A DNA stretch of 63,177 nt from Neelides folsomi (taxonomy: Eukaryota > Arthropoda > Collembola > Neelipleona > Neelidae): NCBI GenBank assembly GCA_034687125.1, contig JAQGBZ010000361.1:1-63177 (forward strand), given 5' to 3'. Position 1 is the first letter of the stretch, and the number at the start of each line of letters is the position of its first letter. The translations under genes were made by a program, and so were the position numbers. The notes beneath the pieces are model-generated. The model made no database searches. It was not told where the DNA came from and saw only the letters and a list, made by a program, of their open reading frames with translations. Shown here one piece after another: positions 1-63,177 of the stretch.

Positions 1-3000
1 GAGAACGAAGTTGAAATTTATAACAAATTACTCAAATTTCTATTTCTTGCTTCATCTCACGTCATTGTCAATCAAAATATTTTTAAAATGGTGAGGAATT
101 TATTAGAATAATTTTTTATTAGATTAATTTTTTAATGCGATAAATAAATATTACATTCATTTTTAAGTGAATAATAATTTTAATGTAATAAATAAATTAA
201 AAAATTTAAATTTTAGGAAGAAACTATTGGAGTGGAAATTAATTCAGGTTTTCACCCAAAAGAATTTATTAATCGTTTCAGCACCGTTGACTGTACGCTC
301 AATTTTGACAGAAATATTTACAAATACCCCGATATTCCTAAAAATTGGACAAAATTTCCAGTAGGCTCAAAAATTTTAGAAAGAGATTCAAAAATTTCAA
401 ATAAAGTTCAACAATTTCTGTCAATATTCCAATCAGTAACAATTTCATGTACTGACATATTTACAAATCCAAATCAGTATGAAAAGACACCTATTATCGA
501 CACTTATTATCAACAGTTATTATCGACACATTTTATCGATAATATACTTTTTAGGAAGAAGGCAAAAAATGTTTACCAAGGTTCCAATCAATCTTCAATT
601 AAAAATCTTAATGAATTTTTTAATGAATGCATTGAAAAGGTGAACAATCCGGATTCGGAATATTTCAACTTTAATCTGATTAAAAATACTTTGGCATTTA
701 ATAACGCTCAATTGTCAAACAAATTGGAAAATGATAATCATAATGTTATTAAAGAACTGATCAAAAATTATGAAACTGATTTGAACAATTTTTGTGAAGA
801 ATTTAAAAAATCTCCACTTCAAGATCCCCTTGATGGATTAATAAAATTGAAAAATATTTTGACAGGGGAATTTGAAGGAAATGACAACTTAAAAATCTTA
901 GAAAATGCTAAGGCTTATTCAAATTATTTAGAAAATGTCGAAGAACTTGAAGCTGAAGCCATTGAAAAAATCACATTGAATAAAAATGAGGATTTTGATA
1001 AAAAATTCTACAAATGGAAAGAAGAATTTAAATCATTGGTTTGCGAAACAGTAAAAGGCAAACTAAATCCATGTGAAGCAGTAAGTGACTCGGATTTTAT
1101 TTTTAAACTTCTGCAATTCAAAAACGAGGAGAAACATGATTCAGATGAATACTCCTCAACGGCACTGAACCTAAATTCTCAAACTTCCGCTGATACCGAA
1201 GTTATTTATCAAGCAAATGTAGCTTTTTCACCTGAAACAATTCAAAGTGAAGCTTCAAAAAATCAAGAAGACTACTTCTTGATTATGACTTTTAAATTAA
1301 AAGTAAATAGATATTTAAAAGAATTTAAAAAATTTAGAATTGAAATGAATCAAAAATCAAATTCATCTTTTTTGGATCAAACAAGTTTCCTAGATAATTT
1401 CAAAACTTTCTTGAATGAAGTTGACCAAAAAATTCCATGTTGCGGAAGGAAAATTCCAAACTTAAAAGAAACAGCAAGCAGTGGTTTTAAAGAGGATGGT
1501 AATAGAAATAATCTGAATAGATTTGAGGAAAATATAAAGGAAGAAGAAAAAATAAAAGCAGAAAAACAGAATAGGGAAATAGAGAAAACGGTTCAAATTT
1601 ATGAGATTATTAAATTGTATCTTGACTACTACGACAGTACGTTCAATGAAGCTCTCAGTGGAAAATATTTGAATGAAGTCGAATTAAAGCTTCTTCACCA
1701 AAATTCCATGGAAAAAATTCAAGAAAATGAAAATTATCCAATTCTCAAGAATGTAGTTTTTGAGGAAAATAAATTTCTCGAAATCATTAAAACAAAATTT
1801 GAATTATTTTCTAAATTGAACAAGGAAAAAAAAGATCGTTATTGTGAAAATTTCGAATTATTGAAATTTTACTACGAGAATTTAAAAAATGGAAGAGAAG
1901 AAAAATTCATTTCCTTTGTCAAACATGAATTCATAGAGAATCTTCAAATGCTAAATATGGAAGATGATTCAAATTACATTCTTTTGTTAAATAAAATTTC
2001 TGAAATTGGTGAAAATAAAGAATTTCGAGAATTATCAACAGATTACAAACTAGAACTTAAACATTTCATAACAAATTGGGAGAATTTTTACAAAGAATTT
2101 TCCCTGTTTGTAAAAGATCTTTTAGATTCGGATGATTTGGGAAATATTTTTAATGAAATAGACATGGAAAAATCAATTTCTGAGAATTTTAACTTCAGAT
2201 TCCTGGAAATGAAAAAGAATTTGAAAATTCTTAGCTGCAATTTTGTTCACCAGATTATTGCAGAAATTTCTGTTCACTTCAATAAGAGAAATCAAAATAG
2301 TTTGAAAGAGGAATTTGAAAAGATTCCAGAAATTCTTTTTCATGATTTTCTACCTGAAATTAAAAAGGAATATATCAAAGAAATGAAACGAATTCTTTTT
2401 CAAGATTATCAAATTACAACTAAATATAAAATCAAAGATGTTCATGAAACAATCGTTGAAGAATTGTCTTTTTCATTTTCAAAGACACTTGAATTAATTT
2501 ACAACAAAAAACTTGAATTCGAAGATGTGATCAAAATTCCTTCCTTCAAAAGATTGGAAATTGAATTAGTCAAATTAAGAAATAATTTTATCAAGGAAAA
2601 TGAGAATAATTTAATTCAGCTCCAACTTTTTGTCAAAGACTCTGTTTCAATTTACAATAAAAATTATGAATTTCTGACGTCAATCAAAAATTTAAAACTT
2701 CCCGCTTTCGTCCCAACAAATGAGGAATTGCAAATTTTGCACGAAGAATTCTTAACAAGTTCACTCGATCAATTGAAAGACACAATCTTTTCCTGCAATT
2801 CAATTTTATTCACAGAAACAGATAAAAACCCAATTGTTTCATTCACAGAGAAAGATTCACTCGCAGCTTCAAACGAACTCTTAAGAATAACTAAGGATGA
2901 TTTAAAAGTTAAAATTTCAAGTTTGGCTTGTGAGATAAAACAATGGGAAAATGAACCAAATGAATTGGAAGATTTTGAAGGAGAATTTGTGATTGATTTC

Positions 3001-4407
3001 ACTCCGTCGACAATCAGCCTTTATTACAAACTGCCCGGAGAAGAAAATTTCAAACCTTTGAATATGACGAAAAAAGAAAATGAACCAAAAACAAACATTT
3101 CCTCGAACTTTATTGCCCAAGACAGAAAAAACAATTTCATTTTTGATCCTGTTGAAATTGAAAAAAGCAAAAACCTTGGAATAAAAATTAAAACAATTTC
3201 TGGAAATTCAATTTTTAAATCAATTTCGGAAATTGAATTTGAAAACAAAACCTTTCAATTTGTAAAAAATGGGCAAAAATTCAATTCAATGGAACTTCAA
3301 GCTTTGATTTTTTCAAGATTCAAAACAACCGCTGAATTGTTTTTCAAAATGCGAATAAACAAATTAACCCTTCTTTTGCCAACATTCTTCTCTATTGCAG
3401 GAAAAGAATTTTTGATTAAATCCGCAACTCTCGCTGGTTTTAGTCAATTGAATGTTACAAGTTTTCTGGAAGCTGTTGCAGCTTCTAATTTGCCCTTAAT
3501 GGGAGAGTCCCAAAACGTTTTAATTGGGAGAAAAACCGGAAATGTTGTTGAAGCAGGTTTATTTGATTTTCATTATCAAGATGATTATGTTGAAATGAAT
3601 GAAATTGTTAATGAATTTTTTGAAATTTCTTCTCCGTTGCTTGCTCAATATTTTAATGTTATTCAAACGGGTGCTGAACAAATAATCCCAAAAGGCAAAC
3701 CGGTGGAAGATTTCGAATCGTTGATGGAAAATTTTCGACTTGATCTTAACAATCAATTTCCTGGCAATTTAACTTTTTTCCAAGAAGAGAATTCTTACAT
3801 TTGCCCTTTTCTCAATCTTGATTTGAAGAAAATCAACTCAAAATTCCATTTGCCTTTTTATATAAAAATTGAAAATAACGAAACAGTTATCCCAATAAAT
3901 GAACTTGAGATTCTGCATTTTTCAATTAGTAATCAGAAAAGTTCAAACATTGAATTGGAAATTTACGAAAAGCTTGAAGATAAAAAATTTAGTGATGGGA
4001 TCATTAAAATTCACAACAAAAATTACAAAACAATTGCGCTTAGTTTTGAAATTTCACAACTGAAAACACTGGGAAATTTTAATGCATTCGCAAATGGTAA
4101 AGGAGAAAAATTGAAAATCGAGTGGTTTCATCCTTCTTTTGGCCAAAGGCGAAATCGAATGGTTAAAAACATAGGCGAATCAATTAAACAAAACGAGGAA
4201 ATTTTGAAAAATGTTCTCGATTTTTTGACGTACGCAAATCAGAAGGAGGAATTGATAAACACAACCAGTGGAATGGATCGATTTAAAGGAGAATGTATTT
4301 CCAGTATCAATGATTCTAAAAAGTATCTTGATAAACCTTTTCTTTCTCTGAAACAAATTCAAGATAATTTAAACAATTTGAAAACAGTTATTGGTCGATT
4401 GTATTGA
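1..4407 (+). CDS. Large GTPase-like / coiled-coil / decayed Hsp70 fusion protein, 5' end off the window
   Basis: Two exons are visible: 1-90 (30 codons, then donor GTGAGG) and 217-4407 (acceptor TTTTAG, phase 0), giving 1,426 residues of a longer protein. The first ~120 residues resemble the atlastin/GBP GTPase core after the G3 motif: a helix ending FLFLASSHVIVNQN, like the 'ISSIQVYNL' helix of atlastins, and later FQSVTISCTDIFTNP, matching the position of the FTNISCF strand. About 750 Lys/Glu-rich helical residues follow. From nt ~2970 to the stop the order of landmarks is that of Hsp70: VIDFTPSTISLYY (phosphate-1 DFGTT site, degenerate), LLLPTFFSIAGKEFLIKSATLAG (the VPAYF..RQAT..AG strand; here split over 3380-3440), FLEAVAASNL (the NEPTAAAL helix), then an SBD-like beta region and C-terminal helices. 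The phosphate-2 DLGGGT motif and the AKRLIG lysine are not found, so ATPase activity is doubtful. Paralogous to the convergent gene at 5825-11443. Function unknown; the Hsp70 and GTPase assignments rest on motif order, not on a search. Confidence 0.75.
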
Positions 4408-5824
4408 TTAATTTAATTTTATAATATAATTTCAGTTAATTATATTTATTCATTTATTATATTTTAAAGCAGTTTAATGGGAATTAACTTGATAGACTTA
4501 AAAATAATTTGTAACTATTAGTACTGTATGTAAATAGGGATGTAAATTAAAATTTATGATTTATAATCAAATAAATATGCAAAATTGCTCAAATTAAGTT
4601 TTAAAAAGTAATATATAAAATAAAAATGTAAGGTATTATCTGGGAAATGTTTATTTAATTTGGTTAAATTAAATCAATTCAAAATATTTTATTCATTTAT
4701 TTATCATTTAATTCAATAAACCAGTATAAATATAATGCTTAATGTTAATGTTAAACAAGTTGAAATTATTCAAGTACATGAAATTACCTAACGTAAATTG
4801 ATAATAAATTCATAGAATAGAATAATAACATTTTATTATTAACTAAACAATGTTTATAGTATTTTGTAACGTTATAATTTTGTATATTTGTATGCTTTAT
4901 TCGAATAAATACCTATTTACATGTATAAAAGTTACCACACACCACACAATAATTTATTTAAAGCAGAAAAAGTTTACTGTGATTGAATGTTATAAACTAA
5001 TTAATGTGATGAATTCTAGTTTTCCCGATCTTTTCATGTATTATAATATATGTTTGTGCATTCCCGTCTCAAGCGCTTAAAGAAGTTTTATTCACTAAAT
5101 AGAATCAAATCGTATTTAAGAACTACGATGGCAGAAAATCTCACTAGCAATTTGTCTCTACTTTCAATCGAGAGAGATTTGACTGAAATTTTATGTGAAA
5201 ACTCATATATCGTTGTTGATAAATTTGGCTCAATTTCTAACCACCGAATAAGTTTTTTGTTGTGAAATTAATTTTTATATTGTATTATGTAGATATTATT
5301 CAATTTCATTTTGGTACCTGTGTCTAAAAAAATTCTGGTTACGCCATTGCCCGTTATACATTAATTTGATTTTTAAATCGAAAAATGCTTTAATTTATAA
5401 AATGAAACAAATAAATAAAATATTTTAAATATTATCAAAAATAATAATAATTATAATTTAAATTTAAATATCAAGATAAGACGTTATAAATTTTAAATAA
5501 TTTTTATTCAAATATTATTTACATATTGATATGAAGTAGCGATTAACTAAATCTTGAAAAAATTAAACTTTAGAAATACACATATTGTGAATTTAATTAT
5601 CCTTAATTTATTGGTATTGCTAATTTATATTTAGTAAATTAAAATTAAGAATTTTTAATTAACCTAAGAATAAATGTTCAAATATATTAATTCAACGTTA
5701 AAAATGAAATGAAAGAATTTAATTTAAGTTCTTTTATGATTTATTTAAAATTTATGTTATATGGTAAGTATTACCCTTACTTACAAATCATTATTTTGTT
5801 CCATTTGCTCATTGCTCTACAGTT
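4408..5824. other. Intergenic spacer between the convergent fusion genes
   Basis: AT-rich DNA separating the 3' ends of two convergent genes. AATAAA-like hexamers occur (for example near 4569) but no clear terminator can be assigned. A 71-codon open frame at 5050-5265 contains ATG GCA GAA at about 5128; it shows no recognisable domain, has no flanking splice evidence, and I do not call it a gene. Confidence 0.5.
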
Positions 5825-8800
5825 TTAGTCCGAGTCCTCTGATTCTGAATCTGATTCTGAATCTGATTCATCATCATCTTCAAGTAATGGAACTCTTTTC
5901 TTCAAGTTTTCCTTAGCTGCTTGTCGCCTTGCAAATTCAGACAATATTTCTAATTCTTTTTGGGTTTTATTTGTATGATTAATTGCTTTAATCCGAATTC
6001 TGAGGTCACAATCATATTCAAAATAAACGTCAATGAGATCTGCCCCAGCTTTACTCTCAGACGTTTCCAAAGCCAATGATCCAACCTTGCTCAATAGAGG
6101 GTCAGAGGTCAAAACCATTTCTTCAGCTTCTCCTTCGAATATTGGAAGAAAAACTTGTTTTCCTTTCTTCCCATTAGTGCATTCAACTTTCCCTTTAAAT
6201 GGAATGACGCTTCCACGAGGAATGACAATTTTAAATTGATTTCCTTTAATTCCAATCCCAATCGTCGACGGAACAATGTCTTCCAATTTGTACTTGTCAA
6301 GTAAATCGGAATTATTTCCTAAAACATTGTCTCCGAATAATTTAGCAGCTTGGCGTCCAGCTCCAAATGCCACAGCTAATTGCTTGTCCTTTTCGTCAAC
6401 CCATTTCCCATTCCATTCAGGGCCAAAAAATTCAACCAGAGTTTCTTTGACCTTTGTAACATTTGACATCCCACCGACCAAAATCACATGAGTAATTTCA
6501 TGCTTCTCAACTATTTTTCTTTCAAACATCCTCTCTAACTTGATTCTGATATTTTTGAAATTTCCCTTGTTGATTTCATTAAATTCATCCCGGGAAAGTT
6601 GGAATTCAATATTTTTAGTGTCTTGGACAAGTTCAATTTTAATTGTTTCCTCATTGGACAGTTTGCATTTTGCATTTTCAATCTCATTTAAAAATCGTCT
6701 TTCAAAAATATTGGCCAATTTTGAAAGTTCAGCTTCAGCTGGATCCTCTGAATATTTATATTGAAGATAATCTTCACCATTGGTTTTGGATTTTTCAATG
6801 AAATGGTCAAAAATGGCTTGGTCGAAGTTCCTTCCTCCGAAATGGGGATCTCCTCCTATTTCAAGAACTTTAATTGAATTGATATCGGATTCAATGATGC
6901 AAAGATCAAGAGTTCCTCCTCCGAAATCAAAAATCAAAATCTTCCTAGAAGTTTCATCTCGCAATTCTGGGGTATGCATTCTGTAAGACACAGCAGCTGC
7001 TATTGGTTCTCTCATGAAGCAAATCTCCTGAAAACCTAAAAAATAAAAAAAAATTGCCATTAAAAAATTTAGAATAAAAAAATATTTACATTAAAAAAAT
7101 TTATAAATTTTGTAAATATTTCAATATTACTATTTACAGGATGCGCCGTAAGTATCTTTCTTTTTTATTTAGACAAACATATAAAAAAGAAAGATACTTA
7201 TGGCAATCCCTGTATATATATACTATTATAAATTACTATTATATTTTCAATATGGTATACTATTATTTTATTTATTTTAAAATTACCTGCTTCTTGAGCT
7301 GCTTTATATAAAACTTCATTATATTCATTTGAAGCTTGTACAGGAATTGTAATGACAACAAATGTAACGTCCATTTTGCAATATCTAATTGCTTCCCCTC
7401 TCAGCTTTTTAAGAATCAAAACCACAACGTCTTTGGGGTCAATTAAATTTCCATTTGATAATTTTATCATGGCATTTCCATTATCCCCCTTCACGATCTT
7501 CGTTTGCCATTGTCTCAAATCATACTGAAGTCGTTCGTCATCAAAAGTTCGCCCTAAAATCCTCTTCGGTTCGTAAATTGTATTAAATGGATTTTCAAAA
7601 TCTTGCTTTTTTGCTGCAATTCCAACCAAATGTGTTTCCAAACCAAAGGAGTTATCATCTTCCCCAGTTGGCATAATGTAAGCAACAACAGAAGGACTCA
7701 AATCCTGGCCTTGGTCAATTTGGATCGAATTCGATTTTCCATTTTGGGAAACTGTACAGGAAATGTAGGTTGTTCCAAAATCAACTCCAAGAACGGGATT
7801 TTTTTTGGCAGCATTTATCCGATTTTGTTCAGAATAAGCATGAAGTTTGAATTTCAAAGCTTCGTCAATTTTCTTTTTGAGTCTTTCGATGTCAATGTCG
7901 CAAGTGATATTTTTCTTTTGTTTGAAATCTGTAAGAACCTCATTTGTAAGAAGTTTGTTTTTAACATCCTCAATTTGAAGATCAAAAATTTGTTTGATAT
8001 TATTGTAGATTTCTCCGCATTCAACTTTTTCGCCTAATTTAGCTTCAATTAATTCGGTCGCTTTTATCCCAATTTCCTTTTCAACTTCACCAATCTTGAT
8101 ATTGTCTAGGATAAATACATCCAATCTCAAACTCTCATCTCCTGACTCTAATGATTTAAGATAAGTGAAAGCATTTTTAATTTCCATTTGGATTTCGTTA
8201 TTTGTGAAGGCAAGTTTAGTGTTCTCAAGTCTGAAATATAGAAAATGTATTTATTATTTAAATTTTAAATAATATTCTTAAAATAATGAAATTAGTTAAA
8301 ATAATTTATAAAAAATATAATCTGTACTTCTCTTTAATTGTTTCTATTTCGTTGATCTTTATTTGAAGAAATTCTCTCACAGTTTTAACTTCGCCTTGAA
8401 GAATTTTTTCTTCCATTTTTTTGGCTAGCTTTTTAATGGATTCTTTAATTTCTTGTAATTTATTTTCAATTTCTCGTCCTGTCAATTCTTTTTCAGCTTC
8501 AATCAATTTTTCTTCCTCAAATTGAATTTCCATTATTTTGGCTGTTTTTAAACTCTCTTCTTTAATTACTTTTAGTATTTCATCAACTTTGGATTCAAAT
8601 CCGTTTACAATAATTTCTGAAGGATTTTTAAAATATTTCCCCAGATGTTGCCGAGCATTAATGTCAAATTGATCAATTTCCTCTCCAGTATAATGCGCTT
8701 TCCCATGGTTTATTAATTGCTGATTCAAATTTTCCGCGTATAATTCAAAGATGAAATTAACATCGTTAATTTTTCGATCCTCAAATTGTGTTTCAGCATT

Positions 8801-11443
8801 GTAGTAAAGAATTTCCATTTCTCTTGCAAGTTCCATCTTTTTCTGTTCATAAACGAATTCTTCAATGAAATCAATTTGTTGAAATCCTTCAATTGTTTCT
8901 TTCTTCATCTGATCGAACATATTTCTGAATTCGGATTTTAAGTCAATTTCAATAAGAGCAGCTTTGAAATCATTGAGACTTTGGGCGGAATTTTGTTCCA
9001 GAGTTTCAACAGCTTGTATTTTAAGTTCTCTCAATCTGCTTTCTTCTTCTGCTTCTCTTCTAAATTGTTCTTCCTGCAACCTTTGGATTTCAGTGATCAA
9101 GTCGACGTATCTTTGTTCAAGAGCAACAAATGTGGGCGAATTTGCATATCCTTCAATCAAATAATCAAAGTCTCTTTCAATTGTGGTCAACTCATCGTCC
9201 AATGAATAAAGAATTCGTGATTTTGCAGCTTCCATTAAATCGGAAATTGGAGTTTTATTAAATTTCTCCAAAAATTCCTCGTCAGTCAAATTGACAAAAA
9301 TTGTTGAAATTGTCTCGAATTCTGATTTAACGTTTTGGCGAACTCTTTCCAAATACTTCCTTTTCTCTCCTTCATTTATTGTCAGTTGAATTCTGTGAGA
9401 GGATTCAATCTGAGCTTCGAATCTTGAAATCCTTTGTTCATGGTTCAAAAGAGCTTCGGTTGGCAATTGTCCGAAATTTGATTTTAGAACATTTATTGCC
9501 TTTTCTTTAGTTTGCTCATGATGGAAAATAAATTTTTCTTTTCCGAGAAACTTGTGATCTCCTTTGATGGAAGTCATCGAGGTCAAATAAAATGCTTTAG
9601 CATTGTTTTCAGCAAATTTAATCATTGATTCGATAATTGACGCAAATCCTCTATCGTTTAATTCAAATTCGTCAAAAGATCGAAGCGGCTCATTGAAAAT
9701 TTTAATGAGATTTCCAAGCAAAGAAAGAAAATTCTCATTTGAAATTGGCTCATTAAAAAATTTCTTTTCGAGTTTTTCCAAACCCTTACCCAAATGTAGT
9801 TCGTTCAGAATTGTCTTGATTGATTTGTCGAGTTGTTCGATGAACACAAAATCGTCAATTTCTTCCAATGACCCACTTGAACTTTTTTTGAAGACTTTGT
9901 CCGGGAAGTTTGAAATTGTGAGTCCTTGAATTGAAGTGAAAATGTTAAGATGTTCCTTGAGATCTGGATATTTTTCAAGAAAATCTGCAGGATCTTCATT
10001 TTCAAATTCCTTTGAGGTCAAAAGGAAAAAAAGACGTCCCAGATTCAAATTCGAATTTTCGTGCCATTTCATTTTTAAAGGTAAATTTATTGGAAAGATG
10101 TTGACATTCTTCTGTTCTGGTATTAAGTAAATTGTCAAGGACGACAAAATTAATTGGAGAAAAGCAAGGCGATCGTTCATATTTCGGAAATTTTCAATTG
10201 GTTCGAAAAACGTTGTGTTGAGAACATAAATTGCCAAATTCTCTCCCCCGTTTTGAATAATGAAGGGCGAAGAAGTAATTGAAATCCCAGGTTGAGTTTG
10301 CTCTTTTCCCTTTTCCCAATTAAATCCTTTGAGAGGAGAAGAAAATTCGTCCATGTTTTGGTAAAGCGTAAAATCCACATTTCCTTTCTTTAGTTCTGCA
10401 AGATTTCTATGAGGTTAAAATATAAATTTATTATTTTTATTTTATCAACAAACTAAATATAACACTTACATGCAATGTACAAGTATACTTAATATTGTAT
10501 AAAGATAAATCAATTATTTTTAAAAGGGTGATTTATAAATAATATTTCTAATAATATGGTAATTACCGCATAACATAATTGATGTAAAATGCGCTCTCCG
10601 ATGATCCAATAGTTGACAAAAATCCAACTTTCATTCCATCTGATTTGCTTAAGATCTCTTTAAGCTCTTCGTCTTTAAGGGCAAAATAAGGATGGGTGGA
10701 ATTGAATTGAATGATGTTTTCAATTTTAATTTCCTCGGTTTCCATAGTTTCTAACTAATTAAGAATAGAATTGTCATTTAATTAAAACTTAGTATTTTGT
10801 ATTAAATTATAGCTTATTAATGTAAAGTGAAAGTCTTAGATCTCCCTTTACTTTTAGATATGATCGTATAAAGTATTTTATAAAGAATAAGCAGTAACAA
10901 ATAGTAACTTGAAACCAATTTAGATTAAGGCATAAAAAAGATCAACACAGATCCCTTACTTTCACTATACTTACTACTTTAAAACATTTTTTCAAAAAGA
11001 CATACGTAATTAACTAATGGTATGGTAACTGGTAAGTTACATACGCTTTGAAATTCAGATTCAAATTGAGTTAGTCGATATGAAGGAAAAATTAATTGTA
11101 GTTCAAATCCACCGTTCGAAAGATCCAGGAGAACGGCATCATCGTCGAAGCCCTCGTCTATTAAAATAATATTCGGTTATCAAATTACATTAAGGTGATC
11201 AGATCTGATATTTACAATTAATGCACATTCACAATAAAGTAATTTCATTATATTGGTTTTAAAGCCAAACTATCAAATATGTAATCAGATCGAATAGAAT
11301 TTAATTAAAGGATTAGAGTAAATTAATAATATATACTTATTAGTACGTATTCTACGTATAAATTATTTTTTACCTTCGAACTTTTCTAAAAGTTCGGATT
11401 TATTAATATTTTGAAGACAATGTTGAATTTTACGGTAACTCAT
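5825..11443 (-). CDS. SAM-like / atlastin-GBP-type pseudo-GTPase / helical / Hsp70 fusion protein
   Basis: Six exons on the minus strand, all in phase: 11443-11374, 11157-11045, 10754-10567, 10406-8328, 8230-7287, 7035-5825 (1,534 residues). Residues 1-61 look like a SAM domain. Residues ~65-360 follow the atlastin GTPase fold: strand plus P-loop site (KVGFLSTIGSSESAF), PLKGFNWEKGKEQTQPGI (atlastin PLTGFSWRGGSERETTGI), LNTTFFEP at the DTQG site, FLQLILSSLTIYLI, and FTSIQGLTISNFPDKVF. All nucleotide-binding residues of G1-G4 are replaced. Residues ~360-960 are helical and Glu/Lys-rich. From ~962 an Hsp70 follows with intact VGVDFGTTY, PKRILGR, REPIAAAVSY, ILIFDFGGGTLD, GGDPHFGG and HVILVGGMS motifs, then SBD-beta (EDIVPSTIGIGIKG onward). 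There is no full helical lid and no EEVD; the chain ends in an acidic Asp/Ser/Glu tail. A shorter product could start at Met 10745. I know of no named family with this architecture. Confidence 0.82.
7135..7214. repeat. 80-bp palindromic mini-element in the last intron of the Hsp70-fusion gene
   Basis: The arms 7135-7166 and 7183-7214 are near-perfect inverted repeats. Both contain TAAGTATCTTTCTTTTTT and both start with TACAGG. The element sits entirely within the intron between 7036 and 7286. It resembles a very small foldback MITE with a TA at each outer edge. Confidence 0.7.
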
Positions 11444-11924
11444 GATAATTGAACTAAATTACCCAACAAAGTTCATTATGCATTTCAGATTGTGTATGAT
11501 TAAATTAATCTTCCGACTTATTGGCCACTATTTTTGCGATGAGTAAGTGATGGCTTTCTAAGGGTTAAAATGCGATAAGAATTGATCTGTTCATTCTCGG
11601 ATATTTTAATGATTCATATTCATGTGATGTTTATTCATGTGGACTCATTCTGATATGCTCATTTATTTATCATTATATTGTAATGTAACCGATAATACTT
11701 ATTTGCATGTCAATTTTCATGGTGGAGTTGTTTTTTAATCCCTTCTTGTAGTGCAAATTTTTATTTATCCACCAGTTTCAAGTTTCATAACATTTATCGT
11801 TAGTGTATAAATAAATACAAACTTAGGTGCGTTATTTATTTTATGGGAAATAAAACTGCAATTAAATTTGCTTACAATTAGTCTAAAAATTCCTTTGCAC
11901 CCCATGTTGTTTGCTTAATATAAG

Positions 11925-14742
11925 ACCCTATCCAAGCCAACTGTGAAATTGTGGGAGGAACCACCCTCCAGAAAATGACCTTTTTTCCCGTCTATTTTGC
12001 CCCGATTACATTGCTATCTCGTTACGCAGAAGAATTCCGCCGGTATATCTTATTGCAATTGTTCCCCATAAAAAGTTATGTATAATGGATAATTGAAAGT
12101 GGGAGGAATTGTACGGCGTAACTTGCCTATGAAGATTTATTGGATTTAAAAGGTTGCCAATTTTCTCACATATAACATAATTCAAATAAATAAATAATAT
12201 ATTTAAATGTTATTTTAATACAAATTACTTATAAATATAAATATAATAAATTAATAAGTATTTATTAAAAATACCGCCAAAAATACCGCCGTCATTTTAA
12301 ATTTTTAAAATTTTTTAAAAATTTTTTAAAAATTAAATTTTTATAATTAATAAAAAAAATCAGCAGTAACACCAAAATGTAGAGCGCAGCGAGTTGCCAC
12401 TATACGTCCCCATTCGTCGATTGGAGATCAATTAAAGAAGAAGTTAGGGTTGGAAAGTTTTGGACGACGGGAACGGCCATTTTTAAATGATTAAACAAAG
12501 GGTTATACGGGTTTCGACCGGGCCGCACAACCATCGCTAAAATAATCAACATGAATAATTTGAGGATTTTTACTTTTTAACCATACTAAAAACGTATGGT
12601 TGAATGAATGGAAAGCTGTCGTGTTGTGAGTTTTTGAGTCGCTAATAAATGCAAAAGAATGGAAAACTACTGAGTTTAAGTTTGGGTCATATATATGAAC
12701 AACACAAGCATGTATAGTTGCTTGGTCATTATTGAAATGATGAGCTTGGGGTTCTTTTTGAACAATGATGCTGAAATTTTCCCCAAAGTCAACATGAACA
12801 ACCGCAAAAGTTTGATTGTGAATCAAATCTTCACGTTTTTTTGAAAAAAGAAGCTTGAAAATTACTAATGTAATTGTGGGGAATAAAAAGTTTTAAAGCT
12901 TGGTATAAATAATCCATAAAATCCTCAATATTACAAACAATTTCAAGAATTTGAAATTTTTTATTTGATCTTGACCAAGTTGAAAATAATATTTCTCCCT
13001 TTTCTCCAATAAAAGGTAAAATATAATTATACAACTTTTGAGGATAAGATTCACCACGGGAGCAAAGTTTACAAACTCCTAAAAGACAATCCTTATTATT
13101 TTCATCACAAACTAAACAAGAAACTAATTCTTTCCTTAAATGTTTCGGAAAATTTAGCCCATGCAAAATTAGATCCAAATTTCCGTGAATTTCGCACACA
13201 CATACATTTTGAGCTTGAGGGTGACTAGGTAGCTTACACCATTTTGGCCTGTAACTACAAAATACTGATTTTCCTATTTTAATGTTAGGATTCTCATTTT
13301 TGAAATCGATGAATAACTTATTTAAATTTTTAAGCAAAAGCCTACCTGATTTAATAATTGAAATTCCATTTTCATCTATTTTTGTACAGGACTTGATTGA
13401 AGGTAACTGATATGAATTCTCGTCTAGTTCATAAAATTTTTCTACTAACTTCTTTGTCTCGTCACTAATTTTATTATGAGCTACTCGTTTAACCAGCTTC
13501 AAGTTATCCTTACTTGAAAGCTTAATCCCTGCTTGGGCAAGTCTATGGGAACAACCTAATTCCTTTAATGTTGTGTGTGCGTTCCAAGGTGTAATGCTGA
13601 GAAGTTGGATTTTTTCTAAGCGATCGGCTTTTTCGAGATTTCTGCGTATATTTGACTTTATTTTTGCCAAATCGGCAGAATCTTTTTTTAGCCTGTTAAG
13701 GGTATCAAAATCAACTTCTACTAATTTACGAGGTTTGGGAATTTCTTTGGATTCATTCACTGGATTGTCTTTAATGTATTTTCTGCATACCTTACATACA
13801 TACATCCCTGGAATGAGCCCATAATCATTATTTCGAAATGATTGGAAATATAATTTTGTGGTTATAATTCCTCCTTTACAATTATGATTACTTTGAGAAA
13901 AGCTAAATCCCTGACATGGTCCTTCCCTATTTTTACGAACCTTCATAGATCCAAATTCAAAATAATGCTGTAGACAAACATAACCTGATTTTGGAAAATG
14001 ATAATTCTTTTATTTGATATGATCTTGTAAGTAAAAGGTTAAAGAAGTAGAGCACTTATCCAAATCCTTGTAGTTTCCTTCATTTTCCTCTTCGCATTCA
14101 TCTTCTAAGAGTTCTCCAACACAGCATTTTCTTTGAATCTAATTTATAACCATAGGTATTAATTAAAAAAATCCAATTAAAATATATAATATTCATTAAT
14201 AATTTAAATTAAAATAGATGATTAATATATATAAATTTTAATACAAAAGGAAGTATGATAAATATATTATGTATACAATAATTAATATATTATAAATATA
14301 TATTTACCTGGAGAGCATGGAGAGCTTCGTCGATCTCCATCATTTCCTCGTCTTCACCCGTCATTTCCACTTCATCACCTCCAGTGTCGTCGTCTTTCTT
14401 CTTCTTTCCAGCATCGTCTTCATCTGCTCCCTCGTCGTCGTCTCGTTTCCTCTTTAGGCAATCCATTTGAATCTCTGGTCCACTTGATCCTCTTTGGCTT
14501 CAACAGCGTCTTCTTCCACACAAGGCAGGATTCAACAGGAGTGGAGGATAATGGATTGCGCACATGGTTCATGAGGCACATGGAAGGATGACAATGAGAT
14601 AATTTGGCGGGTTTTATTCAAAAGAATTATATTTATTCATATAATTACATTCTGGCAAGATAGGAAATTTGGCAACGTCTAATTCTTCTGTGGGTTAGGG
14701 GAACGCCCAAGGGGTGGATTTAGCGGATGGCTTGGATAGGGT
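11925..14742. mobile_element. 2.8-kb DNA transposon with terminal inverted repeats
   Basis: A 15-bp perfect inverted repeat, ACCCTATCCAAGCCA, occurs at 11925-11939 and, reversed, at 14728-14742. Similarity fades over a further ~10 bp inward. Between them lies a minus-strand, multi-exon transposase-like gene that is broken. The interior contains locally GC-richer stretches unlike the surroundings. I could not identify a convincing target-site duplication (flanks end TAATATAAG and begin GATAATTTAG). Confidence 0.75.
12503..14466 (-). pseudogene. Broken transposase-like gene with Cys-rich and DDE-like regions
   Basis: Exon 1 (14466-14312) encodes MDCLKRKRDDDEGADEDD and a further acidic stretch, ending at CAG with donor GTAAAT. 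Exon 2 (from about 14140, acceptor ATTAG, phase 0) continues with IQRKCCVGELLEDECEEE. A TAA stop follows DHIK near 13997. The frame then remains open through CLQHYFEFGS into a 371-codon block (13946-12831) with Cys pairs (VCKVCRKYI, CLVCDENNKDC, GVCKLC). A one-base shift in a run of seven A near 12835 breaks the frame. The second frame (12826-12503) reads VVHVDFGENFSI, later QEPQAHHFNNDQATIH-like text and VDYFSDGCAA. The spaced D..ENFS, H..NNDQATIH and FSDG motifs match a recurrent arthropod transposon protein that I cannot name. The 3' end appears deleted just after SDGCAA. At least three lesions make it non-functional. Confidence 0.7.
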
Positions 14743-14805
14743 GATAATTTAGTATAAACTTTTTTAATATGTAACGCAAAAATAAAATGTTTAAAACACG
14801 TGTTA

Positions 14806-15860
14806 CCGTAAACTGGGAAAACTTTATTCATTCATTAATAATTACTAAACTGCTTAATATTTTCAAAATTAAAATTTTATATAATTTGTGAAAAGGTCTT
14901 TTATAATGATCCAATATTTAGTTTTATCTTTTGATCAATATCTGATTCTATAAAAATCGGTAAACACACGGTTCAAAATATGTCAATTTTTAGTACCCAA
15001 AAGGATCCCCGAGAAATCGTTGAAAAAGTCGTATGATTTGTCCGATTACTATTGTTCTATTAGATACTGAACAGAGGGGTCTAAATCTTGTATAAAAAAC
15101 GAAAAGCATTTGCCTGTTTTTTTAAATATGGCGGCGTTCAATTTCACCTCGCGATTTCTAGATTTTTTTGGGTTACTTTGAACTGGCGTGTGACTTTGAA
15201 CGGTCATACAAATTATATGGATATATCGTGTATATGACAAATTTTATGAAAGGCAACTTTAAGACAGATACATATCGACATGTAAAAAGCATATGTAATG
15301 TTAATTGATTTTTTTAAACATGAAAATACAGATTTAGAACTTCAATTTCGAAGACGTATCTTCGAAGACGTATTTTTTACAAATGATACTCAAAATATGG
15401 TTTTATTTTATTTACACATTGTGATGATAAGTTTACCAAATCGAGAAAGATTCAAATATCACTTTGTCATCGCCAATTAAAGGTCATAGAGGAATTTACC
15501 ATTTTCAGGCGATTTCACTATTTTGTATGTTGAATATAATGGTAAAACATGTTTTAATATTTTTTTAAAACGTATGTTTGTTCAAAGACACCTTTATAAA
15601 TAGATTAAATTGAATATCCATTAAATTCACGTTAAAATCAATGAGCGTTCAAAGTCACCCCTTTTCGATTTAGACTTTGAACGGCTAGTTTTTAAAAAAA
15701 ACATAGATAAGGAGTGGTTTTAAAAATTTATAATTTTATATTATATTTAGGACATACTGATGAAACTTTTATGCCTCATGACATTTTTTGATAATTACAC
15801 TAATAAAGAAGTTATTCCACGTGAAAGTTCAAAACCGTTCAAAGTCACCCCAGTTTACGG
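14806..15860. mobile_element. 1.06-kb TA-flanked non-autonomous DNA element
   Basis: The ends are CCGTAAACTGGG at 14806-14817 and its exact reverse complement at 15849-15860, each flanked by TA (14804-14805 and 15861-15862), as expected for TA-targeting DNA transposons. The interior carries repeated copies of a CGTTCAAAGTCACC-like motif in both orientations (near 15173, 15191, 15645, 15673 and 15837), resembling subterminal transposase-binding repeats. No transposase-like coding region is visible. It begins only 63 bp after the preceding transposon ends. Confidence 0.7.
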
Positions 15861-15862
15861 TA

Positions 15863-16495
15863 CATATAATTATGTAATACTTATATCTATATTAATAATG
15901 TTGCAGTGTTGCATATACCATAGAGTACCATATATTATACCTTGTAGTATTGGTGACTTTTTAAGTTATAGCATATTGAATAAATGTTTTATAATGTAGT
16001 AGAGCATATAGTATACATACTACACAAATGGATAGAATAAGTATAATTTAATATAAGTTACAATTTATCATATTATTTAAATATTAGAAATAAAACTTTT
16101 ACTCAATAAATGCTTAATAATTAATATTCTAAATTTTGGTGTATTATCATCATTATATTTATTAAGAAATTTTATTTCATTCAATATAATATACAGAGTA
16201 GTTCTGTGAATAAAAAATTACCTTTATTATAATTTTATATACATCTTCCCAGAATTTACTAAAATAGCACCATTAACCATTATAATAGATGTTAACTTTT
16301 AACAAAATGTTTTGACACAAAAGAAGTTTTATTTGCCCTAATAACTCATCTTCACTCTTAATTAATAACCAAGAATGTATTTTAATTCGGAATTGTAAAA
16401 TAACAATACACACACCGCACTGCCGCACATGTAATACAAAGAAATTTATATTATTGAACTTATTGAACTAATAATAAATGATCATCCATCGACAA
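15863..16495. other. Non-coding AT-rich spacer
   Basis: No supported gene. Ends at the TATA box of the chitinase gene. Confidence 0.5.
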
Positions 16496-16504
16496 TATAA
16501 ATAG
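16496..16504 (+). promoter_or_regulatory. TATA box of the GH19 chitinase gene
   Basis: TATAAATAG lies 115 bp upstream of the chosen ATG (16611). That spacing fits a transcription start near 16526 and an ~85-nt leader. It also favours ATG 16611 over the in-frame ATG at 16515. Confidence 0.55.
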
Positions 16505-16610
16505 CATTTTTCAAATGCAAAAGTTTACTTATATATTTTCTGAATATAATTTCAAAACTTTTTTCTTTTCATTTAATTATTTTAATTATAATTCATTTGA
16601 AATTTCAACC

Positions 16611-17468
16611 ATGTTATTAAACTTTGCCACTGTCTTTTTTGCATTCTTAGGAATATTATTTCCATTTTGTACTTCTCAAGCAGGCATGAATATATCTCTT
16701 CTTTTTCTTTAGTTATTAAGAAATAATAGGTCACTTGAGGAATTATTTCAATATCGATCTTAGTTATTTATTAATTAGTAGATTAAATTATTAATTGAAT
16801 AAAGAATTAATTTTCGATTTCTACATTTATATTCTTGTTTAGTATCAACAATTACTTTCGCGCAATTTTCAAAAGCCGTCACCACCAACCCACCCGAAGG
16901 AAGTCAAAGATGGCCAGCCCCAAGCAAATCCAAATATGACAATTTTATGAAATACGCGAAATCAAGAGGAGCTGTGGCCGACAAGCAAGAAGCAGCTATG
17001 GTTTTAGCAAATATCTTACACGAATCTGACGGGCTCCAAGCAGTGCGTGAATCAAAATGCCAAAAACCCGCGACTAGAAACTGCCCTAATGATTATAAAG
17101 GGCATGGTTGTGAAGTTAAGGGCCAATATTACTACGGGCGTGGGTACATTCAATTGTCATGGTGCTATAACTACAGAGATGCTTCTGCTGAGATCTTTAA
17201 TGATAAAAACGTTTTGCTGAATAAACCTGACCGAGTTGCAAGTGAAGATCGATTGTCATGGGAAACAACATTTTGGTTCTGGAAAAAAAATGTTCACCAA
17301 GAGGCCACGACTGGGCAATTTGGGTTGACAATTAAAAAAATAAATGGGGGAAAAGAATGCGGATCAAATCCTGAAAATTCACAAGGAGCCCCGAGAAGGA
17401 AAAACATTTATGTAAATGTGAGAAAAGCTTTTGGTCTTAAAGGACCAGGAGATCATTCTGGTTGCTAA
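16611..17468 (+). CDS. Secreted GH19-family chitinase
   Basis: Two exons, 16611-16683 and 16843-17468 (232 residues). The intron uses a GC donor (CAAGCAG|GCATGA) and a normal AG acceptor; phase 1 is kept. Residues 1-24 are a signal peptide (MLLNFATVFFAFLGILFPF ... SQA). The mature enzyme has the GH19 landmarks: NILHESDGL with the general-acid Glu of the HE motif, a second Glu in AVRESKC at the place of the general base, YYYGRGYIQLSWCYNY (the RGxxQLSxxxNY substrate-cleft signature), and a C-terminal NGG..C segment. GH19 enzymes hydrolyse beta-1,4-GlcNAc links of chitin with inversion. No chitin-binding domain is present. The protein is close to catalytic-core length. Probably extracellular, for digestion, moulting or antifungal defence. 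GH19 is mainly plant, bacterial and nematode, so its presence here is notable. Confidence 0.9.
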
Positions 17469-17982
17469 TGAAAAGTTTAATCATAATTGTTACTAAATGT
17501 AGTTGTGTTTGTATGTTAGAAAGCGTTAGAAATGCAAATAAATCTACACAATAAAATAATAACGATTAAACAAAAAAATATTAATAAGTATGTAAATGCA
17601 TGCCAATGATCGTGATCATATAGCTTAACAAGTTATAATAATTTACTGTAATTTCAATCTAGTTAAGTATGTATAGATATACACCTGTAGTTATAAAAGT
17701 AGACATATATTCGTTTTATCATTTCATCTGTTTTTGTGTGCTAAATGGAAAATATTGAACACATTCAATTGATGTGGTTAGTAATGTTTAAATATACACA
17801 CTTAACATCATTGGTCTCTGAAATTGTTATCATTGACATCGACACAATTAAAAATTGCAGATTAATCATAAAAATACAATACATGAAAATGAATCAACTA
17901 TGTACTTTGTAATACATACTGAAAATACTCTTCATATACTATACTGGTGTAGTGTAAAAGGTGTTGAAGTACAAATATCATT
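17469..17982. other. Non-coding spacer
   Basis: AT-rich; no supported gene. Confidence 0.5.
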
Positions 17983-18536
17983 ATTAAAGTCCAGATTTTT
18001 AGGTTTTTGCATATTGCTTGCATATTTTGCAAATTTTGTATATTTTGGCTATTTACAAATTTTTTGCATATTTTTAAGTATATTGAGAAATTTCATATAA
18101 AAATGCATATTTCCTCCCTGTAAAGATTGAGAAATTGGAAAAATTGGATGTTTCGTCGAATGAATAAATTAAAATTGTAACGGAAACTTGGGTAAATTGC
18201 TCAAAGTGAAAGGTTCAAGTGGAAATGAGTGATTTTCAAATACACATATGATGTTTATTTATTTAGTGGAGAAAAATTCAAAGTTCCAACTTCCAACAGT
18301 AAGAGAGAATTTCATATATTTTGAATGGAAAAGATGAATTGTGTTTAAATATTAATGTACCAACTCTAATTTTTAATTATTTGTGTAAAACAATAATTAT
18401 TTTCATTTATTAGTGTATATTTGACATGCATATTGTGAATATTTGATGTGCATATCGTGCATATTTCGCCACTTTGGGCTTGCATATTGCATACATATAT
18501 TGAGCGTTTAGCTGACCTAAATATCCGGACTCTAAT
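17983..18536. repeat. Putative MITE rich in TTGCATATT motifs
   Basis: 22-bp inverted ends (17983-18004 and 18515-18536) match at 19 positions; the left end reads ATTAAAGTCCAGATTTTTAG. Both subterminal regions are packed with TTGCATATT/GCATATTGC words. A CTCCCTG-ended segment near 18110-18121 may be a second nested terminus. CATT flanks both sides but is too short to be a sure target duplication. Confidence 0.5.
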
Positions 18537-18759
18537 CATTATATAACATGACCATATGTTATATATATCTAATATAATTAACATTATGATAAATCAAGCT
18601 TAATTAATCAGTTCAATTCATTTGAAATTTGAAATAGACATTACATTACCAAAAATACTTACTTAATGATAAATGATAAAAACTAAAGTTTGTAATAAAA
18701 CCAGAAGTATTGATTGATTGATGAACATTGTATTTAATTGAATGTTAAATATTATTTAA

Positions 18760-21316
18760 ATGATGTCTTTTAAATTAGTTTTAAAAATTTTTGTAATTTT
18801 CATACCAGTAATTCATGGTTTTGAACGCGGAGAGATTGATGACGTTGAGGCTCTTGTCAAGGAATTCATTTCAAAGAATAATGTTCCAGGGCTCGGTTTG
18901 ACCCTCGTTGATGGAACTTCATCATTTGTCAAAGGTTACGGTCTCCGTGACAGAGAATTGGATTTAGAAGTTGAAGAAAATACAAAGTTTTTCATTGCTT
19001 CTGTTTCCAAAACCTTTACTTCAACAATTGCCGTAAAAGTACTTTCGGAGAAATTTGGGCGGGATCCTTCAATTTTGGACACTCCAATTTCAACTCTTGT
19101 TCCTTCATATAATTTCACATTGAGCGATAGGTTCGTGAATTTTAATTCAAATTGTTCAAATAACAAGAATAAGTATAATTTATTTAATTAAATTAAATTT
19201 TTAAGTTTTGAATTTTAAACTATTTATAAATAGGTTTAGAACTGAAGCGACAACTTTTAAAGATTTGCTTTCTCATCGAAACTGTTTGGGTTCTTTTGGT
19301 CTTTCTTATACAGTTGGAGCATATAAATCAAAAGAAGAACGCATTTAGTATTAATACGATATATTGTATATTAAAATATATTGAAATTAAACATTAAACT
19401 TATTACATGAATGAAATTCTGAAATATAGCAGGAACAGATACATGAAAGAAAAATGTGGATTTAGAGATCAGTTCTTTTACAGTAATCCAATGGTCATTT
19501 TAGCTGCTGATGTCATTGGTCACATTGCCAATGCTCCATTTGAATCCGTGGTTTGTTTGTTTTACAATTTCAAATTAATAATCATAAACTCATTGAATCA
19601 AAACTCACAACTGTAGTTCCTTGTCTTACATTTACAACTGAACACTAATTCACTAACAGGTAATGGACTTTTTAACAACTCTTGGAATGAACGAGAGTAC
19701 AATAATTAACGAAAATGATGATTATGATGCTATGGAGAATATGTCTCGTGGGTATTTTAGAAACATTGATGGGAATCTTAAAAAGAAAAGAGAAAATTTA
19801 TACAAGTAAGCTGAAAAAGTAATATTAAGATTTTAGTCAATTTAATTAATTAAAGCAAAAAAAATATTTTGATAGTTACCTACAAGAAATAATTAAAAAT
19901 TATTTCAATATTTAATGTTTAGATCAAATTGGAATGCTGGCGCTGCATCAGGAGGAATTATCACAACACCACGTGATATGGAAAAATACCTTCGGTTTCA
20001 TATCCAAGAGGGAGCTGTCAACGGAGTTCAAATTATCCCAAAAGTGCTCAAGTGTTTTATTATTGTTATTATAATCGATTAAAATTAAACATGAAATTCT
20101 CAATTACTATCAACAATAATAACTAAATTATTACAATAACGTGCTTACTTTAATGATAAATGTTGAACGTGAATTATATATCAATTGCAGTTAGTTTTAT
20201 TTTAACAGGATGTGTTAATGTGGTTGAGAACGACTTCAACAGCTCTTCCGATAACCCCACCGTTATTGAGCCCACAACCGGGAAATTATGCATATGGAGT
20301 CGGATTTTTCCTTGGAATTTACAAAGGTAAGTTTTGGTGAAATTTAATTTCATCCTTATAAAATATAACGTAAAACAATTTCAATGATACTTTAAAAATG
20401 ATACTTTATAGAAATTATAATTTTTTTAGATTTGTTTCGGATGAATCATCTTGGAGAAGTTTCTCCATTCACAAGTCTTTTTTCTTTCTATCCGTCATTG
20501 GGTTTGGCTTTCTTCACTGTAACCAACGGACCGGGTTCTGCGGCAATGAATTCAACCCATTTTGCTCTTCACGACTCAATTTTTAATATACTTCAAGGTA
20601 ATTATAATAATGTTTCCTTTAAATTATTAATAAATAATTATAAAACGTATTAATAATTTAATTTTATGTTAATTTTAATACTTAAGAATGTTAATTAATT
20701 CTCTTAATTTCAATTAACAATTAAGGATGGCCTTCACAGATTAGTTTTGATAAGAAGCTGGAGATTTCAAATGAAAATATAATTACATCACCTCCTTTGC
20801 TCAAAATGAGGAACGAAAAAGATGAAAATTTCATTGGAATTTATGGACATCCCGTTGAAGGTAATAACTTCCTAAATCAATTATAAGATGGTTCCTACTT
20901 TTTATGATTATGATCCAACTTTACATTGTGAAAACATATAACATGTTTACAATTACTAAAAGTTTACAAATTGAATTTACTCATAAAAATTAATATGAAT
21001 TTCAGGTGACATTGAGATCAATGGAAATTCCACGGGACTTTATATTAATTACGGATATTTTGGACAAGGACAATTAATACCAATTGGGGAAACAAGTTAT
21101 AGAATTGATTGGTTCGAAAATCTTCTTGATCTTTTATATGCTTCAAATGGTGGAGTTCCATTTGAAGAAATGACTCTGACCTTTACTACAGAAAAGGTCA
21201 TTTATAAAGATTATATTGGAGAGATTGAATATCTGAAAAATGCAACTTTGGACACTTTCCCAAAAATTCCATGGGAACCAAATTCTTGCGCTCCTTCTTA
21301 TGAAAAAAAAAACTAA
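18760..21316 (+). CDS. Secreted serine beta-lactamase/penicillin-binding-protein-like hydrolase
   Basis: Nine exons join in phase: 18760-19130, 19234-19347, 19430-19550, 19660-19805, 19923-20043, 20209-20326, 20430-20597, 20726-20860, 21006-21316 (534 residues). A signal peptide (MMSFKLVLKIFVIFIPVIHG) is followed by the class-C beta-lactamase/LACTB-type fold: ASVSKTF carries the catalytic SxxK, FFYSNPM the YxN motif, and NHLGEV the HxG variant of KTG. SHRNCLGSFGL and SGGIITTPRDMEKYLRFH are typical surrounding segments. The ~180-residue C-terminal part resembles the lipocalin-like/beta tail of this animal family (molluscan gigasin-6 and 'protein flp-like'). Expected to be an extracellular acyl-serine hydrolase or peptidase of unknown substrate. 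The nine spliceosomal introns argue that it is a long-resident gene and not a recent bacterial acquisition. Confidence 0.88.
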
Positions 21317-21605
21317 TTATATAAATACCAAAAAATGTATTATTCCAAAGTCATTTTCAATTATATTTAAAATAACTATTATACATATAAATCTTATAAT
21401 TTTTATCAATTAATTAATTAATTAATGTTTGATGCATATTAGAAATAAATGGAAACATTTAAATACTGCGAATAAGATTTATTGAAAATTTGAAAATATG
21501 TGAATAAATTTTCTAAAATGATTAAATGATGTTTAATTTTCCATAATCGAGAGTTATGCTTTATCAAATCAATTACATATACTAGTATTGGCTGAGTTAT
21601 CGTTT

Positions 21606-21994
21606 TCTGGCTGGGATTTCCGGCAAATTCCGGTAGTTGCCGGAACGGCAACTACCCATGTACTTGAAAGATATAAATTACGGAAGTTACCGGGTGCCGT
21701 AAAGGCAATTGCCGGGTGCCGTCACGGCAACTATCGTCAAACATTTAGGCAAATGCCGTCACGGTAGCTGCCGCAACGGCACTAGGTAGTTACCTTAATG
21801 GCAACTACCTCGATTCGATTTATTTCATTTATATTAGGTTAGGTTAGGTAAAAAGAACTAAAGTCGTAATTTCCCATCAATACTAACCTAACCTATCCTA
21901 AATTAATCATAAACAAATAAAATTGAATAACTTTTATACTGAAGACAGATGCCGTCACGGCAACTACCTAAATTTGCCGGAAATCCCAGCCAGA
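21606..21994. mobile_element. 389-bp MITE with long terminal inverted repeats
   Basis: The first 24 bp (21606-21629, TCTGGCTGGGATTTCC onward) are the exact reverse complement of 21971-21994, and similarity continues for another ~20 bp through repeated GGTAGTTGCCG words. The interior is built of GCCGTCACGGCAACTA-like repeats and holds an inner inverted pair of GGTTAGGTTAGG (near 21836) and CTAACCTAACC (near 21883). No coding region. Confidence 0.8.
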
Positions 21995-22239
21995 TCGGTT
22001 GTCGGAAAGTACTTAACGCATTTGCATGACAAGTCACATCGCGTGTGGCATGGTCCACTTTGGCAAGATGTTCCGCAAATCCTACTGTAAGGTTGTTGGA
22101 TGTCTGGGAAAGTAAAATGTGGAGGACGAAACTTTAGTTTATCGCAAGCTTCTCCTTCCTGAACAAATTCAACATTAAATCCCGATGAAGCAACCGCGAT
22201 GGCAATGAGCACAAAGATTTGTGGGATAATTATTTTAAA
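21964..22239 (-). pseudogene. Decayed small secreted cysteine-rich peptide gene, 3' end replaced by a MITE
   Basis: The minus-strand frame from about 22239 reads KIIIPQIFVLIAIAVASSG, which looks like a signal peptide. A ~55-residue region with seven Cys follows (EACDK, RICGTSC, GPCHTRC, LSCKC). No ATG occurs in frame: the codon where Met is expected is ATA (about 22233-22231), the frame is closed upstream by TAA at 22242-22240, and there is no acceptor AG that could supply an upstream exon. The last residues (TDLAGISGKFR then stop) are encoded by the terminal repeat of the adjacent MITE. A TATA-like box (TATAAATACAAAG, minus strand, near 22335) lies at a suitable distance. Most simply this is a former secreted peptide gene that lost its start codon and its true C-terminus. 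Family not recognised. Confidence 0.55.
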
Positions 22240-22335
22240 TTAAAATTAAAATTTACTTTTAATTTAAATTTCGTTTACGCTGATATAATATCTTCCTAAA
22301 TTTAAATTCAAATTAAACGATCTTTGTATTTATAG

Positions 22336-23330
22336 GAAAATATTATCATAATTTGCATTATTAGCCAATTTGATACTTGATGTTTAGTTTACAATGTCTG
22401 TTGTGACGTGATATTTGGTTATTTGGAATTTTAAATGAAAATGTATTATAAGTACATTATATCCATTATAATAATTATAAAATGAGTAATAATTAATCAA
22501 TGTCCAAAAAACATGACGTAATCTACCAAACTATCAATACATACATATATTATTATTAAAATTATTATATACCATATTCATACTCATTCAAATTTAATAA
22601 TTTTATTTTGAATACTATTACTATCATTATATTAATAATGAAATTATTATTGACATCTGCTTATTCTATAAATAGTGATAATTGATAATTTATAAAATAG
22701 AGCTATAGGTAAGATTAAATTTCGTTTTACAATTAATAGGCATTTTCATCAGATTTATGTATGTATTATATACTTATATACATATCTTTGATATCTTCTT
22801 GATATTTAGTTAGATATTTCTGGAATTTTCTTCTTTATTGAATTAATCGTAGTGCGTGTAGTGGGTCTCTTCGTAAGTAAGTCATGTTGTATTATTTATA
22901 TTTATTAGATGACGAAATATTGTACAAATGATTTAACTAAATAAAATGAATTCTATTGAAATTTAAAAAGGCTTAGCAATAAAGTTTGATGTCCGAAACG
23001 CTTAAAATGTAAGGTGCGTTGCGCTATTTAATTATAAAACAGGCTTAATGTTATGCAGACGGCAAACGGGAATGTAAAAGGGCTACATTACATATCATAT
23101 ACATTATACTTTACATAGTACATTTGTTCGAAACATCGTTATGATTTTTATCAAGATTTGAAATAAAATATATGTATGCCTATTTAACTTTATTAATCGA
23201 ATTATTAAATTTTCAAATATTCTGTGTTGTTTCCAACCTATAATCAATAATTAAACAAAATGTTAATAATGATTAGATGTTAGGTATCTCATTCATAATT
23301 TATAACTTAAATGCCTAATAATAATAACAA
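22336..23330. other. Non-coding AT-rich spacer
   Basis: No gene, repeat or RNA structure that I can support. Confidence 0.5.
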
Positions 23331-26300
23331 TTAATAATACTTATAATTATAAAATACAAAAAATACATCAAATCCATGTGAAGGATTTTCATTGTTTATC
23401 CGAAGGGTGATTTCCCTGAACGTGGGTCTGTCCTCTTTGTTTTCTTTCCAACAGTCAAGCATGATGTTATACCTAATTTTAAAAAAGTGAATTTTAATAC
23501 ATAAATTTGGAAAATAGAAATTGGATGATATTTTCCAAACATAATTCAAGTATCAATACATGATTGTATTCTGAGAAATCTTGAATATTATTATTTATTA
23601 TTTAACTCATAGAATGGCATTATATATGTATATGTACCTACCCTGCCATAAAGTCAAAATACTGATAGTAAAACGGTAACGTGTTCAACAGATACAGATA
23701 CATATGCTATAGCATATATCATACAGAGATGTATTGTGTGTAAAAAATTGAGTCTTTACATTTTATTTGTTGCGTGTTCTGGCATGTGCATTCTCATCCC
23801 ACTTCTCAGCCCTTTGCTAAATTCGACACTCCACGAACACCCTGGATAGGGATCTTTGCCCATTGAGAATATTTCCCATAGCGTTACTCCATAAGACCAC
23901 ACATCGGATTTCTCTGAAAATTCTGACATCTCCAGTGATTCAATCGACATCCATTTCCATGGAAGAGGACACTTCATTATTAATTAAATAATTAACTACA
24001 TTTATTTCAATTTTATATGAATTAAAATAAAATATTAAGAATGCTTAAAAAATCTAAAGTAAATGTTTAAAATAATATTATTATAACAATTTATGAAGAT
24101 CTTACAGAAGTTTTTTTAACATAAGTGGATCCTTCAAATATTTGCCTCGAAAGTCCAAAATCACAAATCTTAATTTTATTTTCATGATTTAAAAGAATAT
24201 TTCTTGCTGCTAAATCGCAGTGTACAATCTAAAAAGATAAAATTTTATTTATGATTATTGGAATAATACGTCTAATTAACAAAATATTAATAGAAGAGTT
24301 TAAAAAAACAAGTCACGTGATGTTCAGCAAGATAACTCATTCCATTTGCAGTTTCAAAAGCCCATCTTATGAACGTCGTTGTATTTAATTCATCACTTAG
24401 CAAACTGATAAACAAAGTTTAATATTGTTACAAATTACAATAAAAGTGGTTTTTAATAATAAATAAAAATTTTATAAAATTGAATCTAAATCTAATTTTT
24501 GATTAAATCATATAATTATTTGTACGCAGGCGTGTCTTCGTAATCGTTTTGAACAGCAGTTGATACTTTGGGATTTCTTAATTTATCAATTAAACTCCCT
24601 CCGTTACAAAATTCAACAGCAACGTATACTTCATCTATGTATTGTAAGTAGATGAGATATATATAAAAATTATATATAAGTGTATGTTAGGACGTTTCGC
24701 AATCTTATGTAATCTATAATATATTTAAAATGATATTTGTTCAAATAGCAAATTTTACTGTTTCGAATATTTTCTGAACAAGCGGCAACTAAAGAAACAA
24801 TGTTTTCGTGTTTTCCGATTGAAGCCATTAATTTAAGTTCATCTAAAAGCGCTTTAACTTGGGCCAATTCAACTCCAGATTTCACAATTTTGATTGCAAC
24901 ATCAATAAATCCAGAATCAGTTTCAACGTTGCCTTTCATTACAATACCGAAAAATCCTTGGCCGAGAACTTTTTTACCTTAGAATTTAATAAATAATTTA
25001 AGTTAATTTTTAAAGGAATGACAATTTAAATAATTTGTCATTGGATACGAACCAATTAAAAGTTTTTCTTTTGTAACTTCATACACATTGTTGTATTTTA
25101 AACCATTTTTAGACAGATTTGAACAATATGTATTTTCTCCTTCGGTAAATTCTTTCACTTCATCTTCGGTCAAAAATCTGTTTAATTCCCTTTCTTTACT
25201 TTTGTATTTATATATCAAAACTCCGATTATAATGGTGAGAATTAAAATAACAATCGAAATTGAAACAGCAATAATTACTGTTCTTACATATGCTCCTGGA
25301 TCTACAACAATTTTAATTTTTTTTAAATTTTACTCGTATATTAGTATTTACTATGGCCACGAATTAATTTATTCAATTATCCTGAACAAATTAGGAAATG
25401 GATTATGATTACCATTTATGATCACATGAAATTCTTTTTCAGCAAATCCAAAAATATTTTCGATTCTACATTTATAAATTCCTTCATTTGATAATTCAAT
25501 CCTACCAAATTCCAAATTGTGAAACGACTGAAAATATAAAAGTTTAATTTTAATTATGGAAAAATACCATACAAATTGTTCATAAAACTATTATTTATTT
25601 AATTGTTAATTGAGTTTAGGTAACTTAGATATGTAGCATACTTGTTTGTTTCGAATCCAAGTTATTTTAGGGAAAGGATCTCCTTCAAATTCTCCACAAT
25701 TAAGACTTCTATTTGAATCACCCAAATCCCATGTAATTGTGGAAGACTTTTCAAATTTCAAAAAGCTTGGTGTAACAGGTACTAAAAATATTTTTGTTAA
25801 ATTATATTAAAACACTGAATATTATCTAATATTAAGTTCTAATTATATTTTATAAAATTCTCAATGTTAAAAATCTCATAGATTATAATTGAATATAATT
25901 TTACTTTTTAAGTTGATTTCTGATCCTTTCTTCTCAAAGTCGTTTTTTATCCAAGACAGACTTTCACATTCAATTGTATCGATATCAACTCCTTGTTGAA
26001 TGCTAACGATCCTTTTAACTATTATACGATTGAGTTGATGATCGTGCTCAATTTCTTCTTCTAACACTTTGGTTTCTATAAAAGCGAATATATTTTGAAT
26101 ATGATTTAATAATTATAATAATTAATATATAATTAATAATGTTTACTATTTAAAGTTGAATTTTGGAATTTGTGCGTTATATAAATTGGATATTCATAAA
26201 AATAGAATTTAGAAAAATGACACTCAATGGTAATATTCAAAGTGTAATATTTATCTCCATAGATTTCCATAAACATCATGTATTGTGGATCAATCTTGTT

Positions 26301-29300
26301 CCAATGAGTATCTATAAGTTGGTTGCAATTTAGGAATTATAAATTATTTAAATGAAAATATTTTTTAAATGAATTATACAAAATTTATTATATTGAGGTA
26401 AAGAAAAGATGACGAAATGATTTTTAAAAGTTTTTGATCCAGCAAATCCGCAATTATCAAAAAAATACCCCGCTGATTTGTATTCTCTGATATCACCATG
26501 GCTATGTTCGTTGTTTTTGAAATATAAACATTCAATAAGTTCCTAATCAATTTAATTAAATAATTATCATGTATTTTATTTTCTAATGATCATATGGGAA
26601 TATTCCTATGTTATGAACATATTTTAAATCTTTTGGTTAATAATATAATAATACGTATTTAAACTATACCGTATCCATTTTCAAGTTAAATAAAACAATG
26701 CATTCACTTAAAGTCAAACATATTTCAATATTTGGAAATATTTCTTGGACTTTACAATAAAATATAATTTTCTTTAATGCAATTTGAGATTCGATTATTT
26801 GTGGTAAAAAACATTCATCACTTTCTCTTACATAATCGATGTTTCTTATCCACGAATTGTCAATGGCAATTGCTAAGTTACACAATAATTTATAATATAA
26901 ATAATTTTTAATATTTTGGCTATTTAATGAATTATAAATTAATATTTATAAATATAAATAAAATTAAATATTTAATTGACTTGATAAAGTGATGTCGGTC
27001 GTTAATTTTCCTTTTGTGTAATCGATATTAATGCTAATTTCTTTTGTGTAGTCATTCGCCATGCATTTAAAATTTGTTATATAAATTCCTAGAAATCTTT
27101 GGTTATAATTGAATTCAAGATAAGATTCAAAATGTTTTTTCTCATCTGTCACTTCACGAAGTACATGTTTAACTTTTATAGCTTCAGTCCCTTAAATTTT
27201 AAATATTATTATTCTATAAATCTCAATTAATTTGTAAAAATTAATTAGAACCATGGATTAAATTAAAATTACTGCAATTCTTTTTTTCGCTGTCGTATTT
27301 CCAAATAATTGGGGCACAAGACGAGCACCGCATAATCACAACATTATCATGATTAGCTAATATGGTTTCATTTAAAGTTTGGTTATTGTTATAGTTGTAA
27401 TCAATACGCTTTGCTTTCGTTCCACGTGTTGCAATTATATTTATTGAGAATTCGTCATGACAACCAAAATTATTAATTGATGGTCTCATAAAACGATCAA
27501 ATTGTCCTTTATATACATTAACAAAATTAAGTATACATTATTTGATAATATTTATACTATATTGATTTGATTAATTAGAATCTTAATTGTTTATGCTATT
27601 ATTCTTTATTTTATTAGAATATATTTAATGAACCTTTTATAATGACCTTTTTTGATTCAATGAACATTTGTTTTGTATTCCAAAGATAAGCGAAACATGT
27701 AATGGAGTCGATTTCTTCATCGACATAGATATTGTATTTAGTATTGCCTATATGTAACTTTTTTTGTTCGCCTTAATTTAATGAAATATGATAAGATTTT
27801 AAAATATTCGTTTAAAGTTTTAAATGCTTTTAATAGCTAGTTATAATATTTTGATAGCAAAATCTAGACTAAATACTTAAATTTACAATTAGCATTGTAT
27901 ATGTAGTTAGATTGAAACAACATGATTAAGCACATTAATATTTGTCTCTTACTTTCATTGTCCTGATATATTACTTGGTTCGTGAAATTTTTAAATTCAA
28001 GAACAATTCCATAAATTCCATTTGGTGGCATGTACTTTGAATAATCACAGTTTATTTTTGAATAATTATTTGCAAAAAACTTTTCGCCAAATAACAATTT
28101 TATTTTAATATCACTTTCGGGTAGAAAACGAACAAATTCTAAGAAAAGAATATAACTAAAATTTTATATTTCTTAACTTTGTAAAAATTAAACATAAAAA
28201 TGTATCGATGAACGTATATCAAAATATTTTAAATTTAATCGAATGAATTATGCATATACTTATGTATGGTATTTGTAATTGAACAACTAGGTACATAGGA
28301 TATATCTTTGATTCTCAATATAAATATTTATTGACTTACTTCTTATCTCAATTCCTGAAGTTCTTGAGTAGAAATTAGATAAATAAGTAGTCCCATTGTG
28401 TTGGCAAGTCTTGTAATATATTTTATGACTTAGGGTAGAAATGTTAAAATTTTTATGCATCGAGTTATTATTATTTAAATTTTCATTTATCATGCATTGT
28501 TTATTCTGAAATTGACAATTATGCATTTAAGAAAATAAATATTAAAAAGATAAATTGTCAATCATTGCATTCTTTGAAAATATTTTCTTTTAACTAGGAC
28601 ACTCTATATAACAAATGCAATTGGGGTTTTATTGTCGCCACATGGTTTCCAATTTTTAGCGAATGTGAATATATTTATAAATAAAATGACAAATGACTAA
28701 CTAAAATGTGTATATTATAATCTAATACATATTATTATCTCTTACTAAATATGTTATTCCATATTTATATTGATTGTAACATTGTGATTTTATGCAATCA
28801 AGTAGATCTGACATAGTCAGGTTCCCTTGATCATTATTATATTTCATTTTCTCATTTTGGATACAATTTATCTTAAAAGTTTTATTAAAATTCCAATGAA
28901 AAAGCACTGGACAATTTTTTTCTTCGGAAAATTGATATTCATCTTTAAAATCTATTTACATAAATTTCATATTTTTTTATTAAATGGCCATTAATTTTAT
29001 CAACTTAACTATTATTAGTATAATAAAAGGTTTGTTTGTACCTTTAGAAAAATATCCTTCTTCTATAGTTTCGTTTGGTAATAATTTGAGTTCCGTCACT
29101 TTTGAACAATTATTTGAGGTAATCTCTTCGCAATAGAATTTCATGGGAAAATTAAAGCCAAACTTTTTTTTATAAATGCGTAAAATTGTAGTGTGGGAAT
29201 ATTTGCTTTCATTCTTCGGATTGTGCGAATCAAATTGAAATACATTTAATATTTTATAGGTTGAAAAAATATCCTATATAAAAATAAATTGGAAGAATGA

Positions 29301-29541
29301 ATGAATTAAATATATTAAACTGGATTTAGTTTAATTATAGAATAATTTGTTTTCTTACAATGTCAGGAATTGAAAACCATCGCACAGGTTCATTTGACGT
29401 GCAATTCAATTCAATCAATTCATCTTTGTCAATAATATACGAAATGAATATTGTTTTTCCATCATCACATTCAGGAGAACTTTGAATATGATGGAGATAT
29501 TGAAGAAGAAAAATAATCAAGATTTTTGTAAACATATCCAT
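23331..29541 (-). CDS. Receptor tyrosine kinase, VEGFR/PDGFR/Pvr-like
   Basis: 21 exons join in phase on the minus strand (29541-29359, 29273-29042, 28951-28746, 28505-28340, 28138-27953, 27771-27634, 27506-27252, 27190-26981, 26872-26670, 26542-26380, 26311-26147, 26075-25905, 25781-25642, 25527-25413, 25301-25053, 24977-24759, 24634-24526, 24404-24317, 24228-24106, 23971-23760, 23472-23331), giving 1,224 residues. A signal peptide ([19 protein letters not shown]) leads an ~825-residue, N-glycosylation-rich ectodomain of divergent Ig-like units; the last is clear ([16 protein letters not shown] ... [14 protein letters not shown]). One TM helix ([20 protein letters not shown]) precedes the kinase: LGQGFFGIV loop, VAIKIV lysine, [21 protein letters not shown] catalytic loop, [34 protein letters not shown]. 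The kinase insert and the C-terminal tail are short. HCD replaces the usual HRD. All catalytic Lys/Asp residues are present. Probably binds a PDGF/VEGF-type ligand; the close family choice is an inference. Confidence 0.88.
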
Positions 29542-30811
29542 TAAAATATGTCTGAAATGATTTTAAAATTCATGTTATTCTTTAGAAGGTGTGAGTGTGA
29601 TAGTAAATATACCATATAGGTAATAACATTTATGAGGAAATATGGTTATAAAATGTTTTATTTTTCTTTTCCCTTAAATTCTATGTGCCCCAATTGTAAA
29701 AATTAATTTTATCATGTTTCCTCATTTATTCCAAATTATTGCATATATGTAATAATCTAATATTAATGATAATAAATCGAGGTATTTAAACTTGGCAGAT
29801 AAGTTTGTAAAACCAACTTTAATAAGTATAGCATGTGTCTCTCAATAATCTGTAATTTTATCAATATAAAACTATTTTCATCGTTTTATTAATAAATCAT
29901 ATTATGTAAGAAATATAGTAGAATTTAGAATTTTTATATACCTAGTACGATATTATCCCACAATTTTGAGTTAATTATATAGTAAGATACATATACCATA
30001 CTATGTTATTCTACGAAATTCTCGTTACAATTACTTTTTATTCTCGTACATTACATACTACATACGTACTATACTAAATACTATATGTACTGTACATACT
30101 AGGTATAGTTCTTTACTATACTTATTGTTAATTATTTACCATTTACCATCAGACTTACTTATTGATGGCAAAATGATGAAAATGGAATATAAATTTGGCA
30201 TGAATAATTCTAATAACCTTGTACATATCAGGTAAAAATTTCATTAAATTCCATTATACAATTTTTGAGTAATCTTAATTTTACATTATTCCTTTGGGTT
30301 TCTGATCAAGGTTTATATACCTAGCTACCTATTTAGTTTTAGTACTTTTAATGTTCACATATTGTTTGTCAGTATTTTGTCTCACATTTGACTATTTGCG
30401 ATTTAACCATTTTAAAACAAGTTTAGTTTTTATGACATTATGTCGTGATCCATCAGAGATCAGACTCTTCATTTGCTCATATTTTTTCATCTGATATACA
30501 AGAAAATACAAGAAATACTTGAATGATAATAAATGAATTCCTGGAACTAGAACTTGTTTTTGTATCACAATTAGTTTTGTCAGATATAAATAAACATACA
30601 AATTTAACATTTTAAGTAAATATCTTAATGATATTCACATATACATATATGTAGTATGTTTAATACGTTATACCTAGCCTTAACTTAATACAAATTAATC
30701 CTAATATACGTACTTAACTATACTATAGTTTCTTTGTCAAATAAGTAATTCTAATTCTTACACTTATCTTTGCCAGAACTTGTTTTGGAATCTTGAAGAA
30801 AATCCAATGCT
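29542..30811. other. Non-coding AT-rich spacer
   Basis: No supported gene; the 72-codon open frame at 30392-30610 lacks any recognisable feature. Confidence 0.5.
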
Positions 30812-30820
30812 TATAAAAGG
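30812..30820 (+). promoter_or_regulatory. TATA box of the Kazal-like peptide gene
   Basis: TATAAAAGG is a near-ideal TATA box. A start near 30842 would give a 5' leader exon ending at 30914 (AAGAAA|GTAAGG), spliced to the acceptor TTTTAG just before 31067, ten bases upstream of the ATG at 31077. Confidence 0.65.
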
Positions 30821-31076
30821 AAAGAAATCAAATTAACAAATTTAGTGAAACCCAAACTGAGCTGAAGTGATTAAGAATTAATTCATAATAACACTCGACG
30901 ATTCAACAAAGAAAGTAAGGTTAACTTATCCTGGCTATTTACTAAGTATATTTGAATTATCCAATTAATGGTTTTATGTGAATAACTACCTGCCTTATAA
31001 ATTTTTTTAAACAATTCTTGCATTATTGAGTCAAATTAAAAACATATATTAATTGTTATATTTTAGTATATAAATC

Positions 31077-31527
31077 ATGATTGGAACATCAAAATCAGCA
31101 AAAATCTTCGGTTTATTTATCTTGTTTGCGGTTATTTTCCAATATACTACAGCACAGCTTAATGAGTTAGTTGTAACTTATATAATAAATTTTCTATTTA
31201 AAATTAAATTGTCACAATTATTAAGAGCTTATAATAATTGAATCAACAAATATTTTAGGTGTGAACAACAATGCAAATATACATACTCGTATTCATGTGG
31301 TGAAGTTTGTGGATCCAATGGGAGAACCTATGCATCTTGTGTACTCAAAGATAATCAGTGCATTCAAGATTGTAATGATGGTCAGTTTATTTATTGAAAG
31401 CATTTTTAATATTATAATATACATATATTGTAAATTTATAATCATTTATAAAAATTCTAAATTTCTGCCTAAATTTTTTCACTAATTAGAACCAGTGACT
31501 GTTGTACATGATGATGAATGCAAGTAA
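31077..31527 (+). CDS. Small secreted Kazal-like peptide
   Basis: Three coding exons (31077-31165, 31259-31380, 31490-31527) give 82 residues. A signal peptide (AKIFGLFILFAVIFQYTTAQ) is followed by a ~50-residue mature peptide with eight Cys. The core VCGSNGRTYASCVL matches the Kazal signature VCGSDGxTYxNxCxL but has one residue fewer between Tyr and Cys. The spacing C-x3-C-x5-C-x3-C-x9-C also departs from classical Kazal domains. Likely a secreted protease inhibitor or a Kazal-derived defence peptide. The inhibitory P1 residue cannot be assigned safely because of the altered spacing. Confidence 0.75.
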
Positions 31528-31859
31528 ATGGAAAGAATTTCTTTTTTGAAGAATTCAAGAAGAATGCACATTAAATTCTTGTGCTTTGAAACATTCGTTA
31601 CATATACAATATACGTACTACAAATTGTATAATGTGTAAAAATGTTATCATTAATTATTGAAATTTGAAATAAAGAAGATATACAACTTGTATATGTAAT
31701 TTAAATGTGATTCATTTTATTATACCGACAATAAATTAATTAGATAAAAATTAACATGTTTAAGAATGTTATGGTGGTTGCAAATTGCAATAAGAATTAT
31801 CTGACATATTGAGTAATTACTATTATGTACTTAACTAAATATTACCTATTCTATAATCG

Positions 31860-31937
31860 ATTCGGAAAAAATAAGATAATGACCTTGAGGAGCCCTCCTC
31901 AAGGTCGTTATATTTTTTCATCATATATTTTCCGAAT
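31860..31937. repeat. Foldback hairpin element
   Basis: GACCTTGAGGAG and CTCCTCAAGGTC form a near-perfect stem around 31881-31906, and the outer ATTCGGAAAA/TTTTCCGAAT pair extends the inverted repeat to about 78 bp. No coding content. Confidence 0.65.
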
Positions 31938-32195
31938 TGACTATAGTTGCCTAAATTCTATCAAAAAATATGAATTTAAATAAATATATTTATGTATTTA
32001 TTATTGAATATTAACTCGTTGATATACTTACACTTAATTAGATATTAAATATTATGTAATATAAGTACTATGCAGGTTTTTTAATAACGCATAGTGCTTA
32101 TTGCATATTAAATACCTTATACTTATTTTTTATAAAATATAATAAAGACATAATTTTATATACAAAAATAAATACCTATTTTCGAATTTAGGTAC

Positions 32196-32378
32196 CTACC
32201 ATACACCGTGTCCAGTATCTAAAGTGGCCCTCTTCTCACTATTGCTTCTCGCTCCTTTCCTCTCGTTTCCTTTAGTTCCCTTTGCTTCTTCTTTCCAAGC
32301 CAAAGCTCTTATTCTATCTATGAAACGTTCATTTTCCGAATCACTTGTGTCAAGAGATTGACCTCGCAAGATATTTTT
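32196..32378 (-). other. Candidate orphan terminal exon
   Basis: On the minus strand a good acceptor (TTCTTAGTTCAG) is followed by 60 codons and a stop. The product is charged and low in hydrophobic residues (starts KNILRGQSLDTSDSENE, ends RATLDTGHGVW). The stretch is GC-richer than its surroundings, as coding exons here are. I find no partner exon upstream, so it may be a remnant or a terminal exon of an unseen gene. Confidence 0.3.
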
Positions 32379-32629
32379 CTGAACTAAGAAAGTAATGTGA
32401 TTCCAAGTAATAATTTTTTATACTTATTGTTAAACTATGTATATTTTTATTTCTACCAATTAATATTTTGACTACATTATATAACCATGTATAAAAACTT
32501 ACATTTATAAAACTAACCTAACTATACCACCCTTAACAGACCTTATCTATCTAGTTATAAGTAAATATAAAAGCAATTTAACATTTATAGCTAATGAAAT
32601 CTTAACAATTTTGTCATTACAAATGTAAA

Positions 32630-33756
32630 TTGCATTGCGATTTCACGCTGATTAGTGATGAAGATGAAATTAAAGTTGAGACACATCGAACCATTTTAGC
32701 CTTTTCTTCACCTTATTTCTATAAATATTTTTGGAAGAATAGAAATAACTCATCATTAAATTTAAAACTGTATGGGAGTGCAATACAAAAAATTGTCAAG
32801 TTAGTACAATACCTGATTCAAATGCAATGCGCATCAATATCGATATTACATTTTTAACTAGTTTATAATACTTCTTTTAGCTGATCTTTACTTACCGGAA
32901 ATACTCCATGGAGCCAATGTTAAAGGATACAAACCTAACCTAACTCTAAATAATGCGATTGTATCCTTTAACATTGGGCTTCATGGAGTTTTTCCGTAAA
33001 GTAAAGCACAGCCCTTCTTTTATTACTGTCTAGTACCTTATATTATAAATATATACTTGTTGGTTATGTACATACTTTACATAATATAACACACTTCTTA
33101 TGTAATATATGTAATGATCAAAGTTTTATTATTTTTCATGAATAATAATACACTTGTATATAATCTTTGAATTCAGATATCTATACAATAGAAGCAAGAT
33201 CACTGACATAAATGATTCAAATTGTTTTGAACTTTACAATGCAGCTAAATTGATGGAAATCTCTGAAGTTGACCAAAAATGTACTGTGGTTATAAATCAA
33301 GCTTCAATCGCCAAAATGAACGTTAACAAAATGATGGAATTCGCAAAAGATATAAATTTCATCAGAAAAATTCAACTTTTCAAAGCTATATTTGATTTCA
33401 AGAAAAATCGAAAAGTTGACGTTGTCGAAAATTTGTCAAGAAGTAAATAAATATTAAATAATTCCTAGTATATCTCTAATTAATTCGATGATCACCTTTA
33501 TGAATTTTATCATTTAGTATTAGAATAATTAAATTTTAATCATGATTTAATATATTATTATTACATATTATAAATTATCAAACATAAACTAAAGCAATTT
33601 ATTAGCATGTTATATATATAAAATTCACTGTGTACGAAAAAATGTTTCAGATATGGGAATTTACAAAGAACTTGATAAATTTAAAAGATGATTTGATGAC
33701 GGAACTTTCTGAAACATTGAATTATTGGCTGACTAAAAACACAAACTAAGAGGAAA
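32630..33756 (+). pseudogene. BTB/POZ domain gene fragment
   Basis: 32630-32857 encodes a BTB-type start (HCDFTLISDEDEIKVETHRT ILAFSSPYFYKYF; the HR..LAFSSPYF core is characteristic). 33154-33450 reads RYLYNRSKITDINDSNCFEL and onward, with ELYNAAKLMEI and the alpha-helical BTB C-terminus/BACK start. 33657-33750 can continue as IWEFTKNLINLKDDL to a stop after a TTTCAG acceptor. No in-frame ATG precedes the BTB segment and no acceptor opens it. The junction between the second and third blocks does not keep phase (donor AGAA|GTAAAT is phase 1, third block is phase 0). Likely a decayed BTB protein, or a real gene whose exons I cannot join. BTB proteins commonly act as cullin-3 adaptors. Confidence 0.5.
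32886..33006. repeat. 121-bp foldback MITE
   Basis: The outer ~48 bases on each side are inverted repeats with few mismatches (left CTTTACTTACCGGAAATACT; right ends GTTTTTCCGTAAAGTAAAG). The arms also pair AATGTTAAAGGATACA with TGTATCCTTTAACATT. It lies between two BTB exon-like blocks. Confidence 0.75.
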
Positions 33757-33957
33757 TCGTTATAAGATGTAAAAAACTATTTTACGAGAAATCCAAATAG
33801 AAAGATATTGAATTATTTCATAGCGGTGAACAAAATAATTTTGACATTGAATCGGAATGAGTTTTTGGAAATCCATCAGTAATAAATAATATTTTATTAA
33901 TAAATTTAAAAAATCGGAATTGTAATTTACATATTCAATTATTTAATTAACTTATTT

Positions 33958-35505
33958 TAGATATTCTCAATCATTGCTCAAGATCTGAATTTGCAATTAA
34001 TGAAGAATCTTAGACTCGTGTCAAAATCAATGAAATCAATAATAACCGAATCCAAAGAGTTTTGTTCCAAAGTTCGAATTCTCATAAGTAATAAATTCAC
34101 CTCAAGAGTGAATTCCTATTATTTAAAAGGGACCTTTTGAATCTTGATTGGATAAACTTAGAAATTTTTTGGGAGAAAAAAGATGTTTATATGGCTAATA
34201 AATTTATATTCCCCAAAATTGATTTTGATGTATTTAAAGATTTTTTTCCAATGTTTCAAAATTGTGTGGATTTAAAATTAAATTTTATATCGATTCCTAA
34301 GCATTGCGATTCGTTTCTGAAAATTGAAAATTTCTCAACTTTTTTCCTTTCCTTTGAAAATCTTAAAAGCCTTTCATTCAAAATTTCATTTCATTATTAT
34401 TTTTTAACAATGAATTTTAACTCAGAGGAGGAAACAAACAAATTTAAAAACACCTTTAAAAATCTCTTTCATTTTGAAATAACAGATAATAACGATCATG
34501 CAATAGTATCTAAAATCCTCCTTGAGACAAATTTATCATGGCGGAGAGGCAAACCCGTCCAACCATATTTTGATACAAATGAAACAATGAATTTAACTTC
34601 ATTCCAAATGCCTATTATCACTGCATGCAATTCCCAAAGTCGTCTTTATACTTCTTGTAGTCATGTGCTAACGAATATGTTTGACCGCGGGTTTTACAAA
34701 TTTGCCTCACGAAGTTGGTCGACCTTAGTAAATCTTGATGTGAATTTGACTTGGTTTAGAAGATTCGATAAATGTCAACTTGTTTTCCCAAATATCAAAT
34801 TGAGGTTTAAAAGTAAATTATATCATCCTTGGGTTATCAATTTCTTCAATTCACAACCATTAGAACAATTTACATATTTGATGCTAGATGTTGATAATAT
34901 TTCCAACGAATTAGTTTTTGCAATTGAGCAAAGATGCAGCCAAGTTGAAACGTTAGTTTTAGACGCCAATGAAACTCTTCGACCACCTTGGGGTTTTCTC
35001 TCTTTGCTCACTTTTTTGAAAACATTTGAACTATATGTTAGAAAGAAAGGTGAAATTTCATTGAAAGAGAATCCTAATAATAAAGAAATTGTGAGACATT
35101 TCCCATCTGAAATTTTAGTCCTTAATGGAATTTATGTCTTTGATTTTGGATCGTTCGAACGGGAAATTGGGAACGTTGAAAGAACTCGATTTACGCGGAT
35201 GTTTTGGTGCGGCTGATGACAAGAAAATGGAATTTATTTGTTGAAATTTGAACAATTTGGAAAAACTTGTCATCTCCCACTGCGAGGGAATTACCGATTA
35301 TGGAATTACCGGAATGAGAAAAGATGAAATTAGTGAAAACGTGGAATTTTCAATAATGAACTTTAAACGATTAAAAGAATTGCGACTTATCTCTTGTGAA
35401 AACATAACGGATTTTTCGTGCCAACATGGATTTAAATTTGCTGAACTTGAAATATTAGATTTATCTGGAAGCCCATTTCAAGTTCCAAAAGTAAGTAATT
35501 CTTAA
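33958..35505 (+). pseudogene. F-box/LRR pseudogene, paralog of the gene at 45151-47659
   Basis: After a TTTTAG acceptor near 33960 the frame reads IFSIIAQDLNLQLMKNLRLV SKSMKS, the second half of an F-box. It stops (TGA) at about 34138, and a shifted frame continues from 34137 as LDWINLEIFWEKKDVYM with LRR-like segments for 359 codons. Near 35150 the coding frame shifts again: a different frame reads LGTLKELDLRGCFGAADDKK and meets a premature TGA (EFIC-stop-NLNNLEKL). Text then continues as VISHCEGITDYGITGM, KRLKELRLISCENITDFSCQ. The intact paralog has EFICLNLLKL at the same place, so the stop replaces a Leu codon. A remnant of the following exon is visible at 35695-35840 (SIELIIQQNPFFQNLLLPKF). 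At least three lesions. Confidence 0.7.
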
Positions 35506-35920
35506 AATTTTATAATGACATATGAAAGTAGGTAAATACATATTGTACGTGTAGAACATTTCCCCTATGATTCCGTATTGACTTGGATCATCCGGTATAA
35601 GTATATATAGTATACCTAAGTTTAAATGCGAAAACGATTCGTTGTTTACTGAGGCAAACTGACAAAATAATCACATACACTTTTTATATTACAGCTGCCA
35701 GCATTGAATTGATCATTCAGCAAAATCCATTTTTTCAAAATTTGCTGTTGCCCAAATTCTTAAAGGAGAAAAGGCCACAATTTATTAAGAATTCTCATTC
35801 AAGTCTATCAAGTAGATTTATTACTTACGAATTTCCAGTAAGAAAATACATAATATTATAACAAGAACTTTCAATTATTAAAAGAATTACTTTAGTCTTT
35901 CATATTTATTTTTATATAAT

Positions 35921-36147
35921 GGAATCTTCAATAAGTCATGATCAATTCCGATTACAATTTTTTTATTTTTTTCGAGTATATAAAAATACATTAATCCTTG
36001 GTAATATAAGGAAATCAAAGTTTTATGATTTACTTCAAACCATAAGCAAATCAACCAGGATATATACATTTACATGTAAATAGAATATTACAAATTAGAA
36101 AAAATAAAAATTGTAATCGGCATTGATTATGACTTATTGAAGATTCC
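35921..36147. repeat. Inverted duplication of a ~48-bp coding-like segment
   Basis: The arms 35921-35972 and about 36100-36147 are inverted copies with two or three mismatches and a ~128-bp spacer. Read toward the outside, each arm encodes KIVIGIDxDLLKIP; the copies differ by a synonymous GGA/GGC change and a His/Tyr change. Origin unclear. Confidence 0.6.
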
Positions 36148-36149
36148 AA

Positions 36150-36736
36150 TATTAGTAATTTTATTGTATAATATAATCTTATCTTAATTAATTAATGAAT
36201 TTATTTTAATAAGAGAACCAATGGCCAGAAGAAGACTTTGATCCATAAGTCTATTAATGTCCCATATTTTAAAAAGCTGGGAGCAGCGGTTTTGATGGAT
36301 ATTATGAATAGAATTTACATTTTTAAGTTGGCATATTGAACATACATACGGTTGACGTATTGAACATGTATTTAATTAAAATCTAAAGAGCATACAGTAA
36401 TGAACTTTGTATTGTAATTGAATAACTAAAGTCTTCAAGGTACGAATTTAATTAAAAATGATGGATTAATTAAGATATTAACATAGCTAAGTAAGTATTT
36501 AGGCATATATGTATAGTCTATTTATTTATTCTACTTATTGAGTATGAAGAGTATGTGTGAAATGTTGGCCAAACCATACATTTAGAATTATAAATTACGT
36601 TGGCTGATTGGCAAAGTTCATTTGAAATGTATCATACAAGGTTTTTCTTAGGATTGGTCGATTAATATCATTTTTAGTTTTAATTGTACAGAGTGAGTTC
36701 AACCTAGAATTTAACCTTACCTTCAAATAGGAAAAA
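36150..36736. other. Non-coding AT-rich spacer
   Basis: No gene recognised. Confidence 0.45.
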
Positions 36737-36754
36737 TTGCTGCAATTAAAAACC

Positions 36755-38091
36755 ATGATTTCGAATAAAAGTTTAAAATTTTACATTAACTTTTTTGAAA
36801 TTAATCACAGAATCTTTCTTTGTTCCTTTAAATTTAACGAGGGAACAGGTTTATTTGAAATATCTTATAAAATAAGTCATAGAGCTTTATTTTTGATTTG
36901 GTATTCAATAGTTTTTACATTCGCTATTTTGAAAATTTTAAATTTCTTCTACATTGTGTTATTTAACCAAAAAGACGAAAATTCTAATACATTGATTTTA
37001 GAATTTGTAAATAGTGAAAATATCATTTTATATTTAATATTGAATCTAAACTATTTTATTCACGAAAAAGAAATACTTAATTTGATCAATTATTGTATAG
37101 AATTTAATAAAAGAATGAGTAAATTGAATTTTAGAATAATTTAACTAAAATAGAATAATCTAATTTATAATTATAGCAATAACCAAACGATAATACAACG
37201 ATTGATACTAATTGTGTGTATAAATTACTTAATTAATTTAAATAATTTACTTTATTTAGGTGAATTTTTTGAAAACAAACCCGAACAGAAGGATTTAGAA
37301 TTTACATATTTAAACTTTACTTTCTCAAGTTTCATTGTTGGTCCAGCGTTTTTCCTTCGCTATGTTTATCAAAACAAATCTCGATTTAATTTGTATTATT
37401 CCTTCGTTTCAGAGAATCAAAACTTAAGCAAATTTTATGCCATTTTTGAAACTTTAGTATTTTTCACAAATATTGTTCATGTTCATTTGTATTTTATAAT
37501 CATTTTAGGATTTTATACTTCAATTATCCATTGGCAGGCTATACTGGGGTTAATTATTAATTTAATTATATAGTTAAGTTAGGTGTATAATAACAGTTAA
37601 TGTCATTAAAAGGATCCATTTTCTTTTCTAGTGAAAATTGCGAAAAAATTGGAATAAAAAAAACATTAAATCTTTATAAACAAATACTTTTAATGATTAT
37701 TTTTTATCATATCCCAACGAAGAAATATCCTGCCACTGTTGGAGTTGCAATTGGAATTTTATTTTTATCATTTGTAATTTCATCTCTCATTTTCTATTAC
37801 AAGATATTCAGCGTTTTTATTATCTTGGGATTGATGTTTTTTGTAATAACCGCCAACTTTATATTATTCAGCATAACAAGCCTCTCTGGTTGTATTTATG
37901 ACCAAGGTGAAAAAATTCTCGAAAATTTGAATCGATTGATTAAAACCAAAGTGGAAAAACTAGAAATTAAAGCACAATTAAAATGCGCCATTCGTGCTAA
38001 TTCACTTTTTATTTACAAAAAAGAAACTTTTTTCATTATTGAGCAAACTTTGCTTGATCTCATCATTAATATTCTTTTGCTTCTAAATTAA
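36755..38091 (+). CDS. Gustatory-receptor-like seven-TM chemoreceptor, possibly decayed
   Basis: Three blocks encode a polytopic membrane protein: from Met 36755 to ~37118 (MISNKSLKFYINFF ... TM1 LFLIWYSIVFTFAILKILNF, TM2 NIILYLILNLNYFI), 37177-37560 (RLILIVCINYLINL, TFSSFIVGPAFFLRYVY, VHVHLYFIIILGFYTSIIHW), and 37600-38091 (TVGVAIGILFLSFVISSL, FVITANFILFSITSLSG, ending FFIIEQTLLDLIINILLLLN). Seven TM segments and the C-terminal pattern of a hydrophobic helix ending in a Leu run fit the insect gustatory receptor superfamily as seen in springtails. The junctions do not join cleanly: the 37118 donor (ATGA|GTAAAT, phase 1) does not fit the 37177 start (needs phase 2), and the second intron is also out of phase. 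It may be a pseudogene, or use unusual splice sites. Confidence 0.55.
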
Positions 38092-39024
38092 ATAATCTAA
38101 TATATTGTGAATTGATAAATGATCTAATTCACTTTCAATTAATAAAATATTGTTTTAGTCAAAATAACTACTATTATAAAATTATAAATAATACTATCTA
38201 TATGTACTTCTAATGTTCTGATATAAAATAATTTGAATTTATAAAAATATTTGGTTTTGAAAAATTCGTGCATAAATGCATACATTGTAAAAATTATTGA
38301 ACTTGAATAAATGAATGAATAATTTGATGATATGATTAAATGATAAGTCATTACATAATTTATATACATCATTAATTATTTACCATAAAAGAAAAACATA
38401 TAATAGAAACTAAGGTACTCACAAATCACAATCGCAATCAATTTCGTTTATTATTCATTTTCATATCATTTTATCAATGAGAAATTGAGAAAGGCATATA
38501 GAGAACTAAATACGAGAAGAGTTTACGTGGACTTTCAAACCAAAATGTGTATTTCTGTATTTCCTTAATTTGCCACTTTTCTATTTTGCCTTGCTCTTTT
38601 CTTTGCTCAAGCAATTTGTTTGACTTGACTTGAACTCCAATTCAACTTAATCATCAGGCTTAAAGTCGTCACGCCTTGAAGTTGAAGATTTTAAAGACAA
38701 GAAAGATGAAAGAAGATAAAAAGACCCGAGCCTGAATTAAACAGAAGTTTTAACGAAATCTAAACGAAAGGAAAGGCAAGCACGTGAACTTCCACAGTAC
38801 GAAATAACTAGTAAATCAAAAGTCACAGGTAAAAAAAAGAAATAAATATAGATATTCTAATTAAGCCTCATGAAAAATAAAGACATGTTTATATAAAAAT
38901 TGTACTATTTGTAAATATTTACAAATATGCGATGAGACGGCATGAGATCTGTAAAACTTAATTAATAAAAAACTAAAGAATACTACAACTCTTTAAATAC
39001 TCTTTTTGTTTATACTATTAAGAA
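38092..39024. other. Spacer with probable 5' untranslated exon of the URB1-like gene
   Basis: 38480-38826 is less AT-rich than its surroundings and ends with CACAG|GTAAAA, a plausible donor for a leader exon. An acceptor just before the ATG (ATTAAG at ~39023) would complete a 5'-UTR intron. No coding region recognised. Confidence 0.35.
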
Positions 39025-40624
39025 ATGGGAAAGATTCAAATTGTGCCTCAAAGTTCAACAACAGTAGAAGATGAGTCGGCTCCTCAAGACGTGCCTTCAA
39101 ATACGCTGAAAATCGACCTGGATTTTAATTACAAAACTGCTCCCATACAAAAAATCCTGGATTTGTATAAAGCGACGAGAAGTGAAAAAGACCAAGTCAT
39201 TTATAAGATTTTGAAGGCTCGTGTTAAGAAGTCGAATAATAAAAGAATAGAGCAAATGCCAACTTTGCCTTTCTTTGGGCCAAATGTTCAGCCAGCAAAA
39301 CCGAATTCGTCCAATCCTCTTTACGCCCATGCGACCCGTGCGAACACAATTCTTGCCATCATCGACGATGAGAAAGCATATCAAACAGCCCTCCACTACG
39401 ATGAAGAGAAAATGCCAAATTCTGACGGATTTTACGACATCCGATTCCTCCTTCCTTTACTATGCCATATTTTAGATGAAAAGAATATTTGCGATGTTGT
39501 AAAGGTCATTTACAAAGGATGGATTTATTTTATTTTAAGAGGAATGTCTCTTGAAGATTCGTCAATTAGAAATGTTGCATTCCTCGCTTATCAACGCCTA
39601 CTTACAAATTTCCAATCAAGAAGGGTAATAATTAAATATTTTAAATAAATAAAGAATTAAAATTTTAACTATTATTATATTTGATAAAATTAATAAATAT
39701 TTTCATTTAATTTATTTATTTTGTAAAATTTATAATAGTAAATATGTTTAAATAAATGTTATTTTATTGTTTCCAGTCTTTCAAACTTCACGATGTAAAG
39801 ATATGGATACATTTTCTTCAAGCCGTTAGAAGAGGAATTTGCCAATTTGGTGAATGCAAAATCAGTAACTTACTTGCAGTTTGGCTAGTTTCAAGTTGGA
39901 ATATTTTGAAGAAACCGTCTCATCCGCTCTACCACAACCTTGTTTCCTTCTTATTTGCGAAGCCAGTTATTGAGATGACTATCGTTCCAGATTTCTTACC
40001 TTTTTTCAATGCAACTGAAAACAAGTGAGTTGATTCAAGAAATCCAAGATAAATACATTGGCTTAATTTTTATTCAATCATTTTTAGCTATAGACTTTTA
40101 ATTTCTTTAAAACATTTCACTATTAAATTTATTGATTTTTCTCCTGAGTTTGTAAAAATTCAATAATCAATCACTAAAAGATTTTTAATAATTTCTACAG
40201 GGAAAGTCGCGAATGGATGCTCTGTGTCCTTTATTACGGACTTAAAAAAGAAGCGGATTGGGTCGTAGCTCAAAAACAGCCAATTATCAAATTCCTCTGT
40301 TCTGCCTATTTATTGGAAAAGGTGAAAGTTCAGAGATCAATCATCCGAATTTTGACTTCAGGTTCGAAGATTCCTCCCATTGCTCTGATTCTGGCTGACA
40401 GATATTCCTTACCGATGTGGATTTCAAATCTAACTGTTACAAGTTCACATTTGGAAAGGGATTTAAAACAACTTTTAAAAAATTTACTGCTCAATACGTC
40501 CGAGACAACACTTGTTGCAAAAACAACTCTGTTCGAATATGTTTTGAAGAGGAAAAATTGGCAATTGGATACAATTGAACCAGAAATTGAATCAATCAAC
40601 GAAGATCCTTCTATTGAAGATTAA
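39025..40624 (+). CDS. Short URB1 (NPA1/NOP RA1) C-terminal-domain-like protein
   Basis: Three exons (39025-39624, 39777-40024, 40201-40624) give 423 residues. The central and C-terminal parts match the conserved C-terminal domain of nucleolar pre-ribosomal-associated protein 1: FLLPLLCHILDE, SIRNVAFLAYQRLL, WIHFLQAVRRGI, SHPLYHNLVSFLFAKPVIEM, VPDFLPFFNA, then REWMLCVLYYGLKKEADWVV, with the WxLxxLxxGL core. URB1 is a scaffold of early pre-60S particles in the nucleolus and is normally over 2,000 residues with a large helical repeat N-terminus. Here a start codon and a unique 60-residue N-terminus (MGKIQIVPQSSTTVEDESAP) precede the C-terminal domain. Either this is a stand-alone paralog, or URB1 is split in this lineage. 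The next gene (NOL11) acts in the same compartment. Confidence 0.75.
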
Positions 40625-41193
40625 CTTTTGTTAAACCTTTTTGTTTTCCTTAAGTGGTTTCATAAACTATATATATTTCAATTTAATGATAATAAAAATA
40701 TAATAAATAACATCACATTTACTTCTTCGCAAGAAATGAGTTGGGTATAAAAATCATATTTTAATTTATTTACTCATCAATTTATCTATTACATAGTTTA
40801 ACCATATTACTGATCTGTGGAATCACGAGAATCCGATTGTATTATATAAAATAAAATAAGAACATAATAAATGTGGTAAATCAAGAAGATACTGTGTGCT
40901 GGATTAACAGTTTAATTCTATATAGTTAATATTAATAATTAATCGTCAATCGAAATTTCTACATTGCGTACAATCTGCATCATTTTATTATTTGGGAACT
41001 AAAGCTAGTCTTATTTCAAATAGAAGCATGCTTAGGCACACACTTGCATTATTGCATTTGCATTGTAAACTTTACACTTTGTATTTCATTTATACCCAAG
41101 ACCAAAATTAAAATACATTCAATTATCTAAAATATTGATTAATACTAATTAAAATTAATTTATTGGAATTCTTTTTAATCAATTATACGTAAA
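40625..41193. other. Spacer between the URB1-like gene and NOL11
   Basis: AT-rich; presumably holds the terminator of one gene and the promoter of the next. No TATA box can be assigned with confidence. Confidence 0.4.
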
Positions 41194-43594
41194 ATGGCAA
41201 CTTTATCACCACCATTTATTCTCTGTCCATTATCTGAGAGTAATGAATTTGTCGGCATGAGCGAGGACCGGAATGAGAATAAAGTCATTTTGACTATTGG
41301 AAAGAACATCGCTATAAGATATCACGTAATATATTATTTAACTCGTTACATAATTTGTTATAATTATGATTAAAAATCTTTTATGACTTACTAAACGTCT
41401 CTTAATAATTAAATAGTTGCTGGAACAAAAACAAGAGATCAGCTGGACTTCGAGTCGTCACTGGTTTACATCGCCTGTCATTTATTGTGCAGAGTTTGAT
41501 AAATACGGGGCTGTTATTGACCAGTGCATCGTTATCTTGTGGGATGAAGATGATACAGATTTGAAAAACATTAAGAAGCACAAAGTACTTTCAGATAAAA
41601 ATAATTACCCTTCTTTATGTCCAATAGTCCAATTGTCATACAAAATTTTGCATTTCTTAAACAATTAAATCAATAATCTTTCTTGTTTAATTACAGTTTA
41701 CTCTTCCAATTTTCGAATTGAAGTATGCCAGAGATCTTGGAACAATTGTTGTATTTTCAAATGGACAAATTATGAAGCTCCAATCTGCTATTGAAACAAA
41801 AAACGGAAGTAAAAATTTGGAGCCTTTACTTACTGATAAAGAAGTCATTTTAGAAACAGAGTTTAATGAGAAATCCAACCTGTTTTTTGTTGTGTCTTCT
41901 AACATCACAAACGAACCACTAAAAGTAATTAAATTTAATTCATTCCCGAATTATCTATAATAATTGTAAGTTTGTAAGTACTTATTTTAATATTATTTTG
42001 TGTAATACAATCTGTTATATAATTTTGTAGAATAAAACAAAATGCAAATATTTGAGAGAAAAGCGAAGCGAGCTGAGGATTTTAACCTTTAGCTTCAAGA
42101 ATAATACACTGGGTCATGGTCAGGTCATCAATGACTCAGGAAGCATTGTTTATGATGAAAGGCAAATAGCAGGATTCTGCATCATTCCCAATCAAGATAA
42201 TACTTTTCTATTTTCACTGTGTAAGAGATTGTATAAATATTTAATAATATAAAATATTAAAGATACTTTATATTAATTACTATACAATAATACAATACGT
42301 ATGATACTTACATTTTTATACGATTTTTACGTGCTTTTTATAATCTTGTTACAGGTTCAGATGGATTCATTTACAAGCGAATTCTTTACTCTGATTCGGA
42401 AAGAGCACATCAAATAGTGAAAATGAACGAAAAAATTGGAAGTTTAAGATCTCATGTTAGCACCAACAATCCAGTTGTTATTCGATTTCTCACATCGTCC
42501 TCGGTTGTGGTTTACGGAAGTGATCCCACAGAAGAAGGAGCCGTCGTATTAATTTATGACTTTAACTACGATATTATGATTTCAAAGCAATTTGTAAAAC
42601 TATTCGGAGCTTCAATTATGCATAAAGTCTTCGGAAATATCATTGTTCCTGTTGGGCTTAACATGCTCGTCCTATCATTGAAATATAAAGAATCGACACT
42701 TGCTTCAATCTTGGGAAAACACCAAATTCAAAATTTGGATTTTTTTGAGCAACAAAATCCTTGGGAAGTCAATTGGGAAACTGATGTGAATAGCACAAAA
42801 AGAAACGAAGAAATGAATGAGGAATTGTTTAAAAATCTGACCGATGTTTCTAAAATTGCTGAGATTTTAGAGAAGAATGGATATCCCCAATCATTGTAAG
42901 ATAATTTCGATATTAATTAATTAATATTAATATTGTTTAATGAACATAACAGTATCAGATCAGTAGTTATTGATCATTTGCACATTTTTTTTTGATATTA
43001 ATTAAATATTTATTTTACAGAATTTGTAATCAAATTATACCGCAAGCTATCCAGTCTAACAACATGGAATGGATTAAATGGATTCTCTCCTCGTTCTTTG
43101 ACATTCCTGAAGCCCAACTTGTAAATATTTTATCTTTTCTCCTTGATAAAATTCAAGGAGTTGAACTTTGTCAAATCCCTTCGGACATTTCGAGCCTTTT
43201 ACTTCAAATAATCAAACGACCATTTGACTCCCAAGGCCTAATTAATGCGGTGAAAGGTTTGAGTTATTCAAATTTAAAAGTGTTCGTTTCTCTTCTTCTT
43301 GATATGTTGAAAGTGGCTTCGTGGAATGACTTTGAAAATAAAGGGAATGTGGAGCATATTAGCGATTTAATTAAATGGTCGTGTGTTCTTCTGGATGCCA
43401 ATTATACACAGTTCGTTTACAACGACGAATTACCTCTCATTTCTGAATTCTTGGAAATTTTAGAAGAGAAATCCAATTTAATGTCTGAAATTGAGAAGTT
43501 CGCTCCGCATCTATCAAAGATTTTATTCAAATCAAGTTCAGATTCCAAACAGAATGTTTCGAAATTTAGAGTCGAGATAATTAGTTTTTATTGA
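41194..43594 (+). CDS. NOL11: Nucleolar protein 11 (NOL11), t-UTP/SSU processome component
   Basis: Six exons (41194-41325, 41417-41626, 41697-41924, 42031-42220, 42355-42895, 43021-43594) give 624 residues, in the range of animal NOL11 (~700). The N-terminal ~380 residues have the spacing of a beta-propeller (VILWDEDD at the place of the human LRIWNNED blade; GTIVVFSNGQIMKL; SDGFIYKRIL like human SDGCIYETL). The C-terminal helical domain carries LIKWSCVLLDANYTQFV, closely matching human IMDWICLLLDANFTVVV, and ends SKFRVEIISFY like the human SIEVLELF end. NOL11 links the t-UTP/UTPA subcomplex to rDNA transcription and early 18S processing. The donor of exon 2 (ATA|GTCCAA) is weak and is the least certain junction. 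Confidence 0.88.
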
Positions 43595-45150
43595 TTACTT
43601 CGTCTTAAAATCATGTAAAATATTATTTAACATTGTTATGCGATTCGTTGAGAACCTTTAAATGAATTTACTTAACTTTCAGGTTTACATTTTTGTACAT
43701 ATGTATGTTTAGGTATTTATATAAATTAGTAAATTTAATGCTTAAAGTTATTGAAAATGTTATTTTTATTTTATATGATTAATTGATTAACAACATGATT
43801 TTACTCACAATTAATTAGTCAATAATCATATTCATATTAATTCTGTACTAGGTATATTTATAATACTTATTTCAAAAATCAATAAAATGAAATTGATAGA
43901 ATTTATTCGTAGATAATTCATTTCCACAAAATAGAACACAAATAATATAATGACATTTTAAAATACACAAAATCGTTAAGAGTTGATTCCGAATTAAAAT
44001 AAAAACATTATAAAATTGAAAAATACATGGCATGCCATAAAGTCTAAAGTAAAGTATGTCGAATTTGAAGTTCTTAATATCAATTATAAATTAGTAATTG
44101 TCAAATAATATAATAGGTAACAAAGTGATTTGAAACAGCATTGAAATTGAAACAATTAAAAAGCAATTACAGAAATTATATAAACGTAACATCCATAAAA
44201 GAATTTTTAACTTTAGCCAGACTGAAGGACCGAAGGCGTGAACGTCGTTGACCTCGTTGGGAATTGAGATTCGAATTCGATGAACCGAATTTGCCTTTTT
44301 GTTTGAGATCTTTGCAGACAAAGAAGTAAGAAAGTAGAGGCAGAGAAGAGCGCAAGTGTATGAAGAGAAAACACGCTCGTTTTTATGATCATTTCAGATT
44401 TTATCAATGAGGAAGTTTCTTGTAGAATCTGATACTATGATTTAATTGCAAATCACACATCGGTAGTTCTGTAAATATAATTGGTTATATCAAATTTTAA
44501 GGATATTTCATATTCAAAATCGGTTTTAAGTGAATTTGACCTAAATGTGTTATTTATTATATATTATTATTATTATTACAATGGTCAAATTGATAAATAA
44601 TTATTAAGTTTAAAAACGGGTGTATAATTTTCCATACGTATAATAATATAATTTTTCATAGCTTTACCTTTATGAATAACACACCAATACAAAACAGACA
44701 TTGATTGTCCTTACATATTATATGTAGATATTTATTATTTCTTCCTAATACTAATTAATCATATTAGTATGAAGGATCTAATGAAAAATTATAGAGTATA
44801 AGGAAAGTTTGTTGAAATAAGTAACGAAAGTTTACTGAAAATCATTTTATTAAATCAATTTACATTATAAAGATGATTTACGTAGGGTAATTCACATCAT
44901 ATCAAAAATTAAAAAATGTTAAAAATACTTAATGGGAAACAATGTTAAATTTAAAATTCAATAAACACATTATAAAAATGAAATTTCAGGTTCGGTTCTG
45001 AATAATTGTAAAATTACAAGATTTATAATTCATGTAAAATATATAATAGACACAAAGTTGATAAATTAGATAAATAATATCTATAAAGTAAAATTCAAAC
45101 ATAAAAAGTCATACAAAATTGGAAACCAAGTGTTTTGACTTTGGGGGGAT
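43595..45150. other. Spacer with a GC-richer minus-strand patch
   Basis: Mostly AT-rich and non-coding. 44210-44410 is markedly GC-richer. On the minus strand it can encode MIIKTSVFSLHTLALFSAST and a further hydrophobic run (signal-peptide-like), about 60 codons in all, with no downstream partner. It may be a leader exon, a non-coding RNA or a remnant. Not called as a gene. Confidence 0.3.
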
Positions 45151-47659
45151 TCACTCCATTTGATGTTCGTTATCTCCTTTAATCCATTCGTTGTCCTAAA
45201 TATATCCATATTAAATATATTAAAAAGAATCACTGATCGGCTTACTAAATTAGTCGATATATTGATATTGACTGTATAACTGTATTGATACTTATCGCTT
45301 AACATAAACACTAAAAATTAATAAATTTTAACTTACGGGATATTTCACCACAACATTTTTCCGCTGAGCAAGTTGAATCACTTCTGATGTCAAAGAATAT
45401 CTCAAAGTCCCACAAAGCAAAAGTTCCTCAATGGTTGGATTATTCTCAAGCAAATACTTCACTCCAGTATTGGTAATCTGAAAACGTTCAAACATGATCC
45501 AATATTAAAACAATAAAGTTAAAGTTATTAAAGCAATGTTTAAGAAATACAGAAATCAGTTCTAGATAGTTAGATTTAATGTTAGCATTATTGAAATTAA
45601 CTAAATTAAAATCCAATTTATGAAAATATCAATAAGGAAAACTCACACTGGTTTTTAAAGTCCCTCCACTTGATAAATCCAAGATTCTCAACCGAGGAAG
45701 AAAAATTCCAAATTGGCAGGAAAAGTCCGTAATGTCTTTGCATGAGATGATCCGAAGTTCCTCCAACTTTTTCAAATTCCTCAATGAAAACTGTGAATTG
45801 GCAACTCCTTGGTCATACTTGATCAGCCCAGTGATCCCATAGTCGGTTACATATGGGCAATGGGTAAATTCCAACTTGGTCAATTTCAACAAATTCAGAC
45901 AGATGAATTCCAATTTTTCGTCATCCAGAGCCCGTGTACATTTGAGCAAACTCAATCTGACCAAATTCGCCAAATTGAACCCATTTGTAAGGGAGGAAAA
46001 CCCGTACAGGTTTAAACCCCGCATGCTCAACTCCCTCAAATCCGAATTGATAAAACGGGTAATATACCCATTTTCGCATTTTCCATTAATCTTCTCAAAC
46101 CGCCTGAATTTGGTCATTGTGGGAACAATGATCGTGAAGGATTGGAGAGATAAAAACAGCCCCATGAATTCCCAATTGTGCTCGTCTTGAAATTCAATCA
46201 TTTTCAATTGGAGACTTTTCAAATTCCCCAATTTGTTCTTCATCAGAGCCAAAATCGGAGTTGTGATTTTGAGAATTTCGAGAGAAAAACTCTCAAGCTG
46301 CTCGAGCGGCTGAAGCTGGAGGAATCCAAGCGTCCTGAATTGATCATCAAACCCAAGGAAAATGCAGCTCATGAATTTCATTTCCCGGATTTTCAAATTC
46401 TTCAAAGCGGGGAAAATGAGATTGAATTTGTCGTTTTCATTAAATTGATCAAAATTGAGACTCAGTTTGGTAATGGTCGCAACTGAATTCCGAGTCAAGT
46501 TGAAAAACTCATGTTGGTATACATTCACAAAAGAATCCAAAACAGTCATTTTTTTAATATACTGAGAACTGGCTTTGGTCATAATCTCAAAACTGATCAA
46601 ATTCAAATTCTTGAAACTGTGAATCAAGGAGGAAATTCGTCGTGAATTTTTCGCAGATTTCAGCTTGATTTCGTCAATTCCGCTCCGAGAACTTTCAATT
46701 TTGAAAGATTGCAAATTGGTGAAAAACGTTTCAATCTTTTCTATGTCTTTTGCCTTGATGGTCACCATGATCAGGTACTGGCTGAATTGTGAATCCATCG
46801 AGAAATTCTTGACTGATGTAAAGGTCGAGATGAAGGTAGAAAAATCGACCTTCTTTTCATATTTGAACTTCTTACGATCCTTCTTCGTCTTTATGTATTT
46901 AAGATTGATTGAAAGATCGACGATGGAGCTGAAGATTTCGGAAAACTCTTGGAAAACTGCGTAATTCAAAAGGCTTTTAGAGTTCGTAAATTGGAGCTTT
47001 AAGGAAGACCAGCGACGAGACGCCAATTTGTTCTTAAAGGCAAATCGTTCCTCGCGGCTCATTGCATGCAATTCATCTTCATTGAGTTCAAGTCGGCATT
47101 GTTTAATGAAATCGGATGTCAAAGTGATTTGGGAATTGAAAGACTTCGAAACAAGTCGGCAGACTTTCATGTCATGAACATTCAGATTCCCAAAGATGAC
47201 GGAGCAGATCTGAAATTTCATAAGAAACATGGATTTTATAATTTAAAATATTACATGCTTTTTGTACATATTTTATAATAACGATAAGTAATTCATTATT
47301 ACAAAAATCGTAATATGAATAATTATAATTGAATCTAACCAAGCGGTTGTTGAAGATTTGTTCTGGAAGAGTTGGCTTCAAAGAGTGAAGAAATTCCCAA
47401 TTGGAACCTGGCTTTTGGCTACCCGGACCAAAACCAGAATCATTTCCCTATTTTAATAAATGTCACTTCAATTGAGTTCGTAATTATTTATTATTTTGTA
47501 AAAATAATCCAAATATAATATTACGATTACGACAGATAATAACTAATAATAAGACCGGGACATTATCGCTTTTTAACTACAATCATAACTCACCTTTGGC
47601 ATTTCAGAAGTTACAATTTCGACTTCCGCCAGCGACAACTTAATTGTATCATAAGACAT
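45151..47659 (-). CDS. F-box/leucine-rich-repeat protein
   Basis: Five exons in phase (47659-47594, 47447-47340, 47209-45647, 45477-45337, 45195-45151) give 640 residues. The F-box spans the exon 2/3 junction: PTLPEQIFNNRL joined to ICSVIFGNLNVHDMKVCRLV SKSFN. About 480 residues of LRR-like units follow (for example NLVRLSLLKCTRALDDEKL, LKLTKLEFTHCPYVTDYGIT, LEELRIISCKDITDFSCQ, RLRILDLSSGG), the last being the clearest. F-box proteins recruit substrates to SCF ubiquitin ligases, with the LRR fan as the usual binding surface; the target is unknown. A broken paralog lies at 33958-35505 on the other strand. Confidence 0.85.
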
Positions 47660-49460
47660 TATTTCTTCGATCACTCCCCACTCGCTCAGAAGATTTGTCT
47701 ATATTTTGAAATTGGTTGATTATAAAATTATTTGTAGACGTTAATTAATATTCAAATGGGATTATTTTTGAGTCTTCTATTACCAATAAGTCGATTTTAT
47801 CATTTCGATATCAAAAGGCAATAGGAGATATGGCCATAGGAATCATAAATAAATGACTTACTTGAACGTTATCCTTTGACCGATGGGTTTGTCAAGACGG
47901 ATGCTAAATTATCCTGAAATATGTATTATTCACTCAGGTGGAATTATGTAGAAATGTGAAATAAACCAGAGTTTTAAATTATATATTGATGACGCAACCG
48001 CAAGAATCAAGAAGGAACTTGAAAGCTGAAACGAAAATCGTAAACACAAAGAACAAGAACAACCGCTAAAGCTAACGGTCAATCTAGGGAGGGGCGAGAA
48101 TAACGAACAACGTTTAGTCTTGGTGTTGATCAATTTCTCAAGGTATACATACACACCAACCCCTTCCGTTCTAATACCCTGTATTTTAAATAATTAAATA
48201 TTATGTATATTATAAATATATTTAATATTTTAGAATTAAAACGTTTTAAACTTATGATATCCTTCTACAATTGCACGTTCCATTTAGAAACAATTACATA
48301 CCTAAATATCTTCTAAAACAAAATATCTTAACTTATAACTACTACGGATAAATATAATATTACATAAAAATATTAAATTGTCTTATTTAAATTACTTATA
48401 AAATACATAGATCCAAACATAGCCTTATAGCTCTATAGGTAATTCAGGTAATTCATCTCATTATCAGTCAATTTGTATCTGAATCTAGGTACGAAAACGA
48501 AACAATTCTTGGATTGAAGAGATCGTCAACTTGGTCATTGCCCCGTCATTCCACGTTCCATCATTCGACAATTATCTCAACTATACATACATCATTTAAG
48601 TTCCAGTAGCTGTGTGCGTATGGTCTAATTGTAATACCGATTCAAATCCAGTTTAAGGTTTAACCTTTTTATGTTACAACAAACCTTTGATTATATAATA
48701 TAATTTCAAAATTTGATGATTTGAACTTAATGCTAAACAACTCGTCAAGTCTATTAAATTGACTTAAAGTCCGTGTCTTTTATTTAGCTTATCAGACAGT
48801 GGTGCAATATAAAGGTTTTTATCCAAGAAGGATAGATTAATGTTACATTAATTTGAATATTTAAACGTCTTTCTTCAGTTTCTTCCTTTAAGTTATACCT
48901 AGCATCACTTATTGCGAACCGAAACCTGTCAATTGATTAAAAGCTTTAATAAATAATATTTGTATCTAAAGGAGACTTAACTATCCTTAAATATGAAGTT
49001 GATATCTACATTAATTGCTTTTTCCGTATAAGTTTAATCAAATTATCATAAATGAAAAAAGTGAAGCCATTTTTATTCAAATCGAAACAGCATTGAATTT
49101 TCAATCTGCATACATCAATTTACGATTTGAAATCTATATGAGGAATAAAGACAAGTGTAATGACTTTTTATCCAGTTCAATTGTTTAATCAAATAATTAA
49201 AGTGATAGTGAACCTCTTTAGCATGCCCCAAGGATTTTTCATTTTTATTTATAAATGTCGATGAGATTAAATAGAATAAAACCAACAGCATTTTCTTAAC
49301 GGATAATATATTATAGCATGCTCCGTTAGTTAATTGTTGTATTATAGAAAATTAAACAAAACTCCATTATTTTATCCAACTACAATACAAGAGTATGATA
49401 GAAATACAACTCCCATGAAATCATCCGAATACTCTTGATCAATGATTAACCATTAGTACC
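47660..49460. other. Upstream spacer of the F-box gene
   Basis: Non-coding. The less AT-rich stretch 47880-48180 may hold the promoter/leader of the minus-strand F-box gene. The 74-codon frame at 47930-48154 shows no domain. Confidence 0.4.
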
Positions 49461-49999
49461 GGAGATGTTCCGTTCCCAGGGAACGTTCCCTGGGAACCAT
49501 CAGAAATTAAACATCAGTTTAAATTCTGCGCATATTAAATAACGAAATCTGAATTGATTTGAAGCTTTTAATTGATTTATAATAAAATATATAGTGTTTT
49601 AATGGCTTTTAATCATTTTAATTTGATGAGGAGTCAAATATTTTATTCTATTAATGATGGTTAAAGGTAATTTCATATTCCCACTTTTACTTATTTAATT
49701 TCCTTCACTATTGAGAATTTGGGAAAAACACATTTTGAATAATTTAAATTATTTAATTAACAAATACTATTTTTCAAGCTATGAAACTTTCCATTAATAT
49801 ATTTTTTGACAGTTTAAATGATGTTTAATTTTATTTTTAATTAAAATAGCAATATAATGAATATTAAAGTTGAGTTAAGAAAGAAAATATAAATAATTAT
49901 AACAAGTTTAAATGCTTAGTGGAGAGAAAGCAAGTTTTGAGATCATATGATGCGCATGTGATTGTTCCCAGGGAACGTTCCCACCTCTGGCACATCTCT
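49461..49999. repeat. ~540-bp inverted-repeat element with a perfect palindrome at its left end
   Basis: The left end starts GGAGATGTTCC and contains a 26-bp perfect palindrome (49472-49497; half-site GTTCCCAGGGAAC). The right end holds 19 bp of the same sequence (49964-49982) and closes with a reversed AGAGATGTGCC (near 49999). The two ends therefore match as terminal inverted repeats with a few differences. No coding region inside. Confidence 0.65.
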
Positions 50000-50264
50000 G
50001 ACCATTACCATTAGACACTTCCACAGTATGCAGTTTTCATTGCTCATTGCTCCTTCAGTCTTGGCACTTTAAGGTCGACCTTTATTTTTCCCACACAAGT
50101 CCACCTTGGATTCTGAAAATTCCAAAACCCATTAACAAACGTAAATTTTTAATTCTCTATGGCAATAATTAACATCTAATGGAACATGCTAATAAATCGA
50201 TAGTTTTTCCTTAATTCTTTGTATCAATAATTTCTCCTTGATATTTCCTTGCTAAATCTTTGAG

Positions 50265-52364
50265 ATGATTTTTTTAAGTTTATATCTTTACTTAAATCTC
50301 ATAAGTTTAATTTTATGCAGCATAAATTTTAATGATAATTTTAATAATAAAATAACTATCTTATTTGTTAAAAGTTTAATTGAGATTATTCGTGAAAGTG
50401 AATATCGTGATGAGTTCTGCCCATTAAAATACATTTCATCTAGTGGAATAAGTGGTAATATCAAAGATATAATTAACGATGAATTTGTTCCTTATAAAAT
50501 AAATAGTGAACTGATTCCAATCCAATCTCTCTCAATTAATTCATTGGATCATAATTCAACATTCAACCGATTAAAACAAGCAAAGTGGGAACATAAAGGA
50601 CATTTCAGAAAAACTTATTGTTCAACTGTTACAGTTACAACAATAAATTATAATTTAATATCCTTAGTAGAAAAATTAAAATTGATAACTCATATTAAAA
50701 AAGACCATTTTTTATTTTGGCATAAAACTCAAAGTGAATCATTATCATTTTTAAATTCTCTTAACACGCCAATGACTCCGAAATTAAAATTTAAAATTTT
50801 GCTCTTTATGTGCAAAAATTGCCCAAATTTGTGTTCACTAAATATATCAAGCAAAAATAAGACTCAAGATTTAACCAATGAAAATAAAATATTTTTTCAT
50901 GATAGAAAATGGATAAATTTAAAAGGGAAAAATATTTCTGTTTCAAGCACAGATTTGTCTCCGTATGTAACAATTGATCGTTACGATCCTTTTCAAGTTA
51001 TTCGCGGTTGCCATGCAGAACTTTATCGTGCAGTTGCGAAAGTATATAATTTAACCATTACAATTGACGTGGATCCGAAAAGATCAATAGGGATAAAAGC
51101 TGCGAATGGGAGTTGGATCGGAATGTTTGGTGATGTCGTTTATGGCAGATTTGAAATTGCCGCCTGGATGGGATATTCATCTCCACGCTATCCTTTTATT
51201 GACTATACGACTTATACAAGAATTGATAATTTAGTGTTTTTAACAGCAAAGCCTAAAATCATATCAGTTAAATGGGAAGCAATTTTTTATCCATTTACGC
51301 CATTGGTTTGGTATTTAATAATTACGGTGTTTTTTATCTCAATCCCGATATTTTTCGCTGGTTTGAATATGAATTTAGATAACAAAAAATTCAAAATTTA
51401 CCGCTCTTGTGAAATGCCATTTGCTATGTTGTTTGAACAATTTATAACAATTAAAAAAGGAACTCAAATAATTTCAGTTGTACTATTACTATTCGCTTTA
51501 ATTATTTTGACTGGTTACCGAAGCAACTTAATTTCATTTTTGACTTTTCCCGAAATTGAAAAAATCCCGGTTGATTTTCAACAATTGCACGATGGAAAAG
51601 ATTTCAATATTTATTATCACTATTTGGGAGGATTGGGCTATATACGGTTTAATAGTTCTAAAAAGCAAATGCATATGAATTTAAAAAGACGACTAAAATT
51701 AGAACGATCTTCAGAAAAATGTGTTTTGGCAGCATTTCTTGAACATAAAACAGCATGCATTGGGTGGAACGTTGCGATTATGCAAGCAGTTGCCAAACGG
51801 CTGACGCTTAATCAAAATTACAATCCTGTTTATATGACTCAAGATGCGATTTATTCTGTGGTTCGGGCTGTGGGACTTCGAAAAGATTCTGATTTAACCG
51901 ACGCTTTTGGATTTCTGGTTGGGAGATTGCGAGACACGGGACATTTTGAGAAATGGAACGATGATTTGTTGAAGCGGTCTAAAGCACGCGGAAGTTCTGA
52001 ATTGAAAAGCAAAGGGAGGAAAGCAAAAGAATTTGTTGAACTTGAAACAAGAATTCTAAATTCAGGGAAAGAATTGAAACCTTTTAAAATAGAAAATGTC
52101 TACGTTAATTTTATAATATTAATGTTCGGATTGTCTTGCGGATTTGTAGCGTTTTTATTTGAATTTTTTATAACACGCGGGAAACGAGTTATTCAACTCA
52201 GCAGATCACAAATTTCAAAAGGCATAATTATCGTTGAACCCAAAACATCCCTAAGAATGAAAGTTAAATTCAAAAGAAGCTTAACATCTTTTCATCTTCA
52301 AAATTTCCAAAATAATAATAATTTATTAAATGGCCGACAAAAATGCAGTACAGCACGATATTAG
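50265..52364 (+). CDS. Ionotropic receptor (IR) 1 of a tandem array
   Basis: Single-exon gene of 699 residues. Residues 1-19 are a signal peptide. The divergent amino-terminal region runs to ~210. Ligand-binding lobe S1 follows at ~215-335 (NISVSSTDLSPYVTIDRYDP, SWIGMFGDVVYGRFEIAAWM). TM1 is at ~347-367 (LVWYLIITVFFISIPIFFAG), then the pore region (PFAMLFEQF). TM2 is at ~399-420 with GYRSNLISFLTFP, the equivalent of the iGluR SYTANLxAFLT motif. S2 is at ~430-600 (GLRKDSDLTDAFGFLVGRLR) and TM3 at ~611-636 (FIILMFGLSCGFVAFLFEFF). The glutamate-binding Arg/Thr/Asp triad is not evident, as in divergent IRs. Likely an odour/taste receptor subunit in sensory dendrites. Same orientation and closely similar to the next two genes. 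Confidence 0.92.
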   Translation: MIFLSLYLYLNLISLILCSINFNDNFNNKITILFVKSLIEIIRESEYRDEFCPLKYISSSGISGNIKDIINDEFVPYKINSELIPIQSLSINSLDHNSTFNRLKQAKWEHKGHFRKTYCSTVTVTTINYNLISLVEKLKLITHIKKDHFLFWHKTQSESLSFLNSLNTPMTPKLKFKILLFMCKNCPNLCSLNISSKNKTQDLTNENKIFFHDRKWINLKGKNISVSSTDLSPYVTIDRYDPFQVIRGCHAELYRAVAKVYNLTITIDVDPKRSIGIKAANGSWIGMFGDVVYGRFEIAAWMGYSSPRYPFIDYTTYTRIDNLVFLTAKPKIISVKWEAIFYPFTPLVWYLIITVFFISIPIFFAGLNMNLDNKKFKIYRSCEMPFAMLFEQFITIKKGTQIISVVLLLFALIILTGYRSNLISFLTFPEIEKIPVDFQQLHDGKDFNIYYHYLGGLGYIRFNSSKKQMHMNLKRRLKLERSSEKCVLAAFLEHKTACIGWNVAIMQAVAKRLTLNQNYNPVYMTQDAIYSVVRAVGLRKDSDLTDAFGFLVGRLRDTGHFEKWNDDLLKRSKARGSSELKSKGRKAKEFVELETRILNSGKELKPFKIENVYVNFIILMFGLSCGFVAFLFEFFITRGKRVIQLSRSQISKGIIIVEPKTSLRMKVKFKRSLTSFHLQNFQNNNNLLNGRQKCSTARY

Positions 52365-52900
52365 TTAATAAAAATAATTATGAATAAAATAAACGATTTT
52401 AGTGATTTATTGCACAATTTAATTAAAAATAACATTTTTATTAATGCATTAAGATATTTTTTCAATCATATACAATTGTTTTAATTCATGATGTGCATTG
52501 ATGTTTATTCATTCGTCTTATAACTTTAGTAGGATAGTTCAATATATATATATATATGAATCCCACCCTGTACATACATATACCATAAAATCTATTTTTA
52601 ATAATAATACTTCACTCATAATATTGACAATTTGAATTTGAACTTACATTTAGATAATCCATATATATAGGTATATATATAAAGCTTAATTAAGACATGT
52701 CTTCTATTTCCCGTTTTGTTATCTTATCGAGTCACCTATCACCTTATCCAATATTATTTATTTAACCTTACCTTATACCAATTAATATCAGTTAAATATA
52801 CAAAATACAAATACAATACCTATTGGAAAATCTTTTCCTCATGCCGTATTAATAAAGATAGTAATAAAATTATAATTTTTTCACTTATTTTAATTAAACA
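52365..52900. other. Spacer between IR copies 1 and 2
   Basis: AT-rich, with a short AT microsatellite near 52543. CCCACCCTGTA at 52561 is matched in inverted orientation by TACAGGGTGGG near 55405. Confidence 0.4.
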
Positions 52901-54858
52901 ATGAGCTTTTTAAACATATGTTTTTTACCGCAAATTATTATATTAAACGTGTTAGCCTTCAACATTAAATATCATAACAATAATGATAAGAGCAATTTAT
53001 TGTGCGAAACTTTAATTGAAATTATTCGTGAAAGCGAAACCCTCGATGAATTTTGTGCAGTTAAATTTATTTATCCTGGAGTTATTGTGAATAATCATGA
53101 AGATAATGAAGATAACAATGTCCTTAATTATGACTTAATTTTTCTCAAAATAAATGAAGAATCAGTTCCTTTACAAACGTTAACAATGAAATCATTTAAT
53201 AAAAATTCCACACTCCAACGTTACAAAAAGGCTAAATGGATATTGAAGGAACCATGTTATAAAACTTATTGTTCAACCATTGTACTAACAGTTAAATCTC
53301 ACGACATTTTATCGCTAATTGAAAAACTAAAACATACTACTTTTATTAAAAAGGATCATTTTGTATTTTGGTTACAAAATTTAAACGAATCTCTTAAAAT
53401 TTCCAATTTACTTATTAGTAAGCCAACAATACCAAAACTAAAATACAAAATATTCATATATGGATGCTATAAAAATATGTGTTCTTTAATGGAATCGAAT
53501 AAATCTCATGAAATAAATATGAACATGAAATTAATAAATCAAAAATCAATAATAAATTTTAATTCACGGAGATGGATCAATCTACAATGGAAACATATTT
53601 CAATTTCAAGTTCAGATTTAGCGCCATATGTTACCATAGAACCTGAAGATCCTTTAAAAATAATTCGCGGTTCTCATGCAGAAATTTATAAAGTGCTCGC
53701 AAGCGCTTACAATTTTACTATCAAATTCGACGTTGATCCTAAGAGATCAATTGGAATAAAAGCTGCCAATGGGAGTTGGATCGGAATGGTTGGAGACATC
53801 GTTTATAGAAGATTTGATATTGCCGCTTGGATGGGATATTCAAAACCAAGATATCCGTATATAGACTACACGACTTATACGAGAATTGATAATATGGTTT
53901 ATTTAATTGCAAAACCAAAGATCTTAAAAGTAAAATGGCAAGCAATTTTTTATCCGTTTACGCTATTTGTTTGGATTGTTACAATAGCAGTATTTATCAT
54001 CACAATTCCTATATTTTTTGCTGGATTGAATATAAAAAGGAAATTGAAAGATTTTAATTTTTATAATGCGTTTGAGATCCCTTATGGGATTTTATTTGAA
54101 CAATCCATTAAACTAAGAGAAGGAACAAAAATAATCGGAATTGTTGTTTCTTTATTCGCTTTTATTATTCTAACGGGTTATCGGAGTAATTTAATTTCAT
54201 ATTTAACTTTCCCCGAATCAGAGAAAATTCCTATTAATTTTCGTCAATTAAATGATGCAAAAGATTACAATATTTATTATCATTATGTTGGGGGGATTGG
54301 CTATATGTGGTTTAACAGTTCTAAACAAGAAATAAATATCAATTTGAAAAATCGGTTTATTTTAGAAAAATCAATAGAAAAATGTGTTTTGGCGGCATTT
54401 TTAAAACCTAAAACTGCTTGTATTGGATGGTTTGTTGCGATTTCTCAAGCTGTTGCAAAAAGATTGACTTTGGCTCAAAATTACAATCCTGTTTTTATTA
54501 CCCAGGATGCAATTGTGTGATTCCTGCAGTTGCACTTCAGAAAGATTCAGATCTTACTGATGCATTTGGGTTTTTGGTTGGGAGAATGAGGGACACGGGG
54601 CATTTTGAAAAATGGAATGACGATTTACTGAAAAGGACAAAAAGTAAAGGAAGTTTGAAACTTAAAAGCCAAGGAAAATTGAACAAAGAATATGCTGAGC
54701 TTGAAAAACAAATTTTAAATTCGAAATCAAATTTGAAGCCTTTTAAGATTGAAAATGTTTTTATTCATTTCTACCTATTAATTTTTGGATCATCATGTGG
54801 ATTAATCGTTTTTCTTTTTGAAAATATTAAAAATACCTACAAACATGGAAATAAATAG
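52901..54858 (+). pseudogene. Ionotropic receptor 2 of the array, frameshifted
   Basis: The first frame (52901-54520, 539 codons) has a signal peptide (MSFLNICFLPQIIILNVLAF), S1 (DLAPYVTIEPEDP, SWIGMVGDIVYRRFDIAAWM), TM1 (FVWIVTIAVFIITIPIFFAG) and TM2 (GYRSNLISYLTFP), and breaks right after ITQDAI. The second frame (to 54858) resumes at VIPAVALQKDSDLTDAFGFL and carries TM3 (FYLLIFGSSCGLIVFLFE). Compared with copy 3 (GATGCAATTTATTCCGTGATT) copy 2 has four bases fewer at 54511-54515. One four-base deletion is the only lesion seen, so the break is recent or an assembly error. Confidence 0.85.
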
Positions 54859-55703
54859 AAAAATATAAAATTTAATGAATGTAATCTCAAGGTTGTTGGC
54901 AAATTATTTGCATGCTCATATTTTGATTATTATGGTTTTATTATAATATGCTATATTATTCCAATTTGGCATTTCATAACAATTATCAATTATGATGGAT
55001 TACGATTCGATACATAATTTAATGAACGAGTTTGTATTTAAAGTTTGCATGTAATTTTTTACTCGTTAATTTATAAATTGATAAGCATCTCATATATACA
55101 TAATACTCATATATCATCTCTCACATCGAAATGTAATTACCAATCATAATATCATTAAAAATTAATTTTATTATACCAGTATCTTCACTCATTTTTTACT
55201 TTACTCTTCCATTTTAGACTCAATTTAACGAAGTCTATTGATAGTTCAATTTTGGTTGATTATTATATTGATAATATACATATAGCCAATTAGGATTTTT
55301 AAACCATTTGTAATTGTAATAAATGTAACTGTGTGTATGTGGAATAAATTGTTATTGTACAATATTGATTATTTTTATGTAATTACATAGTATTAATACC
55401 TTTATACAGGGTGGGCCTTTATACCCTTTACATATCTACAACACAAATAGAAATCCATCAAATTAGGTAATTAAATTTGAATTGTGTTGTCTGGTTGTCT
55501 GCTAGTTAAAGTAAATATGTACATTTAGATTGTAAAGATTAATTAATTATTATTGGTTTCTTAGAATTATCTCACAAAATGATGTTATATTAAATCTATT
55601 GAGTAACATTTGTATTATATCTGTTTGTTAAAGATAGTTTATATTATTATTATTAAAGTTAAGGTATTATAAATGTATAGAATCTTTCCTCAACTGAATA
55701 ATA
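54859..55703. other. Spacer between IR copies 2 and 3
   Basis: No gene recognised; AT-rich. Confidence 0.4.
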
Positions 55704-57650
55704 ATGAAACATTTAATAATTTTTCTTTTCCAAATTAATTTATTTAATTCAATTGAACTCAAAATTAACATGAAATATAAAATTTTATTAAGCATTCGCT
55801 ATAGTAAAATTATAAATGATTTAATTCATGAAAGCGAAGCAGAAGACGAATTTTGTCCAATTAAATACATTTATTCAGATAATGCAACCGAACAAGATTT
55901 CAACTCTGACCTAATATTTGCAAATGTTCACAATGAATTTATTCCTTCAGAATCAATCACCGTTCAAGGACTCTCAAAAAACTCTACTTTAATGAAATTT
56001 AAAATGAGGAAATTAACATTGCAATTGAATAAACGATCATATTGTTCAACAGTTATAATTGAACCAGATTATAGAATTTACAATTTAATCTACAGTTTAA
56101 CTCTTTCAATATCAAGATCAAAAAAAGATCATTTTATATTTTGGACTAAAAATTTAAAAAGTTCAATTGATTCATCTCTATTAAAAGAAATTCTAAAAAT
56201 TAAATTTAAAATTTTTCTATTTTTTAACAACATTACAATTGATGCTTTAACTGATCCAAATATTTATAATAGTGGAAAAATGAAAGAAATCAATTTAAAT
56301 AAAACAACACTTAAATTTCATAATCGAAGATGGATAAACTTGGCTGGTAGAAATATTTCAGTTTCAAGCACTGATTTATCTCCATATGTGACAGTCGACC
56401 CTAATGATCCTTTAAAAATAATTCGCGGATCTCATGCTGAAATTTATAAAGATATTGCTAGTGCTTTTAATATCAGCATTAGAATTGACGTAGATAATCG
56501 ACGCCCAGTTGGGATAAAAGCTGCAAATGGAACATGGCTCGGAATGTTTGGTGACGTTCTTTATGGAAAATTTGAAATTGCCGCTTGGATGGGATATTCA
56601 AAACCAAGATATCCCTATGTGGATTATACAACTTATACCAGAATTGACAACATGGTTTATTTAACTGCAAAACCAAAAATAATGTCAGTCAAATGGCAAG
56701 CAATATTTTATCCATTTACGCCACAGGTTTGGTTGTTAACAATGTTGGTGTTTTTTCTCACAATCCCCATTTATTTCGTGGCGCTAAATATGTCAAGAAA
56801 GCGTGGGGATTTTAGATATTATCGTTCCTTTGAAATGCCATTTGCTATTTTACTTGAACAAGGAATAAATGTAAACAAAGGAACGAAACTAATCACGATT
56901 ATATTTATTTTGTTCATTTTAATTATCTTAACTGGTTATCGAAGTAATTTAATTTCGTTTTTAACATTCCCCGAAACTGAAAGAATTCCATTGACATTTC
57001 AAGAATTGAATTTAGCCAAAGACTACAGTATTTATTATCATTATACAGGTGGAATTGGATACATGTGGTTCAACAATTCAAAAAAGCAATTAAACATGAA
57101 TTTGAAAAATCGTTTTAATTTGGAGAAATCTGCCGAAAATTGTATTTTATCAGCATTTTTAAAACCTAAGTCTGTTTGCATTGGTTGGTTTGTTGCGATT
57201 TCTCAAGCTGTTGCTAAGCGATTGACGCTTAATCAAAATTATGATCCGATTTTCATGGCACAGGATGCAATTTATTCCGTGATTCCGGCTGTTGTTTTGC
57301 AAAAAGATTCAGTTCTTACGGATGCATTTGGGTTTTTGGTTGGGAGGATGAGAGACACGGGACATTTTGATAAATGGAATGCTGATTTATTAAAAAGATC
57401 CAAAGTGAAAGGAAGCTCAAATCTCAAACGTATTGGAAGGAAAAATAAAGAATTTGTTGAGCTGGAAAAATTAATACAAAATTCTGCAAGTGATTTGAAA
57501 CCTTTTAAGATCCAAAATGTTTACATTCATTTTTTAATTTTAATATTTGGGCTAACTATTGGAACATTAATAGCTTTAATTGAAATTTTTATTATGGGAG
57601 GAAAGTTTAAAAATTTCGGAGAAGTTACTGACAAAATATATCACATGTAA
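55704..57650 (+). CDS. Ionotropic receptor 3 of the array
   Basis: Single-exon gene of 648 residues. It has a signal peptide (MKHLIIFLFQINLFNSIEL), S1 (NISVSSTDLSPYVTVDPNDP, TWLGMFGDVLYGKFEIAAWM), TM1 (VWLLTMLVFFLTIPIYFVAL), pore segment (PFAILLEQ), TM2 with GYRSNLISFLTFPETERIP, S2 (LQKDSVLTDAFGFLVGRMRD) and TM3 (FLILIFGLTIGTLIALIEIF). It is ~50 residues shorter than copy 1, which has a longer C-tail. The amino-terminal ~200 residues differ most between copies while TM/S1/S2 are well kept, suggesting divergence in the extracellular part. Expected as a ligand-gated cation channel subunit. Confidence 0.92.
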   Translation: MKHLIIFLFQINLFNSIELKINMKYKILLSIRYSKIINDLIHESEAEDEFCPIKYIYSDNATEQDFNSDLIFANVHNEFIPSESITVQGLSKNSTLMKFKMRKLTLQLNKRSYCSTVIIEPDYRIYNLIYSLTLSISRSKKDHFIFWTKNLKSSIDSSLLKEILKIKFKIFLFFNNITIDALTDPNIYNSGKMKEINLNKTTLKFHNRRWINLAGRNISVSSTDLSPYVTVDPNDPLKIIRGSHAEIYKDIASAFNISIRIDVDNRRPVGIKAANGTWLGMFGDVLYGKFEIAAWMGYSKPRYPYVDYTTYTRIDNMVYLTAKPKIMSVKWQAIFYPFTPQVWLLTMLVFFLTIPIYFVALNMSRKRGDFRYYRSFEMPFAILLEQGINVNKGTKLITIIFILFILIILTGYRSNLISFLTFPETERIPLTFQELNLAKDYSIYYHYTGGIGYMWFNNSKKQLNMNLKNRFNLEKSAENCILSAFLKPKSVCIGWFVAISQAVAKRLTLNQNYDPIFMAQDAIYSVIPAVVLQKDSVLTDAFGFLVGRMRDTGHFDKWNADLLKRSKVKGSSNLKRIGRKNKEFVELEKLIQNSASDLKPFKIQNVYIHFLILIFGLTIGTLIALIEIFIMGGKFKNFGEVTDKIYHM

Positions 57651-57821
57651 AATTTTTCAAAGTTAAATAATTGAAATACAATAGGTATGTACCTACATTC
57701 TATTACCAGAATGTACTAGAATGTTTAAAGTAATATAAAAATATAATTTCATGAAAAAATATAACCATCGAGATTATAATTAATAATAAATAATAAAAAT
57801 ATAATAAAAAGCTCGCAATAA

Positions 57822-58434
57822 TTATAATAGTAATATTTCCCTTTGGTATTTTACAGTAAATGGAATGGAATCACTTTGTTGTAGGAAAATAGTAATTATT
57901 GAAAATAGAGAACTGAAATTTTTTCTCTTATTATTTTTGGTCCCGAGATAAAAATTAATATTTTGAAAAATTACAATGATGAAAACTGAAAATATGAACA
58001 AAATCCAAACTATCATTTCAAAAGGTGATATAATAAGTGAATAATTAATTACTGTTGATTTATCAACATATTTCTTATAAGAGTATTGAACCCATTCTGA
58101 AGGAAAAGTTGAAATTAAGGGAGAAAATAATATTTTGGAATTATTAAGATTAAGAAGTATTAGGTTTATTCTTTGAATTCTGTGTGAGTTAACTCGTGGC
58201 ACAATAAGTTGAATCACATCTTTAGAATTATATTGTTCGTTACTAATTGTGAACTTATAGCAACAATCATCAAGAAACATTCAATACCATCTGAACTATG
58301 TGGACGTTTTGCTAACATCTGACATTCAGAACGATAAATACTCTGTTCATTTTTTAGTGATTTAATAAAGTTTTTAGTTGGGTGTGTTAATATTGCCCCT
58401 TCAAAATCATTCAAAATCAAAAATATTTTAGTTA
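57822..58434 (-). pseudogene. Divergent ionotropic receptor fragment (N-terminal half to TM1/pore)
   Basis: The minus-strand frame from ~58434 reads LNDFEGAILTHPTKNFIKSL and, after a one-base shift near 58270, continues as LDDCCYKFTISNEQYNSKDV, VQYSYKKYVDKSTVINYSL, TM1 (FEMIVWILFIFSVFIIVIFQ) and a pore-like LFSIITIFLQQSDSIPF before ending. S2 and TM3 are missing. The layout is that of an IR but very divergent from the three tandem copies. Confidence 0.55.
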
Positions 58435-58904
58435 AACAATTTATCTAAAACGTCATCCATATCCTTTTGTAAGAATTTTCATTAAAAATTATAATGAATA
58501 TATTTGTGTTTGTGTTTCTTTTAAATTTAATCTAGGACATTATTGAAATTCTTTATTACAATTACATGCTAGACAATTGTTTCACAATCGCAATGAAATG
58601 AATGAATACAAAATAAAATATTTTAATGCTTTTTACTTATTATGAATATGTATTAATAATAGAATAAAATATAATCTTCTCTCTCAATAATATCTTTAAT
58701 TCTTCATTACTGGATCTCAGTCTCCGTACGATTAAATAATACTGATAAATAAATTTACCTTTTATTTTCCTCTTTTTACATTATTGTCAATGAAATAAAA
58801 TAAAATTGCATAACAAGGATATGCATGTGAGTGTTTTTACTAAGAGATCGGGTTATCCTGACATTAATTTTCTTATGTTAGGGTAAATATTTAAATTAAT
58901 CAGG
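58435..58904. other. Non-coding spacer
   Basis: No gene recognised. Confidence 0.4.
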
Positions 58905-60263
58905 TTATGGACCAATAATTTCTTTATTAGATTCTATCCAATCGAGGAAATGAGGAACTCGTGCAAAAGCTGTAGGATTATTTCTCCCAGCACAAATTCC
59001 GCTTAGCGCCCATGAGACGAGGCCAAGTAAAAAATAACCATTCTTCCCTGTAAATAAAATAACAATAAATTCAAGTTGAAGAAAAAGGTTTAATATTTGA
59101 GACCTTTGCAAGCCAATGGACCTCCAGAGTCGCCAGAACAAGTCCCCAGTCCTCCATTAAGTTTACCAGCACAAATCATGTCATTCTTAGTAAAACGTTC
59201 ATTTCCATCGCTGTTGTACAATTTTCCACAAAGGTCAAAATTATGGACTTCAATATTGGCAGCTTTGAGGAACCTTGTATATTCTTTTGCATTATCTTAA
59301 AAACATAATGTAATATAAAATAGTTATTTTATTAGTATTTTTGATATTTCGAAGTAATTATTTTAAGTAATAATAATTACATTCATTTAATTCTTTCCCC
59401 CATCCAGAGACGATGCATTTTTGATATTGAGAAATAAATTGGTTCTTTTTTGGCAAGCAAATTGGAGAAACAGTTTCACTGCATTTAACCCCTTCCCCTC
59501 TTTTATTCCTCACTCGAATTAGTGCAATGTCATTGGAATTTTCTGTAGGAATTCCATAATTCTTGTTCATTATTAAATCGCTGTCAGAAATAAGGAAATG
59601 TTGCTCATTTTTTTCTTTGATTTCCAAATCTTCATCCCCTACCTAAAATATAATTAAAATTGCAAAATAATTTGAAAATGAACAAAATAAATAAAATATC
59701 AAAATTAATTCAAATTAATAATTTATATTAAAATACTTAAAAGGTAAAAACTCTTACAACAATTCTCAAGGGATGTTCTGTTATAATTTCAACACAGTGG
59801 GCTGCTGTCAACACATGATGTTCCTTTTAAAATTTATCTCATTTTTACATACAGTTACATATATGTATGTATGTACATTGATACTACTGACTGTCAATGA
59901 GATACAATTTTCATAATTTAAATAGTATGAACAAACCGAAATGAGAACTCCCCCGCAATAATGAGTCCAATTTCCCAATCGATTGATTTCAATATTCACT
60001 TGCCAAGGGAATGCCGAAATGGGAACTTTTCCGCCTCCAATAATTTTAGATTGTCGGTGGAATTCATTTCGTGTGGTTGGTAATCCGCACGAACAACTTT
60101 GCCTTTTATTTATATCATTATTACTGTTTAGCACGTTTTTTACATCTTTAACTTTCCCCTTGGTGAATTGAATATTAAAAATGTCCGCCAAACGAAGTTC
60201 ACAAGACACTTGATATATAAATAAGGTTAATATTGGTAAAAATATAAGCACTATTTTTTTCAT
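58905..60263 (-). CDS. Secreted S1-family (chymotrypsin-fold) serine protease
   Basis: Five exons in phase (60263-59937, 59823-59758, 59642-59381, 59295-59104, 59047-58905) give 329 residues. A signal peptide (MKKIVLIFLPILTLFIYQVS) is followed by a ~70-residue propeptide. The activation site RQSK|IIGGGKVP would be cut after Lys. The triad is complete: His in LTAAHC, Asp in NDIALI, Ser in SGDSGGPL. Cys positions fit S1 disulfides, and CSCGLP in the propeptide may form the pro-to-catalytic chain bridge (CGxP). The residue six before the active Ser (chymotrypsin 189) is Gly in GLGTCSGDSGG, not Asp, so trypsin-like Lys/Arg cleavage is unlikely. The GxVSWALSGICAG segment follows. Probably digestive or haemolymph protease. 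Confidence 0.92.
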
Positions 60264-61630
60264 TATAAAAGATGAAAATTAAGCTTGTTTTTAAATGAAA
60301 TAAAATAATTTTTGCTAACTACAATTCACGATTAAAAGTAAATTGATCATTCAATATAACTGAAGTGTAGATTTATTTAAACAAAAATGCATAGGTTGCA
60401 AGGTGTGATTATTTATATAATTTATTTCCTCTTGGCAAAATGTAAATAAACATTTGGCAATCCTCAAAGCCGTTACCTTTCCTCGTAAAATAAAGGCCAC
60501 GGTCAAAAATTGGCAAAAATGTCAATATCAAAAAAATATTTTTAATAATTCTAATTTTTATTTAATTCATTTTCTTGTTTTCGAATGCATTATAATTTTA
60601 CTTATTAACTATAATTTTTTTAGGTTTAAAAGTTTATATTTTTGACAGTTAGAATATTGCTTAACTTGTAATTTAAAAAAGGGTAAATAAATAAATTAAC
60701 TACACATATTCCATGGGATTGAATACTACGGAGAAAGTGATTAATCGACTAAACATAAATAGTCCACGGCCAATGATTATTGAATAATTCATGTGGTTAA
60801 TTGCACAATTCATGGTCTAATTTTAGTTATGTGAGATTTGTATAAATTCTCTTATTGTAATTCAATAAATAGTACTCCGATAATTATTAAATATGTGCAT
60901 GTTTTAATATCACTTAAATGAATCAATTAATTAAAGTTCTGAATCGCATTTAATACCTGTATAGATAATAATTCTAATAATATAAATTTGGTAGATAACG
61001 AAAAGTTACGAATTTTAGGAAACTAACAAATATCAAATCATCAACATTACACAAATAAAAATGAGACGTCAACTTCAAAGCGTCAACGACTAATTTTGCC
61101 TAAGCCAAATTTAAGCTAAATAAAAATAACGAATTTTCTTTAGGAGACATTTTAGATACAATTGTTTAGAAAGATCAAATAACAATTTGAAAAACTAAAT
61201 GTCAAACTGAGTTTTTAATTTCTAAAAATTGTCTATTGAAGGTGCCAATCTCCATCTTTACTAAATTTTAATGATCTCATACATTAGAATTATATAACTT
61301 ATTACATTTTACATAATTTAATTAGTACAATTAAAAACATAATATAAATTATAATTGAATTATAACATCATACTTATGTATTAAACGTAACTTTAAGTTG
61401 TCACCTCAAAATAATTAGGGAATAAATTCGGCTAAGATTTACCTATTGTGTAAAATTTCGCTTCATGGAGCACCTTCGAGGCTCCATGAAGAAAAACTGC
61501 TCCATGGAGCACGCTCCATGTTGCTACTCAAAGCTTTAATTTTGTTTAATTAAAAAATACTAAACAAAGTTAAAGCTTTATGAAAACTATAGGTATTTTA
61601 AGTATACATAATATACATAATTGTATTTAG
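60264..61630. other. Spacer with palindromic repeats
   Basis: AT-rich and without a recognisable gene. 61461-61510 holds stacked palindromes: CTTCATGGAGC pairs with GCTCCATGAAG, followed by GCTCCATGGAGC and another GCTCCATG. Confidence 0.5.
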
Positions 61631-62108
61631 TTAACAACAGCGGTTTCTCATAAAATCAAAACATGGGGCTCCTCTGTAAGTTCTCCCTATAAATAATTTG
61701 AATTCGTTAACAGAGAATAAAATGATTGTGTTGTTGTATTTAATAGGTTTAATTGTTTAATATAATTATTGTATATATTATATAATCGAATATATTGAAT
61801 GTTTATTTGCAATCTTACTATTATTCCCACAGCATCCATTGCACATATAATCTGAACAGCCAAATCCAATTTTACCTATAATATAAAATAATAGAGTGTT
61901 TTTAGAATTATTCATTTTAAAATTAGAAAATGCAATATACATATACAGATATTTATTGTGTTCACTCAACTATAATTTATTTTAATTTTGTTAATAATGA
62001 CAAACCCAATATAGTATTTTAAAATTTACCACATCGGGCCGAATCTACTTCGTCCATTGTTATAGCAATCAATAATACCACAAACACTGTTAATAGTAAA
62101 AGTCTCAT
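61631..62108 (-). CDS. Small secreted eight-cysteine peptide
   Basis: Three exons in phase (62108-62030, 61875-61819, 61686-61631) give 63 residues. Residues 1-23 are a signal peptide (MRLLLLTVFVVLLIAIT then MDEVDS). The ~40-residue mature peptide is basic, with cysteines in ARC, FGC, YMC, NGCC, APC and a terminal RCC, i.e. the arrangement C..C..C..CC..C..CC. The adjacent-Cys pairs suggest a knotted disulfide fold, as in many antimicrobial or channel-active peptides, but I cannot assign it to a family. Both introns are phase 1, cutting between Cys groups. A TATA box lies upstream. Confidence 0.75.
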
Positions 62109-62174
62109 TTTTTATATTTTGATTTTGATAAAGAACATAAATAAAATTTGTAATGATCCAGTATTCAACATTTT

Positions 62175-62184
62175 CCCTTTTATA
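62175..62184 (-). promoter_or_regulatory. TATA box of the eight-cysteine peptide gene
   Basis: TATAAAAGGG on the minus strand, 67 bp before the ATG, implies a ~40-nt leader. This supports the gene call and suggests strong, possibly inducible expression. Confidence 0.6.
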
Positions 62185-62641
62185 GAATAAATAGGCTGGA
62201 AAATTAAATCAGTAACTCTTTTTAAACAAATCTTGACTGCTTTATTGAATAATCGTACGCACGTATCTGTAGTTTAACATATTCCTATACATATGTAAAA
62301 AAATATGTAAAAATATTAGTAAGAGTATTTTTAACCAGTTCAGAAGCGTGATGTTCTGGTGTTATTGAATATCAAATTATAAATCCAGTTGATTGCTTGG
62401 TGAAATCGTAGATAATTTAAAATATCGACATTTACTTTATAAATCATAAGACGTCAACAATTGCGCATTGCTGCCAATCATTCAAATTTATTAAACTTCT
62501 AATGAAAAAATCATACATAAATTGTCAAATTTATTGAAATATACAAAACGAATTACGTAATGTAAATACTAAGAACGTGACTATGAAAGTAATTTTCACG
62601 AAATGTTTTGACATTTGGATTTAACAATTCAAATTTCTGAC

Positions 62642-63177
62642 CTATGCTCCATTAAAAATGCAATCGAATACAAAAGCCAAAAAACTACAAGTAATTCCAA
62701 TCAATAAAATGAAAAAAAGGGAAATGATATTGGTATTAAGTTTTTGTGATGTAAATGTTTTTGTATTGTAAAGTCTTGTAGTTTCTGATGTATTCCAAGA
62801 ATGTAAAATTTCTTCTGATAATTTATCTCTACAAATTTTTTTCCAAACTTGGTAAAATCCAGTTTCAAAAAGTCTCTCAAACAAATCACAAATATATTTT
62901 GACATGAAATTTGCAAAAACCACATTTGATTTCTTTAAAAATGCTTAATAATTCCAGTCGTGGCTTTTGGTCCTTGCATATTTTCTGTTATGATGTTTTT
63001 GTAAATATCCAAACCTTCCGAAATCCCATAAATTGCAATTTTTTCTTTGTTTATTATTTTTTTAAGAATTCTTTATAGTCTCCTTTTTCCAATCTTTTCC
63101 ATTCTCCTCTTAGTCGACAACTGCTCGTCTCACCCTCATGATGTCAAATTGTTATTTATCAAGCTTGCATTTTTCCC
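62642..63177 (-). pseudogene. Divergent ionotropic receptor C-terminal fragment at the window edge
   Basis: The frame 62923-62642 reads VVFANFMSKYICDLFERLFE, TGFYQVWKKIC and a TM3 (IISLFFILLIGITCSFLAFV), the typical S2-TM3 end of an IR. Upstream to 63177 the coding-like text continues in other frames (NIITENMQGPKATTGIIKHF; WKRLEKGDYKEFL), so at least one or two frameshifts or unseen introns exist. The start lies beyond the window. Confidence 0.5.

Follow-up and report, generated by a model that had tools for sequence, protein, structure and literature searches.

Can a dynamin-family head and an Hsp70 chaperone be carried by one and the same protein and, if so, what could such a protein do? 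The question is raised by a minus-strand locus (11443-5825) of a contig from the springtail Neelides folsomi, the whole 63,177 nucleotides of which form the window analyzed here, and in which a preliminary description had seen a single chain in which a long stalk separates a GTPase-like head from an Hsp70.

Results

One frame across six exons

When joined across five GT-AG introns, the six minus-strand exons (11443-5825) remain in phase and give 1,547 codons with a single terminal stop. This bears out the in-phase six-exon join of the preliminary description, together with its junctions at 10567/10406, 8328/8230, and 7287/7035, and corrects the chain length that it had given as 1,534 residues. 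The longest stop-free run reaches 702 codons, a length that no shuffling of the bases of the 11443-5825 region approached (maximum, 165 codons in 300 shuffles), and the GC content is 27-38% in exons versus 10-24% in introns. With a codon-usage model trained solely on a neighboring open reading frame (ORF; 217-4407, plus strand), the predicted frame was the top-scoring one in all six exons, and each of the 15 intron frames fell below zero. We infer a single transcript for the whole fusion.

Exon 1 (11374-11443, minus strand, as are all the following) provides the start codon and residues 1-23, with a best-frame score of 0.29 and no domain found. Exon 2 (11006-11157; residues 24-74), whose best frame has a weak score of 0.11, contains the stretch formerly described as a SAM-like domain, an assignment that we withdraw, as neither a Pfam family nor a PDB match was returned for the N-terminus at E ≤ 10. 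The atlastin-like head begins in exon 3 (10567-10754; residues 75-137), with a degenerate P-loop at residues 124-129, and continues in exon 4 (8328-10406; residues 137-830) up to about residue 345 (base 9782), the rest of this exon encoding most of the stalk. The end of the stalk and the opening portion of the Hsp70 nucleotide-binding domain, which begins at base 7806, share one frame within exon 5 (7287-8230; residues 830-1145), while exon 6 (5825-7035; residues 1145-1547 and the stop) encodes the remainder of that domain, the linker, the β part of the substrate-binding domain (SBD-β; about 6277-5939), and an acidic tail (5938-5828). The stalk itself is a charged region of about 600 residues between head and Hsp70, probably helical judging from its composition, and its PDB search gave nothing below E = 0.19.

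An atlastin-like head with largely replaced nucleotide motifs

The relationship of the head to atlastins is supported over residues 128-322, for which the best phmmer match in the PDB is 9jju_A (E = 1.7e-10), in an alignment that spans the junction between exons 3 and 4. The other 13 of the 14 PDB matches at E ≤ 10 are all atlastin-1, atlastin-3, or atlastin chains (E = 2.5e-4 to 0.021, the former value being that of atlastin-1). The Pfam GBP family is found under its curated cut-off when the head is searched alone (E = 0.001) and is not listed at E ≤ 1 in a scan of the complete chain. Homology to dynamin-family G domains is thus indicated by the PDB matches together with this subthreshold Pfam hit. 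As for a three-helix-bundle middle domain, a second match to atlastin-1 is colinear but nonsignificant, and the region searched alone gave no match. An AF2 prediction of the exon-4 head piece from the single sequence, without alignment, had a mean pLDDT of 33.4, and a second structure model one of 38.6, values too low for either model to be of use; a G-domain fold of the head is thus predicted from sequence similarity.

The residues expected to handle the nucleotide are, for the most part, replaced. Indeed, K52 and S53 of the 9jju P-loop align with S128 and A129 of the head, the D and G positions of its DTEG motif with N200 and F203, and the R of its RD motif with T267, the D lying opposite a gap. 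The TTG of atlastin-1 reads QPG, and in switch I, ETTTKG of 9jju is aligned with EQTQPG, so that one Thr is still matched. The set formed by the P-loop Lys-Ser/Thr, the switch-I Thr, DxxG, and RD is accordingly not found in the head. As these motifs are largely replaced, we predict the head to be a pseudo-GTPase that would have lost GTP binding, and reject an active GTPase as implausible. Of the atlastin/GBP-type GTPase head announced by the preliminary description, the sequence homology therefore stands, and the plausible GTPase does not. Nor did we recover any sign of membrane insertion, no candidate transmembrane segment or hairpin being found in the chain (highest 19-residue Kyte-Doolittle mean, 1.33).

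An Hsp70 without lid

Residues 972-1510 are assigned to Hsp70, with E = 2e-78 for the Pfam family and E = 4e-60 for Hsc70 in the PDB. The nucleotide-binding domain is full and keeps its catalytic residues, D980, K1052, E1154, D1181, and D1188 being aligned with D10, K71, E175, D199, and D206 of Hsc70, which we take to be, in this numbering, the residues with catalytic/ATPase roles. SBD-β is likewise recovered as had been described: its profile score is 38.8 bits, whereas the best of 500 local shuffles reaches 6.5. The helical lid (SBD-α) is absent, with just 37 residues beyond position 1510, largely acidic toward the end; these form a Ser/Asp/Glu tail terminating in ESEDSD, in place of the C-terminal EEVD of cytosolic Hsp70s. 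Furthermore, the position of Hsc70 Arg171, presumably a J-domain contact, is occupied by Cys1150, and the interdomain linker has a four-residue insertion relative to Hsc70, two features because of which ordinary Hsp70 cycling may be altered. Identity to the best database proteins, among 8,000 candidates scored, is 28-29%.

A neighboring gene with a degenerate Hsp70-like end

Convergent to the fusion gene lies the single 1,396-codon ORF mentioned above (217-4407, plus strand), in which a long charged region is followed by a C-terminus that we regard as degenerate Hsp70-like (the match covers residues 998-1091 of the ORF). This likeness rests on profile searches: using an Hsp70 profile built without the fusion, it scores 29.7 bits (E = 2.4e-9), when the maximum of 1,000 local shuffles is -24.7 bits, and ranks third among the 180 ORFs of the window, behind the two Hsp70 exons of the fusion and ahead of an ORF at E = 0.56. 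Pfam HSP70 gives E = 0.0034 for the C-terminal piece, under its cut-off, and a scan of the complete ORF does not list it at E ≤ 1; the best PDB match has E = 0.041, and direct pairwise similarity to the Hsp70 part of the fusion is weak, two of 200 shuffles reaching its score.

The two genes thus resemble each other in having a long charged region and then Hsp70-like sequence. They differ in that the Hsp70 part of the neighbor is degenerate, has not kept in the alignment the GGGT of phosphate-2, and has a nonsignificant SBD-β (as high a score occurs in 34 of 500 shuffles). Homology between the stalk and the charged region of the neighbor was also rejected, as 33 of 200 shuffles matched its nonsignificant score. 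Upstream of the neighbor, a candidate exon cut by the window edge (1-90, plus strand) contains an open frame that runs up to an ATG followed by GTGAGG. An atlastin-like head suspected there by eye was discarded, the late-head score being attained by 359 of 500 shuffles and the wider-head score by 33 of 200.

Comparison with known systems

Searches of the protein database returned 16 proteins, none with a listed GBP/atlastin domain, and hence no fused relative: three were obtained at E ≤ 1e-3 (8,000 scored), none at E ≤ 10 (1,621 candidates), and 13 at E ≤ 1e-5 (8,000 scored). Both 8,000-candidate searches scored the best 8,000 by shared words, and because shared five-letter words were required, a divergent orthologue could be missed. 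Likewise, among the literature matches listed, no title or abstract opening mentioned an atlastin/GBP-Hsp70 fusion or a nearby domain pairing. The predicted combination of atlastin-like head, charged rod, and Hsp70 is therefore one for which we found no described relative.

With atlastins and GBPs, the fusion shares the similarity of its G-domain sequence over residues 128-322; it departs from them in the replacement of the P-loop, of DxxG, and of most remaining residues aligned with nucleotide motifs, as well as in the attached Hsp70. It also differs from atlastins by the lack of a transmembrane-like segment, and from GBPs, some of which end in CaaX, by the lack of such an end. Compared with Hsp70s such as Hsc70 and BiP, it possesses the full nucleotide-binding domain with catalytic residues, the linker Asp, and SBD-β, but is divergent, devoid of helical lid and EEVD, endowed with an acidic tail, and preceded by about 970 other residues. 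A further parallel comes from soluble insect atlastins with a coiled-coil middle domain, as reported in excerpts of the paper on the antiviral BmAtlastin-n (PMC4926086). Like the fusion, this 770-residue protein has an atlastin-type head, no transmembrane segment, and more sequence behind the head, where a coiled-coil middle is followed by a C-terminal domain whose function is unknown; unlike the fusion, its GTP-binding motifs are described as conserved, and no Hsp70 is mentioned in these excerpts (PMC4926086).

Discussion

The joining of an atlastin/GBP-type head to an Hsp70 through a long stalk, the core of the preliminary description, is upheld by our analyses: the sequence shows directly that the frames join in phase, that both homologies exist, which motif residues were replaced and which retained, and that a transmembrane-like segment is lacking. 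On this basis, the explanation that we tentatively favor is that of one gene for a soluble chimera, in which an atlastin/GBP-type head predicted to have lost GTP binding and a charged rod of about 600 residues would carry a lidless Hsp70. Rod and dead head would self-associate or bind a partner, which may be an active GTPase of atlastin-like type, and thereby gather several of these ATP-driven Hsp70 modules into a multivalent holdase or local chaperone platform. The tethering of a chaperone by a scaffold, as first proposed, is still a reasonable inference, and a putative role in stress or against pathogens is possible.

Less plausibly, the chimera could act chiefly as a pseudo-enzyme regulator, its dead head pairing with active soluble atlastins or GBPs of the same cell, so as to poison them or else to deliver Hsp70 to the membranes or intruders that they coat. 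The replacement of nucleotide-motif residues within kept G-domain sequence would agree with such a role, as would the existence of soluble coiled-coil insect atlastins, among them the antiviral BmAtlastin-n (PMC4926086); however, the partner is putative, and the head is too divergent for its dimer surface to be judged, which makes us consider this explanation unlikely.

We find it improbable that the locus corresponds to two transcription units or main isoforms, one comprising head and stalk and ending at the stop at 8306, the other being a separate Hsp70 starting from a Met of exon 5. Intron 4 (8231-8327, minus strand), which lies within the stalk, does lead to that stop after six more codons when read through, and it contains an AATAAA. 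Yet this signal is frequent in such AT-rich DNA, six AATAAA/ATTAAA being present in the 325 nt past the stop of the gene, and the 97 nt between exons 4 and 5 leave little space for an ordinary intergenic region; these 97 nt have GT-AG ends and 10% GC, and their coding score is negative whichever of the three frames is read. Moreover, the stalk frame continues across exon 5 into the Hsp70, and the neighboring gene joins its charged region and Hsp70-like part within one exon. Finally, a decaying or nonfunctional chimera, whose head and parts of whose Hsp70 drift unselected, would fit the divergence of both and the degenerate Hsp70 part of the neighbor, but is improbable in view of 1,547 stop-free codons with consistent codon bias and of ATPase residues kept in a protein that has lost lid and EEVD, a pattern unlike random decay.

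Returning to the soluble chimera, the two genes may, in a broader and doubtful reading, be members of a small animal protein family in which the atlastin/GBP plan was turned into a soluble, GTP-independent scaffold with an Hsp70 effector, and in which sister genes would contain a pseudo-enzyme, Hsp70 in the neighbor and GTPase in the fusion, the whole serving as a chaperone platform, possibly in defense or stress. It is usually separate co-chaperones that bring Hsp70s to where they act. If our explanation is true, an Hsp70 wired to a dynamin-family scaffold would localize or cluster chaperone activity in cis, would let the avidity-based action of a lidless Hsp70 be tested, and would add a pseudo-GTPase to the atlastin/GBP class.

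Results

The predicted fusion gene (11443-5825, minus strand) encodes 1,547 residues in six in-phase exons closed by one terminal stop, and all five introns are bounded by GT..AG; the preliminary description had placed the inner exon junctions exactly and had made the chain, at 1,534 residues, 13 too short. The longest stop-free run in the region reaches 702 codons, against at most 165 in 300 base shuffles of that region, GC amounts to 27-38% in exons and 10-24% in introns, and the window holds no N. A codon model trained on the neighbouring ORF 217-4404 only ranked the predicted frame top in all six exons and scored 15 of 15 intron frames negative. Exons 1 and 2 score weakest (0.29 and 0.11), which leaves confidence in the chain lowest at its exact N-terminus. 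Intron 5 carries an inverted repeat (7131-7218; 38-nt arms, 84% complementary, 12-nt spacer) resembling a small mobile-element hairpin. Upstream of the gene, two ORFs in different frames (12503-14009, minus strand) suggest, on visual inspection, a broken gene of transposon type; no Pfam family exceeds its cut-off there.

Searched against PDB, the head (residues 115-524) gave 14 matches at E<=10, led by 9jju_A ("LOC432253 protein", E 1.7e-10), the remaining 13 of the 14 being atlastin-1, atlastin-3 or atlastin chains (E 2.5e-4 to 0.021); the exon 3/4 junction falls inside the alignment with 9jju. Pfam GBP reaches E 0.001 on the head alone, slightly short of its curated cut-off, and is absent at E<=1 from a scan of the whole chain. 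The PDB matches, with Pfam GBP sub-threshold, thus argue for homology to atlastin/GBP-type heads, as had been proposed. At the positions that we take to be the nucleotide motifs, the P-loop Lys and Ser of 9jju align to Ser128 and Ala129, the D and G of its DxxG to Asn200 and Phe203, and the R of its RD to Thr267, the D facing a gap; in switch I, the TTG of atlastin-1 becomes QPG, and the middle Thr of the 9jju ETTTKG still has a Thr counterpart. Since these aligned residues are mostly replaced, the head is predicted not to bind GTP, and what had been read as a GTPase would rather be a pseudo-atlastin. Every 19-residue segment of the fusion protein has a mean hydropathy of at most 1.33, hence no atlastin-like membrane hairpin; matches to the atlastin three-helix bundle were non-significant, and an AF2 model of residues 138-462, the contiguous exon-4 piece of the head, had a mean pLDDT of 33.4, too low to confirm the fold. 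The SAM-like domain also proposed found no support in Pfam or PDB searches.

The stalk spans about 600 residues; in the 445 measured (521-965), Glu accounts for 16% and Lys for 11%, and there are 3 prolines, a composition from which we infer that the stalk is helical; its best PDB match has E 0.19. The Hsp70 nucleotide-binding domain described beyond it is borne out by Pfam HSP70 (residues 976-1538, E 2e-78) and by Hsc70 in PDB (E 4e-60), and SBD-beta by a profile built from four other proteins (38.8 bits, versus at most 6.5 in 500 local shuffles). Asp980, Lys1052, Glu1154, Asp1181 and Asp1188 align to Hsc70 D10, K71, E175, D199 and D206, presumably, as we number them and take their roles, the catalytic set; with all five matched, an ATPase is plausible. 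The linker carries a four-residue insertion relative to Hsc70, Cys1150 replaces Hsc70 Arg171, which we take to be a J-domain contact, and the protein lacks lid and EEVD, ending in an acidic Ser-rich tail.

The weak point is stalk intron 4 (97 nt, between 8328 and 8230), where two genes might be split: unspliced, exon 4 meets a stop at 8306, and the intron contains one AATAAA. However, the flanking exons lie only 97 nt apart, the intron's composition argues against a split, the stalk frame is open on either side and the Hsp70 starts within exon 5, so that the fusion is most probably one gene.

The convergent neighbour gene (217-4407, plus strand), a single exon of 1,396 codons in which profiles detect a degenerate Hsp70-like C-terminus after a long charged region, adds independent support for the stalk-Hsp70 join. 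An Hsp70 profile from which the fusion had been left out finds the neighbour's C-terminal part at E 2.4e-9 (29.7 bits, versus at most -24.7 in 1,000 local shuffles); among 180 window ORFs only the fusion's two Hsp70 exons outscore it, the next having E 0.56. A profile that includes the fusion gives 31.0 bits, and the best of 1,000 full shuffles -14.3. Single-sequence and Pfam evidence is weaker than these profiles: the best PDB match has E 0.041, and Pfam HSP70 gives E 0.0034 on the C-terminal piece and is absent at E<=1 from the whole ORF. The Hsp70 part is degenerate in alignment, an AF2 model of the neighbour's C-terminus has a mean pLDDT of 38.6, too low for use, and no significant similarity was found in head, stalk or SBD-beta. 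At window 1-90 (plus strand), an open frame, cut 5' by the window edge and ending before a GTGAGG donor, resembles by eye the atlastin segment after DxxG; the similarity is not significant.

Elsewhere lie a class I (GH19) chitinase, a type unusual in animals (16803-17468, plus strand; Pfam E 3.8e-14), nucleolar protein 11 ORFs (42291-43594, plus strand; Nol11_C above cut-off, NOL11_N sub-threshold), three consecutive ionotropic-receptor-like ORFs with Lig_chan or Lig_chan-Glu_bd matches (50256-57650, plus strand; two of three exceed a Pfam cut-off) and a sub-threshold F-box match. To judge by the receptor-like ORFs, the chitinase and the F-box match, the source is probably an arthropod.

Discussion

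The locus reads as a chimera of coding quality, most probably one gene, that joins a predicted pseudo-atlastin head to a lidless Hsp70, and we found no description of its head-stalk-Hsp70 architecture. A GBP/atlastin Pfam domain occurs in none of the 16 proteins matched by protein-database searches (3, 0 and 13), no fusion of such a head with Hsp70 was found in the literature among the matches listed, and the main text of the Folsomia candida genome paper (PMC5490193) contains neither "atlastin" nor "hsp70". Soluble atlastins, one of them antiviral, are described from insects (PMC4926086), and a protein of this kind is therefore a plausible ancestor of the head. The fusion scaffold may self-associate or dock on a partner, and would thereby cluster ATP-driven Hsp70 modules.
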